Positions 1-64,000 of a stretch of DNA of 64,000 bases are shown here, piece after piece. The translations under genes were made by a program, and so were the position numbers. Numbering within the stretch: the first letter of the stretch is position 1; the number at the start of each line of letters is the position of its first letter. The notes beneath the pieces were generated by a model. That model searched no databases. It saw only the letters and a list, made by a program, of their open reading frames with translations, and was not told where the DNA came from. Origin of the DNA: Chitinibacter sp. SCUT-21. Lineage in GTDB: Bacteria; Pseudomonadota; Gammaproteobacteria; Burkholderiales; Chitinibacteraceae. The stretch spans positions 2,108,001-2,172,000 of the forward strand of contig CP102611.1 of the NCBI GenBank assembly GCA_041874755.1, in the 5' to 3' direction.

Positions 1-2914
1 AAGTACGCGTACCGACCACGGTAGACAGCGTATTTGAAGGTGCAGAAAACTTCACGCTGAACGCCACCGTAACGGGTGTCGGCGCAGCAAGCGGCACGGG
101 CACGATCGTCGACGACGGCCGCACGGGCCCAACGCCACCGACCGGCACGCCAGACGACGACCGTCCACACGTGAGCATCACGGGTGTGAGCGATGGTAAA
201 GAAGCGGGTCAAGTGGGCATTGTGTACAGCCTGAAACTGGATCACATGAGCACGACCGCCACGACGGTCACGCTCGACCTTAAGAATGGCAGCGCGACTT
301 TGGGCACCGACACCGGTGCAGTGGAAGTGAGCTTCGACGGCGGCAAGACGTATGTTGCGGTCAGCGGCAACAGCATTAGCGTGCCAGCCAATACCACCGA
401 TGTCTTGGTGCGAGTGGCGGTGACGGACGACGCGCTGGTTGAAGGAACAGAAAACATTACCCTGGCGGTAAAAGGCCAATACGACAGCGCCTTCACAGCG
501 CCAGTGAGCGGCAACATCGTTGACAACGACACGCAAGGCATCACGATTGTGGGCGCAGGCAACGGCACAGGCACCGGTGACACCGTGGTCTTTGAAGGCA
601 GCGCAGCGGTCTTCACCGTGAAACTGGATGCGGCCGCCAGCAGCGACACCACCGTCAAACTGAGCCTGACCACCGCGGGTGGCGCAGGCCAAGCCAGCGC
701 AGGCGACGTGGGCGCACTCGAATACTTCAACGGCAGCAGCTGGACGCCGGTGGTGAATGGTCAAGTGACGATTCCAGCCGGCAGTACCAGCGTCCAAGTA
801 CGCGTACCGACCACGGTAGACAGCGTATTTGAAGGTGCAGAAAACTTCACGCTGAACGCCACCGTAACGGGTGTCGGCGCAGCAAGCGGCACGGGCACGA
901 TCGTCGACGACGGCCGCACGGGCCCAACGCCACCGACCGGCACGCCAGACGACGACCGTCCACACGTGAGCATCACGGGTGTGAGCGATGGTAAAGAAGC
1001 GGGTCAAGTGGGCATTGTGTACAGCCTGAAACTGGATCACATGAGCACGACCGCCACGACGGTCACGCTCGACCTTAAGAATGGCAGCGCGACTTTGGGC
1101 ACCGACACCGGTGCAGTGGAAGTGAGCTTCGACGGCGGCAAGACGTATGTTGCGGTCAGCGGCAACAGCATTAGCGTGCCAGCCAATACCACCGATGTCT
1201 TGGTGCGAGTGGCGGTGACGGACGACGCGCTGGTTGAAGGAACAGAAAACATTACCCTGGCGGTAAAAGGCCAATACGACAGCGCCTTCACAGCGCCAGT
1301 GAGCGGCAACATCGTTGACAACGACACGCAAGGCATCACGATTGTGGGCGCAGGCAACGGCACAGGCACCGGTGACACCGTGGTCTTTGAAGGCAGCGCA
1401 GCGGTCTTCACCGTGAAACTGGATGCGGCCGCCAGCAGCGACACCACCGTCAAACTGAGCCTGACCACCGCGGGTGGCGCAGGCCAAGCCAGCGCAGGCG
1501 ACGTGGGCGCACTCGAATACTTCAACGGCAGCAGCTGGACGCCGGTGGTGAATGGTCAAGTGACGATTCCAGCCGGCAGTACCAGCGTCCAAGTACGCGT
1601 ACCGACCACGGTAGACAGCGTATTTGAAGGTGCAGAAAACTTCACGCTGAACGCCACCGTAACGGGTGTCGGCGCAGCAAGCGGCACGGGCACGATCGTC
1701 GACGACGGCCGCACGGGCCCAACGCCACCGACCGGCACGCCAGACGACGACCGTCCACACGTGAGCATCACGGGTGTGAGCGATGGTAAAGAAGCGGGTC
1801 AAGTGGGCATTGTGTACAGCCTGAAACTGGATCACATGAGCACGACCGCCACGACGGTCACGCTCGACCTTAAGAATGGCAGCGCGACTTTGGGCACCGA
1901 CACCGGTGCAGTGGAAGTGAGCTTCGACGGCGGCAAGACGTATGTTGCGGTCAGCGGCAACAGCATTAGCGTGCCAGCCAATACCACCGATGTCTTGGTG
2001 CGAGTGGCGGTGACGGACGACGCGCTGGTTGAAGGAACAGAAAACATTACCCTGGCGGTAAAAGGCCAATACGACAGCGCCTTCACAGCGCCAGTGAGCG
2101 GCAACATCGTTGACAACGACACGCAAGGCATCACGATTGTGGGCGCAGGCAACGGCACAGGCACCGGTGACACCGTGGTCTTTGAAGGCAGCGCAGCGGT
2201 CTTCACCGTGAAACTGGATGCGGCCGCCAGCAGCGACACCACCGTCAAACTGAGCCTGACCACCGCGGGTGGCGCAGGCCAAGCCAGCGCAGGCGACGTG
2301 GGCGCACTCGAATACTTCAACGGCAGCAGCTGGACGCCGGTGGTGAATGGTCAAGTGACGATTCCAGCCGGCAGTACCAGCGTCCAAGTACGCGTACCGA
2401 CCACGGTAGACAGCGTATTTGAAGGTGCAGAAAACTTCACGCTGAACGCCACCGTAACGGGTGTCGGCGCAGCAAGCGGCACGGGCACGATCGTCGACGA
2501 CGGCCGCACGGGCCCAACGCCACCGACCGGCACGCCAGACGACGACCGTCCACACGTGAGCATCACGGGTGTGAGCGATGGTAAAGAAGCGGGTCAAGTG
2601 GGCATTGTGTACAGCCTGAAACTGGATCACATGAGCACGACCGCCACGACGGTCACGCTCGACCTTAAGAATGGCAGCGCGACTTTGGGCACCGACACCG
2701 GTGCAGTGGAAGTGAGCTTCGACGGCGGCAAGACGTATGTTGCGGTCAGCGGCAACAGCATTAGCGTGCCAGCCAATACCACCGATGTCTTGGTGCGAGT
2801 GGCGGTGACGGACGACGCGCTGGTTGAAGGAACAGAAAACATTACCCTGGCGGTAAAAGGCCAATACGACAGCGCCTTCACAGCGCCAGTGAGCGGCAAC
2901 ATCGTTGACAACGA
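1..2914 (+). repeat. Perfect 795-bp tandem repeat, about 3.7 copies in window
   Basis: Units start at 171, 966, 1761 and 2556 (the HVSITG... junction); base 1 corresponds to base 796. I found no nucleotide difference between copies. The last copy stops matching after 2914, midway through a unit, where the sequence passes into Ig-like domains. The 265-codon period keeps the frame. Perfect identity points to recent expansion or ongoing homogenisation. The copy number is likely to vary, and the array may continue left of the window. Confidence 0.97.
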
Positions 2915-5900
2915 TGCAGCGAATAAGCCGACCATCACACTCGACGCCAATATCTCCGCGGATGACATCATCAATGCGGCGGAAGCAGCGCAAACGATTG
3001 CAGTGACAGGTCGCGTTGGCGGTGATGCCAAAGTGGGTGACACGGTCACACTGACGATCAATAACAAAACCTTCACGGGGCTGGTAACGACAGGCAATGT
3101 GTTTAGCATCAATGTACCGGGCTCGGATCTGGCGGCGGATGCAGATCGCACGATTGATGCCGCGGTGACGACGACCGATGCGGCGGGTAATACGGGTTCA
3201 GCCAGCGACACAGAAGGTTATGCCGTCGATACAGCAGCACCGACCGTGGTGGTGGATATTGTATCGGGTAGTCTCAAAGCGGGTCAGACCAGTGAAGTGA
3301 CCTTCACCTTCAGCGAAAAAGTGATGGGTTTTGATGCCAGCGACCTAACAGTAACAGGCGGCGCAATTAGCGGCATGGTGACGGCCGACGGTGGTAAAAC
3401 GTGGACGGCCACATTCACACCGACAGTGGGCTTTGAAGGGACTGGCAGCGTTGCAGTGAAAGATAAGTCATACACAGACTTAGCAGGCAATGCGGGTGGA
3501 CCGGGTAGCGACAACGTGCCGGTAGATACGAAGGCGCCAGTACCAACCATCACACTCGATGCCAATATCACCGCGGATGACATCATCAATGCGGCGGAAG
3601 CAGCACAGACGATTGTGGTGACAGGTCGCGTTGGTGGTGATGCCAAAGTGGGTGACACGGTCACACTGACGATCAATAACAAAACCTTCACCGGTCTGGT
3701 AACGACAGGCAATGTGTTTAGCATCAACGTACCGGGCGCGGATTTGGCGGCGGATGCAGATCGCACGATTGATGCCTCGGTGACGACGACTGATGCGGCG
3801 GGCAATACGGGTTCAGCCAGCGACACAGAAGGTTATGCCGTAAATCTTAATGTGCCGACAGTAAGTAATGGCTCGGCAACAGTGTCTGAAGAAGGCTTGA
3901 GTAATGGTTTGAAAGACACCAGCGGTACTTCGGATACCACGGACTTGGTGTCGCGCTCTGGCACGATTGCTATGGCGGATGCAGATGGCAATTCACTCTC
4001 TGTGACTTTGCTGCAGCCAACTGAAGCGTTAACTTCCAATGGTCAGGCTATCACGTGGTCAGGTAATGGGACGCAGACTTTGGTGGGCTCTGTCGGAGGT
4101 ACAGTTATCGCTACCATTACGATCAATAATTCAGGTCAGTACAATGTGACTTTGTCAGGCCCAATTGATCATGCGAACGCAGGTGTTGAAGATGTTAAAT
4201 CCTTCAATGTGGGTGTAAGAGCTTCTGATGGTGTGAATATTGGAAGTGGTACTCTGACTGTGAATGTAGAGGATGATGCGCCAGTCAGTGTTAGTCAGAC
4301 TGTTGATGTTCAGATGCCATATATCAGCACCAATCTCGTACTGACGCTGGATATCTCTGCAAGCATGACCGATTCTAGCGGAATTTCAGGCAAGACACGT
4401 CTGCAGGTGGCTAAAGAGGCGCTGACCCAGTTGATCAATGATTATGACAATGTGGGCGACGTTAAAGTTATGCTGGTCACGTTTAGCAGCAATGCCACTG
4501 TTAGAGGAAACTCAACCTGGATCAGTGCAACAGAGGCCAAAACCCTGCTTGCAGGTCTAACTGCAGGTGGCAATACTGACTACGATGCCGCATTGCAGCA
4601 AGTGACCAGTCGTTTTGATGACGCAGGTAAATTGCAAGGGGGGCAGAATGTTGCGTACTTCTTCTCTGATGGCGTACCTACTGAGAACAACGGAACCGGT
4701 AGCAATGGTATTGTAGGAAGCGAAATTACTGCTTGGACTAACTTCCTCAATAGCAAGGATATCAATTCGTTGGCAATTGGTTTGGGTTCTGGTGTGTCTG
4801 GTAGCAATCTGGATCCAATTGCTTATAACGGCGCTGGTACAGGCAGTGAGGCCAATTCGATTATTGTCACTGACTTGTCTCAATTGCCGCCGATTTTGCG
4901 TGATACAGTCTTGACGCCATCTTCAGGTCAGATCGCGGTAAGTGGTAGTGCATCTAGCTTGTTTGGTGCCGATGGTGGACATATTAACGATGTATCGGTC
5001 GATGGTTTCAAATTCACGTTTGATACCAGCAGCAATTCGATTTTGACTTCTGCTCCAGGAACAAAATTCACGTTTGATGCTGTCACGCATGTACTCAAAA
5101 TCAATACAGCGTTGGGTGGCCTTTTTGTCGTAGACATGGATGATGGTAAATACACGTATACGCCGCCGACTAACCTAACAGCCAATGCGCAGGAGAAATT
5201 TGGCTATACACTGATTGATAATGATGGCGACAAAGATACGTCAAATAGCGTATTAACGCTAAATGTAATCCCACCGCGCTATAACACGGCGCCAATTGCA
5301 GTGGATGACTACACCTACGCGCGCGTAGGGCAGGCGGTTACGTTTAACGTCATGGGCAATGATACTGATTTGCAGGGCGACAAGTTGAGCATTTCAGGTG
5401 TACCGACCGCCAGCAATGGCACGGTGAAAGTCAATGCCGACGGATCGCTGACCTTTACACCGACTGCAGGTTTTGTGGGGACCGCAAAAGTGACTTACAC
5501 CATCTCTGATGGATATGGCGGCTTTGATACAGCTGATTGGTACATTCAAGTTGTACCTGCAAAAGATGTGATTGGTGGCAGTGATTTGAACGACCAAATT
5601 ACCGTGATGTGGGGTGAGAGTCAGGCTGGGAAGACGATTTATGCATCCTTGCAGGCTGGAGATTCCGTTAAAGATATGTATGGCAATGTTGTTAGCAAGC
5701 CAACGGCCAGCCTTGTGGATACTGAAAGTACTAGCCAAGTGTTCTTTGCTGGTGCCTCCAATGATCACGTTGAGGGTGGCGCTGGTAACGATCTTATCTA
5801 TATGGGTGAAACGCTACCTAATAGTGCCAATCCAAGTGTGACTCAAGCTACCTTGCTGGGCTTGACCGTGATGACGACCGATAGTGAAAGTGCGTTGGTC

Positions 5901-6500
5901 GACACCTCAAATACCAGCCTGACATCTATTTCGACGCCAACACAGAATATCGCCGATTATTCTAATGCGGGTTCTGGTGATGATGTGGTGTTTGGTGAAG
6001 GCGGCACCGACGTGCTGTATGGTAATTCGGGCGATGATAAGCTTTTTGGTGGCTTGGATAACGATGCATTGCGTGGCGGAGATGGCAAAGATCTACTGGT
6101 CGGCGGTGCTGGCAATGATGTGTTGCGTGGCGATGCGGGTTCGGATGTATTTAAATGGACCTTGGGCGACCAAGGTACGGCCGGAGCTCCTGCCCGTGAC
6201 ATCATTATGGATTTCAATAATGCGAAGTCCGGCAATGCTGCAGGCGAGGTAGATTCGCTAGATTTGCGTGACCTACTCCAAGGCGAAAACAGCGGAACCT
6301 TGACGCAATACTTGCATTTTGAAAAATCAGGTAGCGATACCATTGTGCATATCAGCAGCAAGGGTGAGTTTAGCGGTAGCAATTGGACGACAAAAGAAGA
6401 TCAGGTTATTACCCTGCAAGGCGTTGATTTAACGACTGCAGGAAATGATCAGGCGATCATTGCGGATCTGCTCAAAAATGGCAAATTAATTACCGATTAA
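1..6500 (+). CDS. Giant RTX/VWA repeat adhesin, type I secreted (5' end outside window)
   Basis: The reading frame is open from base 3, so the true start lies upstream; the GTG at 171 is only an in-frame codon. The product is a LapA-type surface adhesin. In order it has 265-residue tandem units, each with two Calx-beta-like beta-sandwich domains (to about 2914). Two nearly identical Big/Ig-like domains follow (2925-3230 and 3540-3840) on either side of a third Ig-like domain. Then come a von Willebrand A domain with MIDAS motif DISAS at 4350-4364, a cadherin-like domain starting NTAPIAVDDY near 5283, and glycine/aspartate RTX nonapeptides (GGAGND, GNSGDD, GGDGKD) at about 5770-6160. The C-terminal region is typical of type I secretion targets. 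Acidic composition and RTX repeats imply Ca2+-dependent folding outside the cell. The TolC-like gene downstream supports type I export. Role in attachment or biofilm is inferred from the family. Confidence 0.9.
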   Translation, partial: VRVPTTVDSVFEGAENFTLNATVTGVGAASGTGTIVDDGRTGPTPPTGTPDDDRPHVSITGVSDGKEAGQVGIVYSLKLDHMSTTATTVTLDLKNGSATLGTDTGAVEVSFDGGKTYVAVSGNSISVPANTTDVLVRVAVTDDALVEGTENITLAVKGQYDSAFTAPVSGNIVDNDTQGITIVGAGNGTGTGDTVVFEGSAAVFTVKLDAAASSDTTVKLSLTTAGGAGQASAGDVGALEYFNGSSWTPVVNGQVTIPAGSTSVQVRVPTTVDSVFEGAENFTLNATVTGVGAASGTGTIVDDGRTGPTPPTGTPDDDRPHVSITGVSDGKEAGQVGIVYSLKLDHMSTTATTVTLDLKNGSATLGTDTGAVEVSFDGGKTYVAVSGNSISVPANTTDVLVRVAVTDDALVEGTENITLAVKGQYDSAFTAPVSGNIVDNDTQGITIVGAGNGTGTGDTVVFEGSAAVFTVKLDAAASSDTTVKLSLTTAGGAGQASAGDVGALEYFNGSSWTPVVNGQVTIPAGSTSVQVRVPTTVDSVFEGAENFTLNATVTGVGAASGTGTIVDDGRTGPTPPTGTPDDDRPHVSITGVSDGKEAGQVGIVYSLKLDHMSTTATTVTLDLKNGSATLGTDTGAVEVSFDGGKTYVAVSGNSISVPANTTDVLVRVAVTDDALVEGTENITLAVKGQYDSAFTAPVSGNIVDNDTQGITIVGAGNGTGTGDTVVFEGSAAVFTVKLDAAASSDTTVKLSLTTAGGAGQASAGDVGALEYFNGSSWTPVVNGQVTIPAGSTSVQVRVPTTVDSVFEGAENFTLNATVTGVGAASGTGTIVDDGRTGPTPPTGTPDDDRPHVSITGVSDGKEAGQVGIVYSLKLDHMSTTATTVTLDLKNGSATLGTDTGAVEVSFDGGKTYVAVSGNSISVPANTTDVLVRVAVTDDALVEGTENITLAVKGQYDSAFTAPVSGNIVDNDAANKPTITLDANISADDIINAAEAAQTIAVTGRVGGDAKVGDTVTLTINNKTFTGLVTTGNVFSINVPGSDLAADADRTIDAAVTTTDAAGNTGSASDTEGYAVDTAAPTVVVDIVSGSLKAGQTSEVTFTFSEKVMGFDASDLTVTGGAISGMVTADGGKTWTATFTPTVGFEGTGSVAVKDKSYTDLAGNAGGPGSDNVPVDTKAPVPTITLDANITADDIINAAEAAQTIVVTGRVGGDAKVGDTVTLTINNKTFTGLVTTGNVFSINVPGADLAADADRTIDASVTTTDAAGNTGSASDTEGYAVNLNVPTVSNGSATVSEEGLSNGLKDTSGTSDTTDLVSRSGTIAMADADGNSLSVTLLQPTEALTSNGQAITWSGNGTQTLVGSVGGTVIATITINNSGQYNVTLSGPIDHANAGVEDVKSFNVGVRASDGVNIGSGTLTVNVEDDAPVSVSQTVDVQMPYISTNLVLTLDISASMTDSSGISGKTRLQVAKEALTQLINDYDNVGDVKVMLVTFSSNATVRGNSTWISATEAKTLLAGLTAGGNTDYDAALQQVTSRFDDAGKLQGGQNVAYFFSDGVPTENNGTGSNGIVGSEITAWTNFLNSKDINSLAIGLGSGVSGSNLDPIAYNGAGTGSEANSIIVTDLSQLPPILRDTVLTPSSGQIAVSGSASSLFGADGGHINDVSVDGFKFTFDTSSNSILTSAPGTKFTFDAVTHVLKINTALGGLFVVDMDDGKYTYTPPTNLTANAQEKFGYTLIDNDGDKDTSNSVLTLNVIPPRYNTAPIAVDDYTYARVGQAVTFNVMGNDTDLQGDKLSISGVPTASNGTVKVNADGSLTFTPTAGFVGTAKVTYTISDGYGGFDTADWYIQVVPAKDVIGGSDLNDQITVMWGESQAGKTIYASLQAGDSVKDMYGNVVSKPTASLVDTESTSQVFFAGASNDHVEGGAGNDLIYMGETLPNSANPSVTQATLLGLTVMTTDSESALVDTSNTSLTSISTPTQNIADYSNAGSGDDVVFGEGGTDVLYGNSGDDKLFGGLDNDALRGGDGKDLLVGGAGNDVLRGDAGSDVFKWTLGDQGTAGAPARDIIMDFNNAKSGNAAGEVDSLDLRDLLQGENSGTLTQYLHFEKSGSDTIVHISSKGEFSGSNWTTKEDQVITLQGVDLTTAGNDQAIIADLLKNGKLITD

Positions 6501-6523
6501 TGGCCTTATAGCGTCAACTAGCA

Positions 6524-6551
6524 GACTTACCTCAGTATTCTGAGGTAAGTC
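6524..6551. terminator. 12-bp perfect hairpin after the adhesin gene
   Basis: Arms GACTTACCTCAG (6524-6535) and CTGAGGTAAGTC (6540-6551) flank a 4-nt loop, 24 nt after the adhesin stop. There is no T-tract, so it may be an mRNA 3'-end stabiliser or a partial terminator rather than a classical intrinsic terminator. Confidence 0.55.
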
Positions 6552-6594
6552 AGCATGATGGCTATGCCAATTGGGCAAAAACAAGATACACTTG

Positions 6595-6649
6595 CGCGCT
6601 AAAAGTAGTTTTAATGAAAAATATCGTTAATATTCTGTAATTTAGCGCG
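6595..6649. promoter_or_regulatory. Inverted repeat in the leader of the TolC-like gene
   Basis: CGCGCTAAA (6595-6603) and TTTAGCGCG (6641-6649) form a perfect 9-bp inverted repeat around a 37-nt AT-rich spacer. It ends 18 nt before the ATG at 6668. It could be an operator or a leader RNA structure; no regulator can be named. Confidence 0.3.
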
Positions 6650-6667
6650 TTCTAATGAAGGTTCAGG

Positions 6668-8485
6668 ATGAAAATTAAACACCTAGTTCTAATGATGTTG
6701 GCAGCGACGACTTCTGCTAGCTTTGCTGCAACCAGCATGAAAGATGCGGTTGAACAAACCATCCTTAAAAACCCTGAAGTTCGTGCCAAATGGTTGCAGT
6801 ACAAAGCCTCTGGCGAAGAACAAAATGCGGCTAAAGGCAATTACTACCCACGCGTTGATTTGAATGGGTATACCGGCTTAGAGAAGCAAGAGCGCCCATT
6901 TCCGAATAAAGGCGATACCTCTTTTAATCATTACGGGGTGAATTTAGAACTGCGCCAAATGCTGTTTGATGGCTTTGCAACGCAAAGCGAAGTGCGCCGT
7001 TTAGGTTATGGCAAACTCACTCGGTATTACGAATTACTTGCAGCCAGCGATATGGCAGCGCTGGAAACGGTGAACGCTTATCTTGATGTGCTGCGTTATC
7101 GCGAGCTGGTGAGCTTGGCCAAAGAAAACTATGCCATCCACAAAGAAACTTACGATCAAATCGCCGAGCGCGTGAACGCGGGTGTTGGTCGCCGAGTCGA
7201 TTTGGAAACGGCAACCGGTCGTTTGGCGTTGGCTGAATCAAATTGGCTAACGCAAGCGTCGAATCTGCACGATGTTTCGGCGCGTTACGAGCGCTTAACT
7301 GGCGCTGTGCCAGACGCGGAAATGAGCAAGCCCGCTGGCTTTGCCCGCAATATGCCTGCTGATGCGGCGGCATTGAAATCGCAATTGGGCAATAATCCGC
7401 AATTTAAAGCTAGCGTCTTTAATATTCGCGCTGCGCGGGCCGATGCTGAAAACAAGAAAAGCGATTACTACCCCACGTTTGAATTGCGTGCTAGCCAAGG
7501 CTTAGATTGGAATCGCGACAATATCGACGGCAGCTACAAAGACGGCGCGGTGCAGTTGGTGATGAATTACAACCTGTTCCGTGGTGGTGCGACCAAAGCG
7601 CGTGCCAGCCAATACGCCGAGCAATTAAATATTGCGTATGAAATGCGCGATAAAACCTGTCGTGATATTCGCCAAACCACGCAAATTGCGTGGAATGATA
7701 CGTTCCGCTTGAAAGAACAGTTGGGTTACTTGGATCAACACGCGCTGGCAACCGAAAAATCGCGCGATGCCTTCCGCCGCCAGTTTGATATCGGCCAACG
7801 TTCATTGCTCGATGTGCTCGATACTGAAAACGAGTTGTTTGAAGCCAAAATCGCAGTGGTAAAAGGCGATTACGATTATTTGCTGTCGCACGCCCGCGTG
7901 CTGGCGCAAACGCATCAATTGCTTGCGGCCCTGCAACTCGCACCGCTGGAGAGCACTGGTCCAGAAGACGATCTTGGTGACAACATCACCGATGACGAGC
8001 GCATTGCGTGTTCAGGAGCCATGATCGAAAGCGTCAAACTTGACCGTGATGCGGCAATGGCTGCTCGACCACCGCGTGCGGCTACTCCAGTGCCAACACC
8101 AGAAGTCACCCCGGCACCAACTGCTGGCACATGCGATAAAGCGATTACCGATTTGGTCGGCAACTGGTCAGCGGCTTGGTCAGGCAAACAGCTTGATACC
8201 TATTTGGGATTCTACGCGCAGAAATTCGAAGCCAGCGGTGGCCGCACCCGTTCCGATTGGGAAGCGAAACGTCGTAGCCGTGTGAGCAAAGAAGGCGCGA
8301 TCACGTTGAAACTGGAAAACCAAACTTGCGCGATGAGTGGCAAAGAGCGCGGTGAAGTGACATTTACCCAGCACTACACGTCGAAAGACTACAGCGACAC
8401 GGTGCAAAAAACCTTGGAGCTGGTGCAAGAAGGCGGCAAGTGGAAAATCGGCCGCGAACGCGTTACCAGTGGCCGTACTGAATAA
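6668..8485 (+). CDS. TolC-like outer membrane efflux protein with C-terminal NTF2/Cds6-like domain
   Basis: 605 residues. A signal peptide (MKIKHLVLMMLAATTSASFA) is followed by a TolC/OEP domain of about 430 residues, which forms the trimeric outer-membrane and periplasmic tunnel used by type I secretion and efflux systems. A Pro/Ala/Thr-rich linker near residue 465 leads to an extra domain of about 115 residues (CDKAITDLVGNWSAAWSG... to the end) with the WSAAWSxxxxxxYLxFY pattern of NTF2/Cds6-like tails. Ordinary TolC proteins are about 450 residues and lack this tail. The start is supported by a GAAGG ribosome site at 6657-6661. Position after the RTX adhesin suggests it is the outer-membrane exit for that protein; no ABC or membrane-fusion partner lies in the window. 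Confidence 0.87.
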   Translation: MKIKHLVLMMLAATTSASFAATSMKDAVEQTILKNPEVRAKWLQYKASGEEQNAAKGNYYPRVDLNGYTGLEKQERPFPNKGDTSFNHYGVNLELRQMLFDGFATQSEVRRLGYGKLTRYYELLAASDMAALETVNAYLDVLRYRELVSLAKENYAIHKETYDQIAERVNAGVGRRVDLETATGRLALAESNWLTQASNLHDVSARYERLTGAVPDAEMSKPAGFARNMPADAAALKSQLGNNPQFKASVFNIRAARADAENKKSDYYPTFELRASQGLDWNRDNIDGSYKDGAVQLVMNYNLFRGGATKARASQYAEQLNIAYEMRDKTCRDIRQTTQIAWNDTFRLKEQLGYLDQHALATEKSRDAFRRQFDIGQRSLLDVLDTENELFEAKIAVVKGDYDYLLSHARVLAQTHQLLAALQLAPLESTGPEDDLGDNITDDERIACSGAMIESVKLDRDAAMAARPPRAATPVPTPEVTPAPTAGTCDKAITDLVGNWSAAWSGKQLDTYLGFYAQKFEASGGRTRSDWEAKRRSRVSKEGAITLKLENQTCAMSGKERGEVTFTQHYTSKDYSDTVQKTLELVQEGGKWKIGRERVTSGRTE

Positions 8486-8545
8486 TACCTGCTAGGTATT
8501 GCTCGATGGGTTAGCTAATAATTAATTAATAGAGATATACCCATT

Positions 8546-8580
8546 AATGGCTCACCGCTCAGGTGAGCCATTTTTATTTT
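8546..8580 (+). terminator. Intrinsic terminator after the TolC-like gene
   Basis: Stem AATGGCTCACC / GGTGAGCCATT (8546-8556 and 8562-8572), 5-nt loop, then a T-rich run to 8580. Confidence 0.9.
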
Positions 8581-8630
8581 GCTGTGCGCATTCTGTTACC
8601 ATCGCTATCACTGCATCCAGACCATTTGCT

Positions 8631-9101
8631 ATGAAACTGAATATCATCGCCGTCGGCCACAAAATGCCCGATTGGATTTCTGAAGGCTACAACGAATTTG
8701 CCAAGCGCATGCCGCGCGATTTTGCGCTGACGCTGACCGAGCTCAAGCCTGATAAACGCATCAGCGCACGCACGCCGCAGCAGGTGATGGCCGAAGAAGC
8801 CGAGCGTATTTTGGCCGCGATCCCTCATGATGCGCGCGTATTGGCGATGGATGAGCGCGGCGCGAACTGGACGACGATGAAGCTGGCTGAAAACATGAAG
8901 CAATGGCAAATCGACGGCCGCGAAACGGTGTTTATCATCGGCGGCACCGACGGGCTCGACCCAAAAATCAAGCAGCGTGCCGATCAATTGCTGCAACTGT
9001 CGGCGATGACGCTGCCGCACGGCATGGTGCGCGTGATGCTGGCCGAGCAGCTGTATCGGGCGGTATCTATTCTCAATAACCATCCCTATCACCGCGAATA
9101 A
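8631..9101 (+). CDS. rlmH: 23S rRNA pseudouridine-1915 N3-methyltransferase
   Basis: 156 residues, the usual RlmH length. It is a SPOUT-fold methyltransferase using S-adenosylmethionine to methylate Psi1915 in helix 69 of 23S rRNA on the assembled ribosome. Visible family signatures are LDERG-like [16 protein letters not shown] (the knot and cofactor loop), and the C-terminal LAEQLYRA...NNHPYHRE. The ATG at 8631 ([13 protein letters not shown]) gives the canonical N terminus; an upstream in-frame ATG at 8547 falls inside the preceding terminator and is rejected. In many bacteria rlmH sits beside rsfS/nadD; here it precedes maf. Confidence 0.96.
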
Positions 9102-9221
9102 AGCGGCTGCAAAGTTCGAATACGGCGTTAAAAAATCATTCAAAATCCTCATTTACTTGATGTAAATTCCGGTTTTTCATGATTTTTTGCCTTGTCTTCG
9201 ATCTTTTCGCTACGCTTTATT
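9097..9221. repeat. Foldback intergenic repeat, copy A
   Basis: A hairpin-forming element of about 125 bp. Outer arms AATAAAGCG (9097-9105) and CGCTTTATT (9213-9221) include the rlmH stop codon (9099-9101). Core arms AAAAAATCAT (9130-9139) and ATGATTTTTT (9179-9188) enclose an inner stem ATTTAC / GTAAAT. The conserved core TACGGCGTTAAAAAAT ... TTTTTTGCCTTGTCTT is shared with copy B at 24923-25069, with compensatory changes in the stems. Confidence 0.8.
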
Positions 9222-9248
9222 GCGAGCGCAATCGTGCTAAGGACTAAC

Positions 9249-9839
9249 ATGACCCAACTCTATCTGGCTTCCGGCAGCCCACGCCGTAAAGAATTGCTGG
9301 CGCAAACCGGCGTGATTTTCGAGCGCATTGCCGCGCCGATTGATGAAACGCCGTTGACCAATGAAAACCCACGCGATTATGTGATCCGCATGGCGGTCGA
9401 AAAAGCAGAATCGGGCTGGCGCCATTTGCAGGACATGGGCTTGGCACTGAAACCGGTGTTGGCTTCCGACACGTCGGTGGTGTTGGGCGATGAAATTTTA
9501 GGCAAACCGCTCGACGCCGCCGACGCGACGGCAATGCTGCAAAAGCTCTCGGGCCGCACGCATGAAGTGATGACGAGCTTGGCGCTGCGCACTGAAAGCG
9601 GCGTTGAGACGATGCTTAATATCAGCCGCGTGACGTTTGCACCTTTAAGCGCGGCGCAAATCGCAGCCTACGTTGCTAGCGGCGAGCCGATGGATAAGGC
9701 CGGCGCGTACGGTATTCAAGGCGTTGGCGGTTTGTTTGTCGCGCATCTGGAAGGCAGCTACACCGGCGTGATGGGCTTGCCGCTGTATGAAACGGCGCAA
9801 TTGATCGCTAAGCAAGGGTTGGGCTTGATGGCGGTCTAA
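9249..9839 (+). CDS. maf: Maf-family nucleotide pyrophosphatase (YhdE type, dTTP/UTP)
   Basis: 196 residues. Maf proteins hydrolyse non-canonical or excess nucleoside triphosphates to monophosphates. Signatures visible are the N-terminal phosphate loop ASGSPRRKELL, the catalytic-region motif ASDTSVVL, GRTHEVMT, and GEPMDKAGAYGIQG. The pattern is closest to the YhdE branch, which acts on dTTP/UTP. The ATG at 9249 has AAGGA at 9239-9243; the longer upstream start would lie in the foldback repeat and is rejected. Confidence 0.93.
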   Translation: MTQLYLASGSPRRKELLAQTGVIFERIAAPIDETPLTNENPRDYVIRMAVEKAESGWRHLQDMGLALKPVLASDTSVVLGDEILGKPLDAADATAMLQKLSGRTHEVMTSLALRTESGVETMLNISRVTFAPLSAAQIAAYVASGEPMDKAGAYGIQGVGGLFVAHLEGSYTGVMGLPLYETAQLIAKQGLGLMAV

Positions 9840-9872
9840 TTTGCCCCTATACCCAAGCTTGTATCTTATTAA

Positions 9873-9900
9873 AAGCCTTTCTGATAAAGGCTTGTGTTTA
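9873..9900 (+). terminator. Weak hairpin terminator after maf
   Basis: AAGCCTTT (9873-9880) pairs with AAAGGCTT (9886-9893) around a 5-nt loop, followed by GTGTTTA. The short T stretch makes it a weak terminator. Confidence 0.55.
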
Positions 9901-9920
9901 TATACCCTTAAGGAGGCAAA

Positions 9921-10142
9921 ATGGCTAAGCATGTTTTTGAATTACGCCACGAACACATCGCGCTGTGCGATTTACTGAAAGCCGTTGCCATCGCGCCGTC
10001 GGGCGGCATCGCGAAAATGATGATTGCCGCAGGTGACGTGCAGGTCGATGGCCAAGTTGATACGCGCAAAACCGCCAAAATCCGCGCTGGCATGGTCGTT
10101 TCTGCCTTGGGTGAAACGATTGAAGTGGTGCAAGCAAAATAA
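9921..10142 (+). CDS. Small S4-domain RNA-binding protein (YbcJ-like)
   Basis: 73 residues, essentially a single S4 domain: LCDLLKAVAIAPSGGIAKMM, then GDVQVDGQVDTRKTAKI and GMVV. This matches the YbcJ type of stand-alone S4 proteins, presumed to bind structured RNA or ribosomal particles; the exact target is unknown. A near-perfect Shine-Dalgarno TAAGGAGG (9909-9916) fixes the start and predicts strong translation. It ends 19 nt before the convergent C13 gene. Confidence 0.88.
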   Translation: MAKHVFELRHEHIALCDLLKAVAIAPSGGIAKMMIAAGDVQVDGQVDTRKTAKIRAGMVVSALGETIEVVQAK

Positions 10143-10161
10143 GTAATCCGCGGCGATTTGC

Positions 10162-10986
10162 TTAGGGCTGTTTTGCGATGTCGAGTGATGGCCAATTTTT
10201 TAGGTAATTGGCCATTGCGTCGCCCATGGCAAACTGAGGATTCGATGGGCGGATGCCAGCTAGGCTTTCGCGCCTTTTGATCTTGCGAGTGGTATCTAGG
10301 TAAATCGCAGACCAGTCGATGGGTTGCGAAAAGTCGCGATCATCCAGAAATTCGCGGCCAAAATACGTGTATTTATAGCCAAAGCCGCAGCCAAATGATG
10401 TATTTTCGGCGTCAGCCGCGGTCATGATCAGTGTTTTGTCGCCTTTCAGGCTGTCGTGATAAACACCTGAATAGCAGGCCGAAACAAATACCGCGCGCCA
10501 TTGCACGCCAGCCTGCTCAAACGCATCTTGCAAGCCTACAACTTCCGACAATACGGGTTGATCTGTTCCGCGTTTTAGCGCGAGGCCTTGTTTGGAACCG
10601 TGTGAAACGAGGTAAATGGCAAATAAATCCTCGTCTAAATTCATTTTGTTAGCCAGCTTTTGAATGGCTAGCTTGAGCATAAATGGGCTGACCTGTGGCA
10701 GTGTCTCCGCATCTTTACGATTATTGCTCAAGCGCAGAATGCGATTTTGCACATTAAACGCGCCACCAATTTTTGTTGCGGCTAAATGCAGCTCATTACT
10801 AAAAACAGCGGGTTCATCAAAACCTGCGACAACGAGTAAGAAGGCCTCTTTTTTGCCCGCAACCCCTTCCGGAATCTGCGCTAATTGTTGATCAATCAGT
10901 TTTTCCATTTGCGAAACGCTTTGTGGCGGAATGCTGGCGCAAGCGCTCAGTAGGCACAAAGATGCGAGGCTAAGGCATTTTTTCAT
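10162..10986 (-). CDS. Lipoprotein with caspase-fold C13 (legumain-like) peptidase domain
   Basis: 274 residues. The N terminus MKKCLSLASLCLLSAC is a lipoprotein signal with lipobox LSAC (Cys16), so the mature protein should be membrane-anchored. The rest is a C13-like caspase/hemoglobinase fold with the catalytic dyad visible as His129 in YLVSHGS and Cys171 in VSACYSG. Substrate specificity is unknown. It is monocistronic and convergent with the S4 gene. Proteobacterial C13 lipoproteins are widespread but poorly characterised, so a proteolytic role is inferred from the motif alone. Confidence 0.85.
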   Translation of the reverse strand: MKKCLSLASLCLLSACASIPPQSVSQMEKLIDQQLAQIPEGVAGKKEAFLLVVAGFDEPAVFSNELHLAATKIGGAFNVQNRILRLSNNRKDAETLPQVSPFMLKLAIQKLANKMNLDEDLFAIYLVSHGSKQGLALKRGTDQPVLSEVVGLQDAFEQAGVQWRAVFVSACYSGVYHDSLKGDKTLIMTAADAENTSFGCGFGYKYTYFGREFLDDRDFSQPIDWSAIYLDTTRKIKRRESLAGIRPSNPQFAMGDAMANYLKNWPSLDIAKQP

Positions 10987-11188
10987 TATCGTGACCCGTT
11001 GAATTTTTCATATTCTAACGCCACAAGTAAGCAAATATTAAATTATTTTTCATCGAATTATTGTTTGGAAAAACCTGACGATTGCTTCGAGTAAGCCGAA
11101 TAGTCCTCTTTAAACCATTGGCATAGACTGATCTTCGTGGCCGACGCACTGGGCGGCACGCAGACAATCAAAATGCTAGGAGAGGAAA

Positions 11189-12079
11189 ATGAACGGATTA
11201 CGCGATATTCGTATCGTTGGTGGTGTTGCCGCGCTGGTCGGTTTGGGTTTTGCCGTGAATGCTTTTGTGGCTTCGGTGGCGGCAAACCATGTGGGCGTTG
11301 AATTTAACCGCATCGACGGCAAGGTGGAGCCGGTGCCCTTATCCAGCGGTTGGCATATTATCGGCATCGGTACCAGCGTCGTCGAATTTCCGACGTTTAC
11401 GCAAACCTACACGTGGACGCAATCAAAATCGGAAGGCTCGCCAACCGATGAGTCGATGAATTTTCAGGTCGCGTCGGGTGTCGTGATCAACGCGGATATC
11501 AGTATTTCGTACAGCATTGATTCGAGCAAAGCGCCAGTGCTGTACCAGAAATACAAACGTGGTTACGAGGAAATCACCAGCCAGATTATCCGCAATGCGA
11601 TTCGTAACGCGCTCAATAGTTACGGCACAGCGTACGATGCGGAAGGTTTACTTGCCGGCGGTAAGATACGCCTAGCCGAACAAGTGCGCGGCAAGATTAA
11701 TCAGGAAATGAATCAGTACGGCATCGTCGTTGAGCAATTTGGTTTTGTAAACGAAATGCGCTTGCCGCCGAATATTCAAAGTGCGATCAACGCCAAGATT
11801 CAAGCCACGCAAGAAGCACTGCAATCAGAAGCCTTGCTGCGCAAAAACCAAGCCGATGCAGCCAACGCGGTAGCGGTAGCGAAAGGTAAGGCCGAGGCGA
11901 AAATCGCCGAGGCGGAAGGTGACGCCAAAGCGCTGGAAGTCGTTGGTGAGGCGATTAAAAAATACGGCGCCGAAGCCGCGCAAGTGAAAAACCAAACGTT
12001 GTGGATCGAGAAATGGAATGGCCAATTGCCTACGACGAGTTTGGGCAATAACACCACGGCGATGGTGGGCGTGAAATAA
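11189..12079 (+). CDS. Prohibitin-like SPFH/Band-7 membrane protein
   Basis: 296 residues. One N-terminal membrane segment (about residues 8-30) is followed by an SPFH domain: VGVEFNRIDGKVEPVPLSSGWH, then VASGVVINADISISYSID. An Ala/Glu/Lys-rich helical region (QADAANAVAVAKGKAEAKIAEAEGDA) typical of prohibitin coiled coils comes next. Such proteins form ring or microdomain scaffolds in the membrane and modulate proteases such as FtsH, but the partner here is unknown. RBS AGGAGAGG (11178-11185) supports the start. Monocistronic, with a hairpin terminator downstream. Confidence 0.9.
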   Translation: MNGLRDIRIVGGVAALVGLGFAVNAFVASVAANHVGVEFNRIDGKVEPVPLSSGWHIIGIGTSVVEFPTFTQTYTWTQSKSEGSPTDESMNFQVASGVVINADISISYSIDSSKAPVLYQKYKRGYEEITSQIIRNAIRNALNSYGTAYDAEGLLAGGKIRLAEQVRGKINQEMNQYGIVVEQFGFVNEMRLPPNIQSAINAKIQATQEALQSEALLRKNQADAANAVAVAKGKAEAKIAEAEGDAKALEVVGEAIKKYGAEAAQVKNQTLWIEKWNGQLPTTSLGNNTTAMVGVK

Positions 12080-12103
12080 ATCTGGTTGTGTCAATTTCAA
12101 ATG

Positions 12104-12140
12104 ACCCCTGCCGTCAATATCGGTAGGGGTATTTCTATTT
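12104..12140 (+). terminator. Terminator after the SPFH gene
   Basis: ACCCCTGCCG (12104-12113) pairs with CGGTAGGGGT (12121-12130, one G-U) around a 7-nt loop, followed by a T-rich tail ATTTCTATTT. Confidence 0.75.
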
Positions 12141-12185
12141 GGACCTTGATGAGGTTAGGCTTTGTCTATATACCCATGATATAGG

Positions 12186-12575
12186 CTATGAGCGAATGGT
12201 GTTGGCAATGTGCGCAGATCCTACGGTCAAACCGCAATACGTATCCTGATCAATTTCGCGAATTTCTGTCCGCAATTGGGTGCTGATGGTCGCGCTCCAA
12301 TCGTTATGTGATGCCAATGTTTGGAGCAGGCCCTCAGATAATTCGCGCCGCGTTTCAACGCTTCTGCCGCGCAAAATCGACAGCGTAGCATGAACAAAAG
12401 CGCTGTTTTGCGCAGACCCGCCAATCCGAAAATCGTGCAAGGCGATTGCGCGGCTTTTGATTTCAATTTCTTTAAATAGGCCAGTCTCAATCAGGTATTG
12501 ATTCAGGCTGGCCAGATTTTTGACCGCGTCAAAATCGCTGAGGTTCGCGGTGTATTCAAGCGTTAAATTAGGCAT
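12186..12575 (-). CDS. 5-carboxymethyl-2-hydroxymuconate isomerase (CHMI) family protein
   Basis: 129 residues from the ATG at 12575, giving MPNLTLEYTANL. Met removal would expose the N-terminal Pro used as general base by the tautomerase superfamily. The family pattern of E. coli HpcD is visible: FVHATLSILRGRSVETRRELSEGLL. HpcD acts in homoprotocatechuate breakdown, but no other hpc genes are nearby, so the physiological substrate is uncertain. It starts 17 nt after the serine hydrolase stop and is probably cotranscribed. An upstream in-frame start at 12626 would overlap that gene and displace Pro1. Confidence 0.8.
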   Translation of the reverse strand: MPNLTLEYTANLSDFDAVKNLASLNQYLIETGLFKEIEIKSRAIALHDFRIGGSAQNSAFVHATLSILRGRSVETRRELSEGLLQTLASHNDWSATISTQLRTEIREIDQDTYCGLTVGSAHIANTIRS

Positions 12576-12592
12576 CTTGCTAGTCGCTAAGG

Positions 12593-14086
12593 CTATTCCA
12601 GAATTCCCTCGTCCACATTCGCCCACGGGCTATCTTCCACATACACCTGCTCGCCTTTAAATTTTAATTTCAGGCTGTAGTGCGTGTATTCCTCAGGGGG
12701 GAAGTGTTCGATCAACAGCGTCGTTTGATCTAGCCATTGCATCCGCGATGCGTATTGGCTGTTGGGTGCCGACTTGCGCCATTCATCGTTGACTGGATAT
12801 TGATAGGTGGAGTATTTCCAATCACCTGCAAAACCAGTTGAAATTTTTTCGCTATCTTGTGGCGTCTCTCTGTTGCGATATTCAATGACTGCTTGGTCTT
12901 TATCCAGCGTGAATTTGATTTTAGATAGCCAGAAATCATTAAAGCGGATCGATTTATTGTGCAATTTCTTTTCCAGCGGTGAGCGCAAAGTGCTTGCCGC
13001 AGTGCCTTTTTCAAATTGGCTGATCTGCTGTGCTAATTGTTGCTTGGCTGCTGGATCGCTGGCGGCTGATGCATCGCTTTGTAAAAAGCGCTGATGCAGC
13101 TGATCAAGCCCGATCGCATTCATTTCATTGAGCTGGTTTTTGGCCGTCATCACCATGGTGATGTTTTCTTTCGGAAAGACCGCAATCGTTTGCCCACCCC
13201 AGCCCATCGCGGCATACCAACCATTACCCACCCACCATTGTGCGCCGTAGGCTGGAATAAACGAAAACTTACTGCCAGTGCCGACCCGTTTTTCGGTGCT
13301 ATAGGCTACCCATTGCTGAGGAATAATTTGCTTACCCTGCCATTGACCTTGTTGGCGATAGAGCTCGCCAAATTTCAACATATCGCGCGGCAAGATATAC
13401 AAGCCGCGCCCGCCACCGTAGCGACCATCGCGCAATTGCACCCAGCGCGTGTTCTTGATCGCCAGCGGCTTAAACAGTTTGGCTTCGGCGTAGTCGGCCA
13501 ATGGCATACCCGTCGCGGCGCTAATCAATGCGCCGAGCAGATCTGATTCGGCGCTGTTGTAGTTAAATTGACCGACTTTATCGGGATTAATCGGGTAGCT
13601 TAAATACGCTTTGATCCAATCGTCCGCCTCGCGCACTTTGCCCCAGTCGTTCAAACCGCCAAAGAATTCGCTGTCCCACTCAACGCCGGTCGACATGCTG
13701 GCCAATTTCTCAACTGTTAGGGTTTTGCCATTTGGCAAATTCGCATACTGCGGCAGGATGTCGGCGACTGTGTTGCTCAATTTCAATTTACCCTCGCCAA
13801 TCGCAATCCCGAGCAAGGCCGACATCACACTTTTTGTTACTGAATTGACCTGATGCACGATGTCGCCGCGGTTGGGCGCGGCGTAGGTTTCCAGCACGAT
13901 CTGGCCGTTGCGGGCGACGATGACGCTATCGACATTGGTGCCCGGCGTCTGCAAATAAGTCAGCATTTTGGCCAATTTGGCCGAGCTAAGCCCTTGGCTT
14001 TCTGGGCTGACTTGATCGACTGATGCGGCAAAAATAGGCTGTGCGTACAGCAGTGAAAACGCGCTCGCAATCAGGAAGGGCTTCAT
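12593..14086 (-). CDS. Secreted class C beta-lactamase-fold serine hydrolase
   Basis: 497 residues from MKPFLIASAFSLLYAQPIFA, a signal peptide; an upstream in-frame ATG at 14110 adds eight residues that fit a signal less well. The beta-lactamase/DD-peptidase fold is shown by the catalytic SxxK motif SVTK, the FNYNSAESDLLG segment that supplies the catalytic Tyr in the 6-aminohexanoate-hydrolase-like branch, and a GWGGQ strand in place of KTG. A C-terminal extension of about 130 residues is unassigned. Probably a periplasmic esterase or amidase rather than an antibiotic-resistance enzyme; substrate unknown. First gene of a likely two-gene operon with the CHMI-like gene. Confidence 0.8.
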   Translation of the reverse strand: MKPFLIASAFSLLYAQPIFAASVDQVSPESQGLSSAKLAKMLTYLQTPGTNVDSVIVARNGQIVLETYAAPNRGDIVHQVNSVTKSVMSALLGIAIGEGKLKLSNTVADILPQYANLPNGKTLTVEKLASMSTGVEWDSEFFGGLNDWGKVREADDWIKAYLSYPINPDKVGQFNYNSAESDLLGALISAATGMPLADYAEAKLFKPLAIKNTRWVQLRDGRYGGGRGLYILPRDMLKFGELYRQQGQWQGKQIIPQQWVAYSTEKRVGTGSKFSFIPAYGAQWWVGNGWYAAMGWGGQTIAVFPKENITMVMTAKNQLNEMNAIGLDQLHQRFLQSDASAASDPAAKQQLAQQISQFEKGTAASTLRSPLEKKLHNKSIRFNDFWLSKIKFTLDKDQAVIEYRNRETPQDSEKISTGFAGDWKYSTYQYPVNDEWRKSAPNSQYASRMQWLDQTTLLIEHFPPEEYTHYSLKLKFKGEQVYVEDSPWANVDEGILE

Positions 14087-16624
<2,538 letters not shown>

Positions 16625-16649
16625 ACACTACTTAAAGTTTGCTGCATTA

Positions 16650-16680
16650 AAAAAGGGCTGCATTTGCAGCCCTTTTTATT
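16650..16680. terminator. Bidirectional terminator, katG / SBP gene
   Basis: AAAAAGGGCTGCA pairs with TGCAGCCCTTTTT, giving A- and T-tracts on both strands, so it can serve katG and the convergent minus-strand gene ending at 16705. Confidence 0.92.
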
Positions 16681-16704
16681 TTGACTTTGAATCAGACTCG
16701 ATGC

Positions 16705-17451
16705 TCAAGGCGTGACGGTAAACCATTCCTTGGCTAGTTTTTGGGTTTCGCCTTTGCGCTCTAATTGCGATAGTGCATTTTCTAGCGCTTTTTGTCGCTC
16801 CAGCGAAATGTGCTTGCCAACTAGGAGGTAAAACGGCACCGAATCAAGCGGTGGATAAATAATGCGCAGCTCATTTTGGAGTTGCATGTCTTTCATCGTT
16901 TTAAGTGCCACCCGATGAGCGTGAAAGGTGTAACGACCGCGATGAGCCATGAGTTTGCGAAAATTAGCCTCAATATCAATCGCTTCGGAATCCACATGCG
17001 TGACGCCTATTTTTTGTAAATAGCTAACAAAAGGACCGTCCCGATTTAATAAAATAATGGCATCTTTACCCATTGCTTTGATTTCATCCCAAGATTTGGG
17101 CGATACGGGATCATCTCGACGGGCAACGAGCACATAATCTTGGCGATAAATTGGGATATTAATAAAGCTATAGCTCTGCTCTCTGGCTTCTGTTTTTGCC
17201 AGACCACACATTAAGTCGAGCTCACCCGATTTGATCCAGTATTCGATGCGTTTCTGGGGCACAAATTCGGGTACATATTCAATGGTTTGGCCTTCTTTAT
17301 TTAATAAAGCAAATAAAGCTGGGCAAAAACCTTCCTTTGGTGTTTTCCACTTTAAGATGGAGTCTTCTTCTGCGGCTGTGCGCCAAGTTGGCCCCGTTGC
17401 AGAGGTGTGCAGCGAAACAATTAAACCAATGAGCAGAACCAAATAGCGCAT
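16705..17451 (-). CDS. Orphan periplasmic solute-binding protein (SBP family 3)
   Basis: 248 residues with a signal peptide (MRYLVLLIGLIVSLHTSATG). The fold is that of amino-acid-type solute-binding proteins: YVPEFVPQKRIEYWIKSGELDLMCGLAKTEAR, then the hinge region YVLVARRDD and a second lobe ending LAKEWFTVTP. No ABC permease or ATPase is adjacent. Many such stand-alone family 3 proteins serve as sensors or unassigned binders. RBS AGAGG upstream of the ATG. Ligand unknown. Confidence 0.8.
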   Translation of the reverse strand: MRYLVLLIGLIVSLHTSATGPTWRTAAEEDSILKWKTPKEGFCPALFALLNKEGQTIEYVPEFVPQKRIEYWIKSGELDLMCGLAKTEAREQSYSFINIPIYRQDYVLVARRDDPVSPKSWDEIKAMGKDAIILLNRDGPFVSYLQKIGVTHVDSEAIDIEANFRKLMAHRGRYTFHAHRVALKTMKDMQLQNELRIIYPPLDSVPFYLLVGKHISLERQKALENALSQLERKGETQKLAKEWFTVTP

Positions 17452-17760
17452 GATGATCCCTCTCTATCCGCATCTAACTCTAGTTTATAGTTGCTAAGCT
17501 TATACTCACCTTGGGTGATTGCTTAGCAGGACGCGTTTTTCGGATTGGCGGTTGTGTTATTGAATGCGGGGGTTTAGCTTGTTGAATCAGCCATCGGGAT
17601 AAATGCGTTGACCCACGCTCATCCCGATATGCACGGCGATTAAACCGCAGAGCTTACACGACCGAGCGAAGCAATCATGCTGGAGCGCTTTTGTTGAGTA
17701 TTTTAAAAGGGCTGCTTGCTATGCAACCCTTTATGTATATGTCTGAACACTAGATAATAT
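17452..17760. other. Intergenic region, SBP / SDR
   Basis: 309 bp with no convincing ORF. It holds the SBP promoter region at its left end and the SDR terminator hairpin at its right end. Nothing else recognisable. Confidence 0.6.
17705..17732 (-). terminator. Terminator of the SDR gene
   Basis: Read on the minus strand, AAAGGGTTGC and GCAGCCCTTT (one G-U) form a 10-bp stem with a 7-nt loop, followed by TTAAAAT. Confidence 0.7.
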
Positions 17761-18363
17761 CTAGCCTACAACGTTATACACCTGCCCAGTTTGTTGGCCT
17801 TCTACGCTTTTGCTAAAGGCGCGCGCTACTTTGGCGGCGGCGACGGGTTCAAAACCGCGGAAGTATGGGCCGTAGCTGGGGAGCGATTCGATCAAAACGC
17901 TGGGGCTAATCGCGTTGATGCGCAAGCCACGCGGCAATTCGATCGCCGCTGCACGCACAAAGCTTTCAAGCCCGCCGTTAACGAGGCTGGCATTGCTACC
18001 GTACACGATGGGGTCGTGAGTCAGTACGCCAGTAATCAGCGTGAAACTGCCTCCATCATTGAGTAGGTGTTGGCCTGCCAATACCAAATTCACTTGCCCC
18101 ATTAATTTATCAGCCAAACCGATGCCCATTAGCTCGGGGCTCATGTCGGCGAGCGTACCAAAATGCACATTGCCCGCGGCGGAAATCACCGCATCCACCG
18201 CCCCGGCTTGGGCATACATCGCCTGCACGCTGGCAAAGTCTTTTAAATCCACTCGAATATCGCCGCTATTGCGCCCAGCGGTAATGATGTCGTGCCGCGC
18301 TGCGAGTTCTTGGTGTACCGCTTGGCCTATGGTTCCATTGGCGCCGATCAGTAGAATTTTCAT
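17761..18363 (-). CDS. Short-chain dehydrogenase/reductase lacking the YxxxK motif
   Basis: 200 residues. The Rossmann nucleotide-binding loop GANGTIG is at residues 7-13, and GRNSGDIRVDL resembles NADP-preferring members. SAAGNVHFG corresponds to the NNAG motif and INAISPSVL to the usual post-catalytic segment. The catalytic YxxxK is not present: the region reads TGVLTHDPIVYGSNASLVNGG, with Ala four residues after Tyr. This matches a known group of small atypical SDRs. RBS AAGGAG precedes the ATG. It is divergent from a LysR regulator that probably controls it. Confidence 0.83.
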   Translation of the reverse strand: MKILLIGANGTIGQAVHQELAARHDIITAGRNSGDIRVDLKDFASVQAMYAQAGAVDAVISAAGNVHFGTLADMSPELMGIGLADKLMGQVNLVLAGQHLLNDGGSFTLITGVLTHDPIVYGSNASLVNGGLESFVRAAAIELPRGLRINAISPSVLIESLPSYGPYFRGFEPVAAAKVARAFSKSVEGQQTGQVYNVVG

Positions 18364-18445
18364 GGTGTAGCTCCTTGCTCCGTGTTATTCATGAATCAAT
18401 GGTAATGCGGTGCAATTTGGCGATAAACTAGCTAGAAATGGACTC

Positions 18446-18468
18446 ATTGTTTACCTATTGGAAACAAT
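18446..18468 (+). promoter_or_regulatory. LysR-type operator abutting the LysR start codon
   Basis: ATTGTTT-N9-AAACAAT is a perfect 7-bp inverted repeat that includes the T-N11-A core typical of LysR-family sites. It ends one base before the ATG at 18469. Occupancy would cover the ribosome-binding region's DNA and suggests autorepression and control of the divergent SDR gene. Confidence 0.6.
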
Positions 18469-19398
18469 ATGACGGACTGGCTACAACTGCAGCAACATTG
18501 GCCGTGGGCAATGGCTTTTGCCGCCGTGATGCAGCACGGCAGTTTCACCAAGGCGGCCCAAGCGTTGGGCGTTTCAAAAGCCTTGCTGAGCAAACAAATT
18601 CAGCAACTGGAACACGCGCTGGGTACGCAATTGTTGTATCGCACCACGCGGCGTCTTCATTTGACCGAAGCGGGCAAGCTGTATCTGGCGCATTGCCAAG
18701 ATTGGCAGGCGCGGCTGCAAGCGGCGCAATTGGAATTGGCCGAACAGCGGCAAACGATCGCGGGGCATTTGCGCATCACGGTGCCGACCAGTTTTGGTGG
18801 GGTGTTTATGGCCAAGGCTTTACTGGCATTTCGTGCGCAATATTCGCTGCTCAGTATTGAATTGGATTTATCCACCGTGCCGCGCGACTTAGAAGCCGAA
18901 GGCTACGATTTAGCAATCCGCGCCAATTTGCCGCCACCTGAGCGGCTTATTTGTCGCCCTTTGGCGATGGTGCACGATTGGTTGGTGGCAACGCCTGAAT
19001 GTTTGGCAGCGCAGCCGCCGCTAGCGCAAGTGGCCGATTTGGCGCAGGTACCGTGCTTACTCAATAGCCATTTCGCGCAGGCGCAAGTGTGGGAGATGAC
19101 GCGCGATGGGCAACTGTTTAGCGTGACTGTTTCTGCGCCATTTCAGGCCAATGATTACGCCTTGATTCGCAATTTTGCTTTGCTCGGCGCAGGTGTGGCG
19201 CGTTTGCCGGGCTATTTAGTGGCAGGCGACGTGGCCGCGGGGCGACTGATACGTGTATTGCCCGAGTATCAATTGCGCGGATTGCCGATGTATATGATTT
19301 ATCCGCAACGTTTGCCACAACCGGCGAAGGTGAAGGCCTTGGTCGACTTTCTCGCTCATTGGTTTGCTGCGCCCGAGCAAAGCCAAATGCTTAATTAA
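18469..19398 (+). CDS. LysR-family transcriptional regulator
   Basis: 309 residues. The N-terminal winged helix-turn-helix reads FAAVMQHGSFTKAAQALGVSKALLSKQIQQLE, then LLYRTTRRLHLTEAG; the C-terminal part is the LysR substrate-binding domain (RITVPTSFGG...). It is divergent from the SDR gene with 105 bp between start codons, the standard arrangement for a LysR regulator and its target. An internal Met at residue 15 is a possible alternative start. Inducer unknown. Confidence 0.93.
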   Translation: MTDWLQLQQHWPWAMAFAAVMQHGSFTKAAQALGVSKALLSKQIQQLEHALGTQLLYRTTRRLHLTEAGKLYLAHCQDWQARLQAAQLELAEQRQTIAGHLRITVPTSFGGVFMAKALLAFRAQYSLLSIELDLSTVPRDLEAEGYDLAIRANLPPPERLICRPLAMVHDWLVATPECLAAQPPLAQVADLAQVPCLLNSHFAQAQVWEMTRDGQLFSVTVSAPFQANDYALIRNFALLGAGVARLPGYLVAGDVAAGRLIRVLPEYQLRGLPMYMIYPQRLPQPAKVKALVDFLAHWFAAPEQSQMLN

Positions 19399-19416
19399 GC
19401 CCAAGCCCAATCAGAC

Positions 19417-19455
19417 AAAAGCCAGACAAGGCACGCTGTGCGCTGTCTGGCTTTT
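19417..19455. terminator. Bidirectional terminator, LysR / DUF2189
   Basis: AAAAGCCAGACA (19417-19428) pairs perfectly with TGTCTGGCTTTT (19444-19455); A- and T-tracts on both strands suit the two convergent genes. Confidence 0.88.
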
Positions 19456-19481
19456 GGAGATGCAGTGAATAGGGGTTGCGA

Positions 19482-20249
19482 CTATTCAACCATCTCTTTG
19501 TACGCATACCAAGTGGCGTGCCCCAAGAGCGGGAAGATCACGACGAGGCCAATTAAATAGGTAGCAAAACCAATCGCGGTGAGGGTAACGATCAAGGCTG
19601 CCCACACGACCATGGTGCCGATGTTTTCGGCCACGGCGCGCAAGCTGGTCATCATGGCGGTGACGCTATCTACTTCGCGATCGGCCAGCATCGGGATCGA
19701 GACGGCAGACAATGCAAATACAAAGCAAGCCAGCACAAAACCCGCGGCGACCCAAACCAAGGTGAAGTTGAGGTATTCGCCTGTCAGTGCGCTGATAATT
19801 GATGTTCCGGCAGGTACTTGCCCACCGTATAGCAGAGCAAATAAAATCGCCGAAACGCGTTCCCACGCAATCGCCACCATGCCCAGAATCACACCCAAAA
19901 ATGCAATCTGGCTCAGGTTTTTACCCATATCGTGCAATGACTGCATAAATGAAGTTTCACGACCTTCTTCGCGCTCGCTCGTTAGCTCGTAAATCCCCGC
20001 CGCAGCCAGTGGCGACAATAATAAAAAGCCGGTAACCAAGGTTGCGAAAAAGTGCCCGTTCGGGTCGACCATGGAAAGCATCAACCAACCCACCACGGTA
20101 ACGATGCCGCCGTAGGTGAGGCTAGGGCCCGGGTGTTGCAATAAATCGGCCATTCCCATTTTTAGCCAAGCGATAGGCCGATCTGCGCCGACTTTGCGCG
20201 TCTTTGGAATCGTAAAGTGTTGATCCAATTCGGAAAGGTGCATGTCCAT
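19482..20249 (-). CDS. DUF2189 integral membrane protein
   Basis: 255 residues with about six hydrophobic segments. The opening RKVGADRPIAWLKMGMADLLQHPGPSL and the REVDS...TSLRA and FPLLGHATWYAYK segments are typical of DUF2189. Function unknown. Members are often found near cytochrome oxidase genes, and here it is divergent from the cox operon, which hints at a respiratory or heme/copper context. RBS AGAAGGA supports the ATG at 20249. Confidence 0.85.
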   Translation of the reverse strand: MDMHLSELDQHFTIPKTRKVGADRPIAWLKMGMADLLQHPGPSLTYGGIVTVVGWLMLSMVDPNGHFFATLVTGFLLLSPLAAAGIYELTSEREEGRETSFMQSLHDMGKNLSQIAFLGVILGMVAIAWERVSAILFALLYGGQVPAGTSIISALTGEYLNFTLVWVAAGFVLACFVFALSAVSIPMLADREVDSVTAMMTSLRAVAENIGTMVVWAALIVTLTAIGFATYLIGLVVIFPLLGHATWYAYKEMVE

Positions 20250-20333
20250 GATCCTTCTCCCTGAAAGGATGGTAATAGTTCTTGTTAGACTGTTTTGGCA
20301 TTTATTGGATTGTTGATCCGATAGACGGCTTTG

Positions 20334-20362
20334 TTGCGACGCACAATTTTAGTCTTTATAAA
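20334..20362 (+). promoter_or_regulatory. Sigma-70-like promoter of the cox operon
   Basis: -35 TTGCGA (20334-20339), 17-bp spacer, -10 TATAAA (20357-20362), about 77 nt upstream of the subunit II start. It is a good consensus match in the divergent DUF2189/cox spacer. Confidence 0.6.
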
Positions 20363-20438
20363 TCAATAACTTGGAATCCTTGAGAAAGCTGAAAAGTTTG
20401 CTAGCGTAAAGAAACACAGTGGCTAGCGGGGTGCAGCG

Positions 20439-21557
20439 ATGCTGGGAAGAGCAAGACTAGGGTTAATCGGTTTGGCGGGCTGCACGCAGCTGGCCAAAGC
20501 GGAAGGGGAGTTTTGGACTTTCCAACCCCCAGCCAGCCAGATTGCTTGGCAAATTGAAGGGCTGCACAGCTATTTAATGATCATTATTTTGATCATTTTT
20601 GTGGTCGTTTTTGGCTTTATGTTTTACGCGATTTTACGCCACCGCAAATCGCTAGGGCACGATGCCAAACCCTTTCATGAAAACACCACCGTTGAAATTT
20701 TATGGACCTTGATCCCCGCGCTGATTTTGCTCGGCATGGCCTGGCCTGCCGCGAGTGTGGTGCTGGCGCAAAAAGACAGCCGTGGCGCGGCGATGACGAT
20801 TAAAGCGACCGGTTTTCAATGGTTTTGGGCGTATGAATACCTCGATTATGGCTTCGGTTTTAAAAGCAAACTTGCCACGCCGCAGGCGCAAATTGATAAC
20901 CACAATGGCCAAGAAAGTAGCAAGAACGAGCATTATTTACTCGAAGTTGATCATCAACTCGTCGTCCCCGTCGGGCAAAAAATTCGCATTTTAACAACGG
21001 CAAACGATGTGATTCATAGCTGGGGCGTGCCCGCGTTTGGCGTGAAGCAAGACGCGATTCCCGGCTTTATTCGTGATACTTGGTTTAAGGCCGACAAAAT
21101 TGGGACTTATCGTGGCCAATGCGTTGAGCTGTGCGGTAAAGGCCATGCGTTTATGCCGATTGTGGTGAAAGTGGTCAGCGAAACCGATTTCAAACAATGG
21201 ATTGCCGAGCAGCAAGCGCGCGCCAAAGCGCAGCAGGACGACCCAAATAAAGTGTGGAGCGACGCCGATTTAATCACGCGTGGCCGCCAAGTGTATGAAG
21301 CCAATTGCCAAACTTGCCACCAAGCCGATGGCAAAGGCAGCGGCCCATTCCCGGCGCTGGCGGGGTCGAAAATCGCCAGCGGCAACAAGGCTAATCATTT
21401 GCACATCGTGCTCAACGGCAAAAATGCGATGCCAGCGTGGACCAGCTTATCGGACGTTGAAATCGCCGCCGTGATTAGCTACGAGCGCAATAGCTGGGGC
21501 AATAAGGCCGATGTCGTTCACCCGCAAGAAGTTAAAACAGCACGAGGCGCCAAATGA
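20439..21557 (+). CDS. ctaC: Cytochrome c oxidase subunit II fused to cytochrome c (caa3 type)
   Basis: 372 residues. The N terminus has a lipobox-like LAGC at Cys15, then two membrane hairpin helices and the periplasmic cupredoxin. CuA ligands are visible in [11 protein letters not shown] and in [12 protein letters not shown] (Cys-x3-Cys, His, Met). A C-terminal cytochrome c domain carries the heme site CQTCH and the Met ligand in KNAMPAW. It accepts electrons from soluble cytochrome c and passes them to subunit I. First gene of the cox operon; its stop overlaps the ctaD start. Confidence 0.96.
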
Positions 21558-23203
21558 TGACTAGCCTTGCACACCCACATACCCATAGTGAGCATAGCGC
21601 TGAACATCATGCTGGATGGGCGCGCTGGCTATATGCCACCAATCATAAAGACATCGGCACGCTGTATTTATGGTTTGCTTTTGCGATGTTTATTACCGGC
21701 GGCGTGATGGCGCTATGCATTCGCGCCGAACTGTTTCATCCCGGAATGCAGTATTGGCAGCCGGAGTTTTTTAACCAGCTCACCACCTTGCACGGCATCA
21801 TTATGGTGTTTGGTGCGATCATGCCCGCGTTCACTGGCTTGGCCAATTGGATGTTGCCGCTGATGCTCGGCGCGCCCGATATGGCGTTTGCGCGGATGAA
21901 TAACTGGAGCTTTTGGCTGCTGCCGCCCGCAGCGGCTTTGCTGTTAATTTCGCTATTTGTACCTGGCGGCGCACCAGCTGGCGGTTGGACTTTATACCCG
22001 CCATTGTCGGCGCAAGCGGGGATGGGGATGGATTTGGCGATTTTCAGTATTCACTTGCTCGGTTTGAGCTCGATTATGGGCTCGATCAATATCATCACGA
22101 CGATTTTGAATATGCGCGCGCCGGGCATGACGATGCTGAAAATGCCGCTCTTCGCGTGGACGTCTTTGGTCACCGCGTATTTGCTGATTGCCGTAGCTCC
22201 GGTGCTGGCGGGCGCGGTGACGATGCTGCTGACCGATCGGCATTTCGGCACGCATTTCTTTAACGCGGCAGGTGGCGGCGATCCGGTGCTGTTCCAGCAT
22301 ATTTTCTGGTTTTTTGGCCACCCCGAGGTCTACATCATGGCGCTGCCCGCGTTCGGGATTGTTAGCCAAATTATTCCGACTTTTGCCCGCAAGCCGCTGT
22401 TTGGCTATGTGTCTATGGTTTACGCAACCTGCTCGATCGCGATTTTGTCCTTCATGGTCTGGGGCCACCATATGTTTGCCGTCGGTATGCCAGCGACGGC
22501 GCAGCTGTTTTTTATGTTTTTAACCATGCTGATCGCCGTGCCGACCGGCGTGAAAGTCTTTAACTGGATCGCTACGATGTGGCAGGGCAGTATGACGTTT
22601 GAAACGCCAATGCTGTTTGCAATTGGCTTTGTCTGCCTATTTACCGTCGGCGGCTTTTCGGGGCTGGTGCTGTCGATTGCGCCGATTGATACGCAAATGC
22701 AGGATACGTATTACGTTGTGGCGCATTTTCACTATGTGCTCGTCGCCGGCGCGCTATTTAGCCTGTTTGCCGCCGTGTATTACTGGCTGCCGAAATGGAC
22801 TGGATTTATGTACCACGAAGGGCGCGGCAAACTGCATTTTTGGTGGTCGATCGTGTGGTTCAACGTGACGTTTTTCCCAATGCATTTCTTGGGCCTGGCC
22901 GGTATGCCGCGCCGGATACCTGATTACGCGCTGCAATTTACCGACTTTAACGCGGTGGCCAGCGTTGGTGCATTTTGCTTTGGCCTTGGCCAGCTACTGT
23001 TTTTTTATAACGTCATCCACACGATACGCGGTGGCGTTGGGCCCGCACCAGATAAACCTTGGGAAGGCGGCAATACTTTGGAGTGGGAAGTGGCTTCACC
23101 AGCGCCGCACCACACGTGGGAATCGCCACCTGATATCGAGCTAGTGCGTCGGGGTCTGATTGCGCAGGCCGTTGAGCACGAAGAGGAGGGCGATGCGCGA
23201 TGA
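21554..23203 (+). CDS. ctaD: Cytochrome c oxidase subunit I
   Basis: 549 residues with twelve membrane helices, the heme-copper oxidase core that reduces O2 to water and pumps protons. Visible ligand motifs: low-spin heme His in [12 protein letters not shown]; CuB His and cross-linked Tyr in [14 protein letters not shown]; CuB histidines in [10 protein letters not shown]; heme a3 and low-spin heme histidines in VVAHFHYVL. Its ATG overlaps the subunit II stop, and its own stop overlaps the next small gene by an ATGA junction, so translation is coupled. A second in-frame ATG three bases on is equally possible. Confidence 0.98.
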
Positions 23204-23295
23204 GCCAAAACCTAAAAACCGCGCTGAAATTATTGCTATTGGCCTTGGTGTTTTTTGTATTTGCCATCTTTCGGCAGTTATGGGTATCTGTTTGA
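23200..23295 (+). CDS. Cytochrome oxidase small assembly protein (31 aa)
   Basis: A 31-codon ORF starting ATG at 23200, overlapping the ctaD stop (ATGA), with one hydrophobic helix: [10 protein letters not shown] then [14 protein letters not shown] and a basic/aromatic end. Position between subunit I and CtaG, length and the NLKTAL...ALVFF pattern match the tiny membrane proteins annotated as cytochrome oxidase small assembly proteins in betaproteobacteria. Too short for ordinary gene callers. Function inferred from context. Confidence 0.72.
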
Positions 23296-23340
23296 AGGTT
23301 AATAGATAAATTGCTTACTAGGCGATACATGGATGGGTAT

Positions 23341-23874
23341 ATGGAAAGCCGCGTAATTTCAATGCAGCAAAAAAACCAGCGCCTTGCGCTTAAATTGGCA
23401 TTGGCGGCCTTGCTGATGTTTGGTTTTGGCTATGCCCTCTCGCCTTTTTATGCCGCGTTTTGCCAGTTTCTGGGCATCGATCGCGCCAACGCCAGCTTAA
23501 CCAGTGCAGGCGCGGCTTTGCGGGTTGAGTTTGACGTCAATGTTGCGCCCGAAATACCGGTGACGATGCAGGCTTTAGACGGCGTACAGGTCGCGCATGC
23601 GGGCGGGCAGGTCAGGGCACGGTTTTTATTGCGTAATGAATCGGATCAAACGGTTTATTTGCGCGCCCTACCCAGTTTTGCGCCGGTACGCGCAGCGGGT
23701 TTATTGCAAAAACTGGAATGTTTTTGTTTTAACGCGATGAGTTTGGCAGGCAATGAGCAGCGCGAAGTGACTGTGGTGCTGATGGTGGCCAATCAATTGC
23801 CACCGGAAATGGGCGCGGCCACTTTGTCGTACAGCTTGCAAAAAATCGACCCTGGTCAGCTGCGGGCGATGTAA
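23341..23874 (+). CDS. ctaG: Cytochrome oxidase assembly protein CtaG/Cox11
   Basis: 177 residues from the ATG at 23341 (MESRVISMQQ); the ATG at 23362 is an alternative. One N-terminal membrane helix (LALKLALAALLMFGFGYAL), the conserved SPFYAAFCQFLGI segment, and a periplasmic beta-domain with the copper-binding ECFCF motif. Cox11 delivers copper to CuB of subunit I. The CTD segment ...PEMGAATLSYSLQKID is typical. Confidence 0.94.
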   Translation: MESRVISMQQKNQRLALKLALAALLMFGFGYALSPFYAAFCQFLGIDRANASLTSAGAALRVEFDVNVAPEIPVTMQALDGVQVAHAGGQVRARFLLRNESDQTVYLRALPSFAPVRAAGLLQKLECFCFNAMSLAGNEQREVTVVLMVANQLPPEMGAATLSYSLQKIDPGQLRAM

Positions 23875-24045
23875 ATGTTACGCGCGATTTTGGCTGTGTT
23901 TGCCGCATTTTTTGGCGTGCGCAGCCGCAAAAATGCGCTACAGCGCGTGAAATTGTGGCAAATCGTTGTGGCGGGATTGCTGTGTGCTGCGGTATTGACT
24001 GCGCTGGTCGGTTTGCTAGTTCGCTATTTGGTCTCTGTGCCGTAG
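23875..24045 (+). CDS. DUF2970 small membrane protein
   Basis: 56 residues starting immediately after the ctaG stop. An FFGVRSRKN segment is followed by a hydrophobic helix (IVVAGLLCAAVLTALVGLL), matching DUF2970, which habitually sits between ctaG and ctaE in betaproteobacteria. Probably an oxidase assembly accessory; no biochemical role is known to me. Missed by long-ORF searches. Confidence 0.8.
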   Translation: MLRAILAVFAAFFGVRSRKNALQRVKLWQIVVAGLLCAAVLTALVGLLVRYLVSVP

Positions 24046-24059
24046 TGGGGAGGTGAATG

Positions 24060-24926
24060 ATGAATGTTGAAAACGGAGTTCATGATGCGCATTATTTTGT
24101 GCCATCTCCTTCACGCTGGCCGATTGTGGGATCGGTGGCGCTGTTTTGTATGGGGCTAGGTGCTGCGCTGAGCATCAATAATGTGAGCGGTGGGGTTTGG
24201 GTGCTGATTGCTGGATTTGCGATTTTGCTGTGGATGATGAGCGGCTGGTTTGGCGATGTGGTGCGCGAGTCCGAGCGCGGCAATTATGGCCAGCAGGTGG
24301 ATTACTCGTTCCGCTGGGGGATGAGCTGGTTTATCTTTTCTGAGGTAATGTTCTTCGCGGCATTTTTCGGTGCGCTGTTTTATACGCGGCTAATTTCGGT
24401 GCCTGAATTGGGTTTGCCCAGCGATACGCAATTTCATTTGTGGCCCAATTTTCAAGCCGAATGGCCGATCTCTACCGGGCCTAAGTCCCCCGATTATCAA
24501 TCGATGCACGCCTTTGGCCTGCCAGCGATCAATACCGCTCTGTTGTTAACGTCTGGCGCGACGCTAACTTGGGCGCATTGGGGTTTATTGCAGCAAAACC
24601 GGCGTGTTTTAAGCCGAGGCTTGGCTGCGACCATTGCTTTGGGCGCGCTGTTTTTAAGCCTGCAAGCGTATGAATATCACCACGCGTGGACGAGTTTAAA
24701 TCTGACGTTAGCTTCCGGCGCGTATGGCGCGACGTTTTACTTGTTAACTGGCTTTCACGGCCTGCATGTGCTGGTAGGTACGCTGATTCTGATCACGATG
24801 TGGCTGCGCGTGCAGCGCGGGCATTTTACGCCGCTGCACCATTTTGGCTTTGAAGCGGCGGCGTGGTATTGGCATTTTGTCGATGTGGTGTGGTTGATGC
24901 TGTTCTTATTTGTGTATGTGATTTAA
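24060..24926 (+). CDS. ctaE: Cytochrome c oxidase subunit III
   Basis: 288 residues with seven membrane segments; family motifs MSWFIFSEVMFFAAFFGALFY, HAFGLPAINTALLLTSG and the C-terminal FHGLHVLVGT...EAAAWYWHFVDVVWLMLF. Structural core subunit of the oxidase. GGAGG at 24049-24053 favours the ATG at 24060 over the adjacent one at 24057. The stop codon lies at the edge of foldback repeat B, which separates this group from the SURF1-heme A group. Confidence 0.96.
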   Translation: MNVENGVHDAHYFVPSPSRWPIVGSVALFCMGLGAALSINNVSGGVWVLIAGFAILLWMMSGWFGDVVRESERGNYGQQVDYSFRWGMSWFIFSEVMFFAAFFGALFYTRLISVPELGLPSDTQFHLWPNFQAEWPISTGPKSPDYQSMHAFGLPAINTALLLTSGATLTWAHWGLLQQNRRVLSRGLAATIALGALFLSLQAYEYHHAWTSLNLTLASGAYGATFYLLTGFHGLHVLVGTLILITMWLRVQRGHFTPLHHFGFEAAAWYWHFVDVVWLMLFLFVYVI

Positions 24927-25069
24927 CCGTCCGTTGAAAACTACTACGAGACTCAAATACGGCGTTAAAAAATGGCTCAAACTCCTCATTTACTAGCGGT
25001 AAACTCCGAGTTTTCGCCATTTTTTGCCTTGTCTTAGAGTCTCTCGCTACCTTTTCAACGGACTGTTAA
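24923..25069. repeat. Foldback intergenic repeat, copy B
   Basis: A 147-bp element. Outer arms TTAACCGTCCGTTGAAAA (24923-24940) and TTTTCAACGGACTGTTAA (25052-25069) match 17 of 18. The left arm includes the ctaE stop. Further stems are GAGACTC/GAGTCTC (24948-24954, 25037-25043) and AAAAAATGGC/GCCATTTTTT (24967-24976, 25016-25025). It shares its core with copy A at 9097-9221; the arms differ between copies but remain self-complementary. Confidence 0.85.
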
Positions 25070-25148
25070 ACGCGCTTTGCTACGGTGTTTACCTTAGTCA
25101 ATTTGTGAGCTGCACCAGTTAAATCCGCACTATAAAAAAGTATGCGTG

Positions 25149-25340
25149 CTAGCTCTGCCAACGGGTGCACAGCAGCACGATAAACAAAGTAATTGATAGG
25201 CCGACGCGCCAGGCCAGCATTTTCCACATCGGCTGTGATGCGCCACGAATCAGACTAAGCAAGGCCTGCGCTAGCGAGAACAGCAAGGCGAGTAGCAGGA
25301 TGCCGCTGAGAAGGAGCAATAAAGTGGCAACGATATTCAT
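25149..25340 (-). CDS. DUF2909 twin-transmembrane protein
   Basis: 63 residues, two hydrophobic helices (NIVATLLLLLSGILLLALLF and WRVGLSITLFIVLL) separated by a short basic loop. This matches DUF2909, which commonly lies in reverse orientation between ctaE and SURF1 in betaproteobacterial cox clusters. RBS GGAGGG supports the ATG at 25340. Function unknown, probably linked to oxidase biogenesis. Confidence 0.8.
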   Translation of the reverse strand: MNIVATLLLLLSGILLLALLFSLAQALLSLIRGASQPMWKMLAWRVGLSITLFIVLLCTRWQS

Positions 25341-25413
25341 ACCCAACCCTCCACATCACCAGCCTAGTCATCATTGGGCGCTTTTGCGCGAAAAACACGC
25401 GCGGGGTGCGTTA

Positions 25414-26031
25414 ATGCTAATGGCGCTGATCGCTTTGACGGTATTTTTAGGCGTTTGGCAGCTGTGGCGCGCACAGCAAAAAAGCCAATTATTGGCCGAA
25501 ATCGCCCAGCAGCAAGCTTTGCCGCCACTCGCTTGGTCGCATGGTGTGCCGCCTGCGTGGCGGCGCGTGCAATTGCAGGGGCAGTGGCTTAATCAATACG
25601 AAATTTGGCTCGATCATCGTATTCACGAGGGCCAAGTCGGCTATCAGATCGTGACGCCATTTCGACTTAAAGACGGCTCAATCATTATGGTGAATCGCGG
25701 TTGGTGGGCGGCAGGAGAGCAAAAACTGCCTCTGCCAGCCAAGCAAGCGCCTATGGTGCAAGTACAAGCATGGCCGCGTTATTTGTCGTTGGGTAGTAGC
25801 GCGGTCGATGGGCGGATTTTTCAAAATATGGACCCGGGCCGTTTTGCTGCGTGGGCATATTTGCCGCTACCTAGCGCATATGCCATCGCGATGCAGAACG
25901 ACACCGGTTTAGCTGCCATCGAAGCAGAAAGGCCCTTTGGTGTAGAGCGGCATCTAGCGTACGCGCTATCGTGGTTTTTGATGGCGATGTGCGGCTGGTT
26001 TTTACTGCGACGATACTATTTAAAGGCCTAG
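25414..26031 (+). CDS. SURF1-family oxidase assembly protein
   Basis: 205 residues from the ATG at 25414. Family marks: FLGVWQLWRAQQKSQLL at the end of the first helix, WLNQYEIWLDHR, IIMVNRGWW, and a C-terminal helix (ALSWFLMAMCGWFLL). SURF1 assists heme a insertion into subunit I. The frame stays open upstream to 25165, but that stretch is antisense to the DUF2909 gene and does not resemble SURF1. A TTG at 25384 is a possible alternative start adding ten residues. Confidence 0.87.
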   Translation: MLMALIALTVFLGVWQLWRAQQKSQLLAEIAQQQALPPLAWSHGVPPAWRRVQLQGQWLNQYEIWLDHRIHEGQVGYQIVTPFRLKDGSIIMVNRGWWAAGEQKLPLPAKQAPMVQVQAWPRYLSLGSSAVDGRIFQNMDPGRFAAWAYLPLPSAYAIAMQNDTGLAAIEAERPFGVERHLAYALSWFLMAMCGWFLLRRYYLKA

Positions 26032-26033
26032 GT

Positions 26034-26495
26034 ATGTTGGCAAAAAGCAATCCCCGGTTGGTGCTGGTGGCAATACTCTCTATCTGTATTCTGCCATTGC
26101 TGCTGGCGCAAGCCGCGTGGCAGTGGGCGAGGCCACAAGGCGGCCAAAGCTATGGCCAATTGATTGCTGAGCCACTACTCGCTCCTGATGCGGTTGCGAA
26201 ATGGCAGTTGCTGCCGCATACCGCGAGTACGTGTTCGGATCGCGATGCTGAGTTCGCACAATTGCTGCAATCAGCCCAGCATTTGCAACGCGCGCAAGGG
26301 CGCGATCAAACACGGCTCATCGTTAATTCATGCCCAGTTTTTAGCAAAACCATGCCCAATGGACTGTACCTGATCGACCCGCACGGCAATGCGGTGCTGC
26401 GTTACTCCTTGGCTCAGCTGCAAGACGCGAAAGGGCGGCAAACCGCGCTGCGGGAAATCGGCAAAATCCTCAAAAATAATCAAGGATTGGGTTAA
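26034..26495 (+). CDS. Membrane-anchored SCO-like (degenerate thioredoxin-fold) protein of the cox cluster
   Basis: 153 residues from the ATG at 26034, two bases after the SURF1 stop. An N-terminal helix (LVLVAILSICILPLLLAQAAW) anchors a periplasmic domain. The GLYLIDPHGNAVLRY segment followed by REIGKILKNNQGLG resembles the C-terminal half of SCO/thioredoxin folds found at this place in betaproteobacterial cox clusters. The redox CxxxC is not intact: one Cys in TASTCSD and one in NSCPVF. Likely an oxidase assembly accessory; inference from position and pattern. Confidence 0.65.
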   Translation: MLAKSNPRLVLVAILSICILPLLLAQAAWQWARPQGGQSYGQLIAEPLLAPDAVAKWQLLPHTASTCSDRDAEFAQLLQSAQHLQRAQGRDQTRLIVNSCPVFSKTMPNGLYLIDPHGNAVLRYSLAQLQDAKGRQTALREIGKILKNNQGLG

Positions 26496-27526
26496 TGCGC
26501 TTTAGCCAACGTTTGCTCATCGTCGCCATCATTTGGACCGCCTTGTTGATGACTTTGGGCGCGTATGTGCGTTTGCAGGATGCCGGTTTGGGCTGTCCAG
26601 ATTGGCCTGGCTGCTACGGCCATTTCACCGTGCCCGATGAGCACCACGAAATCCGCCATGCCGAGCAGCATTTTGGCCTTGCAGTCGATGTGGCCAAAGG
26701 CTGGAAGGAAATGATTCATCGCTATGTGGCTTCAGGCCTAGGCGTGCTGATCATCGTGTTGAGCCTTGTACTTTGGCGTGAACGGTGGCGCGCTGGTCGT
26801 AATCCTTGGCTTGCATTATTGCCCTTAGTGGTGATTTTGCTGCAGGGCGCTTTTGGTATGTGGACGGTGACGCTCAAATTAATGCCCGCTGTCGTCACCG
26901 GCCATTTAATCGGTGGGATGAGCTTATTGATCTGCTTAATTGTGCTGCTGGCGCGCGAACAGCAGCCTTGCGTGCTCGATGTGCGTTGGCGAGGATTGTG
27001 GCGTTTGGCGATCGCCTGCGTGGTGGCGCAAATTATTTTGGGCGGCTGGGTGTCGACCAATTATGCCGCGCTCGCTTGCAATGGCTTTCCGCAGTGCCAG
27101 GGCAGTTGGGCTATGCCATCGGGCTTGAGCGAGGCTTTACGCCCTGATCGTGAGCTGGGTTTGAGTGCCAACGGCGTGGCGCTGAATATTGAGCATTTGG
27201 CTGCGATTCATTATCTGCACCGCATCGGCGCCATGCTGGTGCTGGCTGTAGTTGGCGCGCTGGCTTGGTGTCTACGCCATCGCCTGCCTTTGTTTGCCTG
27301 CACCTTGGCGGCCGCTTTGCTGCTGCAAATTGCTTTGGGAATTAGCAATGTGTTGTTGTCGCTGCCTTTGCCCTTGGCGCTGGCACATCATGCCGGCGCA
27401 GCATTCTTATTGAGCTGTTTGGTGTATTCCTACTCGCGTTCAAGCTTTGTAGTGCAAACGCGCGCGATGCCAAATTTCAATCCGCAATTGCCTGCTGCCA
27501 GCACCATGGCAAAAGACAGTATTTAA
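26495..27526 (+). CDS. ctaA: Heme A synthase
   Basis: 343 residues, eight membrane helices. It oxidises the C8 methyl of heme O to the formyl of heme A. Visible: the conserved Cys pair GCPDWPGC in the first loop and a second pair ACNGFPQC, heme-ligand histidines in WKEMIHRYVASG, TGHLIGGMS, AIHYLHRIGAM and LALAHHAGA. The ATG overlaps the preceding stop (TAATG), indicating coupling. The product pathway continues from CtaB. Confidence 0.95.
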   Translation: MRFSQRLLIVAIIWTALLMTLGAYVRLQDAGLGCPDWPGCYGHFTVPDEHHEIRHAEQHFGLAVDVAKGWKEMIHRYVASGLGVLIIVLSLVLWRERWRAGRNPWLALLPLVVILLQGAFGMWTVTLKLMPAVVTGHLIGGMSLLICLIVLLAREQQPCVLDVRWRGLWRLAIACVVAQIILGGWVSTNYAALACNGFPQCQGSWAMPSGLSEALRPDRELGLSANGVALNIEHLAAIHYLHRIGAMLVLAVVGALAWCLRHRLPLFACTLAAALLLQIALGISNVLLSLPLPLALAHHAGAAFLLSCLVYSYSRSSFVVQTRAMPNFNPQLPAASTMAKDSI

Positions 27527-27540
27527 CGGGGGCATGCTCG

Positions 27541-28455
27541 ATGCAAACTCTAATTTTAAGTAGCCCGCCACATTGGCGAGAACTCTACCGCTTGGGCAAA
27601 CCGCGCGTGGTGATGCTGATTGTGTTTTGTGCATGGATAGGGATGTTGTTGGCAGGCGTGAACCAGCAAAACTGGCCGACGATGCTGGCCGCGGTACTGG
27701 GAATTGCGCTGATCGCCAGCGGAGCCGCGGCGGCCAATTGTTTGTTTGAAGCTGATCGTGATGCTCAGATGCTACGCACGCATTTACGCCCGCTGGCGCG
27801 CGGCAGCGTTACCCCGCAATGGGCCGCGCTGTATGCGATGAGTTTAACGCTGTTCGGTGCCATGCTGTTGGCTGTCTTCGTAAATACACTCTCCCTGTAT
27901 TTAACGCTAGCTACCTTTATTGCTTATGCTGTGGTGTATACCCGTTGGTTAAAACCAGCTAGCCCGCAAAATATTGTGATCGGTGGTGCTGCGGGGGCGA
28001 TGCCGCCAGTGCTGGGTTGGGCTGCGATGAGCGGCGGTGTTTCCGCTGAAGCGGCTTGTTTGTTTTTGATTATTTACGCGTGGACCCCGCCGCATTTTTG
28101 GGCGCTGGCTTTGTATCGCATTGATGATTATCGCAAAGTGGGGCTGCCGATGTTGCCTGTAACGCATGGGCGATCATTTACGCGCTTGGCGATTTGGTTG
28201 TATAGCTGGATTTTGGTGGCGACGACTTATCTGCCCGTGGCGTTAACATTCTCAGGGCTGATTTATGCGCTTGCCGCGACGGCGCTTAATGTGTGGTTTT
28301 TGTCCGCGGCTTGGCGCGTGTATCGGCACAGCGCTGACGATCTGGCCGATCAAGCAGCGCGGCGTTTATTTCGGGTTTCGATTGCGTATTTAGCGTATTT
28401 ATTTGCCGCGTTATTGCTTGATCATTATGCTGCGGTCTTGGCTAGAACAAGCTAA
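27541..28455 (+). CDS. ctaB: Protoheme IX farnesyltransferase (heme O synthase)
   Basis: 304 residues, UbiA-type polytopic prenyltransferase adding a farnesyl group to heme B to make heme O, the CtaA substrate. Aspartate motifs: NCLFEADRDAQMLRTHLRPLARG (NxxxDxxxD) and YRIDDYRKVGLPMLP. RBS GGGGG precedes the ATG. Its last 14 bases overlap the end of the convergent HDOD gene. Confidence 0.95.
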   Translation: MQTLILSSPPHWRELYRLGKPRVVMLIVFCAWIGMLLAGVNQQNWPTMLAAVLGIALIASGAAAANCLFEADRDAQMLRTHLRPLARGSVTPQWAALYAMSLTLFGAMLLAVFVNTLSLYLTLATFIAYAVVYTRWLKPASPQNIVIGGAAGAMPPVLGWAAMSGGVSAEAACLFLIIYAWTPPHFWALALYRIDDYRKVGLPMLPVTHGRSFTRLAIWLYSWILVATTYLPVALTFSGLIYALAATALNVWFLSAAWRVYRHSADDLADQAARRLFRVSIAYLAYLFAALLLDHYAAVLARTS

Positions 28456-29308
28456 TCATTTCTTGGCAGGCTTCGTCCATTTCAGCGCGCAAATCAGTGT
28501 ATTTAGCGTATTGCAGTTCTTCAGGCTCGACGAGGTCGGGAATGTCGAGCAATTTCATTTCATCAAAGCCACCAGCAAATAAATTGGCAACATAAATGAC
28601 ATCGCCTAAGTTGCGTGGATTTTCAACAAAGGCGCGCGGGTGGTCGATTTCAGTGACAGCCTCGACAATTTCGCTGGGTAAACCTAAAGAATCAAGCAAG
28701 ATGGTGCCGATGCTTTCGTGCCACTGCCCAACCAGAAATTCAACCGTTTTGGGGCGCTCGGATAATTCTGCATAGCGGCCAGCACGATCGAGCATAAAGA
28801 AAGCACCTAGATCGTGTACCAGACCCGCTAGCATGGCGACTTCGGGGTTGACCCGAGTCAGCCGTCGGGCGATGACCCGTGCAATCATCGACGTTTTCAA
28901 GCTATGCAGCCACAGGCGGTTTGATATGTCTTCAAACGCAGTTAAATCGCGAGAGCGAATTAATTGCTGCATCGCGCAGGCCAGCGCTACCGAGCGTGCT
29001 GTTTCCATTCCGACTCGAGTTAGAGCCGCGTTTAAATCAGAAATGGTTTTTCCCATCGGGTTGTACACAACCGAGTTCGCTAATTTAAGCAGCTTAGCCG
29101 TGATTAAGGGGTCTTTTTGAATCTCATGCGCGACGCGTTGTAACGATGCGGTTTTGCTTTTCATCACCGTGCTAATTTGCACCGATGCATCAAAGCAAAT
29201 CGGGAAAATCACATCGCCTTCGAGTTCTTTGGCGATATCAACCAGCATGGCAAGGCGTTCGTCATGTAGCTGATCTGCGGTTTTGTTGGCAAATTGCAAA
29301 ATAGACAT
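28442..29308 (-). CDS. HDOD-domain signalling protein
   Basis: 288 residues from the ATG at 29308. Almost entirely an HDOD domain: FPICFDASVQISTVMKSKTAS..., IQKDPLITAKLLKLANS, then LHSLKTSMIARVIA and LAGLVHDLGAFFMLD, with a degenerate HD site. HDOD proteins act in regulatory networks tied to two-component or c-di-GMP signalling and lack proven catalysis. It converges on ctaB with a 14-bp coding overlap. Partner unknown. Confidence 0.87.
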   Translation of the reverse strand: MSILQFANKTADQLHDERLAMLVDIAKELEGDVIFPICFDASVQISTVMKSKTASLQRVAHEIQKDPLITAKLLKLANSVVYNPMGKTISDLNAALTRVGMETARSVALACAMQQLIRSRDLTAFEDISNRLWLHSLKTSMIARVIARRLTRVNPEVAMLAGLVHDLGAFFMLDRAGRYAELSERPKTVEFLVGQWHESIGTILLDSLGLPSEIVEAVTEIDHPRAFVENPRNLGDVIYVANLFAGGFDEMKLLDIPDLVEPEELQYAKYTDLRAEMDEACQEMISLF

Positions 29309-29424
29309 GGTGTTCAAACAAAGGCCGACGACTTATTAAGCATAGGCGATGGTTTGAACTAGTTCAAAGCCGCATTATTGAATGGGGAAAATGATCTTGT
29401 TTGACTGCGCGAAGAATCAAGACA

Positions 29425-29453
29425 CCGCCGAAATAGGACATGTATTTCGGCGG
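29425..29453 (-). terminator. Hairpin after the dpp operon
   Basis: CCGCCGAAATA (29425-29435) and TATTTCGGCGG (29443-29453) form a perfect 11-bp stem with a 7-nt loop just after the dppF stop. The T-tract on the minus strand is weak. Confidence 0.65.
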
Positions 29454-29460
29454 CTATACT

Positions 29461-30450
29461 TTAGGCGGGAATCGTTTCGATATGATGGCAAGCAATCATG
29501 CGATTGGCCAGTGGGCGCAATTGCGGTACTTCGGCTTTACAGCGCTCGTTTGCGTACGGGCAGCGTGTGCTAAACGCGCAGCCGGTTGGCGGATTCAGTG
29601 GTGATGGCAATTCGCCGGTGAGTTTAATTTTGGCGCGCCGATCTTCCTGGCGAATCGCTGGTGTTGCCGACATTAAGGCGCGGGTGTACGGGTGTAGCGG
29701 CTGGGCAAAAATCGTCGCTTTATCGCCGTATTCAACGGTGCTGCCAAAGTACATCACCATCACATCGTCGGCGATGTGTTCAACCACGGCCAGATTATGG
29801 CTAACAAACACGTAGGCCGTTCCCAGCTCGTCTTGCAAATCCATAAACAGATTCAAAATCTGTGCTTGAATCGACACATCGAGCGCCGAAGTCGGCTCAT
29901 CGGCAACCAAAATCGCTGGTTTGAGCATCATCGCGCGGGCAATCGCAATCCGTTGGCGCTGACCGCCGGAAAACATATGCGGATAGCGATGATAATGCTC
30001 AGGACGCAAACCGACGATTTTTAGCATCTCGCGCACGCGCGCTTCGCGTTGCTCGGCGTTTAAATCAGTGTTGAGCAACAGCGGCTCGGCGAGCATGGTG
30101 CCGATTTGTTTGCGCGGATTAAGGCTGGCGAATGGGTTTTGAAACACCATTTGCACTTTTGGGCGTAGCGATTTGAGCGTGGCTGAATCGGCTTTTGCTG
30201 TATCGACACCATCAATCAGTAAGTGACCAGCGCTAGGCTCTTCGATCAAAGTCAGCTGGCGCGCCAGCGTTGATTTACCACAGCCCGATTCGCCAACGAC
30301 GGCCAGCGTTTTACCCGCAGCCAGTTTGAACGACACGTCGTTCAAGGCTTTGACCGTCGCGTGGCCTTTCAAAAAGCCTTTGCTCACGGCGTAATGGCGC
30401 GACAGCGATTGCGCCTCTAGGATGGTTTTTTCTGCTACTTGATTATTCAT
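29461..30450 (-). CDS. dppF: Dipeptide ABC transporter ATP-binding protein (DppF type)
   Basis: 329 residues. Walker [10 protein letters not shown], signature FSGGQRQR, Walker [13 protein letters not shown], and the oligopeptide-transport C-terminal domain with the cysteine-rich [14 protein letters not shown]. It energises import of di- or oligopeptides by the DppB/DppC channel. Last gene of dppBCDF; it overlaps dppD by 8 bp. Confidence 0.93.
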
Positions 30451-31426
30451 GAGTAGGTATCCCGTTGGCGTCCAATGGAGTAAAGCAACGTACGCTTGTA
30501 CTGCCTATGGGTAATAGGGCGGGTTTGCTACTGCGACAGGTGTCGGTCGCGTAAGGACAACGTGGGCTGAGCAAGCATCCGTGTGGTCGATCGTATTGCC
30601 CTGGCACGACACCAGCCAGCGTCGACAGGCGACGCGCGCCTTTGCTGTGCTCAGGAATCGACGACAGCAGCGCTTGCGTGTACGGGTGGTGCGGGCGGGC
30701 AAACAGCTCGTCGGTATTGCTGCTTTCAACGACTTCACCGGCGTACATCACGACCACGCGCTGCGCAACTTCGGCGACGACAGCCAAATCGTGCGTAATC
30801 AAAATCAGCGCCATATCGTTCTGCTTTTGCAGATTGACGAGCAACTCCATGATCTGCGCCTGCACCGTTACGTCGAGCGCAGTGGTTGGCTCGTCGGCGA
30901 TCAGTAGTTTGGGTTCACAGGCGATTGCCATCGCGATCATCACACGTTGACTCATCCCGCCCGACAGTTGGTGCGGATAAGCGTCGAGCCGTGATTTGGC
31001 ATCTGGGATTTCAACTTGCTCAAGTAATTCCAGCGCGCGGCGTTTGAGTGCTGCGCCACGCAGGGGGGTATGCAGCCGCAGCGTTTCCATTAATTGGAAC
31101 CCAACGGTATACGCTGGGTTTAAGCTGGTAAGGGCGTCTTGGAATATCATCGAAATATCACGGCCAATAATTTGGCGCTTTTGTGATGATTTCATCGTCA
31201 GTAAATCTTGGTCGTTAAACTGCAATTGATCGGCAGTTACGCGGCCCGGCGCATCAATCAGCCCCATCATCGCCAACATCGTCACCGACTTGCCCGAACC
31301 CGATTCGCCAACAATACCGACGACTTCACCGCGGTTCACGGTTAGATCAAGGCTAGAAACAGCGTGAAAAGGCTGGGCGCTATTGCCAAAGCTGACGTTT
31401 AAATTGCGAATATTTAATAAACTCAT
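30443..31426 (-). CDS. dppD: Dipeptide ABC transporter ATP-binding protein (DppD type)
   Basis: 327 residues. Walker A GESGSGKS, signature LSGGMSQR, Walker [13 protein letters not shown], and a C-terminal cysteine segment [14 protein letters not shown]. Pairs with DppF as the heteromeric ATPase. Thirteen bases separate it from dppC. Confidence 0.93.
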
Positions 31427-31439
31427 TTGTCAGTCACCC

Positions 31440-32366
31440 TTACGCCAGTTTCTTCAGTTTCGGGTCGAGCGCATCGCGCAAACCGTCACCCAACAGATTC
31501 AGTGCCACAACCGTCAATAGGATGGTGACACCCGGCATTGTCACGACCCACCATGCGCTGTCGATGTAATCACGCGCTGAGGCGAGCATCGTGCCCCATT
31601 CTGGCAGTGGTGGTTGTGCGCCTAGGCCCAAAAAGCCCAGTGCTGCGGCGTCCAAAATCGCCGACGAAAAGCCCAAGGTGCCTTGTACGATCAGCGGTGC
31701 CATGCAGTTTGGTAATACTGTGTTAAACATCAGACGCAATTTGCCTGCGCCGGCGAGGCGGCTGGCCACAACGTAGTCCTTATTCAGCTCCGTCATCGCT
31801 GAGGCGCGCGCCAAACGCACATACGATGGCAAGGAAACGATTGCGATCGCCAGTACGGTATTGAGCAGACCAGGACCTAAAACGGCAACAACTGCAACGG
31901 CGAGCAACAATGATGGTAGCGCCAACATAATGTCCATCAAGCGCATAATGCCGTTACCAAGCATTTTGGGATAAAACGCGGCTAGCAAGCCGAGCACAAT
32001 GCCGGGCAACATCGATAGCGCGACAGACACCAAGCCGATCATCAAACTTAAACGTGCGCCGTGCATCAGGCGCGACAAAATATCGCGACCTAATTCGTCG
32101 GTACCCAGTACGTGATTCCACGTGCCGCCAGCAACCCACGCGGGAGGTGTCAGCAGCGCATCGCGGTATTGTTCAATAGGGGAGTGCGGCGCTAACCACG
32201 GCGCAAACAGCGCCGCGATCAGCAATAGACAGAAAAAGAACAGCGCAATCAGCGCGCCACGGTTGCTGCTAAATGATTGCCAAAACTCTTTCAGCGGCGA
32301 TGGGTAGCTCATCGCGCCGCCGAGGTCTTGTTCGATTTTTTGGGTTTGCATGCTTGTACTCATCAT
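31440..32366 (-). CDS. dppC: Dipeptide ABC transporter permease (DppC type)
   Basis: 308 residues, six membrane helices. The N-terminal region SSNRGALIALFFFCLLL, the HVLGTDELGRDILSRLMHGARLSL motif and the EAA-like loop (SYVRLARASAMTELNKDYVVASRLAGA) are typical. Its ATG overlaps the dppB stop in a TAATG junction. Confidence 0.93.
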   Translation of the reverse strand: MMSTSMQTQKIEQDLGGAMSYPSPLKEFWQSFSSNRGALIALFFFCLLLIAALFAPWLAPHSPIEQYRDALLTPPAWVAGGTWNHVLGTDELGRDILSRLMHGARLSLMIGLVSVALSMLPGIVLGLLAAFYPKMLGNGIMRLMDIMLALPSLLLAVAVVAVLGPGLLNTVLAIAIVSLPSYVRLARASAMTELNKDYVVASRLAGAGKLRLMFNTVLPNCMAPLIVQGTLGFSSAILDAAALGFLGLGAQPPLPEWGTMLASARDYIDSAWWVVTMPGVTILLTVVALNLLGDGLRDALDPKLKKLA

Positions 32367-33376
32367 TATCTCGCGTGGCGAATGCGGGGATTGATCACTC
32401 CGTACAGAATGTCGACCAGCAAGTTAACGGAAATCACCAAGGTGGCGATCAGCAAAATACCTCCTTGCACTACGGGGTAATCGCGACGAGAAATTGAATC
32501 GATCAGCCATTTACCAATGCCAGGCCAAGAAAAAATGGTTTCGGTTAAAACCGCCCCAGCCAGCAGCGTGCCGACTTGCAAACCAATCACTGTCACCACC
32601 GGCATCAAAGCATTGCGCAAGGCATGCACGATTACGATGCGGGTGCGACCCAAACCTTTGGCGCGAGCGGTGCGGATATAGTCTTCGCGCAATACTTCGA
32701 GCATGGCCGAGCGCGTCATCCGCGCAATCACCGCCATTGGGATTGTTCCGAGTACCACGGCAGGCAGCACCAGATGATGTAGCGCAGATTTGAAGGCGCC
32801 TTCTTCACCCGAAAGCAGCGTATCGATCAGCATAAAGCCAGTAACGGGCGGGATATCGTATTCAAGCGCGATGCGGCCCGATACTGGCGTCCAGCCCAAA
32901 TGGACCGAGAACAGCATAATCAGAATCAAGCCCCACCAAAAAATCGGCATGGAATAACCCGTCAGCGCACCACCCATCGTCACGTGGTCAACCACGGTGC
33001 CGCGGCGTGTTGCAGCCAACATGCCTGCGGGTAAGCCGAGTAAACAGGCAAAGACCATTGCACAGAATGACAGCTCTACGGTCGCAGGAAAAAGCGTGAG
33101 GAATTCTTTGAGTACTGGTTCGTGCGTGACGATGGATTGGCCAAAATCGCCTTGCAATAAATTAAGCAAGTAATGGCCGTATTGCACATACAGCGGTTGA
33201 TCCAAGCCCAAGCGCTTAATCGCAGCTTGATAAAATTCAGGGTCAATCTGGCGCTCGCCCATCATGACTGAGATTGGGTCGCCAGGAATCATATGAATCA
33301 GCGCAAACGCCAGCAGCGTCACGCCGAGAAAAGTCGGTATTACGACCGCAATGCGGCGCAATATAAAGTTAAACAT
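32366..33376 (-). CDS. dppB: Dipeptide ABC transporter permease (DppB type)
   Basis: 336 residues. Starts MFNFILRRIAVVIPTFLGVT as usual for DppB/OppB; the large periplasmic loop and the EAA motif TRSAMLEVLREDYIRTARAKGL are visible. First gene of dppBCDF. The binding protein is missing from the operon; the DppA-like gene at 51905-53500 is a candidate partner. A hairpin surrounds its ribosome-binding site. Confidence 0.93.
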   Translation of the reverse strand: MFNFILRRIAVVIPTFLGVTLLAFALIHMIPGDPISVMMGERQIDPEFYQAAIKRLGLDQPLYVQYGHYLLNLLQGDFGQSIVTHEPVLKEFLTLFPATVELSFCAMVFACLLGLPAGMLAATRRGTVVDHVTMGGALTGYSMPIFWWGLILIMLFSVHLGWTPVSGRIALEYDIPPVTGFMLIDTLLSGEEGAFKSALHHLVLPAVVLGTIPMAVIARMTRSAMLEVLREDYIRTARAKGLGRTRIVIVHALRNALMPVVTVIGLQVGTLLAGAVLTETIFSWPGIGKWLIDSISRRDYPVVQGGILLIATLVISVNLLVDILYGVINPRIRHAR

Positions 33377-33982
33377 GAATCAACTCCCCCGAGTTGTTGG
33401 CGGTAGTGGCGACGATTTGGTTGCTTGTGCCCGCGTGTTGAAGTAAAGCATGGCCAGTCACTGACGTAGGAGATTGACGTGAGACTGTGTACTTAGCGGT
33501 TGACTTGCTGCGAACGTTGCTCGCTTTGCCTTTGGGCGCTAGTTGGACTAATTGTCACCAGCCTAACAAGCGATTGACAAACAAAATTCGTCCCTGCGCA
33601 GTTTGATTTGTTATTTGTAATCGTAGGTCTGCGACCAGTACAGTGTTATTCGGATTTTCCCGTATCAGTTGCTTTTTCCCCTCATTTTTAGACGACGTTG
33701 ATTCTAAACGCATAAAAATAGTTGATAAAAAACAATGTGTTGTAATTATGAAACGCAGTGTGTATTCATGTTTTGCAATGTGATATACGGTAATATTGAT
33801 GCAGTGTACTGATTTCTAATGGGTTTTTGTTTTGTGTTTGTAGTTTTATTACGCAATTGGCATGTGGCTACTGGCGATTACCCTAATGTGACAATCGTGT
33901 TTCGCAATGGAAAAATGCAACTCAGAGATGTGAATAATGCCGCTCTGGCTTGTGTAAATTTTAATTAATGAGAGATGTGATT
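33377..33982. other. Long divergent intergenic region, dppB / porin
   Basis: 606 bp without a convincing ORF. The dpp-proximal third is mixed GC; 33580-33960 is strongly AT-rich with many A- and T-runs. It must contain the dpp and porin promoters and probably a long porin leader. No specific operator can be named. Confidence 0.6.
33381..33396 (-). promoter_or_regulatory. Hairpin enclosing the dppB Shine-Dalgarno
   Basis: On the minus strand the leader reads CAACTC-GGGG-GAGTTG, a 6-bp stem with the GGGG loop, 4 nt before the ATG. The GGGGGAG Shine-Dalgarno lies in the loop and descending stem, so pairing may limit translation of the operon. Confidence 0.45.
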
Positions 33983-34990
33983 ATGCGTATGAAACCTATG
34001 ATCGGCTTTTTGGCTGCGGCTTTGGTGGCTGGTGCTGCACACGCTGAAGTTAGCGTAAGCGGTGCTATTGGCTTTGAATCTGGCTACAACACAAACAGTG
34101 ATACAGGTGTTGTTTACCTGCTAGATAACGGTTCGCACATCAGCTTTAAAGGTAAAGACAAACTTGATGGTGGCGCGACATTAAGCTGGGAAGTATCTTC
34201 ATGGTTGGGCGTGAGCGATGATGGCTCATTCGGTAGCCGTAAAGCCTACATCCGCTACGGTACTGAACTGGGTTCGTTCACATTTGGTCGTGATGATTCT
34301 GTAATGCGCATGGCAACGTCTAAATACGATATTTTCGAAGGCTACACGTCTTTGGGTAATATCTTAGAGCGTGGTGCAACTAGCCGTCCAACGAACCAAA
34401 TCAAATACGTTTCACCACGTATGGGTGGTTTGGCAGTCGCTGCTGCAACCATCATCAACTCATCTAAAAATGGCGAGCCAAAAGAAGGCTACGCAGCTGG
34501 CGTTGATTACAAATTCAACGACGCTTTGAACTTCGATGTGGCTTACAGCGTTGACGTGAACCTGCAAGCTAAAGACGCATTCGTGGGCAAAAAACGTGAA
34601 ACCATCGCCGCTGGCGTCAACGGTGAATTCGCTGATGGCTTCTCATACGGTCTGCGTTACTCAGATTACAGCAACCGCGCAACTTACAGCGCTGCGGATG
34701 TTGATTCATGGGCGGCGGGCGCAACTTTGGCGTACGCATCGGGTAAAAACGCATTCCGCGTAGGCTACACTTACGCTTCAGGCGACTCGTCTAAAGACGG
34801 CGTTGAAGGCCAATTGGCAATCGTAGGCTATACCTACAATTTGTCTAAACAGTCTTACATCTACACTGAATTGTCTAGCTTCATCAACGGCGACAACCGT
34901 CAGTCGTTCGGCGAAGCCGGTCCAAGCAAAGAGCCAGCATTGGGTGATAGCTCAACGACGCTAGCGGTTGGTATGGTAACTAGTTTCTAA
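33983..34990 (+). CDS. Gram-negative porin (Neisseria type)
   Basis: 335 residues from the ATG at 33983 (MRMKPMIGFLAAALVAGAAHA signal peptide), preceded by GAGAG; an in-frame ATG at 33968 would add five residues. Mature start EVSVSGAIGFESGYN, beta-strand alternation throughout, SRKAYIRYGTELGSFTFGRDDS (typical after the first strands), and a terminal aromatic Phe needed for BAM recognition. General outer-membrane diffusion porin forming trimers. Lies between two peptide-uptake clusters. Confidence 0.92.
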   Translation: MRMKPMIGFLAAALVAGAAHAEVSVSGAIGFESGYNTNSDTGVVYLLDNGSHISFKGKDKLDGGATLSWEVSSWLGVSDDGSFGSRKAYIRYGTELGSFTFGRDDSVMRMATSKYDIFEGYTSLGNILERGATSRPTNQIKYVSPRMGGLAVAAATIINSSKNGEPKEGYAAGVDYKFNDALNFDVAYSVDVNLQAKDAFVGKKRETIAAGVNGEFADGFSYGLRYSDYSNRATYSAADVDSWAAGATLAYASGKNAFRVGYTYASGDSSKDGVEGQLAIVGYTYNLSKQSYIYTELSSFINGDNRQSFGEAGPSKEPALGDSSTTLAVGMVTSF

Positions 34991-35023
34991 TCTTGGCTGT
35001 TTAAACGGCTAAATTAGAAAGGG

Positions 35024-35052
35024 TCATTCATGCCCCAAGAGGGCATGGATGA
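35024..35052 (+). terminator. Hairpin after the porin gene
   Basis: TCATTCATGCCC (35024-35035) pairs with GGGCATGGATGA (35041-35052), one G-U, 5-nt loop. There is only a weak T stretch after it. Confidence 0.6.
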
Positions 35053-35148
35053 TTGTAAGCTAGGGTATTCCCATATAGCCATTTGTTTTTGCTGTTTGTA
35101 TGGTCATACCTCTGCGCAAAATAATTTGCTCATCAATGAGAGGCGAAA

Positions 35149-36756
35149 ATGAACTGGACTATCAAATCAATTACTTTGGCAGTGGCCCTTGCTGTTGGTG
35201 GCACTGCATTTGCTGCCAACGTACCAAAAGGCGTGCAACTGCACCCAGTACAAGAATTAACGCGCACGAATGGTTCTGAGCCAGAAACGCTCGATCCAGC
35301 CAATGTTGAAACCGTTCCTGCAGCGAATATCGCGATTGATCTGTTTGAAGGTCTGACGGCGATTGATGCATCAGGCAAAGTTGTGCCAGGCGTGGCAGAA
35401 AGCTGGAAACGTGTTGATGACACGACTTGGACTTTCAAAATCCGCAAAGACGCGAAATTTAGCAATGGCCAAGCCATTACTGCGGATGATTTTGTCTATT
35501 CATTCCGCCGCTTTATCGATCCAAAACAAGCATCCAACTACAGCACTGCATTTGGTATTTTCTTTGTCAACGGCAAAGAAGCAGCCGAAGGCAAAATGCC
35601 AACCGACAAGTTGGGCGTGCGTGCAGTAGATAAAACTACTTTTGAAGTTAAAACCAATGGTCCAGTGGCATTCTTGCCAGAACTATTGGCAAACCCAAAC
35701 TTTGCGCCAGTACACCGCGCAACAGTGGAAAAATTCGGTAAAGACTGGGTAAAACCAGGCAACCTCGTTGGTAACGGCGCTTATGTGCTGAAAGAATGGA
35801 AAGTGAACAGCAAACTGGTTGCGGAAAAGAACCCGAACTACTGGAACGCTAAAAACATTCCAATTACCAAAGTAAGCTACTTGCCGATTGAATCGCAAGA
35901 TGCAGCGCAAAAACTCTACCTGTCTGGCGAAGCTGACTGGACTTTAGAAATCACGCCAAACAGCTATACCAAACTGAAGGCAGAAATGCCAAAAGATTTG
36001 CGCAATTCACTCGGTCTTGGTATTCGCTACTACAGCTTGAATAACCAAGACCCATTGCTCAAAGACGTGCGCGTTCGTAAAGCGTTGAACTTGGTTCTGG
36101 ATCGCGATTTGCTGGCGAATAAAGTCACTGCTGATGGCCAACCACCTGCGTACAGCGTGATGGTGAATGGCGTGGCTGGTGCGAAACCTGTTCCGTACGA
36201 ATGGGCAAAATGGCCAATGGCAAAACGCGTTGATGAAGCGAAAAAATTGCTGGCTGCTGCGGGTGTAAAACCTGGCACCAAGCTCAATTTCGTTTACAAC
36301 ACTAGCGAATACCATAAAAAAATGGCGATCTGGGCCGCTTCTGAGTGGAAATCTAAACTCGGTTTAGATACTCAAATGGAAAACCTGGAATTCAAAGTGT
36401 TGGTGAAAAAACGTCACGATGGCGACTACCAAATTGCGCGTAACGGCTGGGTTGCTGATTACAACGACGCAACGTCATTCACTACGTTGATCGAGTGTGG
36501 CTCTGATCAGAACGACAACAAAAACTGCAACCAAAAAGCGCAGGAGTTGTTTAAGCAAGCAGCAGCAACAACTGATCAAGCTAAGCGTAGCCAATTGCTG
36601 ACCGAAGGTACGCGTTTGGTGATGGAAGATTACCCAATTATTCCATTGCTGCAATACACCTACCCACGTTTGGTGAAACCGTATGTGGGTGGTTATGATC
36701 AGAAGAACGTGACTGAGCGTCGCCGTACGCAAGATCACTACATCATCAAGCACTAA
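35149..36756 (+). CDS. oppA: Oligopeptide-binding periplasmic protein OppA
   Basis: 535 residues with a signal peptide (MNWTIKSITLAVALAVGGTAFA). SBP family 5 features: TNGSEPETLDPANVE, DLFEGLTAIDASGKVVPGVAESW, TFKIRKDAKFSNGQ, and NGWVADYNDATSF near the C terminus, all typical of OppA. It binds oligopeptides in the periplasm for OppBCDF. RBS GAGAGG upstream. A strong terminator separates it from oppB, consistent with binding protein made in excess. Confidence 0.94.
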   Translation: MNWTIKSITLAVALAVGGTAFAANVPKGVQLHPVQELTRTNGSEPETLDPANVETVPAANIAIDLFEGLTAIDASGKVVPGVAESWKRVDDTTWTFKIRKDAKFSNGQAITADDFVYSFRRFIDPKQASNYSTAFGIFFVNGKEAAEGKMPTDKLGVRAVDKTTFEVKTNGPVAFLPELLANPNFAPVHRATVEKFGKDWVKPGNLVGNGAYVLKEWKVNSKLVAEKNPNYWNAKNIPITKVSYLPIESQDAAQKLYLSGEADWTLEITPNSYTKLKAEMPKDLRNSLGLGIRYYSLNNQDPLLKDVRVRKALNLVLDRDLLANKVTADGQPPAYSVMVNGVAGAKPVPYEWAKWPMAKRVDEAKKLLAAAGVKPGTKLNFVYNTSEYHKKMAIWAASEWKSKLGLDTQMENLEFKVLVKKRHDGDYQIARNGWVADYNDATSFTTLIECGSDQNDNKNCNQKAQELFKQAAATTDQAKRSQLLTEGTRLVMEDYPIIPLLQYTYPRLVKPYVGGYDQKNVTERRRTQDHYIIKH

Positions 36757-37109
36757 GCTCGGTTATTTGGTTTACCCAAGCCCCGGCCACTATAGTGGCT
36801 GGGGCTTGTTTTTATCTGCGCCTCTGATTGATGCTGTTCGGGATACTACTTAGGAGTATTCCCCAATCGGAAACGTCACAATTTGCTCGGGGGTATATAC
36901 CCTGTAGTGTTTTGTCTTAAATGCGCAGAAAAAATGTCGACTTTTACCGAAGTTTTAATCCTGCGCAAAGTAAATAGTTGCACTAAATAGTACAAAGTAA
37001 ATGAGGCTTGGTGATCCATTACAGCCTGCCAAGTTTCAGTAACTGCTTTCGTGCCATAGAGTAATCAGGCCCACTTCAACCAGTGTTTGCCTTTTTTCGG
37101 AGTATCCCT
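36757..37109. other. oppA-oppB intergenic region
   Basis: 353 bp. Holds the oppA terminator, a perfect 12-bp palindrome GGGTATATACCC at 36891-36902, and an AT-rich leader before oppB. No credible ORF. Confidence 0.65.
36777..36814 (+). terminator. Strong terminator after oppA
   Basis: CAAGCCCCGGCCAC (36777-36790) pairs with GTGGCTGGGGCTTG (36795-36808), one G-U, TATA loop, then TTTTTAT. Confidence 0.93.
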
Positions 37110-38030
37110 ATGTGGTCCTATGCGCTACGTCGCTTGTTGGCGACGATCCCGACCATGCTGGCGGTGATTACCGTCTGTTATTTGCTGCTACACGCAACTC
37201 CCGGTGGTCCATTTGATACCGAGCGTAAGATTTCTGAAGCGGTGTTGGCCAATTTGAACGCCAAATACCACTTGGATTTGCCCTTGTGGCAACAGTATTT
37301 GTACTACCTCAAAGGCCTGCTACAAGGCGATTTGGGCGCGTCATTCCGCTACGCCGACTGGTCGGTAAATGAACTTGTTGCTGCAGCCTTGCCAGTATCG
37401 TTGGCCATTGGTGGCATCGCGATGGCCTTGGCCCTGCTAATCGGCACTGTGTTGGGTATTACCGCGGCTCTGCGCCAAAACAGCATTATCGATTACTTCG
37501 TGATGTTCCTCGGTAACTTGGGTAGTGCAGTGCCATCGTTTGTAATCGGTCCGGTCTTGGTGCTGGTATTCGGTGTGTGGCTGCATTGGTTGCCTGCGGG
37601 TGGTTGGCAGCACTTTGAAGTGCAATACATGATCTTGCCGATCGCTTTGCTCACCGTCATTAATATGGCCACGATTGGCCGCGTGATGCGCGGCAGCTTG
37701 ATCGAGGTGCTCAATAGTAACTTTATCCGCACCGCGCGCGCCAAAGGCTTGCCAACGCGCACCGTGATTTTGCGCCACGCGCTCAAACCTGCGATGTTGC
37801 CTGTGGTTTCAGTGATGGGCCCGCTAACGATTTCGTCGATAGCCTCTGCGGTGGTGACTGAGACTGTGTTCTCGCTGCCAGGCTTGGGTAAATTGATCGT
37901 CAACGGCGCATCGAACCGTGACTACACCTTGGTGCTGGGCTTAGTCGTGCTCGTTACCGTGTTTGCAGTATTGCTCAATCTGATCGTCGATCTGATTTAT
38001 GCAATGCTCGATCCGAAAATCCGCTACTAA
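37110..38030 (+). CDS. oppB: Oligopeptide ABC transporter permease OppB
   Basis: 306 residues from the ATG at 37110 (MWSYALRRLLATIPTMLAV), with CGGAG 7 nt upstream; the earlier start at 37083 lacks this support. Six membrane helices; HATPGGPFDTERKISEAVLANL and the EAA loop RGSLIEVLNSNFIRTARAKGL are typical of OppB. Forms the channel with OppC. Confidence 0.94.
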   Translation: MWSYALRRLLATIPTMLAVITVCYLLLHATPGGPFDTERKISEAVLANLNAKYHLDLPLWQQYLYYLKGLLQGDLGASFRYADWSVNELVAAALPVSLAIGGIAMALALLIGTVLGITAALRQNSIIDYFVMFLGNLGSAVPSFVIGPVLVLVFGVWLHWLPAGGWQHFEVQYMILPIALLTVINMATIGRVMRGSLIEVLNSNFIRTARAKGLPTRTVILRHALKPAMLPVVSVMGPLTISSIASAVVTETVFSLPGLGKLIVNGASNRDYTLVLGLVVLVTVFAVLLNLIVDLIYAMLDPKIRY

Positions 38031-38041
38031 GGGCTGGCCGT

Positions 38042-38956
38042 ATGTTAATGAATAAAAATAAAGAGATTTTGGAAGCTGCCGCCGACGTCATGGCGGCGCC
38101 GCAGATCGCTAGCCGTAGCCCATGGGCCGATGCACGCCGCCGCTTTTTGCGCAATAAAGCAGCCGTGCTCAGTTTGGTGCTACTGTCTTTGATTACCTTG
38201 GCCTGTGTGATCGGCCCGATGATCTTGCCGCATGAATACGATGCGACCGATTGGGACGCGATGGGCATTGCGCCGACGCTGCAAAATTGGCACTTATTCG
38301 GGACCGATGAAATGGGGCGTGATTTGCTGGTACGTACCCTGATGGGTGGCCGCGTTTCGCTCTTTGTGGGTTTGATGGCGACTTTGGCATCGGTCACGCT
38401 CGGTATTTTGTGGGGCGCAACGGCCGGTTTTCTTGGCGGTAAAGTCGACAGCTTTATGATGCGTATCGTCGACATGATGTACGCCGTGCCTTATCTGTTG
38501 ATCGCGATTTTGATGGTGACTTTGCTCGGTCGCGAGTTCTATCTGGTCGTTCTGACGATTACCGTATTTAGTTGGATGGATATGGCCCGTGTAGTGCGCG
38601 GTCAAACGCTGTCGCTGAAATCCAAAGAGTTTATCGAAGCCGCGCGCTGTATCGGCGTACCGACGTATAAATTGATTTTGCGCCATATCGTGCCGAACTT
38701 GCTGGGTATTGTCGTGATCTACACGACGATTACCGTGCCCGGCGTGATTTTGACTGAATCGGTCTTGTCGTTCTTGGGCCTTGGCGTGCAAGAGCCAATG
38801 ACGAGCTGGGGCGTGTTGATTCACGACGGCGCTGCGGTCATGGAAAACACGCCGTGGATGCTGCTGTTTCCGGGTGTGATGCTCAGCTTAACGCTGTACT
38901 GCGCGAACTATATTGGCGACGGTATGCGCGATGCGCTTGACCCGAAAGATCGTTAA
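38042..38956 (+). CDS. oppC: Oligopeptide ABC transporter permease OppC
   Basis: 304 residues. RRRFLRNKAAVLSLVLLSLI, HLFGTDEMGRDLLVRTLMGGRVSLFVG and the EAA loop VRGQTLSLKSKEFIEAARCIG match OppC. Eleven bases after oppB; an ATG at 38048 is an alternative start. Confidence 0.94.
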   Translation: MLMNKNKEILEAAADVMAAPQIASRSPWADARRRFLRNKAAVLSLVLLSLITLACVIGPMILPHEYDATDWDAMGIAPTLQNWHLFGTDEMGRDLLVRTLMGGRVSLFVGLMATLASVTLGILWGATAGFLGGKVDSFMMRIVDMMYAVPYLLIAILMVTLLGREFYLVVLTITVFSWMDMARVVRGQTLSLKSKEFIEAARCIGVPTYKLILRHIVPNLLGIVVIYTTITVPGVILTESVLSFLGLGVQEPMTSWGVLIHDGAAVMENTPWMLLFPGVMLSLTLYCANYIGDGMRDALDPKDR

Positions 38957-38965
38957 GGAAAGACC

Positions 38966-39961
38966 ATGACTTTATTATCTGTAAATAATCTAGGCGTGGA
39001 CTTTGGCACGCACGATGGTGTGGTCAGCGCAGTGAACGGCGTGTCTTTCGAGCTTGATCGCGGCCAGACCTTGGGTATCGTTGGCGAATCAGGTTCAGGT
39101 AAAAGCCAGACTGTATTGGCGATGATGGGTTTGTTGGCCAAAAACGGTAAACCAAGCGGCGAAGTGCTATTCGAAGGCAAAAACCTGCTGACGATGCCAA
39201 CGCGTGATTTAAACCGCATTCGCGGTAATCGCGTCGCGATGATTTTCCAGGACCCGATGACCTCGCTCAACCCGTATCTGACGGTTGAACGTCAGATGAC
39301 CGAGGTGTTGGAGCTACACAAAAACATGACGCGCCGCGCGGCCAAAACACGCGCGATTGAATTGCTCGAAGCGGTGAAAATCCCTGAAGCTGCGCGCCGA
39401 GTTGATATGTATCCGCACGAGTTTTCGGGCGGTATGCGTCAGCGTGTGATGATCGCGATGGCGTTGTTGTGTGAGCCTGAAGTATTGATTGCGGATGAGC
39501 CAACGACGGCGCTCGACGTGACCGTTCAAGCGCAGATCATTAGCCTGATGCGCGATTTGCAGCGCGATTTTGGCACCGCGATTGTGATGATTACGCACGA
39601 TTTAGGTGTTGTCGCTGGTTTGTGCGATCGCGTGATGGTGATGTACGGCGGCCGCGTGATGGAGCAAGGCACGGCTGATCAAGTGTTCTACCAGCCAAGT
39701 CATCCGTACACCGTCGGTTTGCTGGGCGCTTTGCCGCGACTGGACCACGATGGTGATAAGCTGGTGTCAATTCCGGGCAACCCGCCGAATATGGCCCACA
39801 TGCCGAAAGGCTGTGCCTTTAGCGAACGCTGTACTTTGGTTGGCGCACAATGCCATGACGAGCGACCAAGCCTGATCCAATTACCAAACGGTGTACAGCG
39901 CGCCTGCCATAAATCACTGGAAGAAGTGGTCCAGCTAAAGGAGTTAAGCCATGTCCGCTGA
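38966..39961 (+). CDS. oppD: Oligopeptide ABC transporter ATP-binding protein OppD
   Basis: 331 residues. Walker [10 protein letters not shown]-loop region MIFQDPMTSLNPYLTV, signature FSGGMRQR, Walker [13 protein letters not shown], and the C-terminal cysteine segment CAFSERCTLVGAQC. RBS AAGGAAAG. Ends 11 bp inside oppF. Confidence 0.95.
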   Translation: MTLLSVNNLGVDFGTHDGVVSAVNGVSFELDRGQTLGIVGESGSGKSQTVLAMMGLLAKNGKPSGEVLFEGKNLLTMPTRDLNRIRGNRVAMIFQDPMTSLNPYLTVERQMTEVLELHKNMTRRAAKTRAIELLEAVKIPEAARRVDMYPHEFSGGMRQRVMIAMALLCEPEVLIADEPTTALDVTVQAQIISLMRDLQRDFGTAIVMITHDLGVVAGLCDRVMVMYGGRVMEQGTADQVFYQPSHPYTVGLLGALPRLDHDGDKLVSIPGNPPNMAHMPKGCAFSERCTLVGAQCHDERPSLIQLPNGVQRACHKSLEEVVQLKELSHVR

Positions 39962-40940
39962 ACGCAAGCCTATTCTGTCGATTCGTGATTTAAAAGTTCA
40001 CTTTAGAGTAAAAAGCGATAAAGGCTTTTTCCAACCAACGCGCACGCTGAAAGCCGTGGATGGTGTGTCCTTTGATTTGCACGAAGGCGAAACGCTCGGC
40101 ATCGTCGGTGAATCGGGCTGTGGTAAATCGACTTTATCGCGCGGTATTTTAAATTTAATTCCCGCCACCAGCGGCAGCATTGTGTGGATGGGCAAAGAGC
40201 TGAACCAAGCCAGCGCCAAAGAATGGCAAGCCGTGCGCCGCGAAGTGCAAATGATCTTCCAAGACCCGCTCGCCTCGCTCGACCCGCGGATGACGGTGGC
40301 GCAAATTATCGCCGAGCCGCTGCACACGCATTACCCTGAACTCGGTAAAGAAGAAGTGATGAGCCGCGTGCGCGCGATGATGAAGCGCGTCGGCTTGACC
40401 GAGCAGCAAATCAACCGTTATCCGCACGAATTCTCAGGTGGCCAGTGCCAGCGTATCGGTATTGCGCGTGCGCTGATTTTGCAACCGAAGTTGATTATTT
40501 GTGACGAGCCAGTATCGGCGCTCGATGTATCGATTCAGGCGCAGATCATCAACTTGCTCAAAGAATTGCAGCAAGAAATGGGCTTGGCGCTGATCTTTAT
40601 CGCGCACGATCTGGCCGTGGTGAAGCATATTTCTGATCGCATTTTGGTGATGTATTTGGGCCGCGAAATGGAGTTGGCTGAAAAACACGCCTTGTACGAT
40701 CATCCGCGCCACCCGTACACCAAGGCGCTGTTGTCGGCGATTCCGATTCCCGATCCAGAATTGGAGCGCAGCAAGGTGATCCAAATTCTGCACGGCGATC
40801 TGCCTTCGCCGATCAACCCGCCAAGCGGCTGCGTCTTCCGCACACGCTGCCCACGTGCGCAAACGATCTGCAGCGAGCAAGTGCCACAACTGCGCGTTGT
40901 AGACGATAGATCCCAAGTCAGCTGCTTGATTTCTGACTAA
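39951..40940 (+). CDS. oppF: Oligopeptide ABC transporter ATP-binding protein OppF
   Basis: 329 residues. Walker [10 protein letters not shown], signature FSGGQCQR, Walker B LIICDEPVSALD, and C-terminal CVFRTRCPRAQTIC. Completes the Opp importer. A strong terminator follows. Confidence 0.95.
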   Translation: MSAERKPILSIRDLKVHFRVKSDKGFFQPTRTLKAVDGVSFDLHEGETLGIVGESGCGKSTLSRGILNLIPATSGSIVWMGKELNQASAKEWQAVRREVQMIFQDPLASLDPRMTVAQIIAEPLHTHYPELGKEEVMSRVRAMMKRVGLTEQQINRYPHEFSGGQCQRIGIARALILQPKLIICDEPVSALDVSIQAQIINLLKELQQEMGLALIFIAHDLAVVKHISDRILVMYLGREMELAEKHALYDHPRHPYTKALLSAIPIPDPELERSKVIQILHGDLPSPINPPSGCVFRTRCPRAQTICSEQVPQLRVVDDRSQVSCLISD

Positions 40941-40970
40941 TAAAAAAGGACGCTAAGGCGTCCTTTTTTA
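40941..40970 (+). terminator. Terminator of the oppBCDF operon
   Basis: TAAAAAAGGACGC (40941-40953) and GCGTCCTTTTTTA (40958-40970) form a perfect 13-bp stem with a TAAG loop and T-run. Confidence 0.93.
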
Positions 40971-41019
40971 TAGGTATAGCTTTGTAGCTAATATCAGATA
41001 TGGCCTGTAGGTATATACC

Positions 41020-41445
41020 TTAGCTTAATGCTTTGCTTAGTGCCGCGACCGAGGCTGAATCAGGCAGGTGAGCCAATGAACCTAAAAACGCTTGGCGAAT
41101 ATTGTCACTTCTTTGCGTGAGTACTTCTTCGCTGACAGCCAATTGGTCAGCGAGGTGCTTAAGTTGTGCTTTTTCTTCCGCGCTATAGTTGCCGTCGGCA
41201 AAAGCGCAGGCCAGACATAAATCGATGACCAGTTCACGATCGGCGGGTGCTGGTAAATGGCTGGGGTCAAATGGTGCAGGCTGGGCTGGATCAAATGTGC
41301 CTAGCTCGGGAGCGCTGCTCCAGAATTCGGCAATCAGGGCAGTTTCTGCAGGATGCAGGCCGTGAAGACGTGCGACGCTGAGCATGGCGTAACAAGCTTG
41401 GCGAATTTGTTCGGCATTTAAAGGATCGATTTGAGCGTTTTGCAT
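41020..41445 (-). CDS. TerB-like protein, last gene of the PspA-AAA operon
   Basis: 141 residues, all helical and soluble. CLACAFADGNYSAEEKAQLKHLADQL followed by VSEEVL resembles the TerB/DjlA helical metal-associated domain found in tellurite-resistance and membrane-stress clusters. Ten bases after the AAA ATPase gene, RBS TAGGAAA. TerB proteins are thought to work at the membrane with partner complexes; the role here is inferred from context. Confidence 0.72.
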   Translation of the reverse strand: MQNAQIDPLNAEQIRQACYAMLSVARLHGLHPAETALIAEFWSSAPELGTFDPAQPAPFDPSHLPAPADRELVIDLCLACAFADGNYSAEEKAQLKHLADQLAVSEEVLTQRSDNIRQAFLGSLAHLPDSASVAALSKALS

Positions 41446-41455
41446 AATGGGTTTC

Positions 41456-43246
41456 CTAATTCAGTAGCGTACTAAGTTGGGATAATTCAGCGCGAAGTTC
41501 AGTTAAATCAGCCGATTTCATCGTTGTCGGCAACCACGAGCGGCGCGAGCTTTCAAAGACAGCCAAGAGCTCCATCATGCGTATCATTTGCGCATTATTG
41601 GGGCGAATAAAATCATTCGCCGCTTGCTGCAATAATGGCGTGCTCAGTGTCACTGGCTGGGTTTCAAACAGCGACGCCGCGAGCAAAACGACGGCTTCTA
41701 AATCGGCATTAGAGTAATTGGCAATGCTCTCGCCCAGCTCATCGAGCGAGCCGGCACTTGCATCAAAAGCAATGGCGTGGCGTTTAAGCAGTGACTGTAA
41801 AATCAGGCTGCGCTCGGCGACGGTTTGTGCATAAAAAAACGGAATTTTCACGTCCAACCGACCCGGGCGTTTAATATCACCGTCCAATTTATCGGGGCGA
41901 TTGGTCATTAAAATTGTCAGCACATTGCCGCGATTGTCGGTGTCCGACATAAACGTTTTCAAGCGGGCAATCACGCGCGAGCTGGTGCCGCCATCGTTGT
42001 CTTCGCTGCGCGAACCAAAGCTGCGATCACCTTCATCAATAATCAAGGCCACAGGCCCCATGACTTTGAGTAGCGATAAAACACGTTCGAGGTTGGTTTC
42101 GGTGGCGCCAACCCATTGTGAGCGGAAGTTTTTCAGCATAACGCCAGTTAAACCCGCCGATTTCAAAAAGGCGTTGATAACAAAGGTTTTACCCGAGCCC
42201 ATCGGCCCAACTGCCAACACGCCCATCGGCGCACGCTGTAAATCATTGGCGCGTAGCGTTTGGGCAATACGCATTAGCTCATCGCGAATGGCTTGATTGC
42301 CGCCAACTACGCTTAGATCATGCTTGGGCTGAATAATTTCGATCAGTCCGGCGCATTCTTTTTCTAAAATTTCACGCTTTCTTTGCTGGATGATGGTTAA
42401 AAACGCATCTTCTTGCTGTGGTGAACTTTGCTGCGGCGCGATCAGTTTTTGAATCGCTTGTGGGCTCATCCCTGCCGTGACTTTGGTGTACGTTTGCGCT
42501 CGCGCTTCGGCATCGGCTGAATCTTTGAGTAGATTCAGAATCAGCGCGTAACGCTCTTGCTCAGCCAAGGTGTTAGTTTGTGCGCCTTGGCTGACTATGC
42601 TGCCAATTTGCACCAAGCGCAGCCCTGCGGTATGCGCCGCAATGCGGCTAATTTCATCGCTACTCATGCCAGCCGCTTGGACGGACAAGGCTTGCTGGCG
42701 CAAGGAAAGGTTGGGGAGTGCAATATCGATCGCGACGATGCGCGGATTGCTGAGCAAAGCTGGCGCGAGAGTCGATAAAGATTCGGCAACTAAAATCACA
42801 ATCGAATCGGCCGCATCTAATTCGGCAGCCAATGACCAGCGATGCAAGGTGGTAATGGCCCCGCGTTCGTCGAACGATAGGGCATGCGTTTCGGCGGCTG
42901 GGAATATGGTTTCGGCGTACGGTACGATTAGGCCGATATTGGCGTTTTGGGCTTGCATTTGATTTTCAAGATAATCAAATGCACCCATAAGCGAGCGATC
43001 GTCACCGCTAGGGGGCTTTATGCTGGGTGCTGCGCGTACCGTGCGGATGCCTTGGGCTAGCGTTAACTCGAAAACGCCCGCTTTTTTTTGTAGCAACTGA
43101 TCGAGCACTTGCTGCATTTGGCACAGCTGATTGCCTAGCAAATATTGGTCAAACACATTGCCGTGCAGAATAAAAACGCTGGCTTCACCGGCTTGGTAAC
43201 GCTCGCGGATTTCTGTGGCCCAGTCGGGTAAGGTTTGCTTGTCCAT
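41456..43246 (-). CDS. AAA+ ATPase of the Ycf46/SpoVK/Vps4 type
   Basis: 596 residues. The C-terminal half is an intact classical AAA domain: Walker A GPMGSGKT (347-354), pore-loop-like FRSQWVGATE (374-383), Walker B ALIIDEGD (400-407), and second region of homology TNRPDKLD...RPGRLD with finger arginines near 460 and 463. The N-terminal half (about 20-230; VFILHGNVFDQYLL, SIVILVAES, IVAIDIALPNL) has AAA-like strand patterns but no Walker A, suggesting a degenerate AAA module as in Ycf46. Adjacent to PspA, whose fold is ESCRT-III, it is a good candidate remodeller or disassemblase of PspA polymers; that pairing is inference. Confidence 0.85.
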   Translation of the reverse strand: MDKQTLPDWATEIRERYQAGEASVFILHGNVFDQYLLGNQLCQMQQVLDQLLQKKAGVFELTLAQGIRTVRAAPSIKPPSGDDRSLMGAFDYLENQMQAQNANIGLIVPYAETIFPAAETHALSFDERGAITTLHRWSLAAELDAADSIVILVAESLSTLAPALLSNPRIVAIDIALPNLSLRQQALSVQAAGMSSDEISRIAAHTAGLRLVQIGSIVSQGAQTNTLAEQERYALILNLLKDSADAEARAQTYTKVTAGMSPQAIQKLIAPQQSSPQQEDAFLTIIQQRKREILEKECAGLIEIIQPKHDLSVVGGNQAIRDELMRIAQTLRANDLQRAPMGVLAVGPMGSGKTFVINAFLKSAGLTGVMLKNFRSQWVGATETNLERVLSLLKVMGPVALIIDEGDRSFGSRSEDNDGGTSSRVIARLKTFMSDTDNRGNVLTILMTNRPDKLDGDIKRPGRLDVKIPFFYAQTVAERSLILQSLLKRHAIAFDASAGSLDELGESIANYSNADLEAVVLLAASLFETQPVTLSTPLLQQAANDFIRPNNAQMIRMMELLAVFESSRRSWLPTTMKSADLTELRAELSQLSTLLN

Positions 43247-43257
43247 GTGTTTTTGGC

Positions 43258-43971
43258 TTACAGCGTTTTATTACTGCTGGCTTGGCTATTGCCTGCGCGA
43301 GCTTGCTTTAGCTGATCCAATTTGGCGCGCGCGTTAATGCTGCCGCTGGTTTGGCGTAGCTTGGCCAATTGTGTGTCCAGATCAGATTCTTTTAACTCAT
43401 CGCCTAATTTTGCGCGCGCAACGGTATTGTTGATGTGCTCGCGTACATTATCCAAGGCGCGTACTTCGGCATCGATCGAGAGGCCTTCGAGTTGATCTTG
43501 AATTTGAATACGCGCTTGAGCGCTTTGAAATTTCGCCAGCATCGCATCGCGTTCGGCATTCAGTTTTTGGATTTCAGCCTTCATGCTATTGAGCGAAGCC
43601 TTGGCCTCATCGGCATCTTTTTGCGCTTCGGCCAAATCCGCGCTGAGCGCTTGAATAGATGCTTCAAGCGCTTCTTTTTTCTGAATCAAGATCATCGCCA
43701 GTTCATCTTGGTTGGTCGCGAGCGCAGCTTCCAAATCCGCAGCAACCTGCGTGAGCTCGCGCTGTGCTTTGTTTAAATTAGCATCAATGGTTTCGCGGCG
43801 GCGAATGACAGCGGCGGTGACGTCTTTTAGGCGAGAGTGTTGGCTCATCATCGCGTCAATGCGATTTTGATACGCAATTTCTGGGTGCTGCTTTTCTACA
43901 TCGGTAATCCATAGCGACATAAAACCACGAAATAAATTGGCCAGTCGCGCCGCTAATTTGATGTCAGACAT
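43258..43971 (-). CDS. PspA/IM30 (ESCRT-III superfamily) protein
   Basis: 237 residues from the ATG at 43971, preceded by AGAGGG. N-terminal helix (LAARLANLFRGFMSLWITDVE) followed by long coiled coil, including RRRETIDANLNKAQRELTQVAADLE, and a C-terminal helical part, as in PspA/Vipp1. These form rods or rings that bind and remodel stressed inner membrane. Divergent from E. coli PspA, and there is no pspF/pspB/pspC nearby; instead it sits in an operon with an AAA+ ATPase. Confidence 0.8.
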   Translation of the reverse strand: MSDIKLAARLANLFRGFMSLWITDVEKQHPEIAYQNRIDAMMSQHSRLKDVTAAVIRRRETIDANLNKAQRELTQVAADLEAALATNQDELAMILIQKKEALEASIQALSADLAEAQKDADEAKASLNSMKAEIQKLNAERDAMLAKFQSAQARIQIQDQLEGLSIDAEVRALDNVREHINNTVARAKLGDELKESDLDTQLAKLRQTSGSINARAKLDQLKQARAGNSQASSNKTL

Positions 43972-43996
43972 AATCAACCCTCTAATTTAAATTGGT

Positions 43997-44842
43997 TCAA
44001 CGTTGAGCTTGCTTGGTGCGAGCCATGGTTTTATTGGGTGTAGCTTCGAGATTGAAATTGAGCTCGTCGGCGATTTCGTCTTCAATTTCTTGGCGCAATT
44101 GCAAATTACTAATCGCATCGGTCAGGCGGATGCCATCTCGCTCTGATGAGTTACTCATCACCAATTGGTAAATTTCAGCCAGCTGGTCCGGCAGCGTTAA
44201 CACTGCCGCTTCAATCGCACTGCGCCGACTGAGCATGCGCTGATGGCGGGCTAATAAATTTTGGTATTCATCGCGCGCACGCGAGAGCTGCCGCACATCC
44301 GCGCCCAGTGCCGGTTTGCTGATTTGGGCATTGAGATCGTTCAGTTTGGCACTGATCTTACGTAAATCTACCGAGGCGGCACGTTCATCAATGCTGAGTA
44401 GCGACAGCCTTAAACTCAGATATTGTGTCGGTACGCTCTGAATTTTTTGTAAATCAGTGCCATTCAAAATCCCCGTTTGTTCTGAAGCGTGTTCAATCAA
44501 GCTGCGAACTTGTTGCCCCAGCATGGCGAACATTTGCTCAATTTCACGGGCGGTTTGTTTACTGCCACATTTGGCGAAAATTTCATCGAGCATGCGCTCG
44601 CTACTCATTGCCGTTTTTTGTTGCAGACGACGCTGATTGGCCCAAGCTCTAAAACTGGGCATATCAGGAATAAACAAACAGGCCAACGTTTCAAGTGCAA
44701 CCGTGGCTAATAAAGGAAAAGCAGCGCCAACGAGGCCAAATGGAAACGAACAAATGACAGCGGTGGCTAGCCCCGCGAGCAACAGCGTAATGTTGCCCGG
44801 GCTCTGAATAAAATCAGCTAAATAATTGCGAGAGTCTGCCAT
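43997..44842 (-). CDS. Unknown membrane protein with cytoplasmic coiled coil
   Basis: 281 residues. I do not recognise the family. Two hydrophobic segments near the N terminus (about 17-34 and 37-56) are followed by a long charged helical region (LSLRLSLLSIDERAASVDLRKIS onward) predicted to be coiled coil, ending basic. It lies between the SBP-LysM gene and pspA with 8- and 19-nt gaps. A plausible role is inner-membrane anchor or adaptor for PspA, as PspB/PspC are in enterics; this is inference. Confidence 0.6.
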   Translation of the reverse strand: MADSRNYLADFIQSPGNITLLLAGLATAVICSFPFGLVGAAFPLLATVALETLACLFIPDMPSFRAWANQRRLQQKTAMSSERMLDEIFAKCGSKQTAREIEQMFAMLGQQVRSLIEHASEQTGILNGTDLQKIQSVPTQYLSLRLSLLSIDERAASVDLRKISAKLNDLNAQISKPALGADVRQLSRARDEYQNLLARHQRMLSRRSAIEAAVLTLPDQLAEIYQLVMSNSSERDGIRLTDAISNLQLRQEIEDEIADELNFNLEATPNKTMARTKQAQR

Positions 44843-44850
44843 TGTCGGAA

Positions 44851-46017
44851 TTAGATTTTCGGTAGAACGAGTTTCTGACCGACTTGAATCAAATTAGGGT
44901 TAGGCAGGTTATTGCGCGCTTCAATTTGACGATAGCGGTTTTGATCACCCAGCTCTCGCGTTGCAATCAAAGAGAGCGTATCGCCTGATTTAACCACGTA
45001 GATTTTTTCCCCATTCGCAGCTGCGCCCGCTTGAACGACTTTGCTACTGATAAAGTATTTGCGCAGCAAATTCAGGTATTCATTCGATTCTTTAACTTTG
45101 CTAATGGCCAGATTGAGGTTTTGCAGTAATTCGCTGTCATTCGCACGAACGCCGATTTTGTAACGCACGTCCGAGTTAGGCAGCTTAGAAATCGCCATCA
45201 CCAAATCGGTATTTTCAACCTCGGAAACACCAAACGGGTAGTCATAAATAATCGCGTCGACTTGCCCGCTGTGAATGGCTCGCGCCATCCAATCGCGTGC
45301 GCCATTGGTCGTCGCATCGCTAAGTTCAATCAACTGTGCGCCGGGTAAATTTTTCTGCGCATAAGCTTTTACGTCTGGGTCGCCCTGCAAAATGCCGATT
45401 CGTTTACCCGTAACATCGGCGATATCACGGATAGTAGAACGAGGTCCGGTGATCAGCGTGTAACCAAAGTCCGAAATATAAGGAACGGTGTAAACCACCC
45501 CCGCCAAATCGCCATCGGCAAAGGTGAGGCCATCAATGGCGATGTCGACACTTGGATTGCCACGATTATCCGTTTTGATTAACTGCTCAGGAACTTCGGG
45601 ATAGGTGTCGACGGCGTGATCGGTGTCGATCACGATTTGTTTAGCATTTTTCGTAAATTCAGCTTGCGCAAACAGTAGGCGCATAAATTCAACGTTAAAA
45701 CCTTTCGCTATGCCATTATCGGTATAAAAGAATGGCTTGGCGGGCGATTGCACGCTGACACGAACTACGCCTTTGTTAATGATGGATTGATAGGTATTGA
45801 AGTTATTTTGCGTGTTTTTAGCTTCGGTGCTTTGAGGGGCTGTGTTAGGGGCAGTTTCAGCGTTGTGCTTGGCAACTGGCGCAGCACTCGTCACAATTTC
45901 AGTGCTTTGTTCTGCCTGAGCAGGATTATTCGACTTATATAAATTCCAAGCGACTGATCCCACCGTGCCCAACACGATGACGGCGATCAGGCCTTTAGCC
46001 AAAGGTGTGAGTTGCAT
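44851..46017 (-). CDS. Membrane-anchored solute-binding (SBP3) protein with C-terminal LysM domain
   Basis: 388 residues. A membrane anchor at about 8-25, a low-complexity linker, then an SBP family 3 domain (about 77-330; GIAKGFNVEFMRLLFAQAEF, DIAIDGLTFADGDLAGVVYTVPY). A LysM domain closes the protein (YVVKSGDTLSLIATRELGD ... NLPNPNLIQVGQKLVLP, 338-388). The anchor places the binding and LysM domains in the periplasm, where LysM would contact peptidoglycan. No transporter genes nearby, so a sensor role for the downstream PspA-AAA module is suggested by context only. Confidence 0.78.
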   Translation of the reverse strand: MQLTPLAKGLIAVIVLGTVGSVAWNLYKSNNPAQAEQSTEIVTSAAPVAKHNAETAPNTAPQSTEAKNTQNNFNTYQSIINKGVVRVSVQSPAKPFFYTDNGIAKGFNVEFMRLLFAQAEFTKNAKQIVIDTDHAVDTYPEVPEQLIKTDNRGNPSVDIAIDGLTFADGDLAGVVYTVPYISDFGYTLITGPRSTIRDIADVTGKRIGILQGDPDVKAYAQKNLPGAQLIELSDATTNGARDWMARAIHSGQVDAIIYDYPFGVSEVENTDLVMAISKLPNSDVRYKIGVRANDSELLQNLNLAISKVKESNEYLNLLRKYFISSKVVQAGAAANGEKIYVVKSGDTLSLIATRELGDQNRYRQIEARNNLPNPNLIQVGQKLVLPKI

Positions 46018-46046
46018 GACAATTACCTATCTGGATAAACAAAAAA

Positions 46047-46685
46047 CTAGCTGAGCGTTCCACCGAGTTTGCGCGAGATGCTTTCAAGTCGTTGGATTTC
46101 TGATTGCAAACGCACTTGTTCCTGCTGTGTGGCCGCGACAGTGCTATTCGCTTGAGTGTGCAATTCTTGCAATGCCTTGGCATGATCAGCTGAGGCCAAC
46201 TCGGCGGCGGCGTGCAATTGGGCAATTTGCTCGTTAATGTCTTTGCGCAATGCTTCATATTGCTGATTGAGCGCGTTTTCCTGCGCAGTTTCGGCATCGC
46301 GAGTCGAGATGATGTTCGCATTGAGCGTATTGCCATGGTTACGTAATGCAGTGACTTTTCGATTGGCATCGTCTAGTACTTCAGCCAAATCCCAAGAGTC
46401 ATCGGCCGCATCCATCGCCGCTACTGCTGCCCGCTGGTTGGCTGGATCCATGGCGCCTAAACCATCGAGGATTTTTAGTAGGCGCTCTGCCGGGAAAGCA
46501 ATGCTCGCTACGCCTTGCTGCTGATAAATATCATTCAGGCTTTGCTCTCTGGGCTGTGTTTCAGTGAGGTTGATCTGCTCGGCGCTGTTAATGGGGGCCG
46601 CGATCTCAACTTGATCGGCGACGGAGTTTGGTTCTGTTTCTGCAACTACCAGCCCAGCTTTCACTAGTAACGATTTCAAGCCCAC
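46047..46685 (-). CDS. Coiled-coil protein, first gene of the PspA-AAA operon
   Basis: 212 residues starting at GTG with Shine-Dalgarno AAGGGA 6 nt upstream. No signal peptide or membrane segment. The first 50 residues are Glu/Gln-rich and probably disordered. A segment IAFPAERLLKILDGLGAMDPANQRAAVAAMDAADDSWDL follows, and the C-terminal 100 residues are a coiled coil. Family not recognised. Likely cytoplasmic scaffold or adaptor of the operon. Confidence 0.6.
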   Translation of the reverse strand: MGLKSLLVKAGLVVAETEPNSVADQVEIAAPINSAEQINLTETQPREQSLNDIYQQQGVASIAFPAERLLKILDGLGAMDPANQRAAVAAMDAADDSWDLAEVLDDANRKVTALRNHGNTLNANIISTRDAETAQENALNQQYEALRKDINEQIAQLHAAAELASADHAKALQELHTQANSTVAATQQEQVRLQSEIQRLESISRKLGGTLS

Positions 46686-46981
46686 GATTTATCCCTTGAA
46701 CAGTGTAAGCAAACTATTTAAATAGCTTTCTTATGGTTGCGTTTATTCAAATGGATTGTACAAGAATGTGGCGGGAGGGTTAATTGCGTTGCGGTGAAGT
46801 GTGCAACACCGCAGCGATAACTTGCGGACTAGTAGTTTGGCGTGCTTGCGTTGCGGCTGGGTGAGTAGTGATCTGGGCGTAAGTGTGCGATCCACATGCT
46901 TGCATGATTGCTTAGGGTATTGCCTTGTAACTATGTATAGATAGGATCTATGAATTGATACTGACTGGGGTATGTGTGGAT
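46686..46981. other. Intergenic region upstream of the PspA-AAA operon
   Basis: 296 bp with no ORF. Contains GCGGTG/CACCGC forming a small inverted repeat near 46795-46815 and must hold the operon promoter. No sigma-54 -24/-12 element was obvious. Confidence 0.5.
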
Positions 46982-47857
46982 TTATTTTGAGGCGGGTTCT
47001 TGGATCGTGGCCACCATGCGTTGAACAGTCACTTCAGGAAAACTGTCTAAAGCTTTAAAATGCGGTGTGAAGCGAAACCCCATACTTTGATATAAGCTGG
47101 TTGCGCTGATATTCAGTGGGGAAACAAACAAAGCCACTTCTGCCGCACCTGCCGCTGCAGCCAATGCCAGAACTCGCTCAATCAGCGCTTTACCAATTCC
47201 GGTTCCGCGATGAGTAGGCGCTACCCACATGGCGATTAGATTAAATTCCTCAGCAGTTTTCACTCCCCCGACGAGCCCGGCCACTTGCTCACCCACGCGG
47301 GCGATGAAGTAGGTTGGCGGCGTGCGATTGGCTGCGCGGTCTTGCCAATCGGCATCGCTATAGGCGGCGACGGTGGCATAACTGAGGCCAAATGCGGTCG
47401 GTGCATCGAGTAGTGATTGCAGTCGGACCTGTTTCAGATCGCGCCAGTCGTTTTCTGTGCAAGCTTGAATTTCGAAAGACATCAGTTCGCCAGTGGCTTT
47501 AAGCCGAGTTTTCTTTTGCACCCAAGCGCCAACAATGACGGTGGGTAAGCAGATTAAAAAACCCAACCACCAGTTACTGCCAGTCTCGGCGACAAAAATC
47601 GAGCCTAAAGTACCGCTTGCGGCGGCGTGTAGTAGGGGCTGGCTGATGGCCAGTTGGGCGGTGAGATAGCCTGCCATTAAAAAGCTAAGCAATCGAAAGG
47701 ATAACAGCATGATGCTGGCACTGGCAGCAATCAAGTGGTTTTCCGCCGCTTGAGCCCAAAGCAAAGTCAGCAAGCCAAAAAAGAAGGCGACAAAGCTTGC
47801 GACCACCATCACCAAAAGCCCGCTGGCAATTGCTGAAAACTTGATGTGTGAGAACAT
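46982..47857 (-). CDS. Four-helix membrane domain fused to a GNAT acetyltransferase
   Basis: 291 residues from the ATG at 47857, preceded by AGGGGGAAAA; the longer ORF start lacks this RBS. Four hydrophobic segments in the first 125 residues, then a basic linker (QKKTRLKATGEL) and a GNAT domain (about 140-290) with acetyl-CoA motif APTHRGTGIGKALIERVLALA and SPLNISATSLYQSMGF. It would present the acetyltransferase at the inner face of the membrane. Substrate unknown. Confidence 0.8.
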   Translation of the reverse strand: MFSHIKFSAIASGLLVMVVASFVAFFFGLLTLLWAQAAENHLIAASASIMLLSFRLLSFLMAGYLTAQLAISQPLLHAAASGTLGSIFVAETGSNWWLGFLICLPTVIVGAWVQKKTRLKATGELMSFEIQACTENDWRDLKQVRLQSLLDAPTAFGLSYATVAAYSDADWQDRAANRTPPTYFIARVGEQVAGLVGGVKTAEEFNLIAMWVAPTHRGTGIGKALIERVLALAAAAGAAEVALFVSPLNISATSLYQSMGFRFTPHFKALDSFPEVTVQRMVATIQEPASK

Positions 47858-47951
47858 TTTTCCCCCTGCTCTTGAGCTCGTCAGCCGCAGCACATGCGGC
47901 CCTGATTTGGGTAATACGTCATTTCTTACTGCGTTTTAATAGCGTAGATAT

Positions 47952-47982
47952 AAAAAAACCGGCGCTAAGCGCCGGTTTTGGA
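47952..47982 (-). terminator. Terminator of the M60-like metalloprotease gene
   Basis: AAAACCGGCGC (47955-47965) and GCGCCGGTTTT (47969-47979), TAA loop; on the minus strand the stem is followed by a T-run. Confidence 0.88.
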
Positions 47983-48008
47983 TTGAACTGATCAACGTGA
48001 CAGGATAA

Positions 48009-51000
48009 TTAAAATGGATAAGTGGGCGTTTGGTTGGCCAAATTGAGCCATTGACCTGTTGTAGGCTGATTATGCTTGCCTTTGGCAAGGGCATAAAACT
48101 CCTCAGGCAAAATCGGCAAGCCCAGCGCCGCGACCGAATCGAGCGCGGTGGCAGAAACGCTCATACCGTACATCGCAAAGATCTTGCGCAAATCTTTGCC
48201 GATGATTTTGGAGCTCAACACATACAGCAGATCTGGGTTGCTGATGGTGTTATTGCTAAACAGACCCATTGCGTATTTGTCTTTGCTATTGGCATCCCAA
48301 GCGCGGGCGACGAGTCGATCGCCTTTGGTCAGCAGCGTGAAGTAATCCAGGCTGGCTTCCATGCTTGGAATCGCCTCTAAAGCGCGGTATTTGGTAAATA
48401 GGAAGGCCAACTGGAAGTGAACGGCCCGCATTGGGTCTTGCCCTTTGTTCATATCCCACAAGCTTTCTTGCATCTGCAAAAGCTGCGTATCGCCACTGGT
48501 TCCGCTATTGCGGTTCGTCACTATGCGCTGATATAAGCCAGGATGATCAGTGGCATGGCCGGTATCGACACCCAGCGTTTTAAATTGGCGCATCATTTGG
48601 ATGCTGGCCAGAATATTGTTATCGCATTCGACCACGCAACCTTTGCCGTTAAAGGTAATGCGCATCACCCTTTGTACTGTGTTATGTCCCAGTTCATGCG
48701 CATGACCCCAGCCAGTGCCGCCGATTCCCGAAAAACCATCGGAAGGATTGCCCGAACACAAGAAACCACAAGCTGCGATCCAACCAATGAAATGCTGCAC
48801 GCCCGGCGCACGATGGATGGGGCCGCTACAATCCCAGCCAAATTGGGTACACAACACCGATACATTGTTGCTCATTGGCATATTGTTGTAGCCGTTGGCA
48901 ATGTGATTCGAGTCAAACAGACTACCTTTGACTTGGTCCACAATCACTTTGCGCGGGTCTTCATTCCCCATGGCTTTTTTGGCATACGCGATGGTTTGTT
49001 GAATCTCACCGCCAACGAATTTGGACGTTTGCCAACCAAAATCACCTCGATTTAGCGCCGCGACTGCTTCGGCAATGTCGGCGTCACTTTGCGGTTTGGT
49101 AAAGTCAAAATGTGCGTATTTGGCCGCACCACGGATGCGTAAAGTAATGCTTTGCCCCGCGGTTGCACCGCTATATCTCAGCATTAATGGCCCGCCAAAT
49201 GGCGTGATAAAGCTGTTCTCTACACCGTTTTCAAGCGGAATCGGGAAGGATTGTGGTTCCCGTGGGCGTTTATAGCCTTGGCTTTCATTGTCGGTTAGCG
49301 GATTGCCATAAGCGCGTACATAGCTGGTTTGCACAAATAATTGGCCCGCCTCGGCTTTATCGACCACCTCGATATACACCGGCTTGCCTGGAATAGCGCC
49401 GCGCCCAATTGCGGTAATGCCCGAGCCTTGTGCAATCGTTACTTCAATCGTTTCAGCTGTGCTGCTAACAGGGATTTGTTGTGCGGCTGCAGGCATATAA
49501 TCGCCTTGGCCACTGGCGCTGACTGTAGTTGAGTTGCGGTTATAGGCAACCCATGAATCCGCCGCGAAAGTGTTGAGGAATTTGACCGGCTGAGTGCTGC
49601 GGGAAATGGTGCCGTACTGAACCGTTGGGCGATATAAATCAGCCCATTCAATAAGCAAACGGTGCAAATCAGTGCTGCTGTCGGCAAAAATATTAATGCC
49701 CCGTTTTTGCATTAATGCCATTTCATCTTGGAGCTGTGAAATCGCATTTATGGCGTCGGTTTCTGAATTCACGGTGAAATTAGGATTACTACCCACCATT
49801 AAATTCAACGCCTTGATCAGTGCCCCCATTTGATCTGCTCGCTGAATCGAAGCGGCCACCGTCCGATCTGCGCCGACTGCAAAACCAGCGGTAGGAGCAT
49901 AGTAGTTGCCGGGGTAGCCGCCCAACTCCATGCCTATGCCTTGCACAACTTTACGCCCACCTGCAGAGTCGCCCCAGCTAGGATGCATATAAATAATCGC
50001 TTTGCCCTGCGCTTGATATTTGCGAACTTGTTCACTCAGAGCCGGATCGTCTTTGACGCTTGCACCAAAAACCAGTACGTCGGCGTTTTGCCAGCAGGTG
50101 TTATTGCTCGCGACCAAATCGCATGAAATGGCGAGCGGAGTTTTGCCGAGTAATTGAATAAAGCGGCTGACCGTAGGTGCATCATAACCGGCGGTGGCAA
50201 AACGAATGGTCGTAGGGAGCGGTCCGCTCGCTTTGCCGGTGACAACCCAATTAAACGCGCGAGTGAAAAACGGTAAATGCTGGGTTTCGCGCGATTGCGT
50301 CGCCATCCAGCTGAGGACATTGGCGCCATAGGCCAGTGCGCGTCCAGCGCCAAACTGCGAAATGGCCGCCATCCCACTGCCATCATCGGCAACGATTAAC
50401 GGTTGTGCCGAGATAGAGTTGGAACGGAAAATCTCAATACTATTTTTGGTGTGATTCAGCGCTAAATTAACGCTGTTATCGCCATAAATATCATTAATCG
50501 CCGCCGATTGTTGTTGCTGATAGCTGCTGGCACGTTGAGTCGCCAAGGCAAGCGCTTGCGCCAGCCGATCTGATACTGGGGCTGGTGTCGGATTAATGCC
50601 GCTGCCGGGATTGGGTGTGGCCTCAGGCGTATCGTCTGGCGATTGTGTGACGACAGAGTGGGGTGTACTGCTCGGCGTTGGGGTGGTGCTGACTATCGGC
50701 GAATTGGTCGGTTCTGGTATGGGTGACACAGTAACCATAGGGATTGCTGTTACAATCGGTCTTGGTTTCACTGTGGGTTTAGGTGTACTGCTAGTTATCG
50801 GTGGCGTACTTGCACCTGCAGTCGGGCTTGGTGTGCTTCCCGGTTTTGTCGCCGGGCCAGCTGTGGCAACGCCATCGGCTGAGCTACAGGGGCCTAAGTC
50901 GATCCAGTTTCTCGAGTCCTTGCGTTTTCTCCAATATTTATCGCTGAAAATATTCGTGCTGACCCGCTTTGGGTTTTTATTCGCATTCGGATTTTTTGCT

Positions 51001-51620
51001 TGATAGTTTTTCCCCGCAAATGATACCTGTGCACCCGTGGCGTACTGTAAGCTGCCAGACCAAGTAGCCGCACATTTTTGTACCACACTCATGATGACAG
51101 CTGGTGGAGTGGAGCTCGCCGTAACGGGGGTGATTGCTACACCATAATTGCTCGACTTGACCTGGAGCCGAGTGGCGGTTGCTTGAGGAGTTGTTATTAC
51201 GCTTGCGGTTGCACTACCCGTTAGTTCACTGACTGTGCTTGCTAGTGTGCTAGTTGTGACTAGGTGGTTGACTGATTCCTGGTCAGCGGCCTGCTGCTCG
51301 ATGGCTGGCGCAGCCTCGAAGGAGGATGGGTTTGTGTTATCAGTAGCGGTTTGCGCAGTGACTAAAGTTGGGATTGCTTGATTCGTGTCGCTGATGGTAC
51401 TGGCGGTACCAATTTCCCGCCATAAGCTTGGTGAGCGATTGGGTAGCCAACTTGGGGCTGTAATGTGGCTTTTGAGTGCTTGGTAATCACGGCCCTCAAA
51501 GGTCACAATATCGTTGATTTGATATGCGCCATTGTTTTGCCATAGCGGGGCGGCTAATGCCAGATTGGATATCAACAGTAATGCTGCACAGGTCAATCTT
51601 TGTGGAGGGAGGGGGATCAT
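48009..51620 (-). CDS. Secreted M60/IMPa-like metalloprotease with two chitin-binding modules
   Basis: 1203 residues with a signal peptide. Two CBM5/12-like modules are visible: PLWQNNGAYQINDIVTFEGRDYQAL (about 24-70) and TWSGSLQYATGAQVSFAGKNYQAK (about 186-245). A Pro/Thr/Ser-rich linker of about 100 residues follows. The rest matches IMPa/M60 glycoprotein peptidases, with the gluzincin zinc site HELGH (bases 48684-48698). Such enzymes cleave O-glycoproteins such as mucins. Carbohydrate-binding domains plus this protease suggest attack on glycosylated or chitin-associated protein outside the cell. Ordinary IMPa lacks the chitin-binding front. Confidence 0.87.
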   Translation of the reverse strand: MIPLPPQRLTCAALLLISNLALAAPLWQNNGAYQINDIVTFEGRDYQALKSHITAPSWLPNRSPSLWREIGTASTISDTNQAIPTLVTAQTATDNTNPSSFEAAPAIEQQAADQESVNHLVTTSTLASTVSELTGSATASVITTPQATATRLQVKSSNYGVAITPVTASSTPPAVIMSVVQKCAATWSGSLQYATGAQVSFAGKNYQAKNPNANKNPKRVSTNIFSDKYWRKRKDSRNWIDLGPCSSADGVATAGPATKPGSTPSPTAGASTPPITSSTPKPTVKPRPIVTAIPMVTVSPIPEPTNSPIVSTTPTPSSTPHSVVTQSPDDTPEATPNPGSGINPTPAPVSDRLAQALALATQRASSYQQQQSAAINDIYGDNSVNLALNHTKNSIEIFRSNSISAQPLIVADDGSGMAAISQFGAGRALAYGANVLSWMATQSRETQHLPFFTRAFNWVVTGKASGPLPTTIRFATAGYDAPTVSRFIQLLGKTPLAISCDLVASNNTCWQNADVLVFGASVKDDPALSEQVRKYQAQGKAIIYMHPSWGDSAGGRKVVQGIGMELGGYPGNYYAPTAGFAVGADRTVAASIQRADQMGALIKALNLMVGSNPNFTVNSETDAINAISQLQDEMALMQKRGINIFADSSTDLHRLLIEWADLYRPTVQYGTISRSTQPVKFLNTFAADSWVAYNRNSTTVSASGQGDYMPAAAQQIPVSSTAETIEVTIAQGSGITAIGRGAIPGKPVYIEVVDKAEAGQLFVQTSYVRAYGNPLTDNESQGYKRPREPQSFPIPLENGVENSFITPFGGPLMLRYSGATAGQSITLRIRGAAKYAHFDFTKPQSDADIAEAVAALNRGDFGWQTSKFVGGEIQQTIAYAKKAMGNEDPRKVIVDQVKGSLFDSNHIANGYNNMPMSNNVSVLCTQFGWDCSGPIHRAPGVQHFIGWIAACGFLCSGNPSDGFSGIGGTGWGHAHELGHNTVQRVMRITFNGKGCVVECDNNILASIQMMRQFKTLGVDTGHATDHPGLYQRIVTNRNSGTSGDTQLLQMQESLWDMNKGQDPMRAVHFQLAFLFTKYRALEAIPSMEASLDYFTLLTKGDRLVARAWDANSKDKYAMGLFSNNTISNPDLLYVLSSKIIGKDLRKIFAMYGMSVSATALDSVAALGLPILPEEFYALAKGKHNQPTTGQWLNLANQTPTYPF

Positions 51621-51856
51621 GTTTGCGTACTAATTTATTGATTTATTTTGGGGGTAGCATCGGTAGCTAGATTGTTTTTTGCTATACTAAGCTGAATCCG
51701 GTTGCTGGCATGGCATGAGAATTTCAACGTAAGTTGTTTGTTTTCCAAATGGCGCATCTTACACAAAATTAGATAATGCTAATATTTAAATGGTATGAAC
51801 GGCTAATTGCCTACATATTGAAGTGAAATAGATCACTGTTGCGTTGGAAGAGACGA

Positions 51857-51887
51857 AAAAAAACCGACGCTGCGCGCCGGTTTTTTA
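51857..51887 (-). terminator. Terminator of dppA
   Basis: Stem AAAACCGACGC / GCGCCGGTTTT (one G-U) around a short loop with a long T-run on the minus strand. Confidence 0.85.
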
Positions 51888-51904
51888 TTGAAGTAGTAAC
51901 GTTA

Positions 51905-53500
51905 TTATTTAACGCTAACACCGTAGAACGAATTCAGACCAAATGGGCTGATTTTGAAGCCTTGCACTTCTTTGCGCATTGGTTGGTAAACCGTTGAGTG
52001 AGCAATAGTGGTGATTGGCAAATCAGACTTGATAATGGTCTGTGCTTTTTCGTAGATCTTCACGCGTTCAGCTTGGTTCATTGTCGTACGACCTTTCACC
52101 ACCAACGCTTCAAACTCTTTATTGCACCATTGAGCGTAGTTGCTACCGCCAATTGCTTCGCAGCTCATGTTCGGGCCAACCCAGTTGTCTGGATCACCAT
52201 TGTCACCAGTCCAGCCGATTAAGATTGCGCCCGCTTCACCCGCTTTCGCGCGTTTGATGTACTCACCCCATTCGTAAGTCACGATTTTGGCTTTGATGCC
52301 GATCTTAGACCAGTCGTTCTGGATCATTTCGGCCATCAATTTGGCGTTCGGGTTGTATGGGCGTTGTACTGGCATTGCCCACAGCGCGACTTCAGTGCCT
52401 TCAGCTACGCCGGCTTTTTTCAGCAATTCTTTCGCTTTTGCTGGATTGAATGCCGCGTCTTTCAGGTTTTTGTTGTACGACCATTGCGTAGGAGGGAACA
52501 AGCTCGTTGCTGGCTGGCCCGCGCCTTGGAATACCGCATCGATGATCGACTTTTTGTTGATCGCCATATCAAGTGCTTGGCGAACTTCAAGCTTATCGAA
52601 TGGTTTTTGCTTCACGTTGTAGCTCAACCAACCAGTATTAAAGCCCGCTTGGGTTGGCACGGTCAGCTTAGGATTGGTTTGCATCGCTTTCAAATCAGCT
52701 GGTTTTGGGTAGGCCATCACGTGGCACTCGCCTTTTTGCAGCTTTTGGTAGCGAACCGAGGCATCGGTTGTGATTGCGAAAATCAGTTTGTCGACTTTCA
52801 CATCACCCTTGCGCCAGTATTCTTTATTGCCGTCAAAACGGATGTTCGCGTCTTTTTGGTAAGAGCGGAATACAAATGGACCAGTACCGATAGGTTGCGT
52901 ATTCAATTGTGCGGCTTTACCGGCTTTAAGCAAGCTGTCTGCGTATTCGGCTGACTGGATTGACGCGAATGACATCGCTAAGTTTTGCAAGAATGCCGCA
53001 TCGACTGATTTGAGCTTAAAGCGAACGGTATTGGCATCCACTTTTTCAACCGCAACGATATTGGCATCCATGCCCATATCCGATGCATATGGGAAATCGG
53101 TTGGCGCTGCTTTATTAAAGGCGAAATCTTTATCGGTAAAGCGTTTGAACGTAAAGATCACGTCGTCAGCGTTGAAATCGCGTGTTGGTTTGAAGTACGA
53201 CGTAGTGTGGAATTTCACGCCTTTGCGCAGGTTGAAAGTGTATGTGAGGTTGTCTGCACTCACCGACCATTTTTCAGCCAAAGCTGGGCGGATTTGCGTT
53301 GAGCCAGGCGTAAACTCAACCAAGCGGTTAAAAATCGTTTCAGCAGAAGCATCAAACGTGGTACCAGTTACATAGCGTGCTGGGTCAAAACCCTCTGGGC
53401 TACCTTCCGAGCAATAAATCAAAGTACCAGCAGCACTTGCAGTACCCGCCATCAAGGCGATGGTGCTACCGAGCACCAATTTACGCATTTTCAACGTCAT
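51905..53500 (-). CDS. dppA: Dipeptide-binding periplasmic protein DppA
   Basis: 531 residues from the ATG at 53500 (MTLKMRKLVLGSTIALMAG, signal peptide), preceded by GGAG at 7 nt. SBP family 5: LIYCSEGSPEGFDPARYVTGTT is the DppA opening, and WTGDNGDPDNWVGPNMSCEA is typical of dipeptide binders. Monocistronic. The most similar transporter in the window, dppBCDF at 29.5-33.4 kb, lacks its own binding protein, so DppA probably serves it in trans. Confidence 0.93.
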   Translation of the reverse strand: MTLKMRKLVLGSTIALMAGTASAAGTLIYCSEGSPEGFDPARYVTGTTFDASAETIFNRLVEFTPGSTQIRPALAEKWSVSADNLTYTFNLRKGVKFHTTSYFKPTRDFNADDVIFTFKRFTDKDFAFNKAAPTDFPYASDMGMDANIVAVEKVDANTVRFKLKSVDAAFLQNLAMSFASIQSAEYADSLLKAGKAAQLNTQPIGTGPFVFRSYQKDANIRFDGNKEYWRKGDVKVDKLIFAITTDASVRYQKLQKGECHVMAYPKPADLKAMQTNPKLTVPTQAGFNTGWLSYNVKQKPFDKLEVRQALDMAINKKSIIDAVFQGAGQPATSLFPPTQWSYNKNLKDAAFNPAKAKELLKKAGVAEGTEVALWAMPVQRPYNPNAKLMAEMIQNDWSKIGIKAKIVTYEWGEYIKRAKAGEAGAILIGWTGDNGDPDNWVGPNMSCEAIGGSNYAQWCNKEFEALVVKGRTTMNQAERVKIYEKAQTIIKSDLPITTIAHSTVYQPMRKEVQGFKISPFGLNSFYGVSVK

Positions 53501-53841
53501 CTTTTTCTCCATGGAGTGCGGCGCACTCTTTGCTATTTTGCTTAGACTTACCAATCGTAGACGTAGCGGTAGCGATCTGACATTCGGGTTATCCCGCACA
53601 ATTGGCTTGTGGTCGTTCGCTGAGAGCTTTAATTGAAATAGCTCGAGAATGCGTCACTTGCAATGCCAAAACGGGATTTGCCGGTCTAGATGGGAAATGA
53701 ACAGTTGGTGTCCAGTACGGTATGCTGGTGGTTTAGTGTTGGGGCATGTTTTAAGGCAGACGAATTGACTGAGCTCATAGCTATACTATTTTGGGTATAT
53801 CTATGAGCCTTATTCTTGGTGAGGCTTGTGGAGATATACTG
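53501..53841. other. Intergenic region upstream of dppA
   Basis: 341 bp. Holds the dppA promoter side and the long palindrome at 53773-53808. No ORF of note. Confidence 0.6.
53773..53808. terminator. Long palindrome after the MliC-YbaY gene
   Basis: GCTCATAGCTATAC (53773-53786) pairs with GTATATCTATGAGC (53795-53808), one mismatch, 8-nt loop. It lies downstream of the minus-strand gene ending at 53842, without a T-tract; it contains a TATACCC motif. Confidence 0.5.
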
Positions 53842-54882
53842 CTATTTTTTACCCAGTGTTAGTTTGGCCTCTCGCCCATGCCCTTGTGTTAAGACCGGCT
53901 GAGGTTGGCTTTTCATAATCACGCGGCCATTTTGGACGAGTTTGGCAAGAACAACATAATGTAACTTTGGGTTGATTGCTGCAGGATCAAATCGTAGGAC
54001 GACGGGCTTAGGATTGCCTTTGTCCAATATTTGCCGCTGCCTAGCGACTAATTCCCCGAGTTTGTCGTTTTCTTGCACATATAACTCAATTACCTCTTCA
54101 CTCCCCGGGCGTAAAGCACGGTCCAACCAATTGACTTTGACGCTCACCGTCTCGACAGCCTGATTGATTACGACGCCATACATTGAAAATGCTTGGCGCA
54201 CTTCATCGGCGGAGCTACGAAGTTGGGCGAATTGTTGGGCTGCGTCGCTATCCGCTACAAAGTTGCTGGTGGTCGCTATCTGTGCCAAGTATTCGCGCTG
54301 CCCATCGCTACCCAAATATATGCTATTGCTTGCAGGGGTAATTCTAGCAAATTCGCCTTGTGGGAAGACCCAGAAGGTTAGCAAGGGAGAGCGTTCGCCC
54401 TGTGCATTTTGCAAGCTATAGGTGAATTCATATGTGGCGCGTTTAGTATATTGCTTGATGTCTGACCCGACGACCGCGCTGAGTTTGACGTCTTTGGCGA
54501 GCCAGCGCTCAGGAGGAATAAACACGATGCCGCTAGAGGCATCGCGAATGGGAGTTAATGGCTCGCTATCACGCGATGCGCTACAGCCGTGAGCGATTTG
54601 TTGTTCCCCGCGAAGCAATAAAGCCTCATCGCCTTTGAGCCATACACTGTATTCACCATTACTGTATTTGGCGCCGGATGCGCTAATGACTTGTTCCAGT
54701 GTTAAACGAGTAGGGCCATCAACGGGTTGATACAAACCGCGTTGTAGCACGACTGTTTGCTGGCCTGCGCTTTGAACTTGAAAGATTTCGCCGCTAGTAC
54801 AGCGAAAAGTAACATTGAAATCGTTCTGAGCCAGTGCCAGGCTGCTCACAACTAAGCCAGTGAGAAATACGATTGTTTTCAT
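53842..54882 (-). CDS. MliC-like plus YbaY-like domain fusion protein, exported
   Basis: 346 residues from the ATG at 54882 with a signal peptide (MKTIVFLTGLVVSSLALA). The N-terminal domain (about 22-100) reads FRCTSGEIFQVQSA ... YSNGEYSVWLKGDEALLLRG, the MliC/PliC pattern of C-type lysozyme inhibitors. The C-terminal domain (about 225-335; VNWLDRALRPGSE, VVLRFDPAAINPKLHYVVLAK) resembles YbaY/YscW beta-sandwiches. The middle part is unassigned. A role in protecting peptidoglycan against lysozymes is inferred. It shares a transcript with the two genes upstream. Confidence 0.7.
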   Translation of the reverse strand: MKTIVFLTGLVVSSLALAQNDFNVTFRCTSGEIFQVQSAGQQTVVLQRGLYQPVDGPTRLTLEQVISASGAKYSNGEYSVWLKGDEALLLRGEQQIAHGCSASRDSEPLTPIRDASSGIVFIPPERWLAKDVKLSAVVGSDIKQYTKRATYEFTYSLQNAQGERSPLLTFWVFPQGEFARITPASNSIYLGSDGQREYLAQIATTSNFVADSDAAQQFAQLRSSADEVRQAFSMYGVVINQAVETVSVKVNWLDRALRPGSEEVIELYVQENDKLGELVARQRQILDKGNPKPVVLRFDPAAINPKLHYVVLAKLVQNGRVIMKSQPQPVLTQGHGREAKLTLGKK

Positions 54883-54909
54883 GCAAATGCAATCCAATGC
54901 GGCAAAGTG

Positions 54910-55872
54910 CTAAAAACGCGCTTCGCCATTAAAGGTGGCGGGAGTAGACGGTGCTTGTAGCAAACTACGTGGTACCTGCAAGATTAACATGAGTTTGCGC
55001 ACGTTTTGCTGGCTTTGCAGCACTAATTCGCTGATCTCGATGGGCATTTCGTCGCCTAGACCGCTAGCGATAATGCCCATCGAATCAACCGTCATCATGT
55101 GTTTTTCTAAAGTAAGAATATCGGGCGTAGCGGCTAATTCGGTGATAAATAACTCACATAGCCCATCTGGGCCGCGTGCGACATTGCATTCTTGTAGCGA
55201 TTGAGTCAAATCCTGAATTCGGGCGTGTTGATGCTGATACTCCGGTGTATGGGGCTTCGCCATGCGCAACATGGTGCGTGCATTCAATAGTTCAGAATCA
55301 AGGCGGGCTTTTTCTTCATCAAGGGCATTGATTCGAATATTGGTTTGCGCAGCAACGATTTCCAAAATGCGCCGTGGCCCTGCTTGGATGAGTTCAGCGC
55401 AGGTTCCTGCTGGGGTATGGACGCGATAGCCGGCAAATTGCAATACTTGCTGGGGCACATCCTGCCGAATTTGGCCGCCCTCTTCCACCATGCCGTAACG
55501 CATTTTCTGGCGCGAATCAGCCGTGAAAACGACAAAGCATTCATCCACAAAGGGGTTAAGTGCGAACCATTGGTGCAAACCGGGATTTTGGCCAATTAGT
55601 TCGCCCATCCGGGCGGGTGTGGCAAACAGCAATTGCAAGATGCGCTGATGACGCCAATTTTCGGTATTTAATGCGATCGGCTCTGGCCATTGAGTAGTAA
55701 ATTGAGCCGCATGGCTTTGCGCCCAGTAGACATACGGCGATAAGCGCTCTTGATATTTACGTGCCAATTTTATATTTGGGTTGGCAATTTCAACGAGGAA
55801 ATCAACCAACTCGGCAGGGGCACGAGGTTGCTCCGCTGCTTTACTAAATAGCTTTTTGATCGCAGAAAACAT
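54910..55872 (-). CDS. Unknown 320-residue cytoplasmic protein
   Basis: I do not recognise the family. No signal or membrane segment. Starts MFSAIKKLFSKAAEQPRAP; contains VDFLVEIANPNIKLARKYQERL, a region with FVVFTADSRQKMRYGMV, a helical middle (INALDEEKARLDSELLNARTML) and a C-terminal helix pair. It lies between the acetyltransferase gene (one base gap) and the MliC-YbaY gene, so the three form a likely operon. Confidence 0.5.
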   Translation of the reverse strand: MFSAIKKLFSKAAEQPRAPAELVDFLVEIANPNIKLARKYQERLSPYVYWAQSHAAQFTTQWPEPIALNTENWRHQRILQLLFATPARMGELIGQNPGLHQWFALNPFVDECFVVFTADSRQKMRYGMVEEGGQIRQDVPQQVLQFAGYRVHTPAGTCAELIQAGPRRILEIVAAQTNIRINALDEEKARLDSELLNARTMLRMAKPHTPEYQHQHARIQDLTQSLQECNVARGPDGLCELFITELAATPDILTLEKHMMTVDSMGIIASGLGDEMPIEISELVLQSQQNVRKLMLILQVPRSLLQAPSTPATFNGEARF

Positions 55873-55873
55873 A

Positions 55874-56443
55874 TTAGGGATTTTTCGCGTAAAGAGTAGT
55901 TTCGTCAGGCGGTGTTAGTTGCCGCACGACTTGGGCTGGATTACCCACGGCCAGTGAGCAAGGCGGAATATCGCGTGTAACCACGCTGCCCGCTCCAATG
56001 ACACAATGATCACCAATGGTGACGCCAGGACAAATAATCGCACCTAACCCGATCCAAACATTTGATCCAATCGTGATTGGTTTGGCCCAAAAAGCCCATT
56101 GCTGGCGCTCGGTGGGATCGACTGGGTGCGTGCCGGTTTGAATTTTAACGTGCGGACTAATTAAGGTGTGATGACCAATCGTAATCGGCGCAGCAGCGGC
56201 AATCTCTACATCAACGTTAATAAATACTTTGCGCCCCAAGCTGATGAGTTGCCCACCGACAATATTGAGTTTCCCGTTGATGGTCACTTCATCGGCTTGG
56301 GCAAAAATTTGTTTGAGTAAACGTTGACGTTCGTCGGCTTGATCGTACACCAATGCATTATATTGTTGAATAAGCTCCCGCTCGTTTGAAAAATCACGTT
56401 TACCAATATCTTCAAAAGCGAACTTACGAATTAGGTCTGACAT
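55874..56443 (-). CDS. Hexapeptide-repeat acetyltransferase (maltose/galactoside O-acetyltransferase type)
   Basis: 189 residues from the ATG at 56443, preceded by AGGTGA. Left-handed beta-helix repeats: ITIGHHTLISPHVKIQTG, the catalytic-His motif GTHPVD, and PITIGSNVWIGLGAIICPGVTIGDHCVIGAGSVVTRDIP. Transfers acetyl from CoA to a sugar or similar hydroxyl. The acceptor is unknown. First gene of a probable three-gene operon. Confidence 0.87.
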   Translation of the reverse strand: MSDLIRKFAFEDIGKRDFSNERELIQQYNALVYDQADERQRLLKQIFAQADEVTINGKLNIVGGQLISLGRKVFINVDVEIAAAAPITIGHHTLISPHVKIQTGTHPVDPTERQQWAFWAKPITIGSNVWIGLGAIICPGVTIGDHCVIGAGSVVTRDIPPCSLAVGNPAQVVRQLTPPDETTLYAKNP

Positions 56444-56550
56444 ACTCACCTCGTATAAGAGAAGTCTAATGTGTCGTATAATCGAGCCAATACAGTATAT
56501 GCTAGCAACTAGCGTAAGAATTGGTGAATTTCACCATAGAGGGTAAGCCA

Positions 56551-58179
56551 ATGATGAAAAACTGGGGTGTTAAAACACGCTTGATGGCCGGTTTCGGTTT
56601 GGTGTTGATTTTGCTTGTGGTAGTCACAATGGCGGCGATGGTGGGCTTGGCCACGGTGAAAGGCAAGATTAATGAACTAGTTGGCGAGCGCTACCCTTCC
56701 GCGGTGGCTGCCAATGAGCTGATTACGGTGGCCTACGAAACAGATTTACTCTTTCGCAACGCGACGTTGGCCGAAGATTATGACGAGATGGATAAAGAGC
56801 TGAAAAAGCTCATTACGCTAGGGCAAACAGAAGAAGCGTTGCTCACAAAACTCAAAGGTATGAAGTTGGATGCGCAATCGCAGCAGCAACTGCAGCAAAT
56901 CTTGACGCTGAATGAGGCGATGGACAAGCAGAAAAAAACGCTGGTGAGTCAATTTCAACTTGATCGCACAACGGGCGCCGCCTTTATTAGCAATACTTAT
57001 GCTCCAGTTAGTAACGCCTACCGCGATGCCGTGATTAAATTAGTGCAATTGCAAGGGCAGGGCATGGAGGCTGGAAAAGGGCATGTCAGTGCAAGCTCTG
57101 CAGCGGCTTCCAGCATTATTTTAATTGTCGCCGCAATTGCGATTGTAGTGGGGCTATTGTTGGCTTGGTTTATTGGCAATCAAGTGATCAATTCTTTGCG
57201 GGCAGCGAACGACGTTGCGGAGAAAATCGCGGCAGGTGATTTAACGCATAACTGGCAAAACCAACAACTTGGCTCCGACGAAATTGGCATTTTGTTGACT
57301 TCGTTGAAGAAAATGCAAGATAACCTGACGCAAATTATTGGCCAAATTAGTGACAACGCCCATGCGGTTGCGAGCGCAGCGCGCACTTTGAGTGAGGCTT
57401 CGCAACAAATTCATACCGGCACCGACACTCAGTCCGAATCTGCTAGCAATATGGCGGCCTCGGTTGAAGAAATGAGCGTTAGTATGGATCAGGTCGCGCA
57501 CAACTCCGTTGAAGTTGAGCAAAAAGCTCGCAGCGCAGGATCATTGGCTAAAACGGGTAGTGGTGATGTAATTGCTGCGGCCAATGAAATGCAGGCCATT
57601 TCAAGTGAAGTGAGCAGTGCTGCGGCACAAATTGGTGAGTTAGGCCGCAGTATTGAAGAAATTGGCAGCATTGTGGTGGTGATTAAAGATGTCGCTGACC
57701 AGACCAATTTGCTAGCCCTCAATGCTGCAATCGAAGCCGCCCGCGCAGGGGATATGGGCAGAGGTTTTGCTGTCGTGGCTGACGAGGTGCGCAAATTGGC
57801 TGAACGCACTACTCAATCTGCATCGCAAATTACTGCGATGGTTAGTGCGATTCAAGGTAGCGCTCAAGAGGCGGTGATAAAAATGAGCAACGGGTCGCGT
57901 CGGGTGAACGATGGGCTTAATTTGGCTACGCAAGCTAGCAATAGCATTGGTTTAATCAACGACAGTAGCACAGAGGTAGTCCAATCGGTTTCAGGGATCA
58001 GCGAGCAAGTTCAGGAGCAAAGAATGGCCGCGCGTGATTTAGCGGTCAATGTCGAACAAATAGCGCAAATGGCGGAGGAAAATTCCTTAGCCGTGCGCAA
58101 TATGGTTGATTCGATTACGCAGCTCGAATCAATGTCGAGCCAATTATCGCAAACGGTATTGCGATTTAAAATGCGTTAA
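56551..58179 (+). CDS. Methyl-accepting chemotaxis protein
   Basis: 542 residues from the ATG at 56551, preceded by GAGGG. TM1 ([21 protein letters not shown]), periplasmic four-helix ligand domain of about 150 residues, TM2 ([21 protein letters not shown]), HAMP, and a signalling hairpin with the invariant tip [18 protein letters not shown]. No obvious pentapeptide tether. Senses an unknown ligand. Convergent with the CheB-like gene. Confidence 0.95.
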
Positions 58180-58213
58180 GTGAGATGTCGAGACTTGAAT
58201 CGCCAGCGGATGC

Positions 58214-58960
58214 TTAGCGAAACTGGCTAATTGATGCGGCGATTTGGTCTAGTGGCAAAATATCGCGCGTTGCGCCTTGGCTAATGGCCTCTTTGGGCAT
58301 GCCAAACACGACGCAACTTGATTCATTTTGGGCAAAAGTTTTTGCGCCCATCTCCAGCATCTCTTTCAAGCCCTTTGCGCCATCGTCGCCCATTCCGGTC
58401 AAAATATAGCCAACGCCGTTGCGTCCGGCGGCACAGGCTACTGAGCGGAAAAGTAAATCGACCGAAGGACGGTGACGATTAATCATCGGTCCTTGTAGGA
58501 CATCAACAAAATATTGCATGCCGTTGCGCCGCAATACTAAATGACGGCCACCCGGAGCAATTAGCGCAAGGCCTGCTTCAACCCGATCATGGCTGCGTGC
58601 CTCTCTGACCTCAATTTCACACAAGCTATTTAGGCGGTTGGCAAAGCTGGTGGTGTATTTTTCCGGCATGTGTTGAACGATGACAATCCCGGCACAGGTC
58701 TTTTTAAGCTTCGGCAGAATCACCTCGAGCGCTTGTGTGCCACCTGTTGACGAACCAATCGCGATGACTCGCGCCGTAGGCGGAATACGTTGCGAGGGGT
58801 TCGGGGCGGGCATAATCGCATCGGCATTGAGCTTGGCCGAATCCATTCGCTCTAGCAGACTCGCCTGCACTGAGCCGCTGGGATGAGATGTGCTTGCTGC
58901 CGGTGCCGCGCGTGCACTAAGCTGCGCCGCTAAGCCTGAATATGTCACATTAACTCCCAT
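58214..58960 (-). CDS. CheB-type methylesterase without receiver domain
   Basis: 248 residues. The C-terminal 185 residues are the CheB catalytic domain: Ser71 in [11 protein letters not shown], His97 in [10 protein letters not shown], Asp in [12 protein letters not shown]. Full CheB is about 350 residues with an N-terminal response-regulator domain. Here the first 60 residues are a Ser/Ala/Pro-rich stretch, and no receiver-like frame lies upstream. It would demethylate or deamidate receptor glutamates without phospho-control. Adjacent MCP is a candidate substrate. Confidence 0.85.
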
Positions 58961-59132
58961 TATGCGGCGTCAAACCCACAGAATATGCTGAACTGGCAGA
59001 GTGAGTATGGATAAAGCTTCGCCGTGAATTGCTAAAAATTGAATCGCATGACTACTTCTTGTCATAGCAGACTGTTTGTCAGTGCGCAGAAGTGAGATAC
59101 GTTTCACCTGCGCGTCATTAACTCAATAATGG

Positions 59133-60038
59133 TTATTCTTTTTTACTAACAATCCAAATCCCGAACAGTACAATCGCCGCCCCTAACCATTGGACTGGGG
59201 TGAGGTATTCGCCCAAAATACCCAAGCTAAAAATGATCGTCAGTACGGGGCCAAAGCTACCAAGTAGCGCCGTGCGGCTGGCTCCGATTCGCTGCAGGGC
59301 TGCATTGGTGGCATAAATGGGCAATATGGTTGAAAACACTCCCATCAATAGCGCGTAGGCCCATACTGCCGCGCCTTGCTTAAGTAGTGTCTCGATAGGG
59401 CGTAGTGTGAGATATTGCGCAAACATCGCCAAGCTCGAGACAGTTAAGGCCAATTCGGTAAAGCGCATTGAGCCCACCTGTTGAATAACTGTGGGGCTCA
59501 GGCTCATATACAGCGCAAAACAGAGGGTGCTTGCCACAACAAATGTCACCCCAACCCAATCGGCTTTCGCGTGCGCCAAGTCAGGCAACAAAACCAGCGC
59601 CATCCCACCGTAGGTGAGGGGTAATGCCTTTTTGACGCGCCGAGATATTGGAGTACCAAAAATAGCAAAACTAAACAGCACGGTAAAAGTAGGGTACAGG
59701 CAAAGGATGAGGCGCTCTAGGCTCGCGCTTACCGATTGCAGACCAATAAAATCGAGCGTACTTGATAGGAAATAACCGAGTAGCCCAAGCCCCAAGAGCG
59801 CCCATTTTTGGGGGTGAGTTAGTTTCTCGCCATGCTCAGTGCGCCATAGCCTGATCACCTGTAATAGCGCCAAAGCTACAATCATCCGCATCGTTACTAA
59901 CGTAATGGCATCAACGCCATGTCGATAAGCCAGTTTGACGAAAATGGCTTTGGCGGCAAATCCAGTCGCGGCAAAGATCGCTAGAAATACCCCAATTTGA
60001 AATTGGCTAAAACGAGTAGTGAGGCGCTGCAACATCAT
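59133..60038 (-). CDS. EamA/DMT-family transporter
   Basis: 301 residues, ten hydrophobic helices in two EamA repeats; opening GVFLAIFAATGFAAKAIFVKLAYR and closing GEYLTPVQWLGAAIVLFGIWIVS are typical of drug/metabolite exporters. RBS AAGGAG before the ATG. Substrate unknown. Confidence 0.9.
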   Translation of the reverse strand: MMLQRLTTRFSQFQIGVFLAIFAATGFAAKAIFVKLAYRHGVDAITLVTMRMIVALALLQVIRLWRTEHGEKLTHPQKWALLGLGLLGYFLSSTLDFIGLQSVSASLERLILCLYPTFTVLFSFAIFGTPISRRVKKALPLTYGGMALVLLPDLAHAKADWVGVTFVVASTLCFALYMSLSPTVIQQVGSMRFTELALTVSSLAMFAQYLTLRPIETLLKQGAAVWAYALLMGVFSTILPIYATNAALQRIGASRTALLGSFGPVLTIIFSLGILGEYLTPVQWLGAAIVLFGIWIVSKKE

Positions 60039-60329
60039 GAAACTCCTTTAGTGGAATAGCCACCGAGGAGGGATCGCCAACCGCGGTGGAAGGATCCGCG
60101 GTAACGAAAGCAATAGGCTATCGCTAGCGCGCAGGCGCGACTAGCAACCATGCTGCTGCATGGGCGTGAAGGGCAAGAATATAGGTGCTATGGGCTTTCA
60201 TCCTTTGATAATGCATTCTGCATGTGTAAGCCGTCAATCGGATTAACTGTAACCATTTGTTATGATCGGGGGTGTATTTGCCGCAAGTAAGTAAAGTTGC
60301 CAGAATAGCCGCTCTTTTTGGGGAATGCG

Positions 60330-61490
60330 ATGCGCATAGTGAATGACTTTTCGCTGTCGGCCGTGCTGGCGGGGTTGATTACTGTGCTGGTAGGGTTTAC
60401 CAGCTCAGCGGTGATTGTGTTTCAAGCGGCGCAAGCCCTGCATGCGACGCCTGAGCAAACTGCGTCGTGGATGTGGTCGCTCAGTATCGCTATGGGGTTG
60501 ACCTGTATCGGCTTGTCGTTACGTTATCGTGTCCCCGTCGTCACTGCGTGGTCGACGCCGGGCGCTGCGCTTTTGGTAACCAGTGTGGCTGGCGTCAGTA
60601 TGCCTGAAGCGATTGGCGCATTTATGCTGTCGGGTGCACTGATGATGCTGGCGGGTGTCAGCGGCTGGTTTGAGCGCGCGATGAAGCGCATTCCAATGGC
60701 CTTAGCGTCGGCGATGCTCGCGGGGGTATTACTGCGCTTTGGCTTTGCTGCCTTCACTTCGCTGCAAACACAATTGCTCTTGGCCTTGGGGATGCTGGCG
60801 ACGTATCTGGGATTACGGCGCTATCTGCAGCGCTACGCCATTCTTGGGGTATTGCTCGTTGGGCTATTGATAGCTGGGATCCAGGGGCAATTACACCTTG
60901 GGGGTATTAATCTCGAGCTGGCTGCGCCAGTTTGGGTTACGCCAAGCTTGAGTTGGCAAAGTATCGCCAGCGTCGCCTTACCTTTGTTTTTGGTGACGAT
61001 GGCTTCGCAAAATGTGCCAGGCGTTACCGTGTTACACGCCAATGGCTATCGGCCACCGATCTCGCCGATCATCGGCTGGACCGGATTGACCACCGTGGTG
61101 CTGGCGCCATTTGGCACCTTTGCGATTAATTTGGCGGCAATTACCGCCGCCATTTGCATGGGTAAAGATGCGCATGAAGATGCCAATAAACGCTACATTG
61201 CAGCGATGGCTGCCGGCGTGTTTTATCTACTAATTGGCTTGTTTGGCGCCACCGTTGCGGCGCTGTTGGCTGCTTTTCCGAAAGAGCTGGTGCTAGTGGT
61301 GGCAGGATTGGCCTTGCTCAATATCATCGGCAATGGCTTAGCGCTGGCGGTGCGTGAAGAAGCACACCGGGAAGCCGCGATCATCACTTTTGTCGTCACC
61401 GCCTCGGGTGTCACTTTGTTCAGTATTGGCTCGGCTTTTTGGGGCTTAGTGGCGGGAACGATTGCTACGCTGGTGCTGCGCAAGGGCTAG
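60330..61490 (+). CDS. BenE-family benzoate/H+ symporter-like protein
   Basis: 386 residues from the ATG at 60330, preceded by GGGGA; an in-frame ATG at 60318 is less well placed. About twelve helices. WSTPGAALL, SQNVPGVTVLHANGYRPP and INLAAITAAICMGKDAHED are BenE signatures. No aromatic-degradation genes adjoin it, so the actual substrate is uncertain. Confidence 0.88.
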   Translation: MRIVNDFSLSAVLAGLITVLVGFTSSAVIVFQAAQALHATPEQTASWMWSLSIAMGLTCIGLSLRYRVPVVTAWSTPGAALLVTSVAGVSMPEAIGAFMLSGALMMLAGVSGWFERAMKRIPMALASAMLAGVLLRFGFAAFTSLQTQLLLALGMLATYLGLRRYLQRYAILGVLLVGLLIAGIQGQLHLGGINLELAAPVWVTPSLSWQSIASVALPLFLVTMASQNVPGVTVLHANGYRPPISPIIGWTGLTTVVLAPFGTFAINLAAITAAICMGKDAHEDANKRYIAAMAAGVFYLLIGLFGATVAALLAAFPKELVLVVAGLALLNIIGNGLALAVREEAHREAAIITFVVTASGVTLFSIGSAFWGLVAGTIATLVLRKG

Positions 61491-61528
61491 GCACTAAAGC
61501 CAAAATTCCCCGCCAATTTTTGATAGTT

Positions 61529-62353
61529 TTAAGCGAGTTGGCCTTTGAGCGCGGCATCAATCAGGCGATGCGCCAAACTGTATGCGCTTGGTAAATCGGG
61601 GAGTACATCGAGCGCAAACCATTGCGCATCTTCGATTTCACCCTCTTGGCACACGATCTCGCCCGATTGGTAATCGGCGACAAACGCCAGCATCAGCGAA
61701 TGTGGAAAAGCCCAGCTTTGGCTGGCGAACCAGCGCAGGTTTTGGATTTTAACGCCGACTTCTTCGAGTACTTCACGGTGCGCGCATTGCTCCAAACTCT
61801 CACCTGGTTCGACAAAACCAGCCACCGCGCTATACATACCAGCGCGAAAATGCGGCGAACGCGCCAAGAGTAGTTCTTCGCCGCGCTCGCCGGCGCGGCG
61901 AATCAGCACCATCACGGCGGGTGAAATGCGCGGCCAGACGCGATGGCCGCAGCTCGTGCATTCACATGCGGCTTCTGTCTCGAGCGCTTGGGTTGCTGCG
62001 CCGCAAAGGCCACAAAAGCGATGCGTGCGGTAAAACGTAGCGATCTGGCTCGCACGGCCAGCCAGCAGCCAATTTGTTTCGCCAATTAATTCGTAGCTGG
62101 CGCGTAACTCCATGGTGTTTAGTGTTGGCGGCAGCTGTGTCGATTCTGGCCAAACGACCATTTGGACTTTTTGTGATTCAAGTTGGCCCAGTGTGATCTG
62201 GTAGCTGGGTGTAGGAAGAGTTTGGAGAGTTCTGATGCTGGCCAGATTGCCATGCTCAAGAATAAGGGTATTGCCATGCAGGGCAATTAGAATATGATTT
62301 TCATCTAGATACCCTTCTTGCTTGTGCAAGGGCGTGAATGCAGTGGGCAACAT
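61529..62353 (-). CDS. nudC: NADH pyrophosphatase / NAD-cap hydrolase
   Basis: 274 residues. Zinc ribbon CGLCGAAT...CECTSCGH, Nudix box GFVEPGESLEQCAHREVLEEVGV and the SQSWAFPHSLMLAF motif specific to NudC. Hydrolyses NAD(H) and removes NAD caps from RNA. Length slightly above E. coli NudC (257). Confidence 0.95.
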   Translation of the reverse strand: MLPTAFTPLHKQEGYLDENHILIALHGNTLILEHGNLASIRTLQTLPTPSYQITLGQLESQKVQMVVWPESTQLPPTLNTMELRASYELIGETNWLLAGRASQIATFYRTHRFCGLCGAATQALETEAACECTSCGHRVWPRISPAVMVLIRRAGERGEELLLARSPHFRAGMYSAVAGFVEPGESLEQCAHREVLEEVGVKIQNLRWFASQSWAFPHSLMLAFVADYQSGEIVCQEGEIEDAQWFALDVLPDLPSAYSLAHRLIDAALKGQLA

Positions 62354-62572
62354 GAAAAGGCCTTATGCCTTAAATAGCGTCATTTTGCATGAGTGGCGGC
62401 GAATCCACCACTGTTTTCAGTTTACTTAAAAACCCGGGGTAAATTTGTTGGAGGCTAAATAAAAACGTCATCAAATATAAATGTATTTGTAATCTTTGGC
62501 TCATAAAATCAATGCAATAAAAGCCCGAGCTGACAGGGCTGATAACCTCGATTATTACAGATGAGTGAAGCC

Positions 62573-62920
62573 ATGAAACAAATTAAGCTGATTGCAACCC
62601 TGTTGACGGTTGCCGTTTTATCAACTGCTTGCAGCTCAATGGCTGAGAAAAAAGCCGCTGCACCTGAAGCGCCAAAAGTTGTTGTGGCCGATGCGGCAGC
62701 AGTGGCTGCGACGGTGAAAGCGGCTCTGGATGCCGATGCAAGTTTAAAACCTTTTGATCTGAAAGTAACAGGCGCAAACGATAAGAAAAATCCAAGCAAA
62801 GTGGATGTGACCATCGATGGCAGTGTTGAAATCGGTGAGCAAATGGCACAAGCGGGGATGATTGCCCAAGAAGTGAAAGGCGTGCAGTATGTCTTTAACA
62901 ATATTATGCCGAAGAACTAA
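62573..62920 (+). CDS. Small BON-domain-like lipoprotein
   Basis: 115 residues from the ATG at 62573 (MKQIKLIATLLTVAVLSTAC), with lipobox STAC. The mature part has an alternating alpha/beta pattern (VAATVKAALDADASLKPFDLKV ... VDVTIDGSV ... VKGVQYVFNN) resembling a BON domain of OsmY-type envelope proteins. Likely periplasmic, membrane-associated stress protein; assignment moderate. Confidence 0.65.
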   Translation: MKQIKLIATLLTVAVLSTACSSMAEKKAAAPEAPKVVVADAAAVAATVKAALDADASLKPFDLKVTGANDKKNPSKVDVTIDGSVEIGEQMAQAGMIAQEVKGVQYVFNNIMPKN

Positions 62921-62936
62921 GCACTGCTTAACTCGG

Positions 62937-62969
62937 AAAAAAGCCTCGCCGCGGTGCGAGGCTTTTTGT
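62937..62969 (+). terminator. Terminator after the BON-like lipoprotein
   Basis: AAAAAGCCTCGC (62938-62949) and GCGAGGCTTTTT (62956-62967) form a perfect 12-bp stem with a 6-nt loop and T-run. Confidence 0.93.
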
Positions 62970-63010
62970 TATTGTGACGCAATGATTTTTCAGCCTGTGC
63001 CGTGAAGAGT

Positions 63011-63370
63011 ATGCAGCCTTGGTATGTTTATCTTTTGAATTGCCAAGATGGCAGCCTCTACACCGGCGTCGCGGTCGATGTCGCCAAACGTTTTGCTGCG
63101 CATCAAGCGGGCAAAGGGGCGAAATACACCCGCGCGCATCCGCCTGAGTCGATTGCTCTGATCTTAAAATGCGCTAATCGCAGCGTGGCGCAAAAGCTGG
63201 AATACGCGATCAAGCAACTCTCTGTTGCGGCAAAGCGCCGCTTGATTGCGGGTGAAACGGCAGCATTAGCCGAGCGATTTTACTGTGATGCAGATGGTAT
63301 ATGGTTGATAGCCTCGCCAAATAATGCTGCTGAAGCTATACCTGGCGATGCATCTGAGTTAGCCGTTTAA
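63011..63370 (+). CDS. GIY-YIG domain protein (YhbQ/UPF0213-like)
   Basis: 119 residues from the ATG at 63011; a GTG at 63002 is an alternative. Core WYVYLLNCQDGSLYTGVAVDVAKRFAAHQAG carries the YVY...YTG pair and the conserved Arg, and KYTRAHPP follows. YhbQ-like proteins are small nucleases or nuclease-derived DNA-binding proteins of uncertain role. The C-terminal 30 residues extend past the usual domain. The stop overlaps that of ampG by three bases. Confidence 0.85.
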   Translation: MQPWYVYLLNCQDGSLYTGVAVDVAKRFAAHQAGKGAKYTRAHPPESIALILKCANRSVAQKLEYAIKQLSVAAKRRLIAGETAALAERFYCDADGIWLIASPNNAAEAIPGDASELAV

Positions 63371-64000
63371 TCGTCGAGCGGGATATCCTTGGGGGCGTCC
63401 AGCGCACGCAGTGTTTTGCGCAAATACCAAACCAAGGCCAGCCCCGGCCACGCGACCAGCATCGAGAAGAAAAAGAAATCCGCCCAACCGAGCGCGACAA
63501 CCAAATAACCCGAAGCAGGGCCGACATAAACGCGGCCAAAAGCGGCCAAGGCGGAGAGCAGCGCAAATTGCGTTGCGGTAAAGCGTGGATTGCACAGGCT
63601 CATTAATAGCGCAACGATGGCCGTCGTACCCATGCCGCCCGCTAAATTCTCGCCTCCGATCGCAAGATACAGCAGCGGCACACTCGGTGCGCCGTGCAGC
63701 GCGATTAGCCAGTAACCCAAATTGGTCATTGCTTGCAGCACGCCGAATACCAGAAGCGATCGAAATAAGCCCCAGCGCACCATCAACACCGCGCCAGCAA
63801 AGCCGCCAATGATGGTCGCGATCATGCCAAACACTTTATTGGCCGAGCCAATTTGCGTTTTCACGTAGCCCATATCGAGCAGGAATTTGGTCGATAAGCT
63901 GCCGGCAAACGCGTCGCCCAGTTTGTACGCTACGACCAGTACCAATAATAAAATTGCCCCGTCACGGCTAAAAAACTCATGCAGCGGCTCGATAATTGCT
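63367..64000 (-). CDS. ampG: Muropeptide permease AmpG, C-terminal part (5' end beyond window)
   Basis: The frame is open to base 64000, so the N-terminal part lies to the right. The visible 210 residues contain VAYKLGDAFAGSLSTKFLL, SANKVFGMIATIIGGFAGA, FGVLQAMTNLGYWL, IGGENLAGGMGTTAIVALLM and SATQFALLSAL-like TATQFALLSALAAFGRV, all AmpG hallmarks of this MFS member. It imports anhydro-muropeptides from the periplasm for cell-wall recycling. Confidence 0.93.
   Translation of the reverse strand, partial: AIIEPLHEFFSRDGAILLLVLVVAYKLGDAFAGSLSTKFLLDMGYVKTQIGSANKVFGMIATIIGGFAGAVLMVRWGLFRSLLVFGVLQAMTNLGYWLIALHGAPSVPLLYLAIGGENLAGGMGTTAIVALLMSLCNPRFTATQFALLSALAAFGRVYVGPASGYLVVALGWADFFFFSMLVAWPGLALVWYLRKTLRALDAPKDIPLDD

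Follow-up and report, generated by a model that had tools for sequence, protein, structure and literature searches.

In the ESCRT-III/Vps4 system, the C-terminal motif of the polymer subunit and the motor are joined by MIM-MIT pairing. Operons that combine PspA with a double-AAA protein, an ABC transporter and a PBPB-OmpA protein have been published by Ravi et al. (2024, mSystems, PMC11237479), whose main text proposes ATP-dependent, ESCRT-like remodelling, suggests a link with solute transport for the ABC-containing version, and notes that it is not known in what way assembly is regulated in PspA homologues that have no AAA ATPase associated with them. A structural paper on PspA suggests chaperones or PspF for disassembly, by analogy with Vps4. 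The core idea is therefore already known, as PspA, such an ATPase, ABC genes and a protein binding both solute and peptidoglycan are found together in the main text of Ravi et al. A sequence-only reading of the DNA analysed here had regarded the combination with an SBP-LysM protein as new. The general idea is published in its OmpA version with ABC genes; no paper describing a PspA-AAA-TerB-LysM operon was found in the open literature searched, which takes in the main text of Ravi et al. The words LysM, TerB, C-terminal motif, MIM and degron are absent from the main text of Ravi et al., and the passages of it examined here mention neither the common membrane anchor nor a version with SBP_bac_8 and PG_binding_1, both described below.

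Organization of the operon

The window, a stretch of 64,000 nucleotides from Chitinibacter sp. SCUT-21, contains six ORFs at 41020-46685, all found in its ORF listing and all on the minus strand. Intergenic gaps are 29, 8, 25, 11 and 10 nt in transcription order from the first gene to the last, confirming the six same-strand genes with gaps of 8-29 nt described earlier. The features are as follows.

46047..46685, minus strand: CC6 (working name), coiled-coil protein of 212 aa; first gene, GTG start, cytoplasmic by prediction
44851..46017, minus strand: SBP3-LysM protein, 388 aa; N-terminal anchor LTPLAKG and one TM segment, SBP_bac_3 at aa 85-322, LysM at aa 340-386
43997..44842, minus strand: DUF4 (working name), 281 aa; two TM-like segments at the N-terminus, then a long helical part
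43258..43971, minus strand: divergent PspA/IM30 protein, 237 aa (PF04012)
43261..43269, minus strand: C-terminal Lys-Thr-Leu codons of PspA, the conserved [KR]-x-[LMI]-COOH tail
41456..43246, minus strand: tandem AAA+ ATPase, 596 aa
42347..43237, minus strand: first AAA-like half of the ATPase, about aa 4-300, without Walker A (model and structural alignment)
41666..42232, minus strand: second AAA domain of the ATPase, aa 339-527, active-looking by its sequence motifs
41020..41445, minus strand: TerB-like protein, 141 aa, last gene (PF05099)
40942..40969, no strand: inverted repeat with A and T runs, read in the sequence, between TerB and a convergent ABC ATPase gene

The inverted repeat, absent from the consensus-scan list, is likely a bidirectional terminator that serves both TerB and the ABC ATPase gene converging on it. 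The start of PspA was taken as the ATG at 43971; the longest mechanical ORF would begin with TTG at 43977.

Sigma-70-like sites are present at chance number, one of them upstream of the first gene (46783-46755), and nothing in them suggests a stress promoter of the psp type. The sigma-54-like pattern likewise occurs at chance number, and sigma-54 control as in classical psp was rejected, since no match is listed near the first gene (none between 44730 and 48585). Base composition shows no sharp change across the operon.

The tandem AAA+ ATPase

The ATPase matches Pfam AAA with 83.1 bits (cut-off 21.2), and its structural model is a tandem AAA that over its full length matches the folds of p97/Cdc48 and Rix7, so that the label Ycf46/Vps4-type given to it earlier is inexact. 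Membership of Vps4 was rejected on domain content, as the protein is a tandem AAA and neither a MIT domain nor the Vps4 C-terminal region is found among the seven Pfam families listed at E <= 1. Scores against the CdvC equivalog model (33.2 bits, cut-off 650) and the CDC48 subfamily model (74.3 bits, cut-off 802.65) are both below threshold. The intact Walker A/B motifs reported in the sequence-only reading belong to the second half, where Walker A is present in all 41 aligned proteins, accompanied by a Walker B DE, and do not extend to the first half, where the Walker A pattern occurs in 0/41. The second domain also possesses a W-V-G pore loop, a sensor 1 N and arginine fingers. Like Vps4/CdvC, the protein has a classical AAA cassette that looks active and includes an aromatic pore loop. 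These are the motifs expected of a substrate-threading AAA and point to a working ATPase motor, as had been supposed. The protein has the two cassettes of the Cdc48/p97 tandem AAA, the first lacking Walker A, and its predicted structure is that of a tandem AAA resembling Cdc48/p97 in which the first domain is dead. An N domain is not apparent, because the alignments pair the model from about its residue 4 onwards with p97 from about residue 200. The window ATPase sits on a long branch (0.76) of the phylogenetic tree, and its composition is unusual.

PspA and its C-terminal tail

As first proposed, the protein encoded at 43258-43971 is related to PspA/IM30 and is not a generic coiled coil: it matches PF04012 (PspA_IM30) with 56.1 bits (cut-off 33.9), and a profile of 16 sequences matches solved Vipp1/PspA chains with a best E of 3e-17. 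It is the sole PspA_IM30 match in the one-contig genome (3.45 Mb). Against the classical phage-shock PspA model TIGR02977 it reaches 25.8 bits where the cut-off is 242.95, and it does not qualify as an orthologue.

The tail [KR]-x-[LMI]-COOH is found in 46/46 PspAs from the 83 loci, that of the window ending in K-T-L, and in 0/30 control PspAs, which come from 30 loci, mostly high-scoring, out of 59 listed places and none of which has this ATPase within its locus. The conservation of this tail in operon-type loci is, at the level of sequence, a new observation, and the tail is a candidate handle for the ATPase. Part of the common tail could reflect inheritance, as the 46 PspAs share kinship, and it is not universal, being missing from the PspAs of two more distant PspA-AAA pairs (L138 and L139).

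CC6, DUF4 and TerB proteins

Neither CC6 nor DUF4 has any Pfam family over cut-off. CC6 contains no hydrophobic segment, and its family, searched with a home-made HMM, is matched in 33/83 loci. DUF4 possesses two hydrophobic segments near the N-terminus, and its predicted structure (pLDDT 77.8) has no fold match at E <= 0.001. The match of the TerB-like protein to PF05099 (27.3 bits, cut-off 24.4) is confined to residues 67-107, and its relatives occupy the same place in the operon.

Putative periplasmic sensors and membrane anchor

The putative sensor protein, with its one hydrophobic segment, matches SBP_bac_3 (35.6 bits, cut-off 26.4) and LysM (42.0 bits, cut-off 20.9). In its SBP3 domain an Asp stands at the place of the canonical Arg of amino-acid-binding SBPs, and D, T, E or S replaces this arginine in 116/116 parsed SBP3-LysM relatives. 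The ligand is therefore probably something other than a standard amino acid.

On a single operon core, three SBP families occur in combination with three families that bind peptidoglycan. Type III combines SBP_bac_8 (110.6 bits) with PG_binding_1. Pfam scans of sensors covered two of the 16 type III loci (L016, L026) and three type II or II-like loci (L013, L018, L039), the sensor of L018 having NMT1 just below cut-off; for loci outside these scans, sensor-type labels reflect HMM or BLAST similarity. The search for the membrane anchor covered residues 1-200 of sensors and residues 1-80 of other ORFs; the anchor is common to the three sensor types and in type III is carried by a separate small protein. 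The type III part of this count is not independent, as the SBP/OmpA-type HMMs find the short anchored protein largely through its anchor; independent evidence for that protein is its position in the operon. A peptidoglycan-binding family is present in every scanned sensor type, including L138 and L139, whose sensors have no SBP family over cut-off. Judged from these domain assignments, the periplasmic module is exchangeable on a constant core, which is new here.

SBP3-LysM proteins also exist without the core, as at L126, where only the sensor HMMs match. There, the Burkholderia-type SBP3-LysM protein has a 275-aa two-TM coiled-coil partner that looked ESCRT-III-like by eye and was rejected, with no Pfam family over cut-off and negative results for the PspA and DUF4 HMMs.

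Distribution and phylogeny

All six slots occur in window order in 27/83 loci (26 distinct genomes), so the six genes form a conserved unit in many genomes, and the possibility that they fail to co-occur elsewhere did not materialize. The partners near the ATPase in the 83 loci are PspA (46), TerB (38) and DUF4 (37). Nine loci possess PspA with the ATPase and no CC6, sensor or DUF4 matches (L031, L041-L043, L046, L048, L058, L059, L066); L031 also retains TerB. There is no PspA match nearby in 37/83 AAA loci, four of them Borreliella off-targets and some short contigs, and the ATPase family therefore has other uses.

An ABC permease and ATPase are encoded inside the operon in 12 core-clade relatives and in L039. 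No permease match was found in type I or type III operons, and two of the three types lack ABC genes. In the tree, types I and III each form one side of a 100/100-supported branch among ABC-bearing relatives, so the transporter appears dispensable. This tree omits L015, which shares its contig with L009, L028, whose SBP places it in type III, and L031, L036 and the Borreliella loci; of the sister ATPase clade, without PspA, it includes four members.

The ATPase is encountered in 2/43 genomes of the family and 6/300 of the order, counting its own genome, and the operon is a lineage-specific insertion relative to a congener. The SBP3-LysM protein has one match among plasmid records, on a 3.5-Mb Burkholderia arboris record.

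Proposed function and alternatives

From gene content and predicted structures, we give about even chances to the operon encoding a machine that remodels membranes by means of PspA and is equipped with a dedicated motor for disassembly and a receptor in the periplasm. PspA would form polymers on the cytoplasmic side of the inner membrane, as do other proteins of the ESCRT-III superfamily, and the tandem AAA, with a dead first ring and an active second, would grip its flexible C-terminal tail by the K-T-L end and thread or extract subunits, so that the polymer is recycled or reshaped. The anchor may fix the SBP3-LysM protein in the inner membrane while its LysM domain ties it to peptidoglycan, and ligand binding or an altered distance between membrane and wall could be transmitted through the conserved anchor to DUF4 and CC6, which in turn would bring in PspA and the ATPase or gate them. 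TerB, as a guess, would be an adaptor. Several observations count against this reading: the PspAs of L138 and L139 have no such tail, the ATPase occurs with no PspA match nearby in 37/83 loci, SBP3-LysM proteins exist apart from the core, kinship may account for part of the tail's conservation, the window ATPase is long-branched and of unusual composition, L031 has no CC6, sensor or DUF4 match, and the promoter scans point to no stress promoter of the psp type. In its fullest form the proposal is tentative and less likely than not: a self-sufficient machine akin to ESCRT, whose Cdc48-type motor recognises the K-x-L/M tag of PspA and in which a solute receptor tethered to peptidoglycan, swapped from species to species as a signalling receptor might swap its input head, sets the building and removal of the PspA coat.

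The ABC genes within relatives' operons would also suit a role in solute uptake, in which the SBP feeds an importer encoded elsewhere and PspA and the AAA only stabilise the surrounding membrane. Oligopeptide-type ABC transporter genes do adjoin the window operon; they lie on the other strand, however, convergent and outside the operon, and their binding proteins are of a different family (SBP_bac_5). With the transporter apparently dispensable in types I and III, and the usual ligand arginine absent from SBP3, we consider this reading unlikely. The same arginine replacement in all 116 relatives, together with peptidoglycan-binding families even at L138 and L139, where no SBP family exceeds its cut-off, is compatible with a ruler of envelope integrity, the SBP being a ligand-less spacer between membrane and peptidoglycan and loss of tension freeing PspA. 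The recruitment of several SBP families is hard to explain for a mere spacer, however, and the SBP_bac_8 match of type III is strong; this reading is given slightly less weight than uptake.

The ATPase might act on DUF4, CC6 or a TerB complex, with PspA as a passive membrane scaffold. The AAA loci with no PspA nearby and the two distant pairs without the tail agree with this, but PspA is the commonest partner of the ATPase and persists in the nine loci where CC6, sensor and DUF4 are unmatched, which makes such a client improbable, marginally more so than the ruler. The patchy distribution and the lineage-specific insertion could suggest an anti-phage or stress island in place of a housekeeping envelope system. 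No PADLOC family identifies the gene set, however, the best being IetA (38.5 bits, around the AAA domain), on which score a known defence system was rejected; the ATPase also has no match at E <= 1e-40 among 72,556 plasmid records, and we regard an island of this kind as very improbable.

The operon names a probable motor, a three-residue candidate handle on PspA and a receptor, so that the question of PspA disassembly becomes testable. Since related operons keep the core and vary the sensor, they offer a direct route to ask how bacteria control PspA, an ancient protein of membrane remodelling. Repeated replacement of the periplasmic part would represent an unusual membrane-remodelling machine, wired to interchangeable chemical inputs.

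Comparison with known systems

The classical Psp response of E. coli (pspFABC) has a PspA family member in common with the window, and none of the six window proteins is listed as PspB, PspC or PspF. With Cdc48/p97/Rix7 the ATPase shares two AAA cassettes, as modelled, and an RPGR-type arginine-finger motif; it differs in having no apparent N domain and no Walker A in the first cassette. The operons in the main text of Ravi et al. (2024, PMC11237479) resemble that of the window, by description, in having a double-AAA+ protein with an inactive first domain as the neighbour of PspA, and in joining solute-binding and peptidoglycan-binding domains in one protein; unlike them, the window has SBP3-LysM in place of PBPB-OmpA and no ABC genes within 41020-46685. 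Finally, as in ESCRT-III/Vps4 (CdvB/CdvC), a polymer protein of the ESCRT-III superfamily adjoins an AAA motor, an association known here from the genes, and a short C-terminal motif on the polymer subunit is a possible handle for the motor. The window differs from that system in possessing a tandem AAA and not one cassette, PspA and not Snf7, and a K-x-L/M end.

Operon structure and gene products

The operon comprises six genes on the minus strand, running from 46685 to 41020 with intergenic gaps of 29, 8, 25, 11 and 10 nt. The sequence-only reading had listed this set; it is present on one strand, and its make-up, its protein families and its conservation can be regarded as established.

Gene 1, minus: CC6, a 212-aa coiled-coil protein
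Gene 2, minus: 388 aa, SBP_bac_3 and LysM domains behind an N-terminal membrane anchor
Gene 3, minus: DUF4 (working name), 281 aa, two hydrophobic segments followed by a long helical part
Gene 4, minus: PspA/IM30 protein
Gene 5, minus: AAA+ ATPase
Gene 6, minus: TerB-like protein

No membrane-like segment is found in CC6, PspA or TerB, and the single hydrophobic stretch of the ATPase, starting at aa 148, lies inside the first AAA fold of the predicted model. An inverted repeat with A/T runs can be read between the TerB gene and the convergent ABC ATPase gene. The operon PspA is the only PF04012 match in the genome (one contig, 3.45 Mb), and a second TerB-family gene occurs elsewhere in it.

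Genomic surroundings

The region is flanked by two SBP_bac_5 proteins and contains two further genes beside the operon:

35149..40940, plus: oligopeptide-type ABC gene set headed by an SBP_bac_5 gene
46982..47893, minus: 303-aa ORF separating the operon from the metalloprotease gene, C-terminal half a GNAT acetyltransferase, N-terminal half membrane-spanning by eye
48009..51620, minus: 1203-aa protein that combines IMPa-type metalloprotease domains with a chitin-type CBM_5_12 domain, beside the operon
51905..53599, minus: SBP_bac_5 gene beyond the metalloprotease gene

Among six genomes of the genus, the ATPase is found only in that of the window, and the flanking ABC ATPase gene is found in three congeners. 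In the closest of these (G006, 94% identity) a single GGDEF gene stands between the ABC ATPase gene and a relative of the 51905..53599 gene, so that everything from the operon through the metalloprotease gene, about 10 kb, is absent there. The genes downstream of the ABC ATPase gene in G005 and G009 are entirely different over the 10 kb read. No break in base composition is seen across the operon.

Distribution of the operon

The ATPase is rare among close relatives: within the family it occurs in 2 of 43 genomes and within the order in 6 of 300, its own genome counted. A scan of species genomes with an alignment of seven ATPase sequences gave at least 76 loci; four from Borreliella were off-target (29% identity over 155-171 residues). 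The window, six loci from the family and order searches and 76 from the scan make up 83 loci, typed by home-made HMMs.

Co-occurrence of the six genes in other genomes, chosen beforehand as a point on which the proposal should stand or fall, is found: 27 of the 83 loci carry the six slots in the window's order, any anchored protein of types I-III (the sensor kinds described below) being accepted in the sensor slot. These represent 26 distinct genomes, because L009 and L015 lie on one contig; a would-be 28th, L022, was missed through an over-long ORF call. PspA is present at 46 loci. The remaining 37 have the ATPase alone; among them are the Borreliella off-targets, several loci on short contigs, and a sister ATPase clade. 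This clade (L047-L086), of the same tandem AAA family, comes mostly from Myxococcota and other former Deltaproteobacteria and has a recurring neighbourhood with no PspA match nearby.

Three receptor types with a common anchor

Type I sensors (SBP3-LysM) occur in the window, three order relatives (L010-L012) and one family relative (L009/L015). Type II includes 12 core-clade loci, and also L039 in a different gene order; the sensor, 558-624 aa, joins an NMT1-like SBP region to an OmpA domain, and these loci additionally encode an ABC permease and an ABC ATPase. Type III groups 16 loci from Rhodoferax, Hydrogenophaga and other betaproteobacteria, with a short anchored protein weakly matching Sel1 and, in 16/16, a second, separate protein in the periplasm that carries PG_binding_1 repeats together with an SBP_bac_8 domain, which L028, at a contig end, also has. 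Thus, by domain assignment, each type pairs a solute-binding protein with a peptidoglycan-binding domain, and the Pfam family differs every time.

A 297-aa family lacking a Pfam match directly precedes PspA in 8 of the 12 core-clade type II loci (L013 11934..12827 and seven others), in L031, where the ABC genes, sensor and DUF4 gave no match, and also in L140.

The anchored proteins of all three types share an N-terminal anchor, exactly LTPL-x-[KR]-G in 27 of 34 rows and a near variant in the other seven; the pattern is absent from the remaining ORFs (7164 ORFs in all). Only 15 of the 120 SBP3-LysM relatives listed, from 234 found, have the exact anchor. At the anchor-less locus L126 (8439..10420; G319, 6.9 Mb, a relative of the order) an SBP3-LysM gene has as its partner a gene for a 275-aa two-TM coiled-coil protein, and no core-gene HMM match lies within 18 kb; the pair is a possible simpler, two-gene relative of the operon.

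In comparison with solved structures, the SBP part of the window protein matches amino-acid-binding proteins. In the alignment with AncQR, gap-free at this site, the arginine preceding the conserved PY, which presumably holds the ligand's carboxylate, corresponds to Asp in the window. In 116 parsed sequences of the 120 listed relatives this place is occupied by D (84), T (21), E (6) or S (5) and never by R; since arginine is replaced in this way, a standard amino acid would be an unlikely ligand.

The home-made HMMs find no ABC permease in type I or type III operons. The ATPase tree, rooted at the midpoint, places type I and type III each on one side of a branch with support of 100/100, among type II rows, for which four changes are needed; the window row is on a long branch. 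The simplest reading, its rooting not proven, is that the ABC-bearing form came first, and that the receptor was replaced twice and the transporter lost.

C-terminal tail of PspA

All 46 PspA rows of the typed loci (45 distinct genomes) terminate in [KR]-[TQNS]-[LMI], an agreement that partly reflects descent, the rows being relatives. A search of 150 phylum genomes supplied 30 control PspAs, all of which lack the tail, as do all 279 proteins matched by the other HMMs. An independent PspA-profile search matched five of 369 class genomes: the window and L133 have both ATPase and tail, L135 and L136 the ATPase without the tail, and L137 neither. The protein database holds 3734 PspA relatives; a [KR]-x-M end is shared by every one of the 120 listed, and 112 have it in the stricter form. 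Comparison of 41 different tails gives 0.28 bit at position -3, always K or R, against 1.6 to 2.7 bits for the 22 positions before the tail; the linker also differs in length. This contrast between conserved end and variable linker argues for a functional role of the tail.

When more of their surroundings is read (as L138 5985..10566 and L139 3649..8615), the two distant PspA-ATPase pairs just named as tail-less show another gene order, with a membrane-anchored OmpA protein near the pair.

Comparison with known systems

Direct evidence for an ATPase remodelling PspA was not found in the available parts of PMC11237479, PMC11746142, PMC10936438 and PMC9239133. The idea that such an ATPase remodels PspA is in print (Ravi et al. 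2024, PMC11237479) for a sister architecture of PspA, double-AAA, ABC transporter and PBPB-OmpA genes. To this the present analysis adds a candidate handle in concrete form, the conserved PspA tail, together with the anchor that the sensors share and the exchange of receptors without a transporter.
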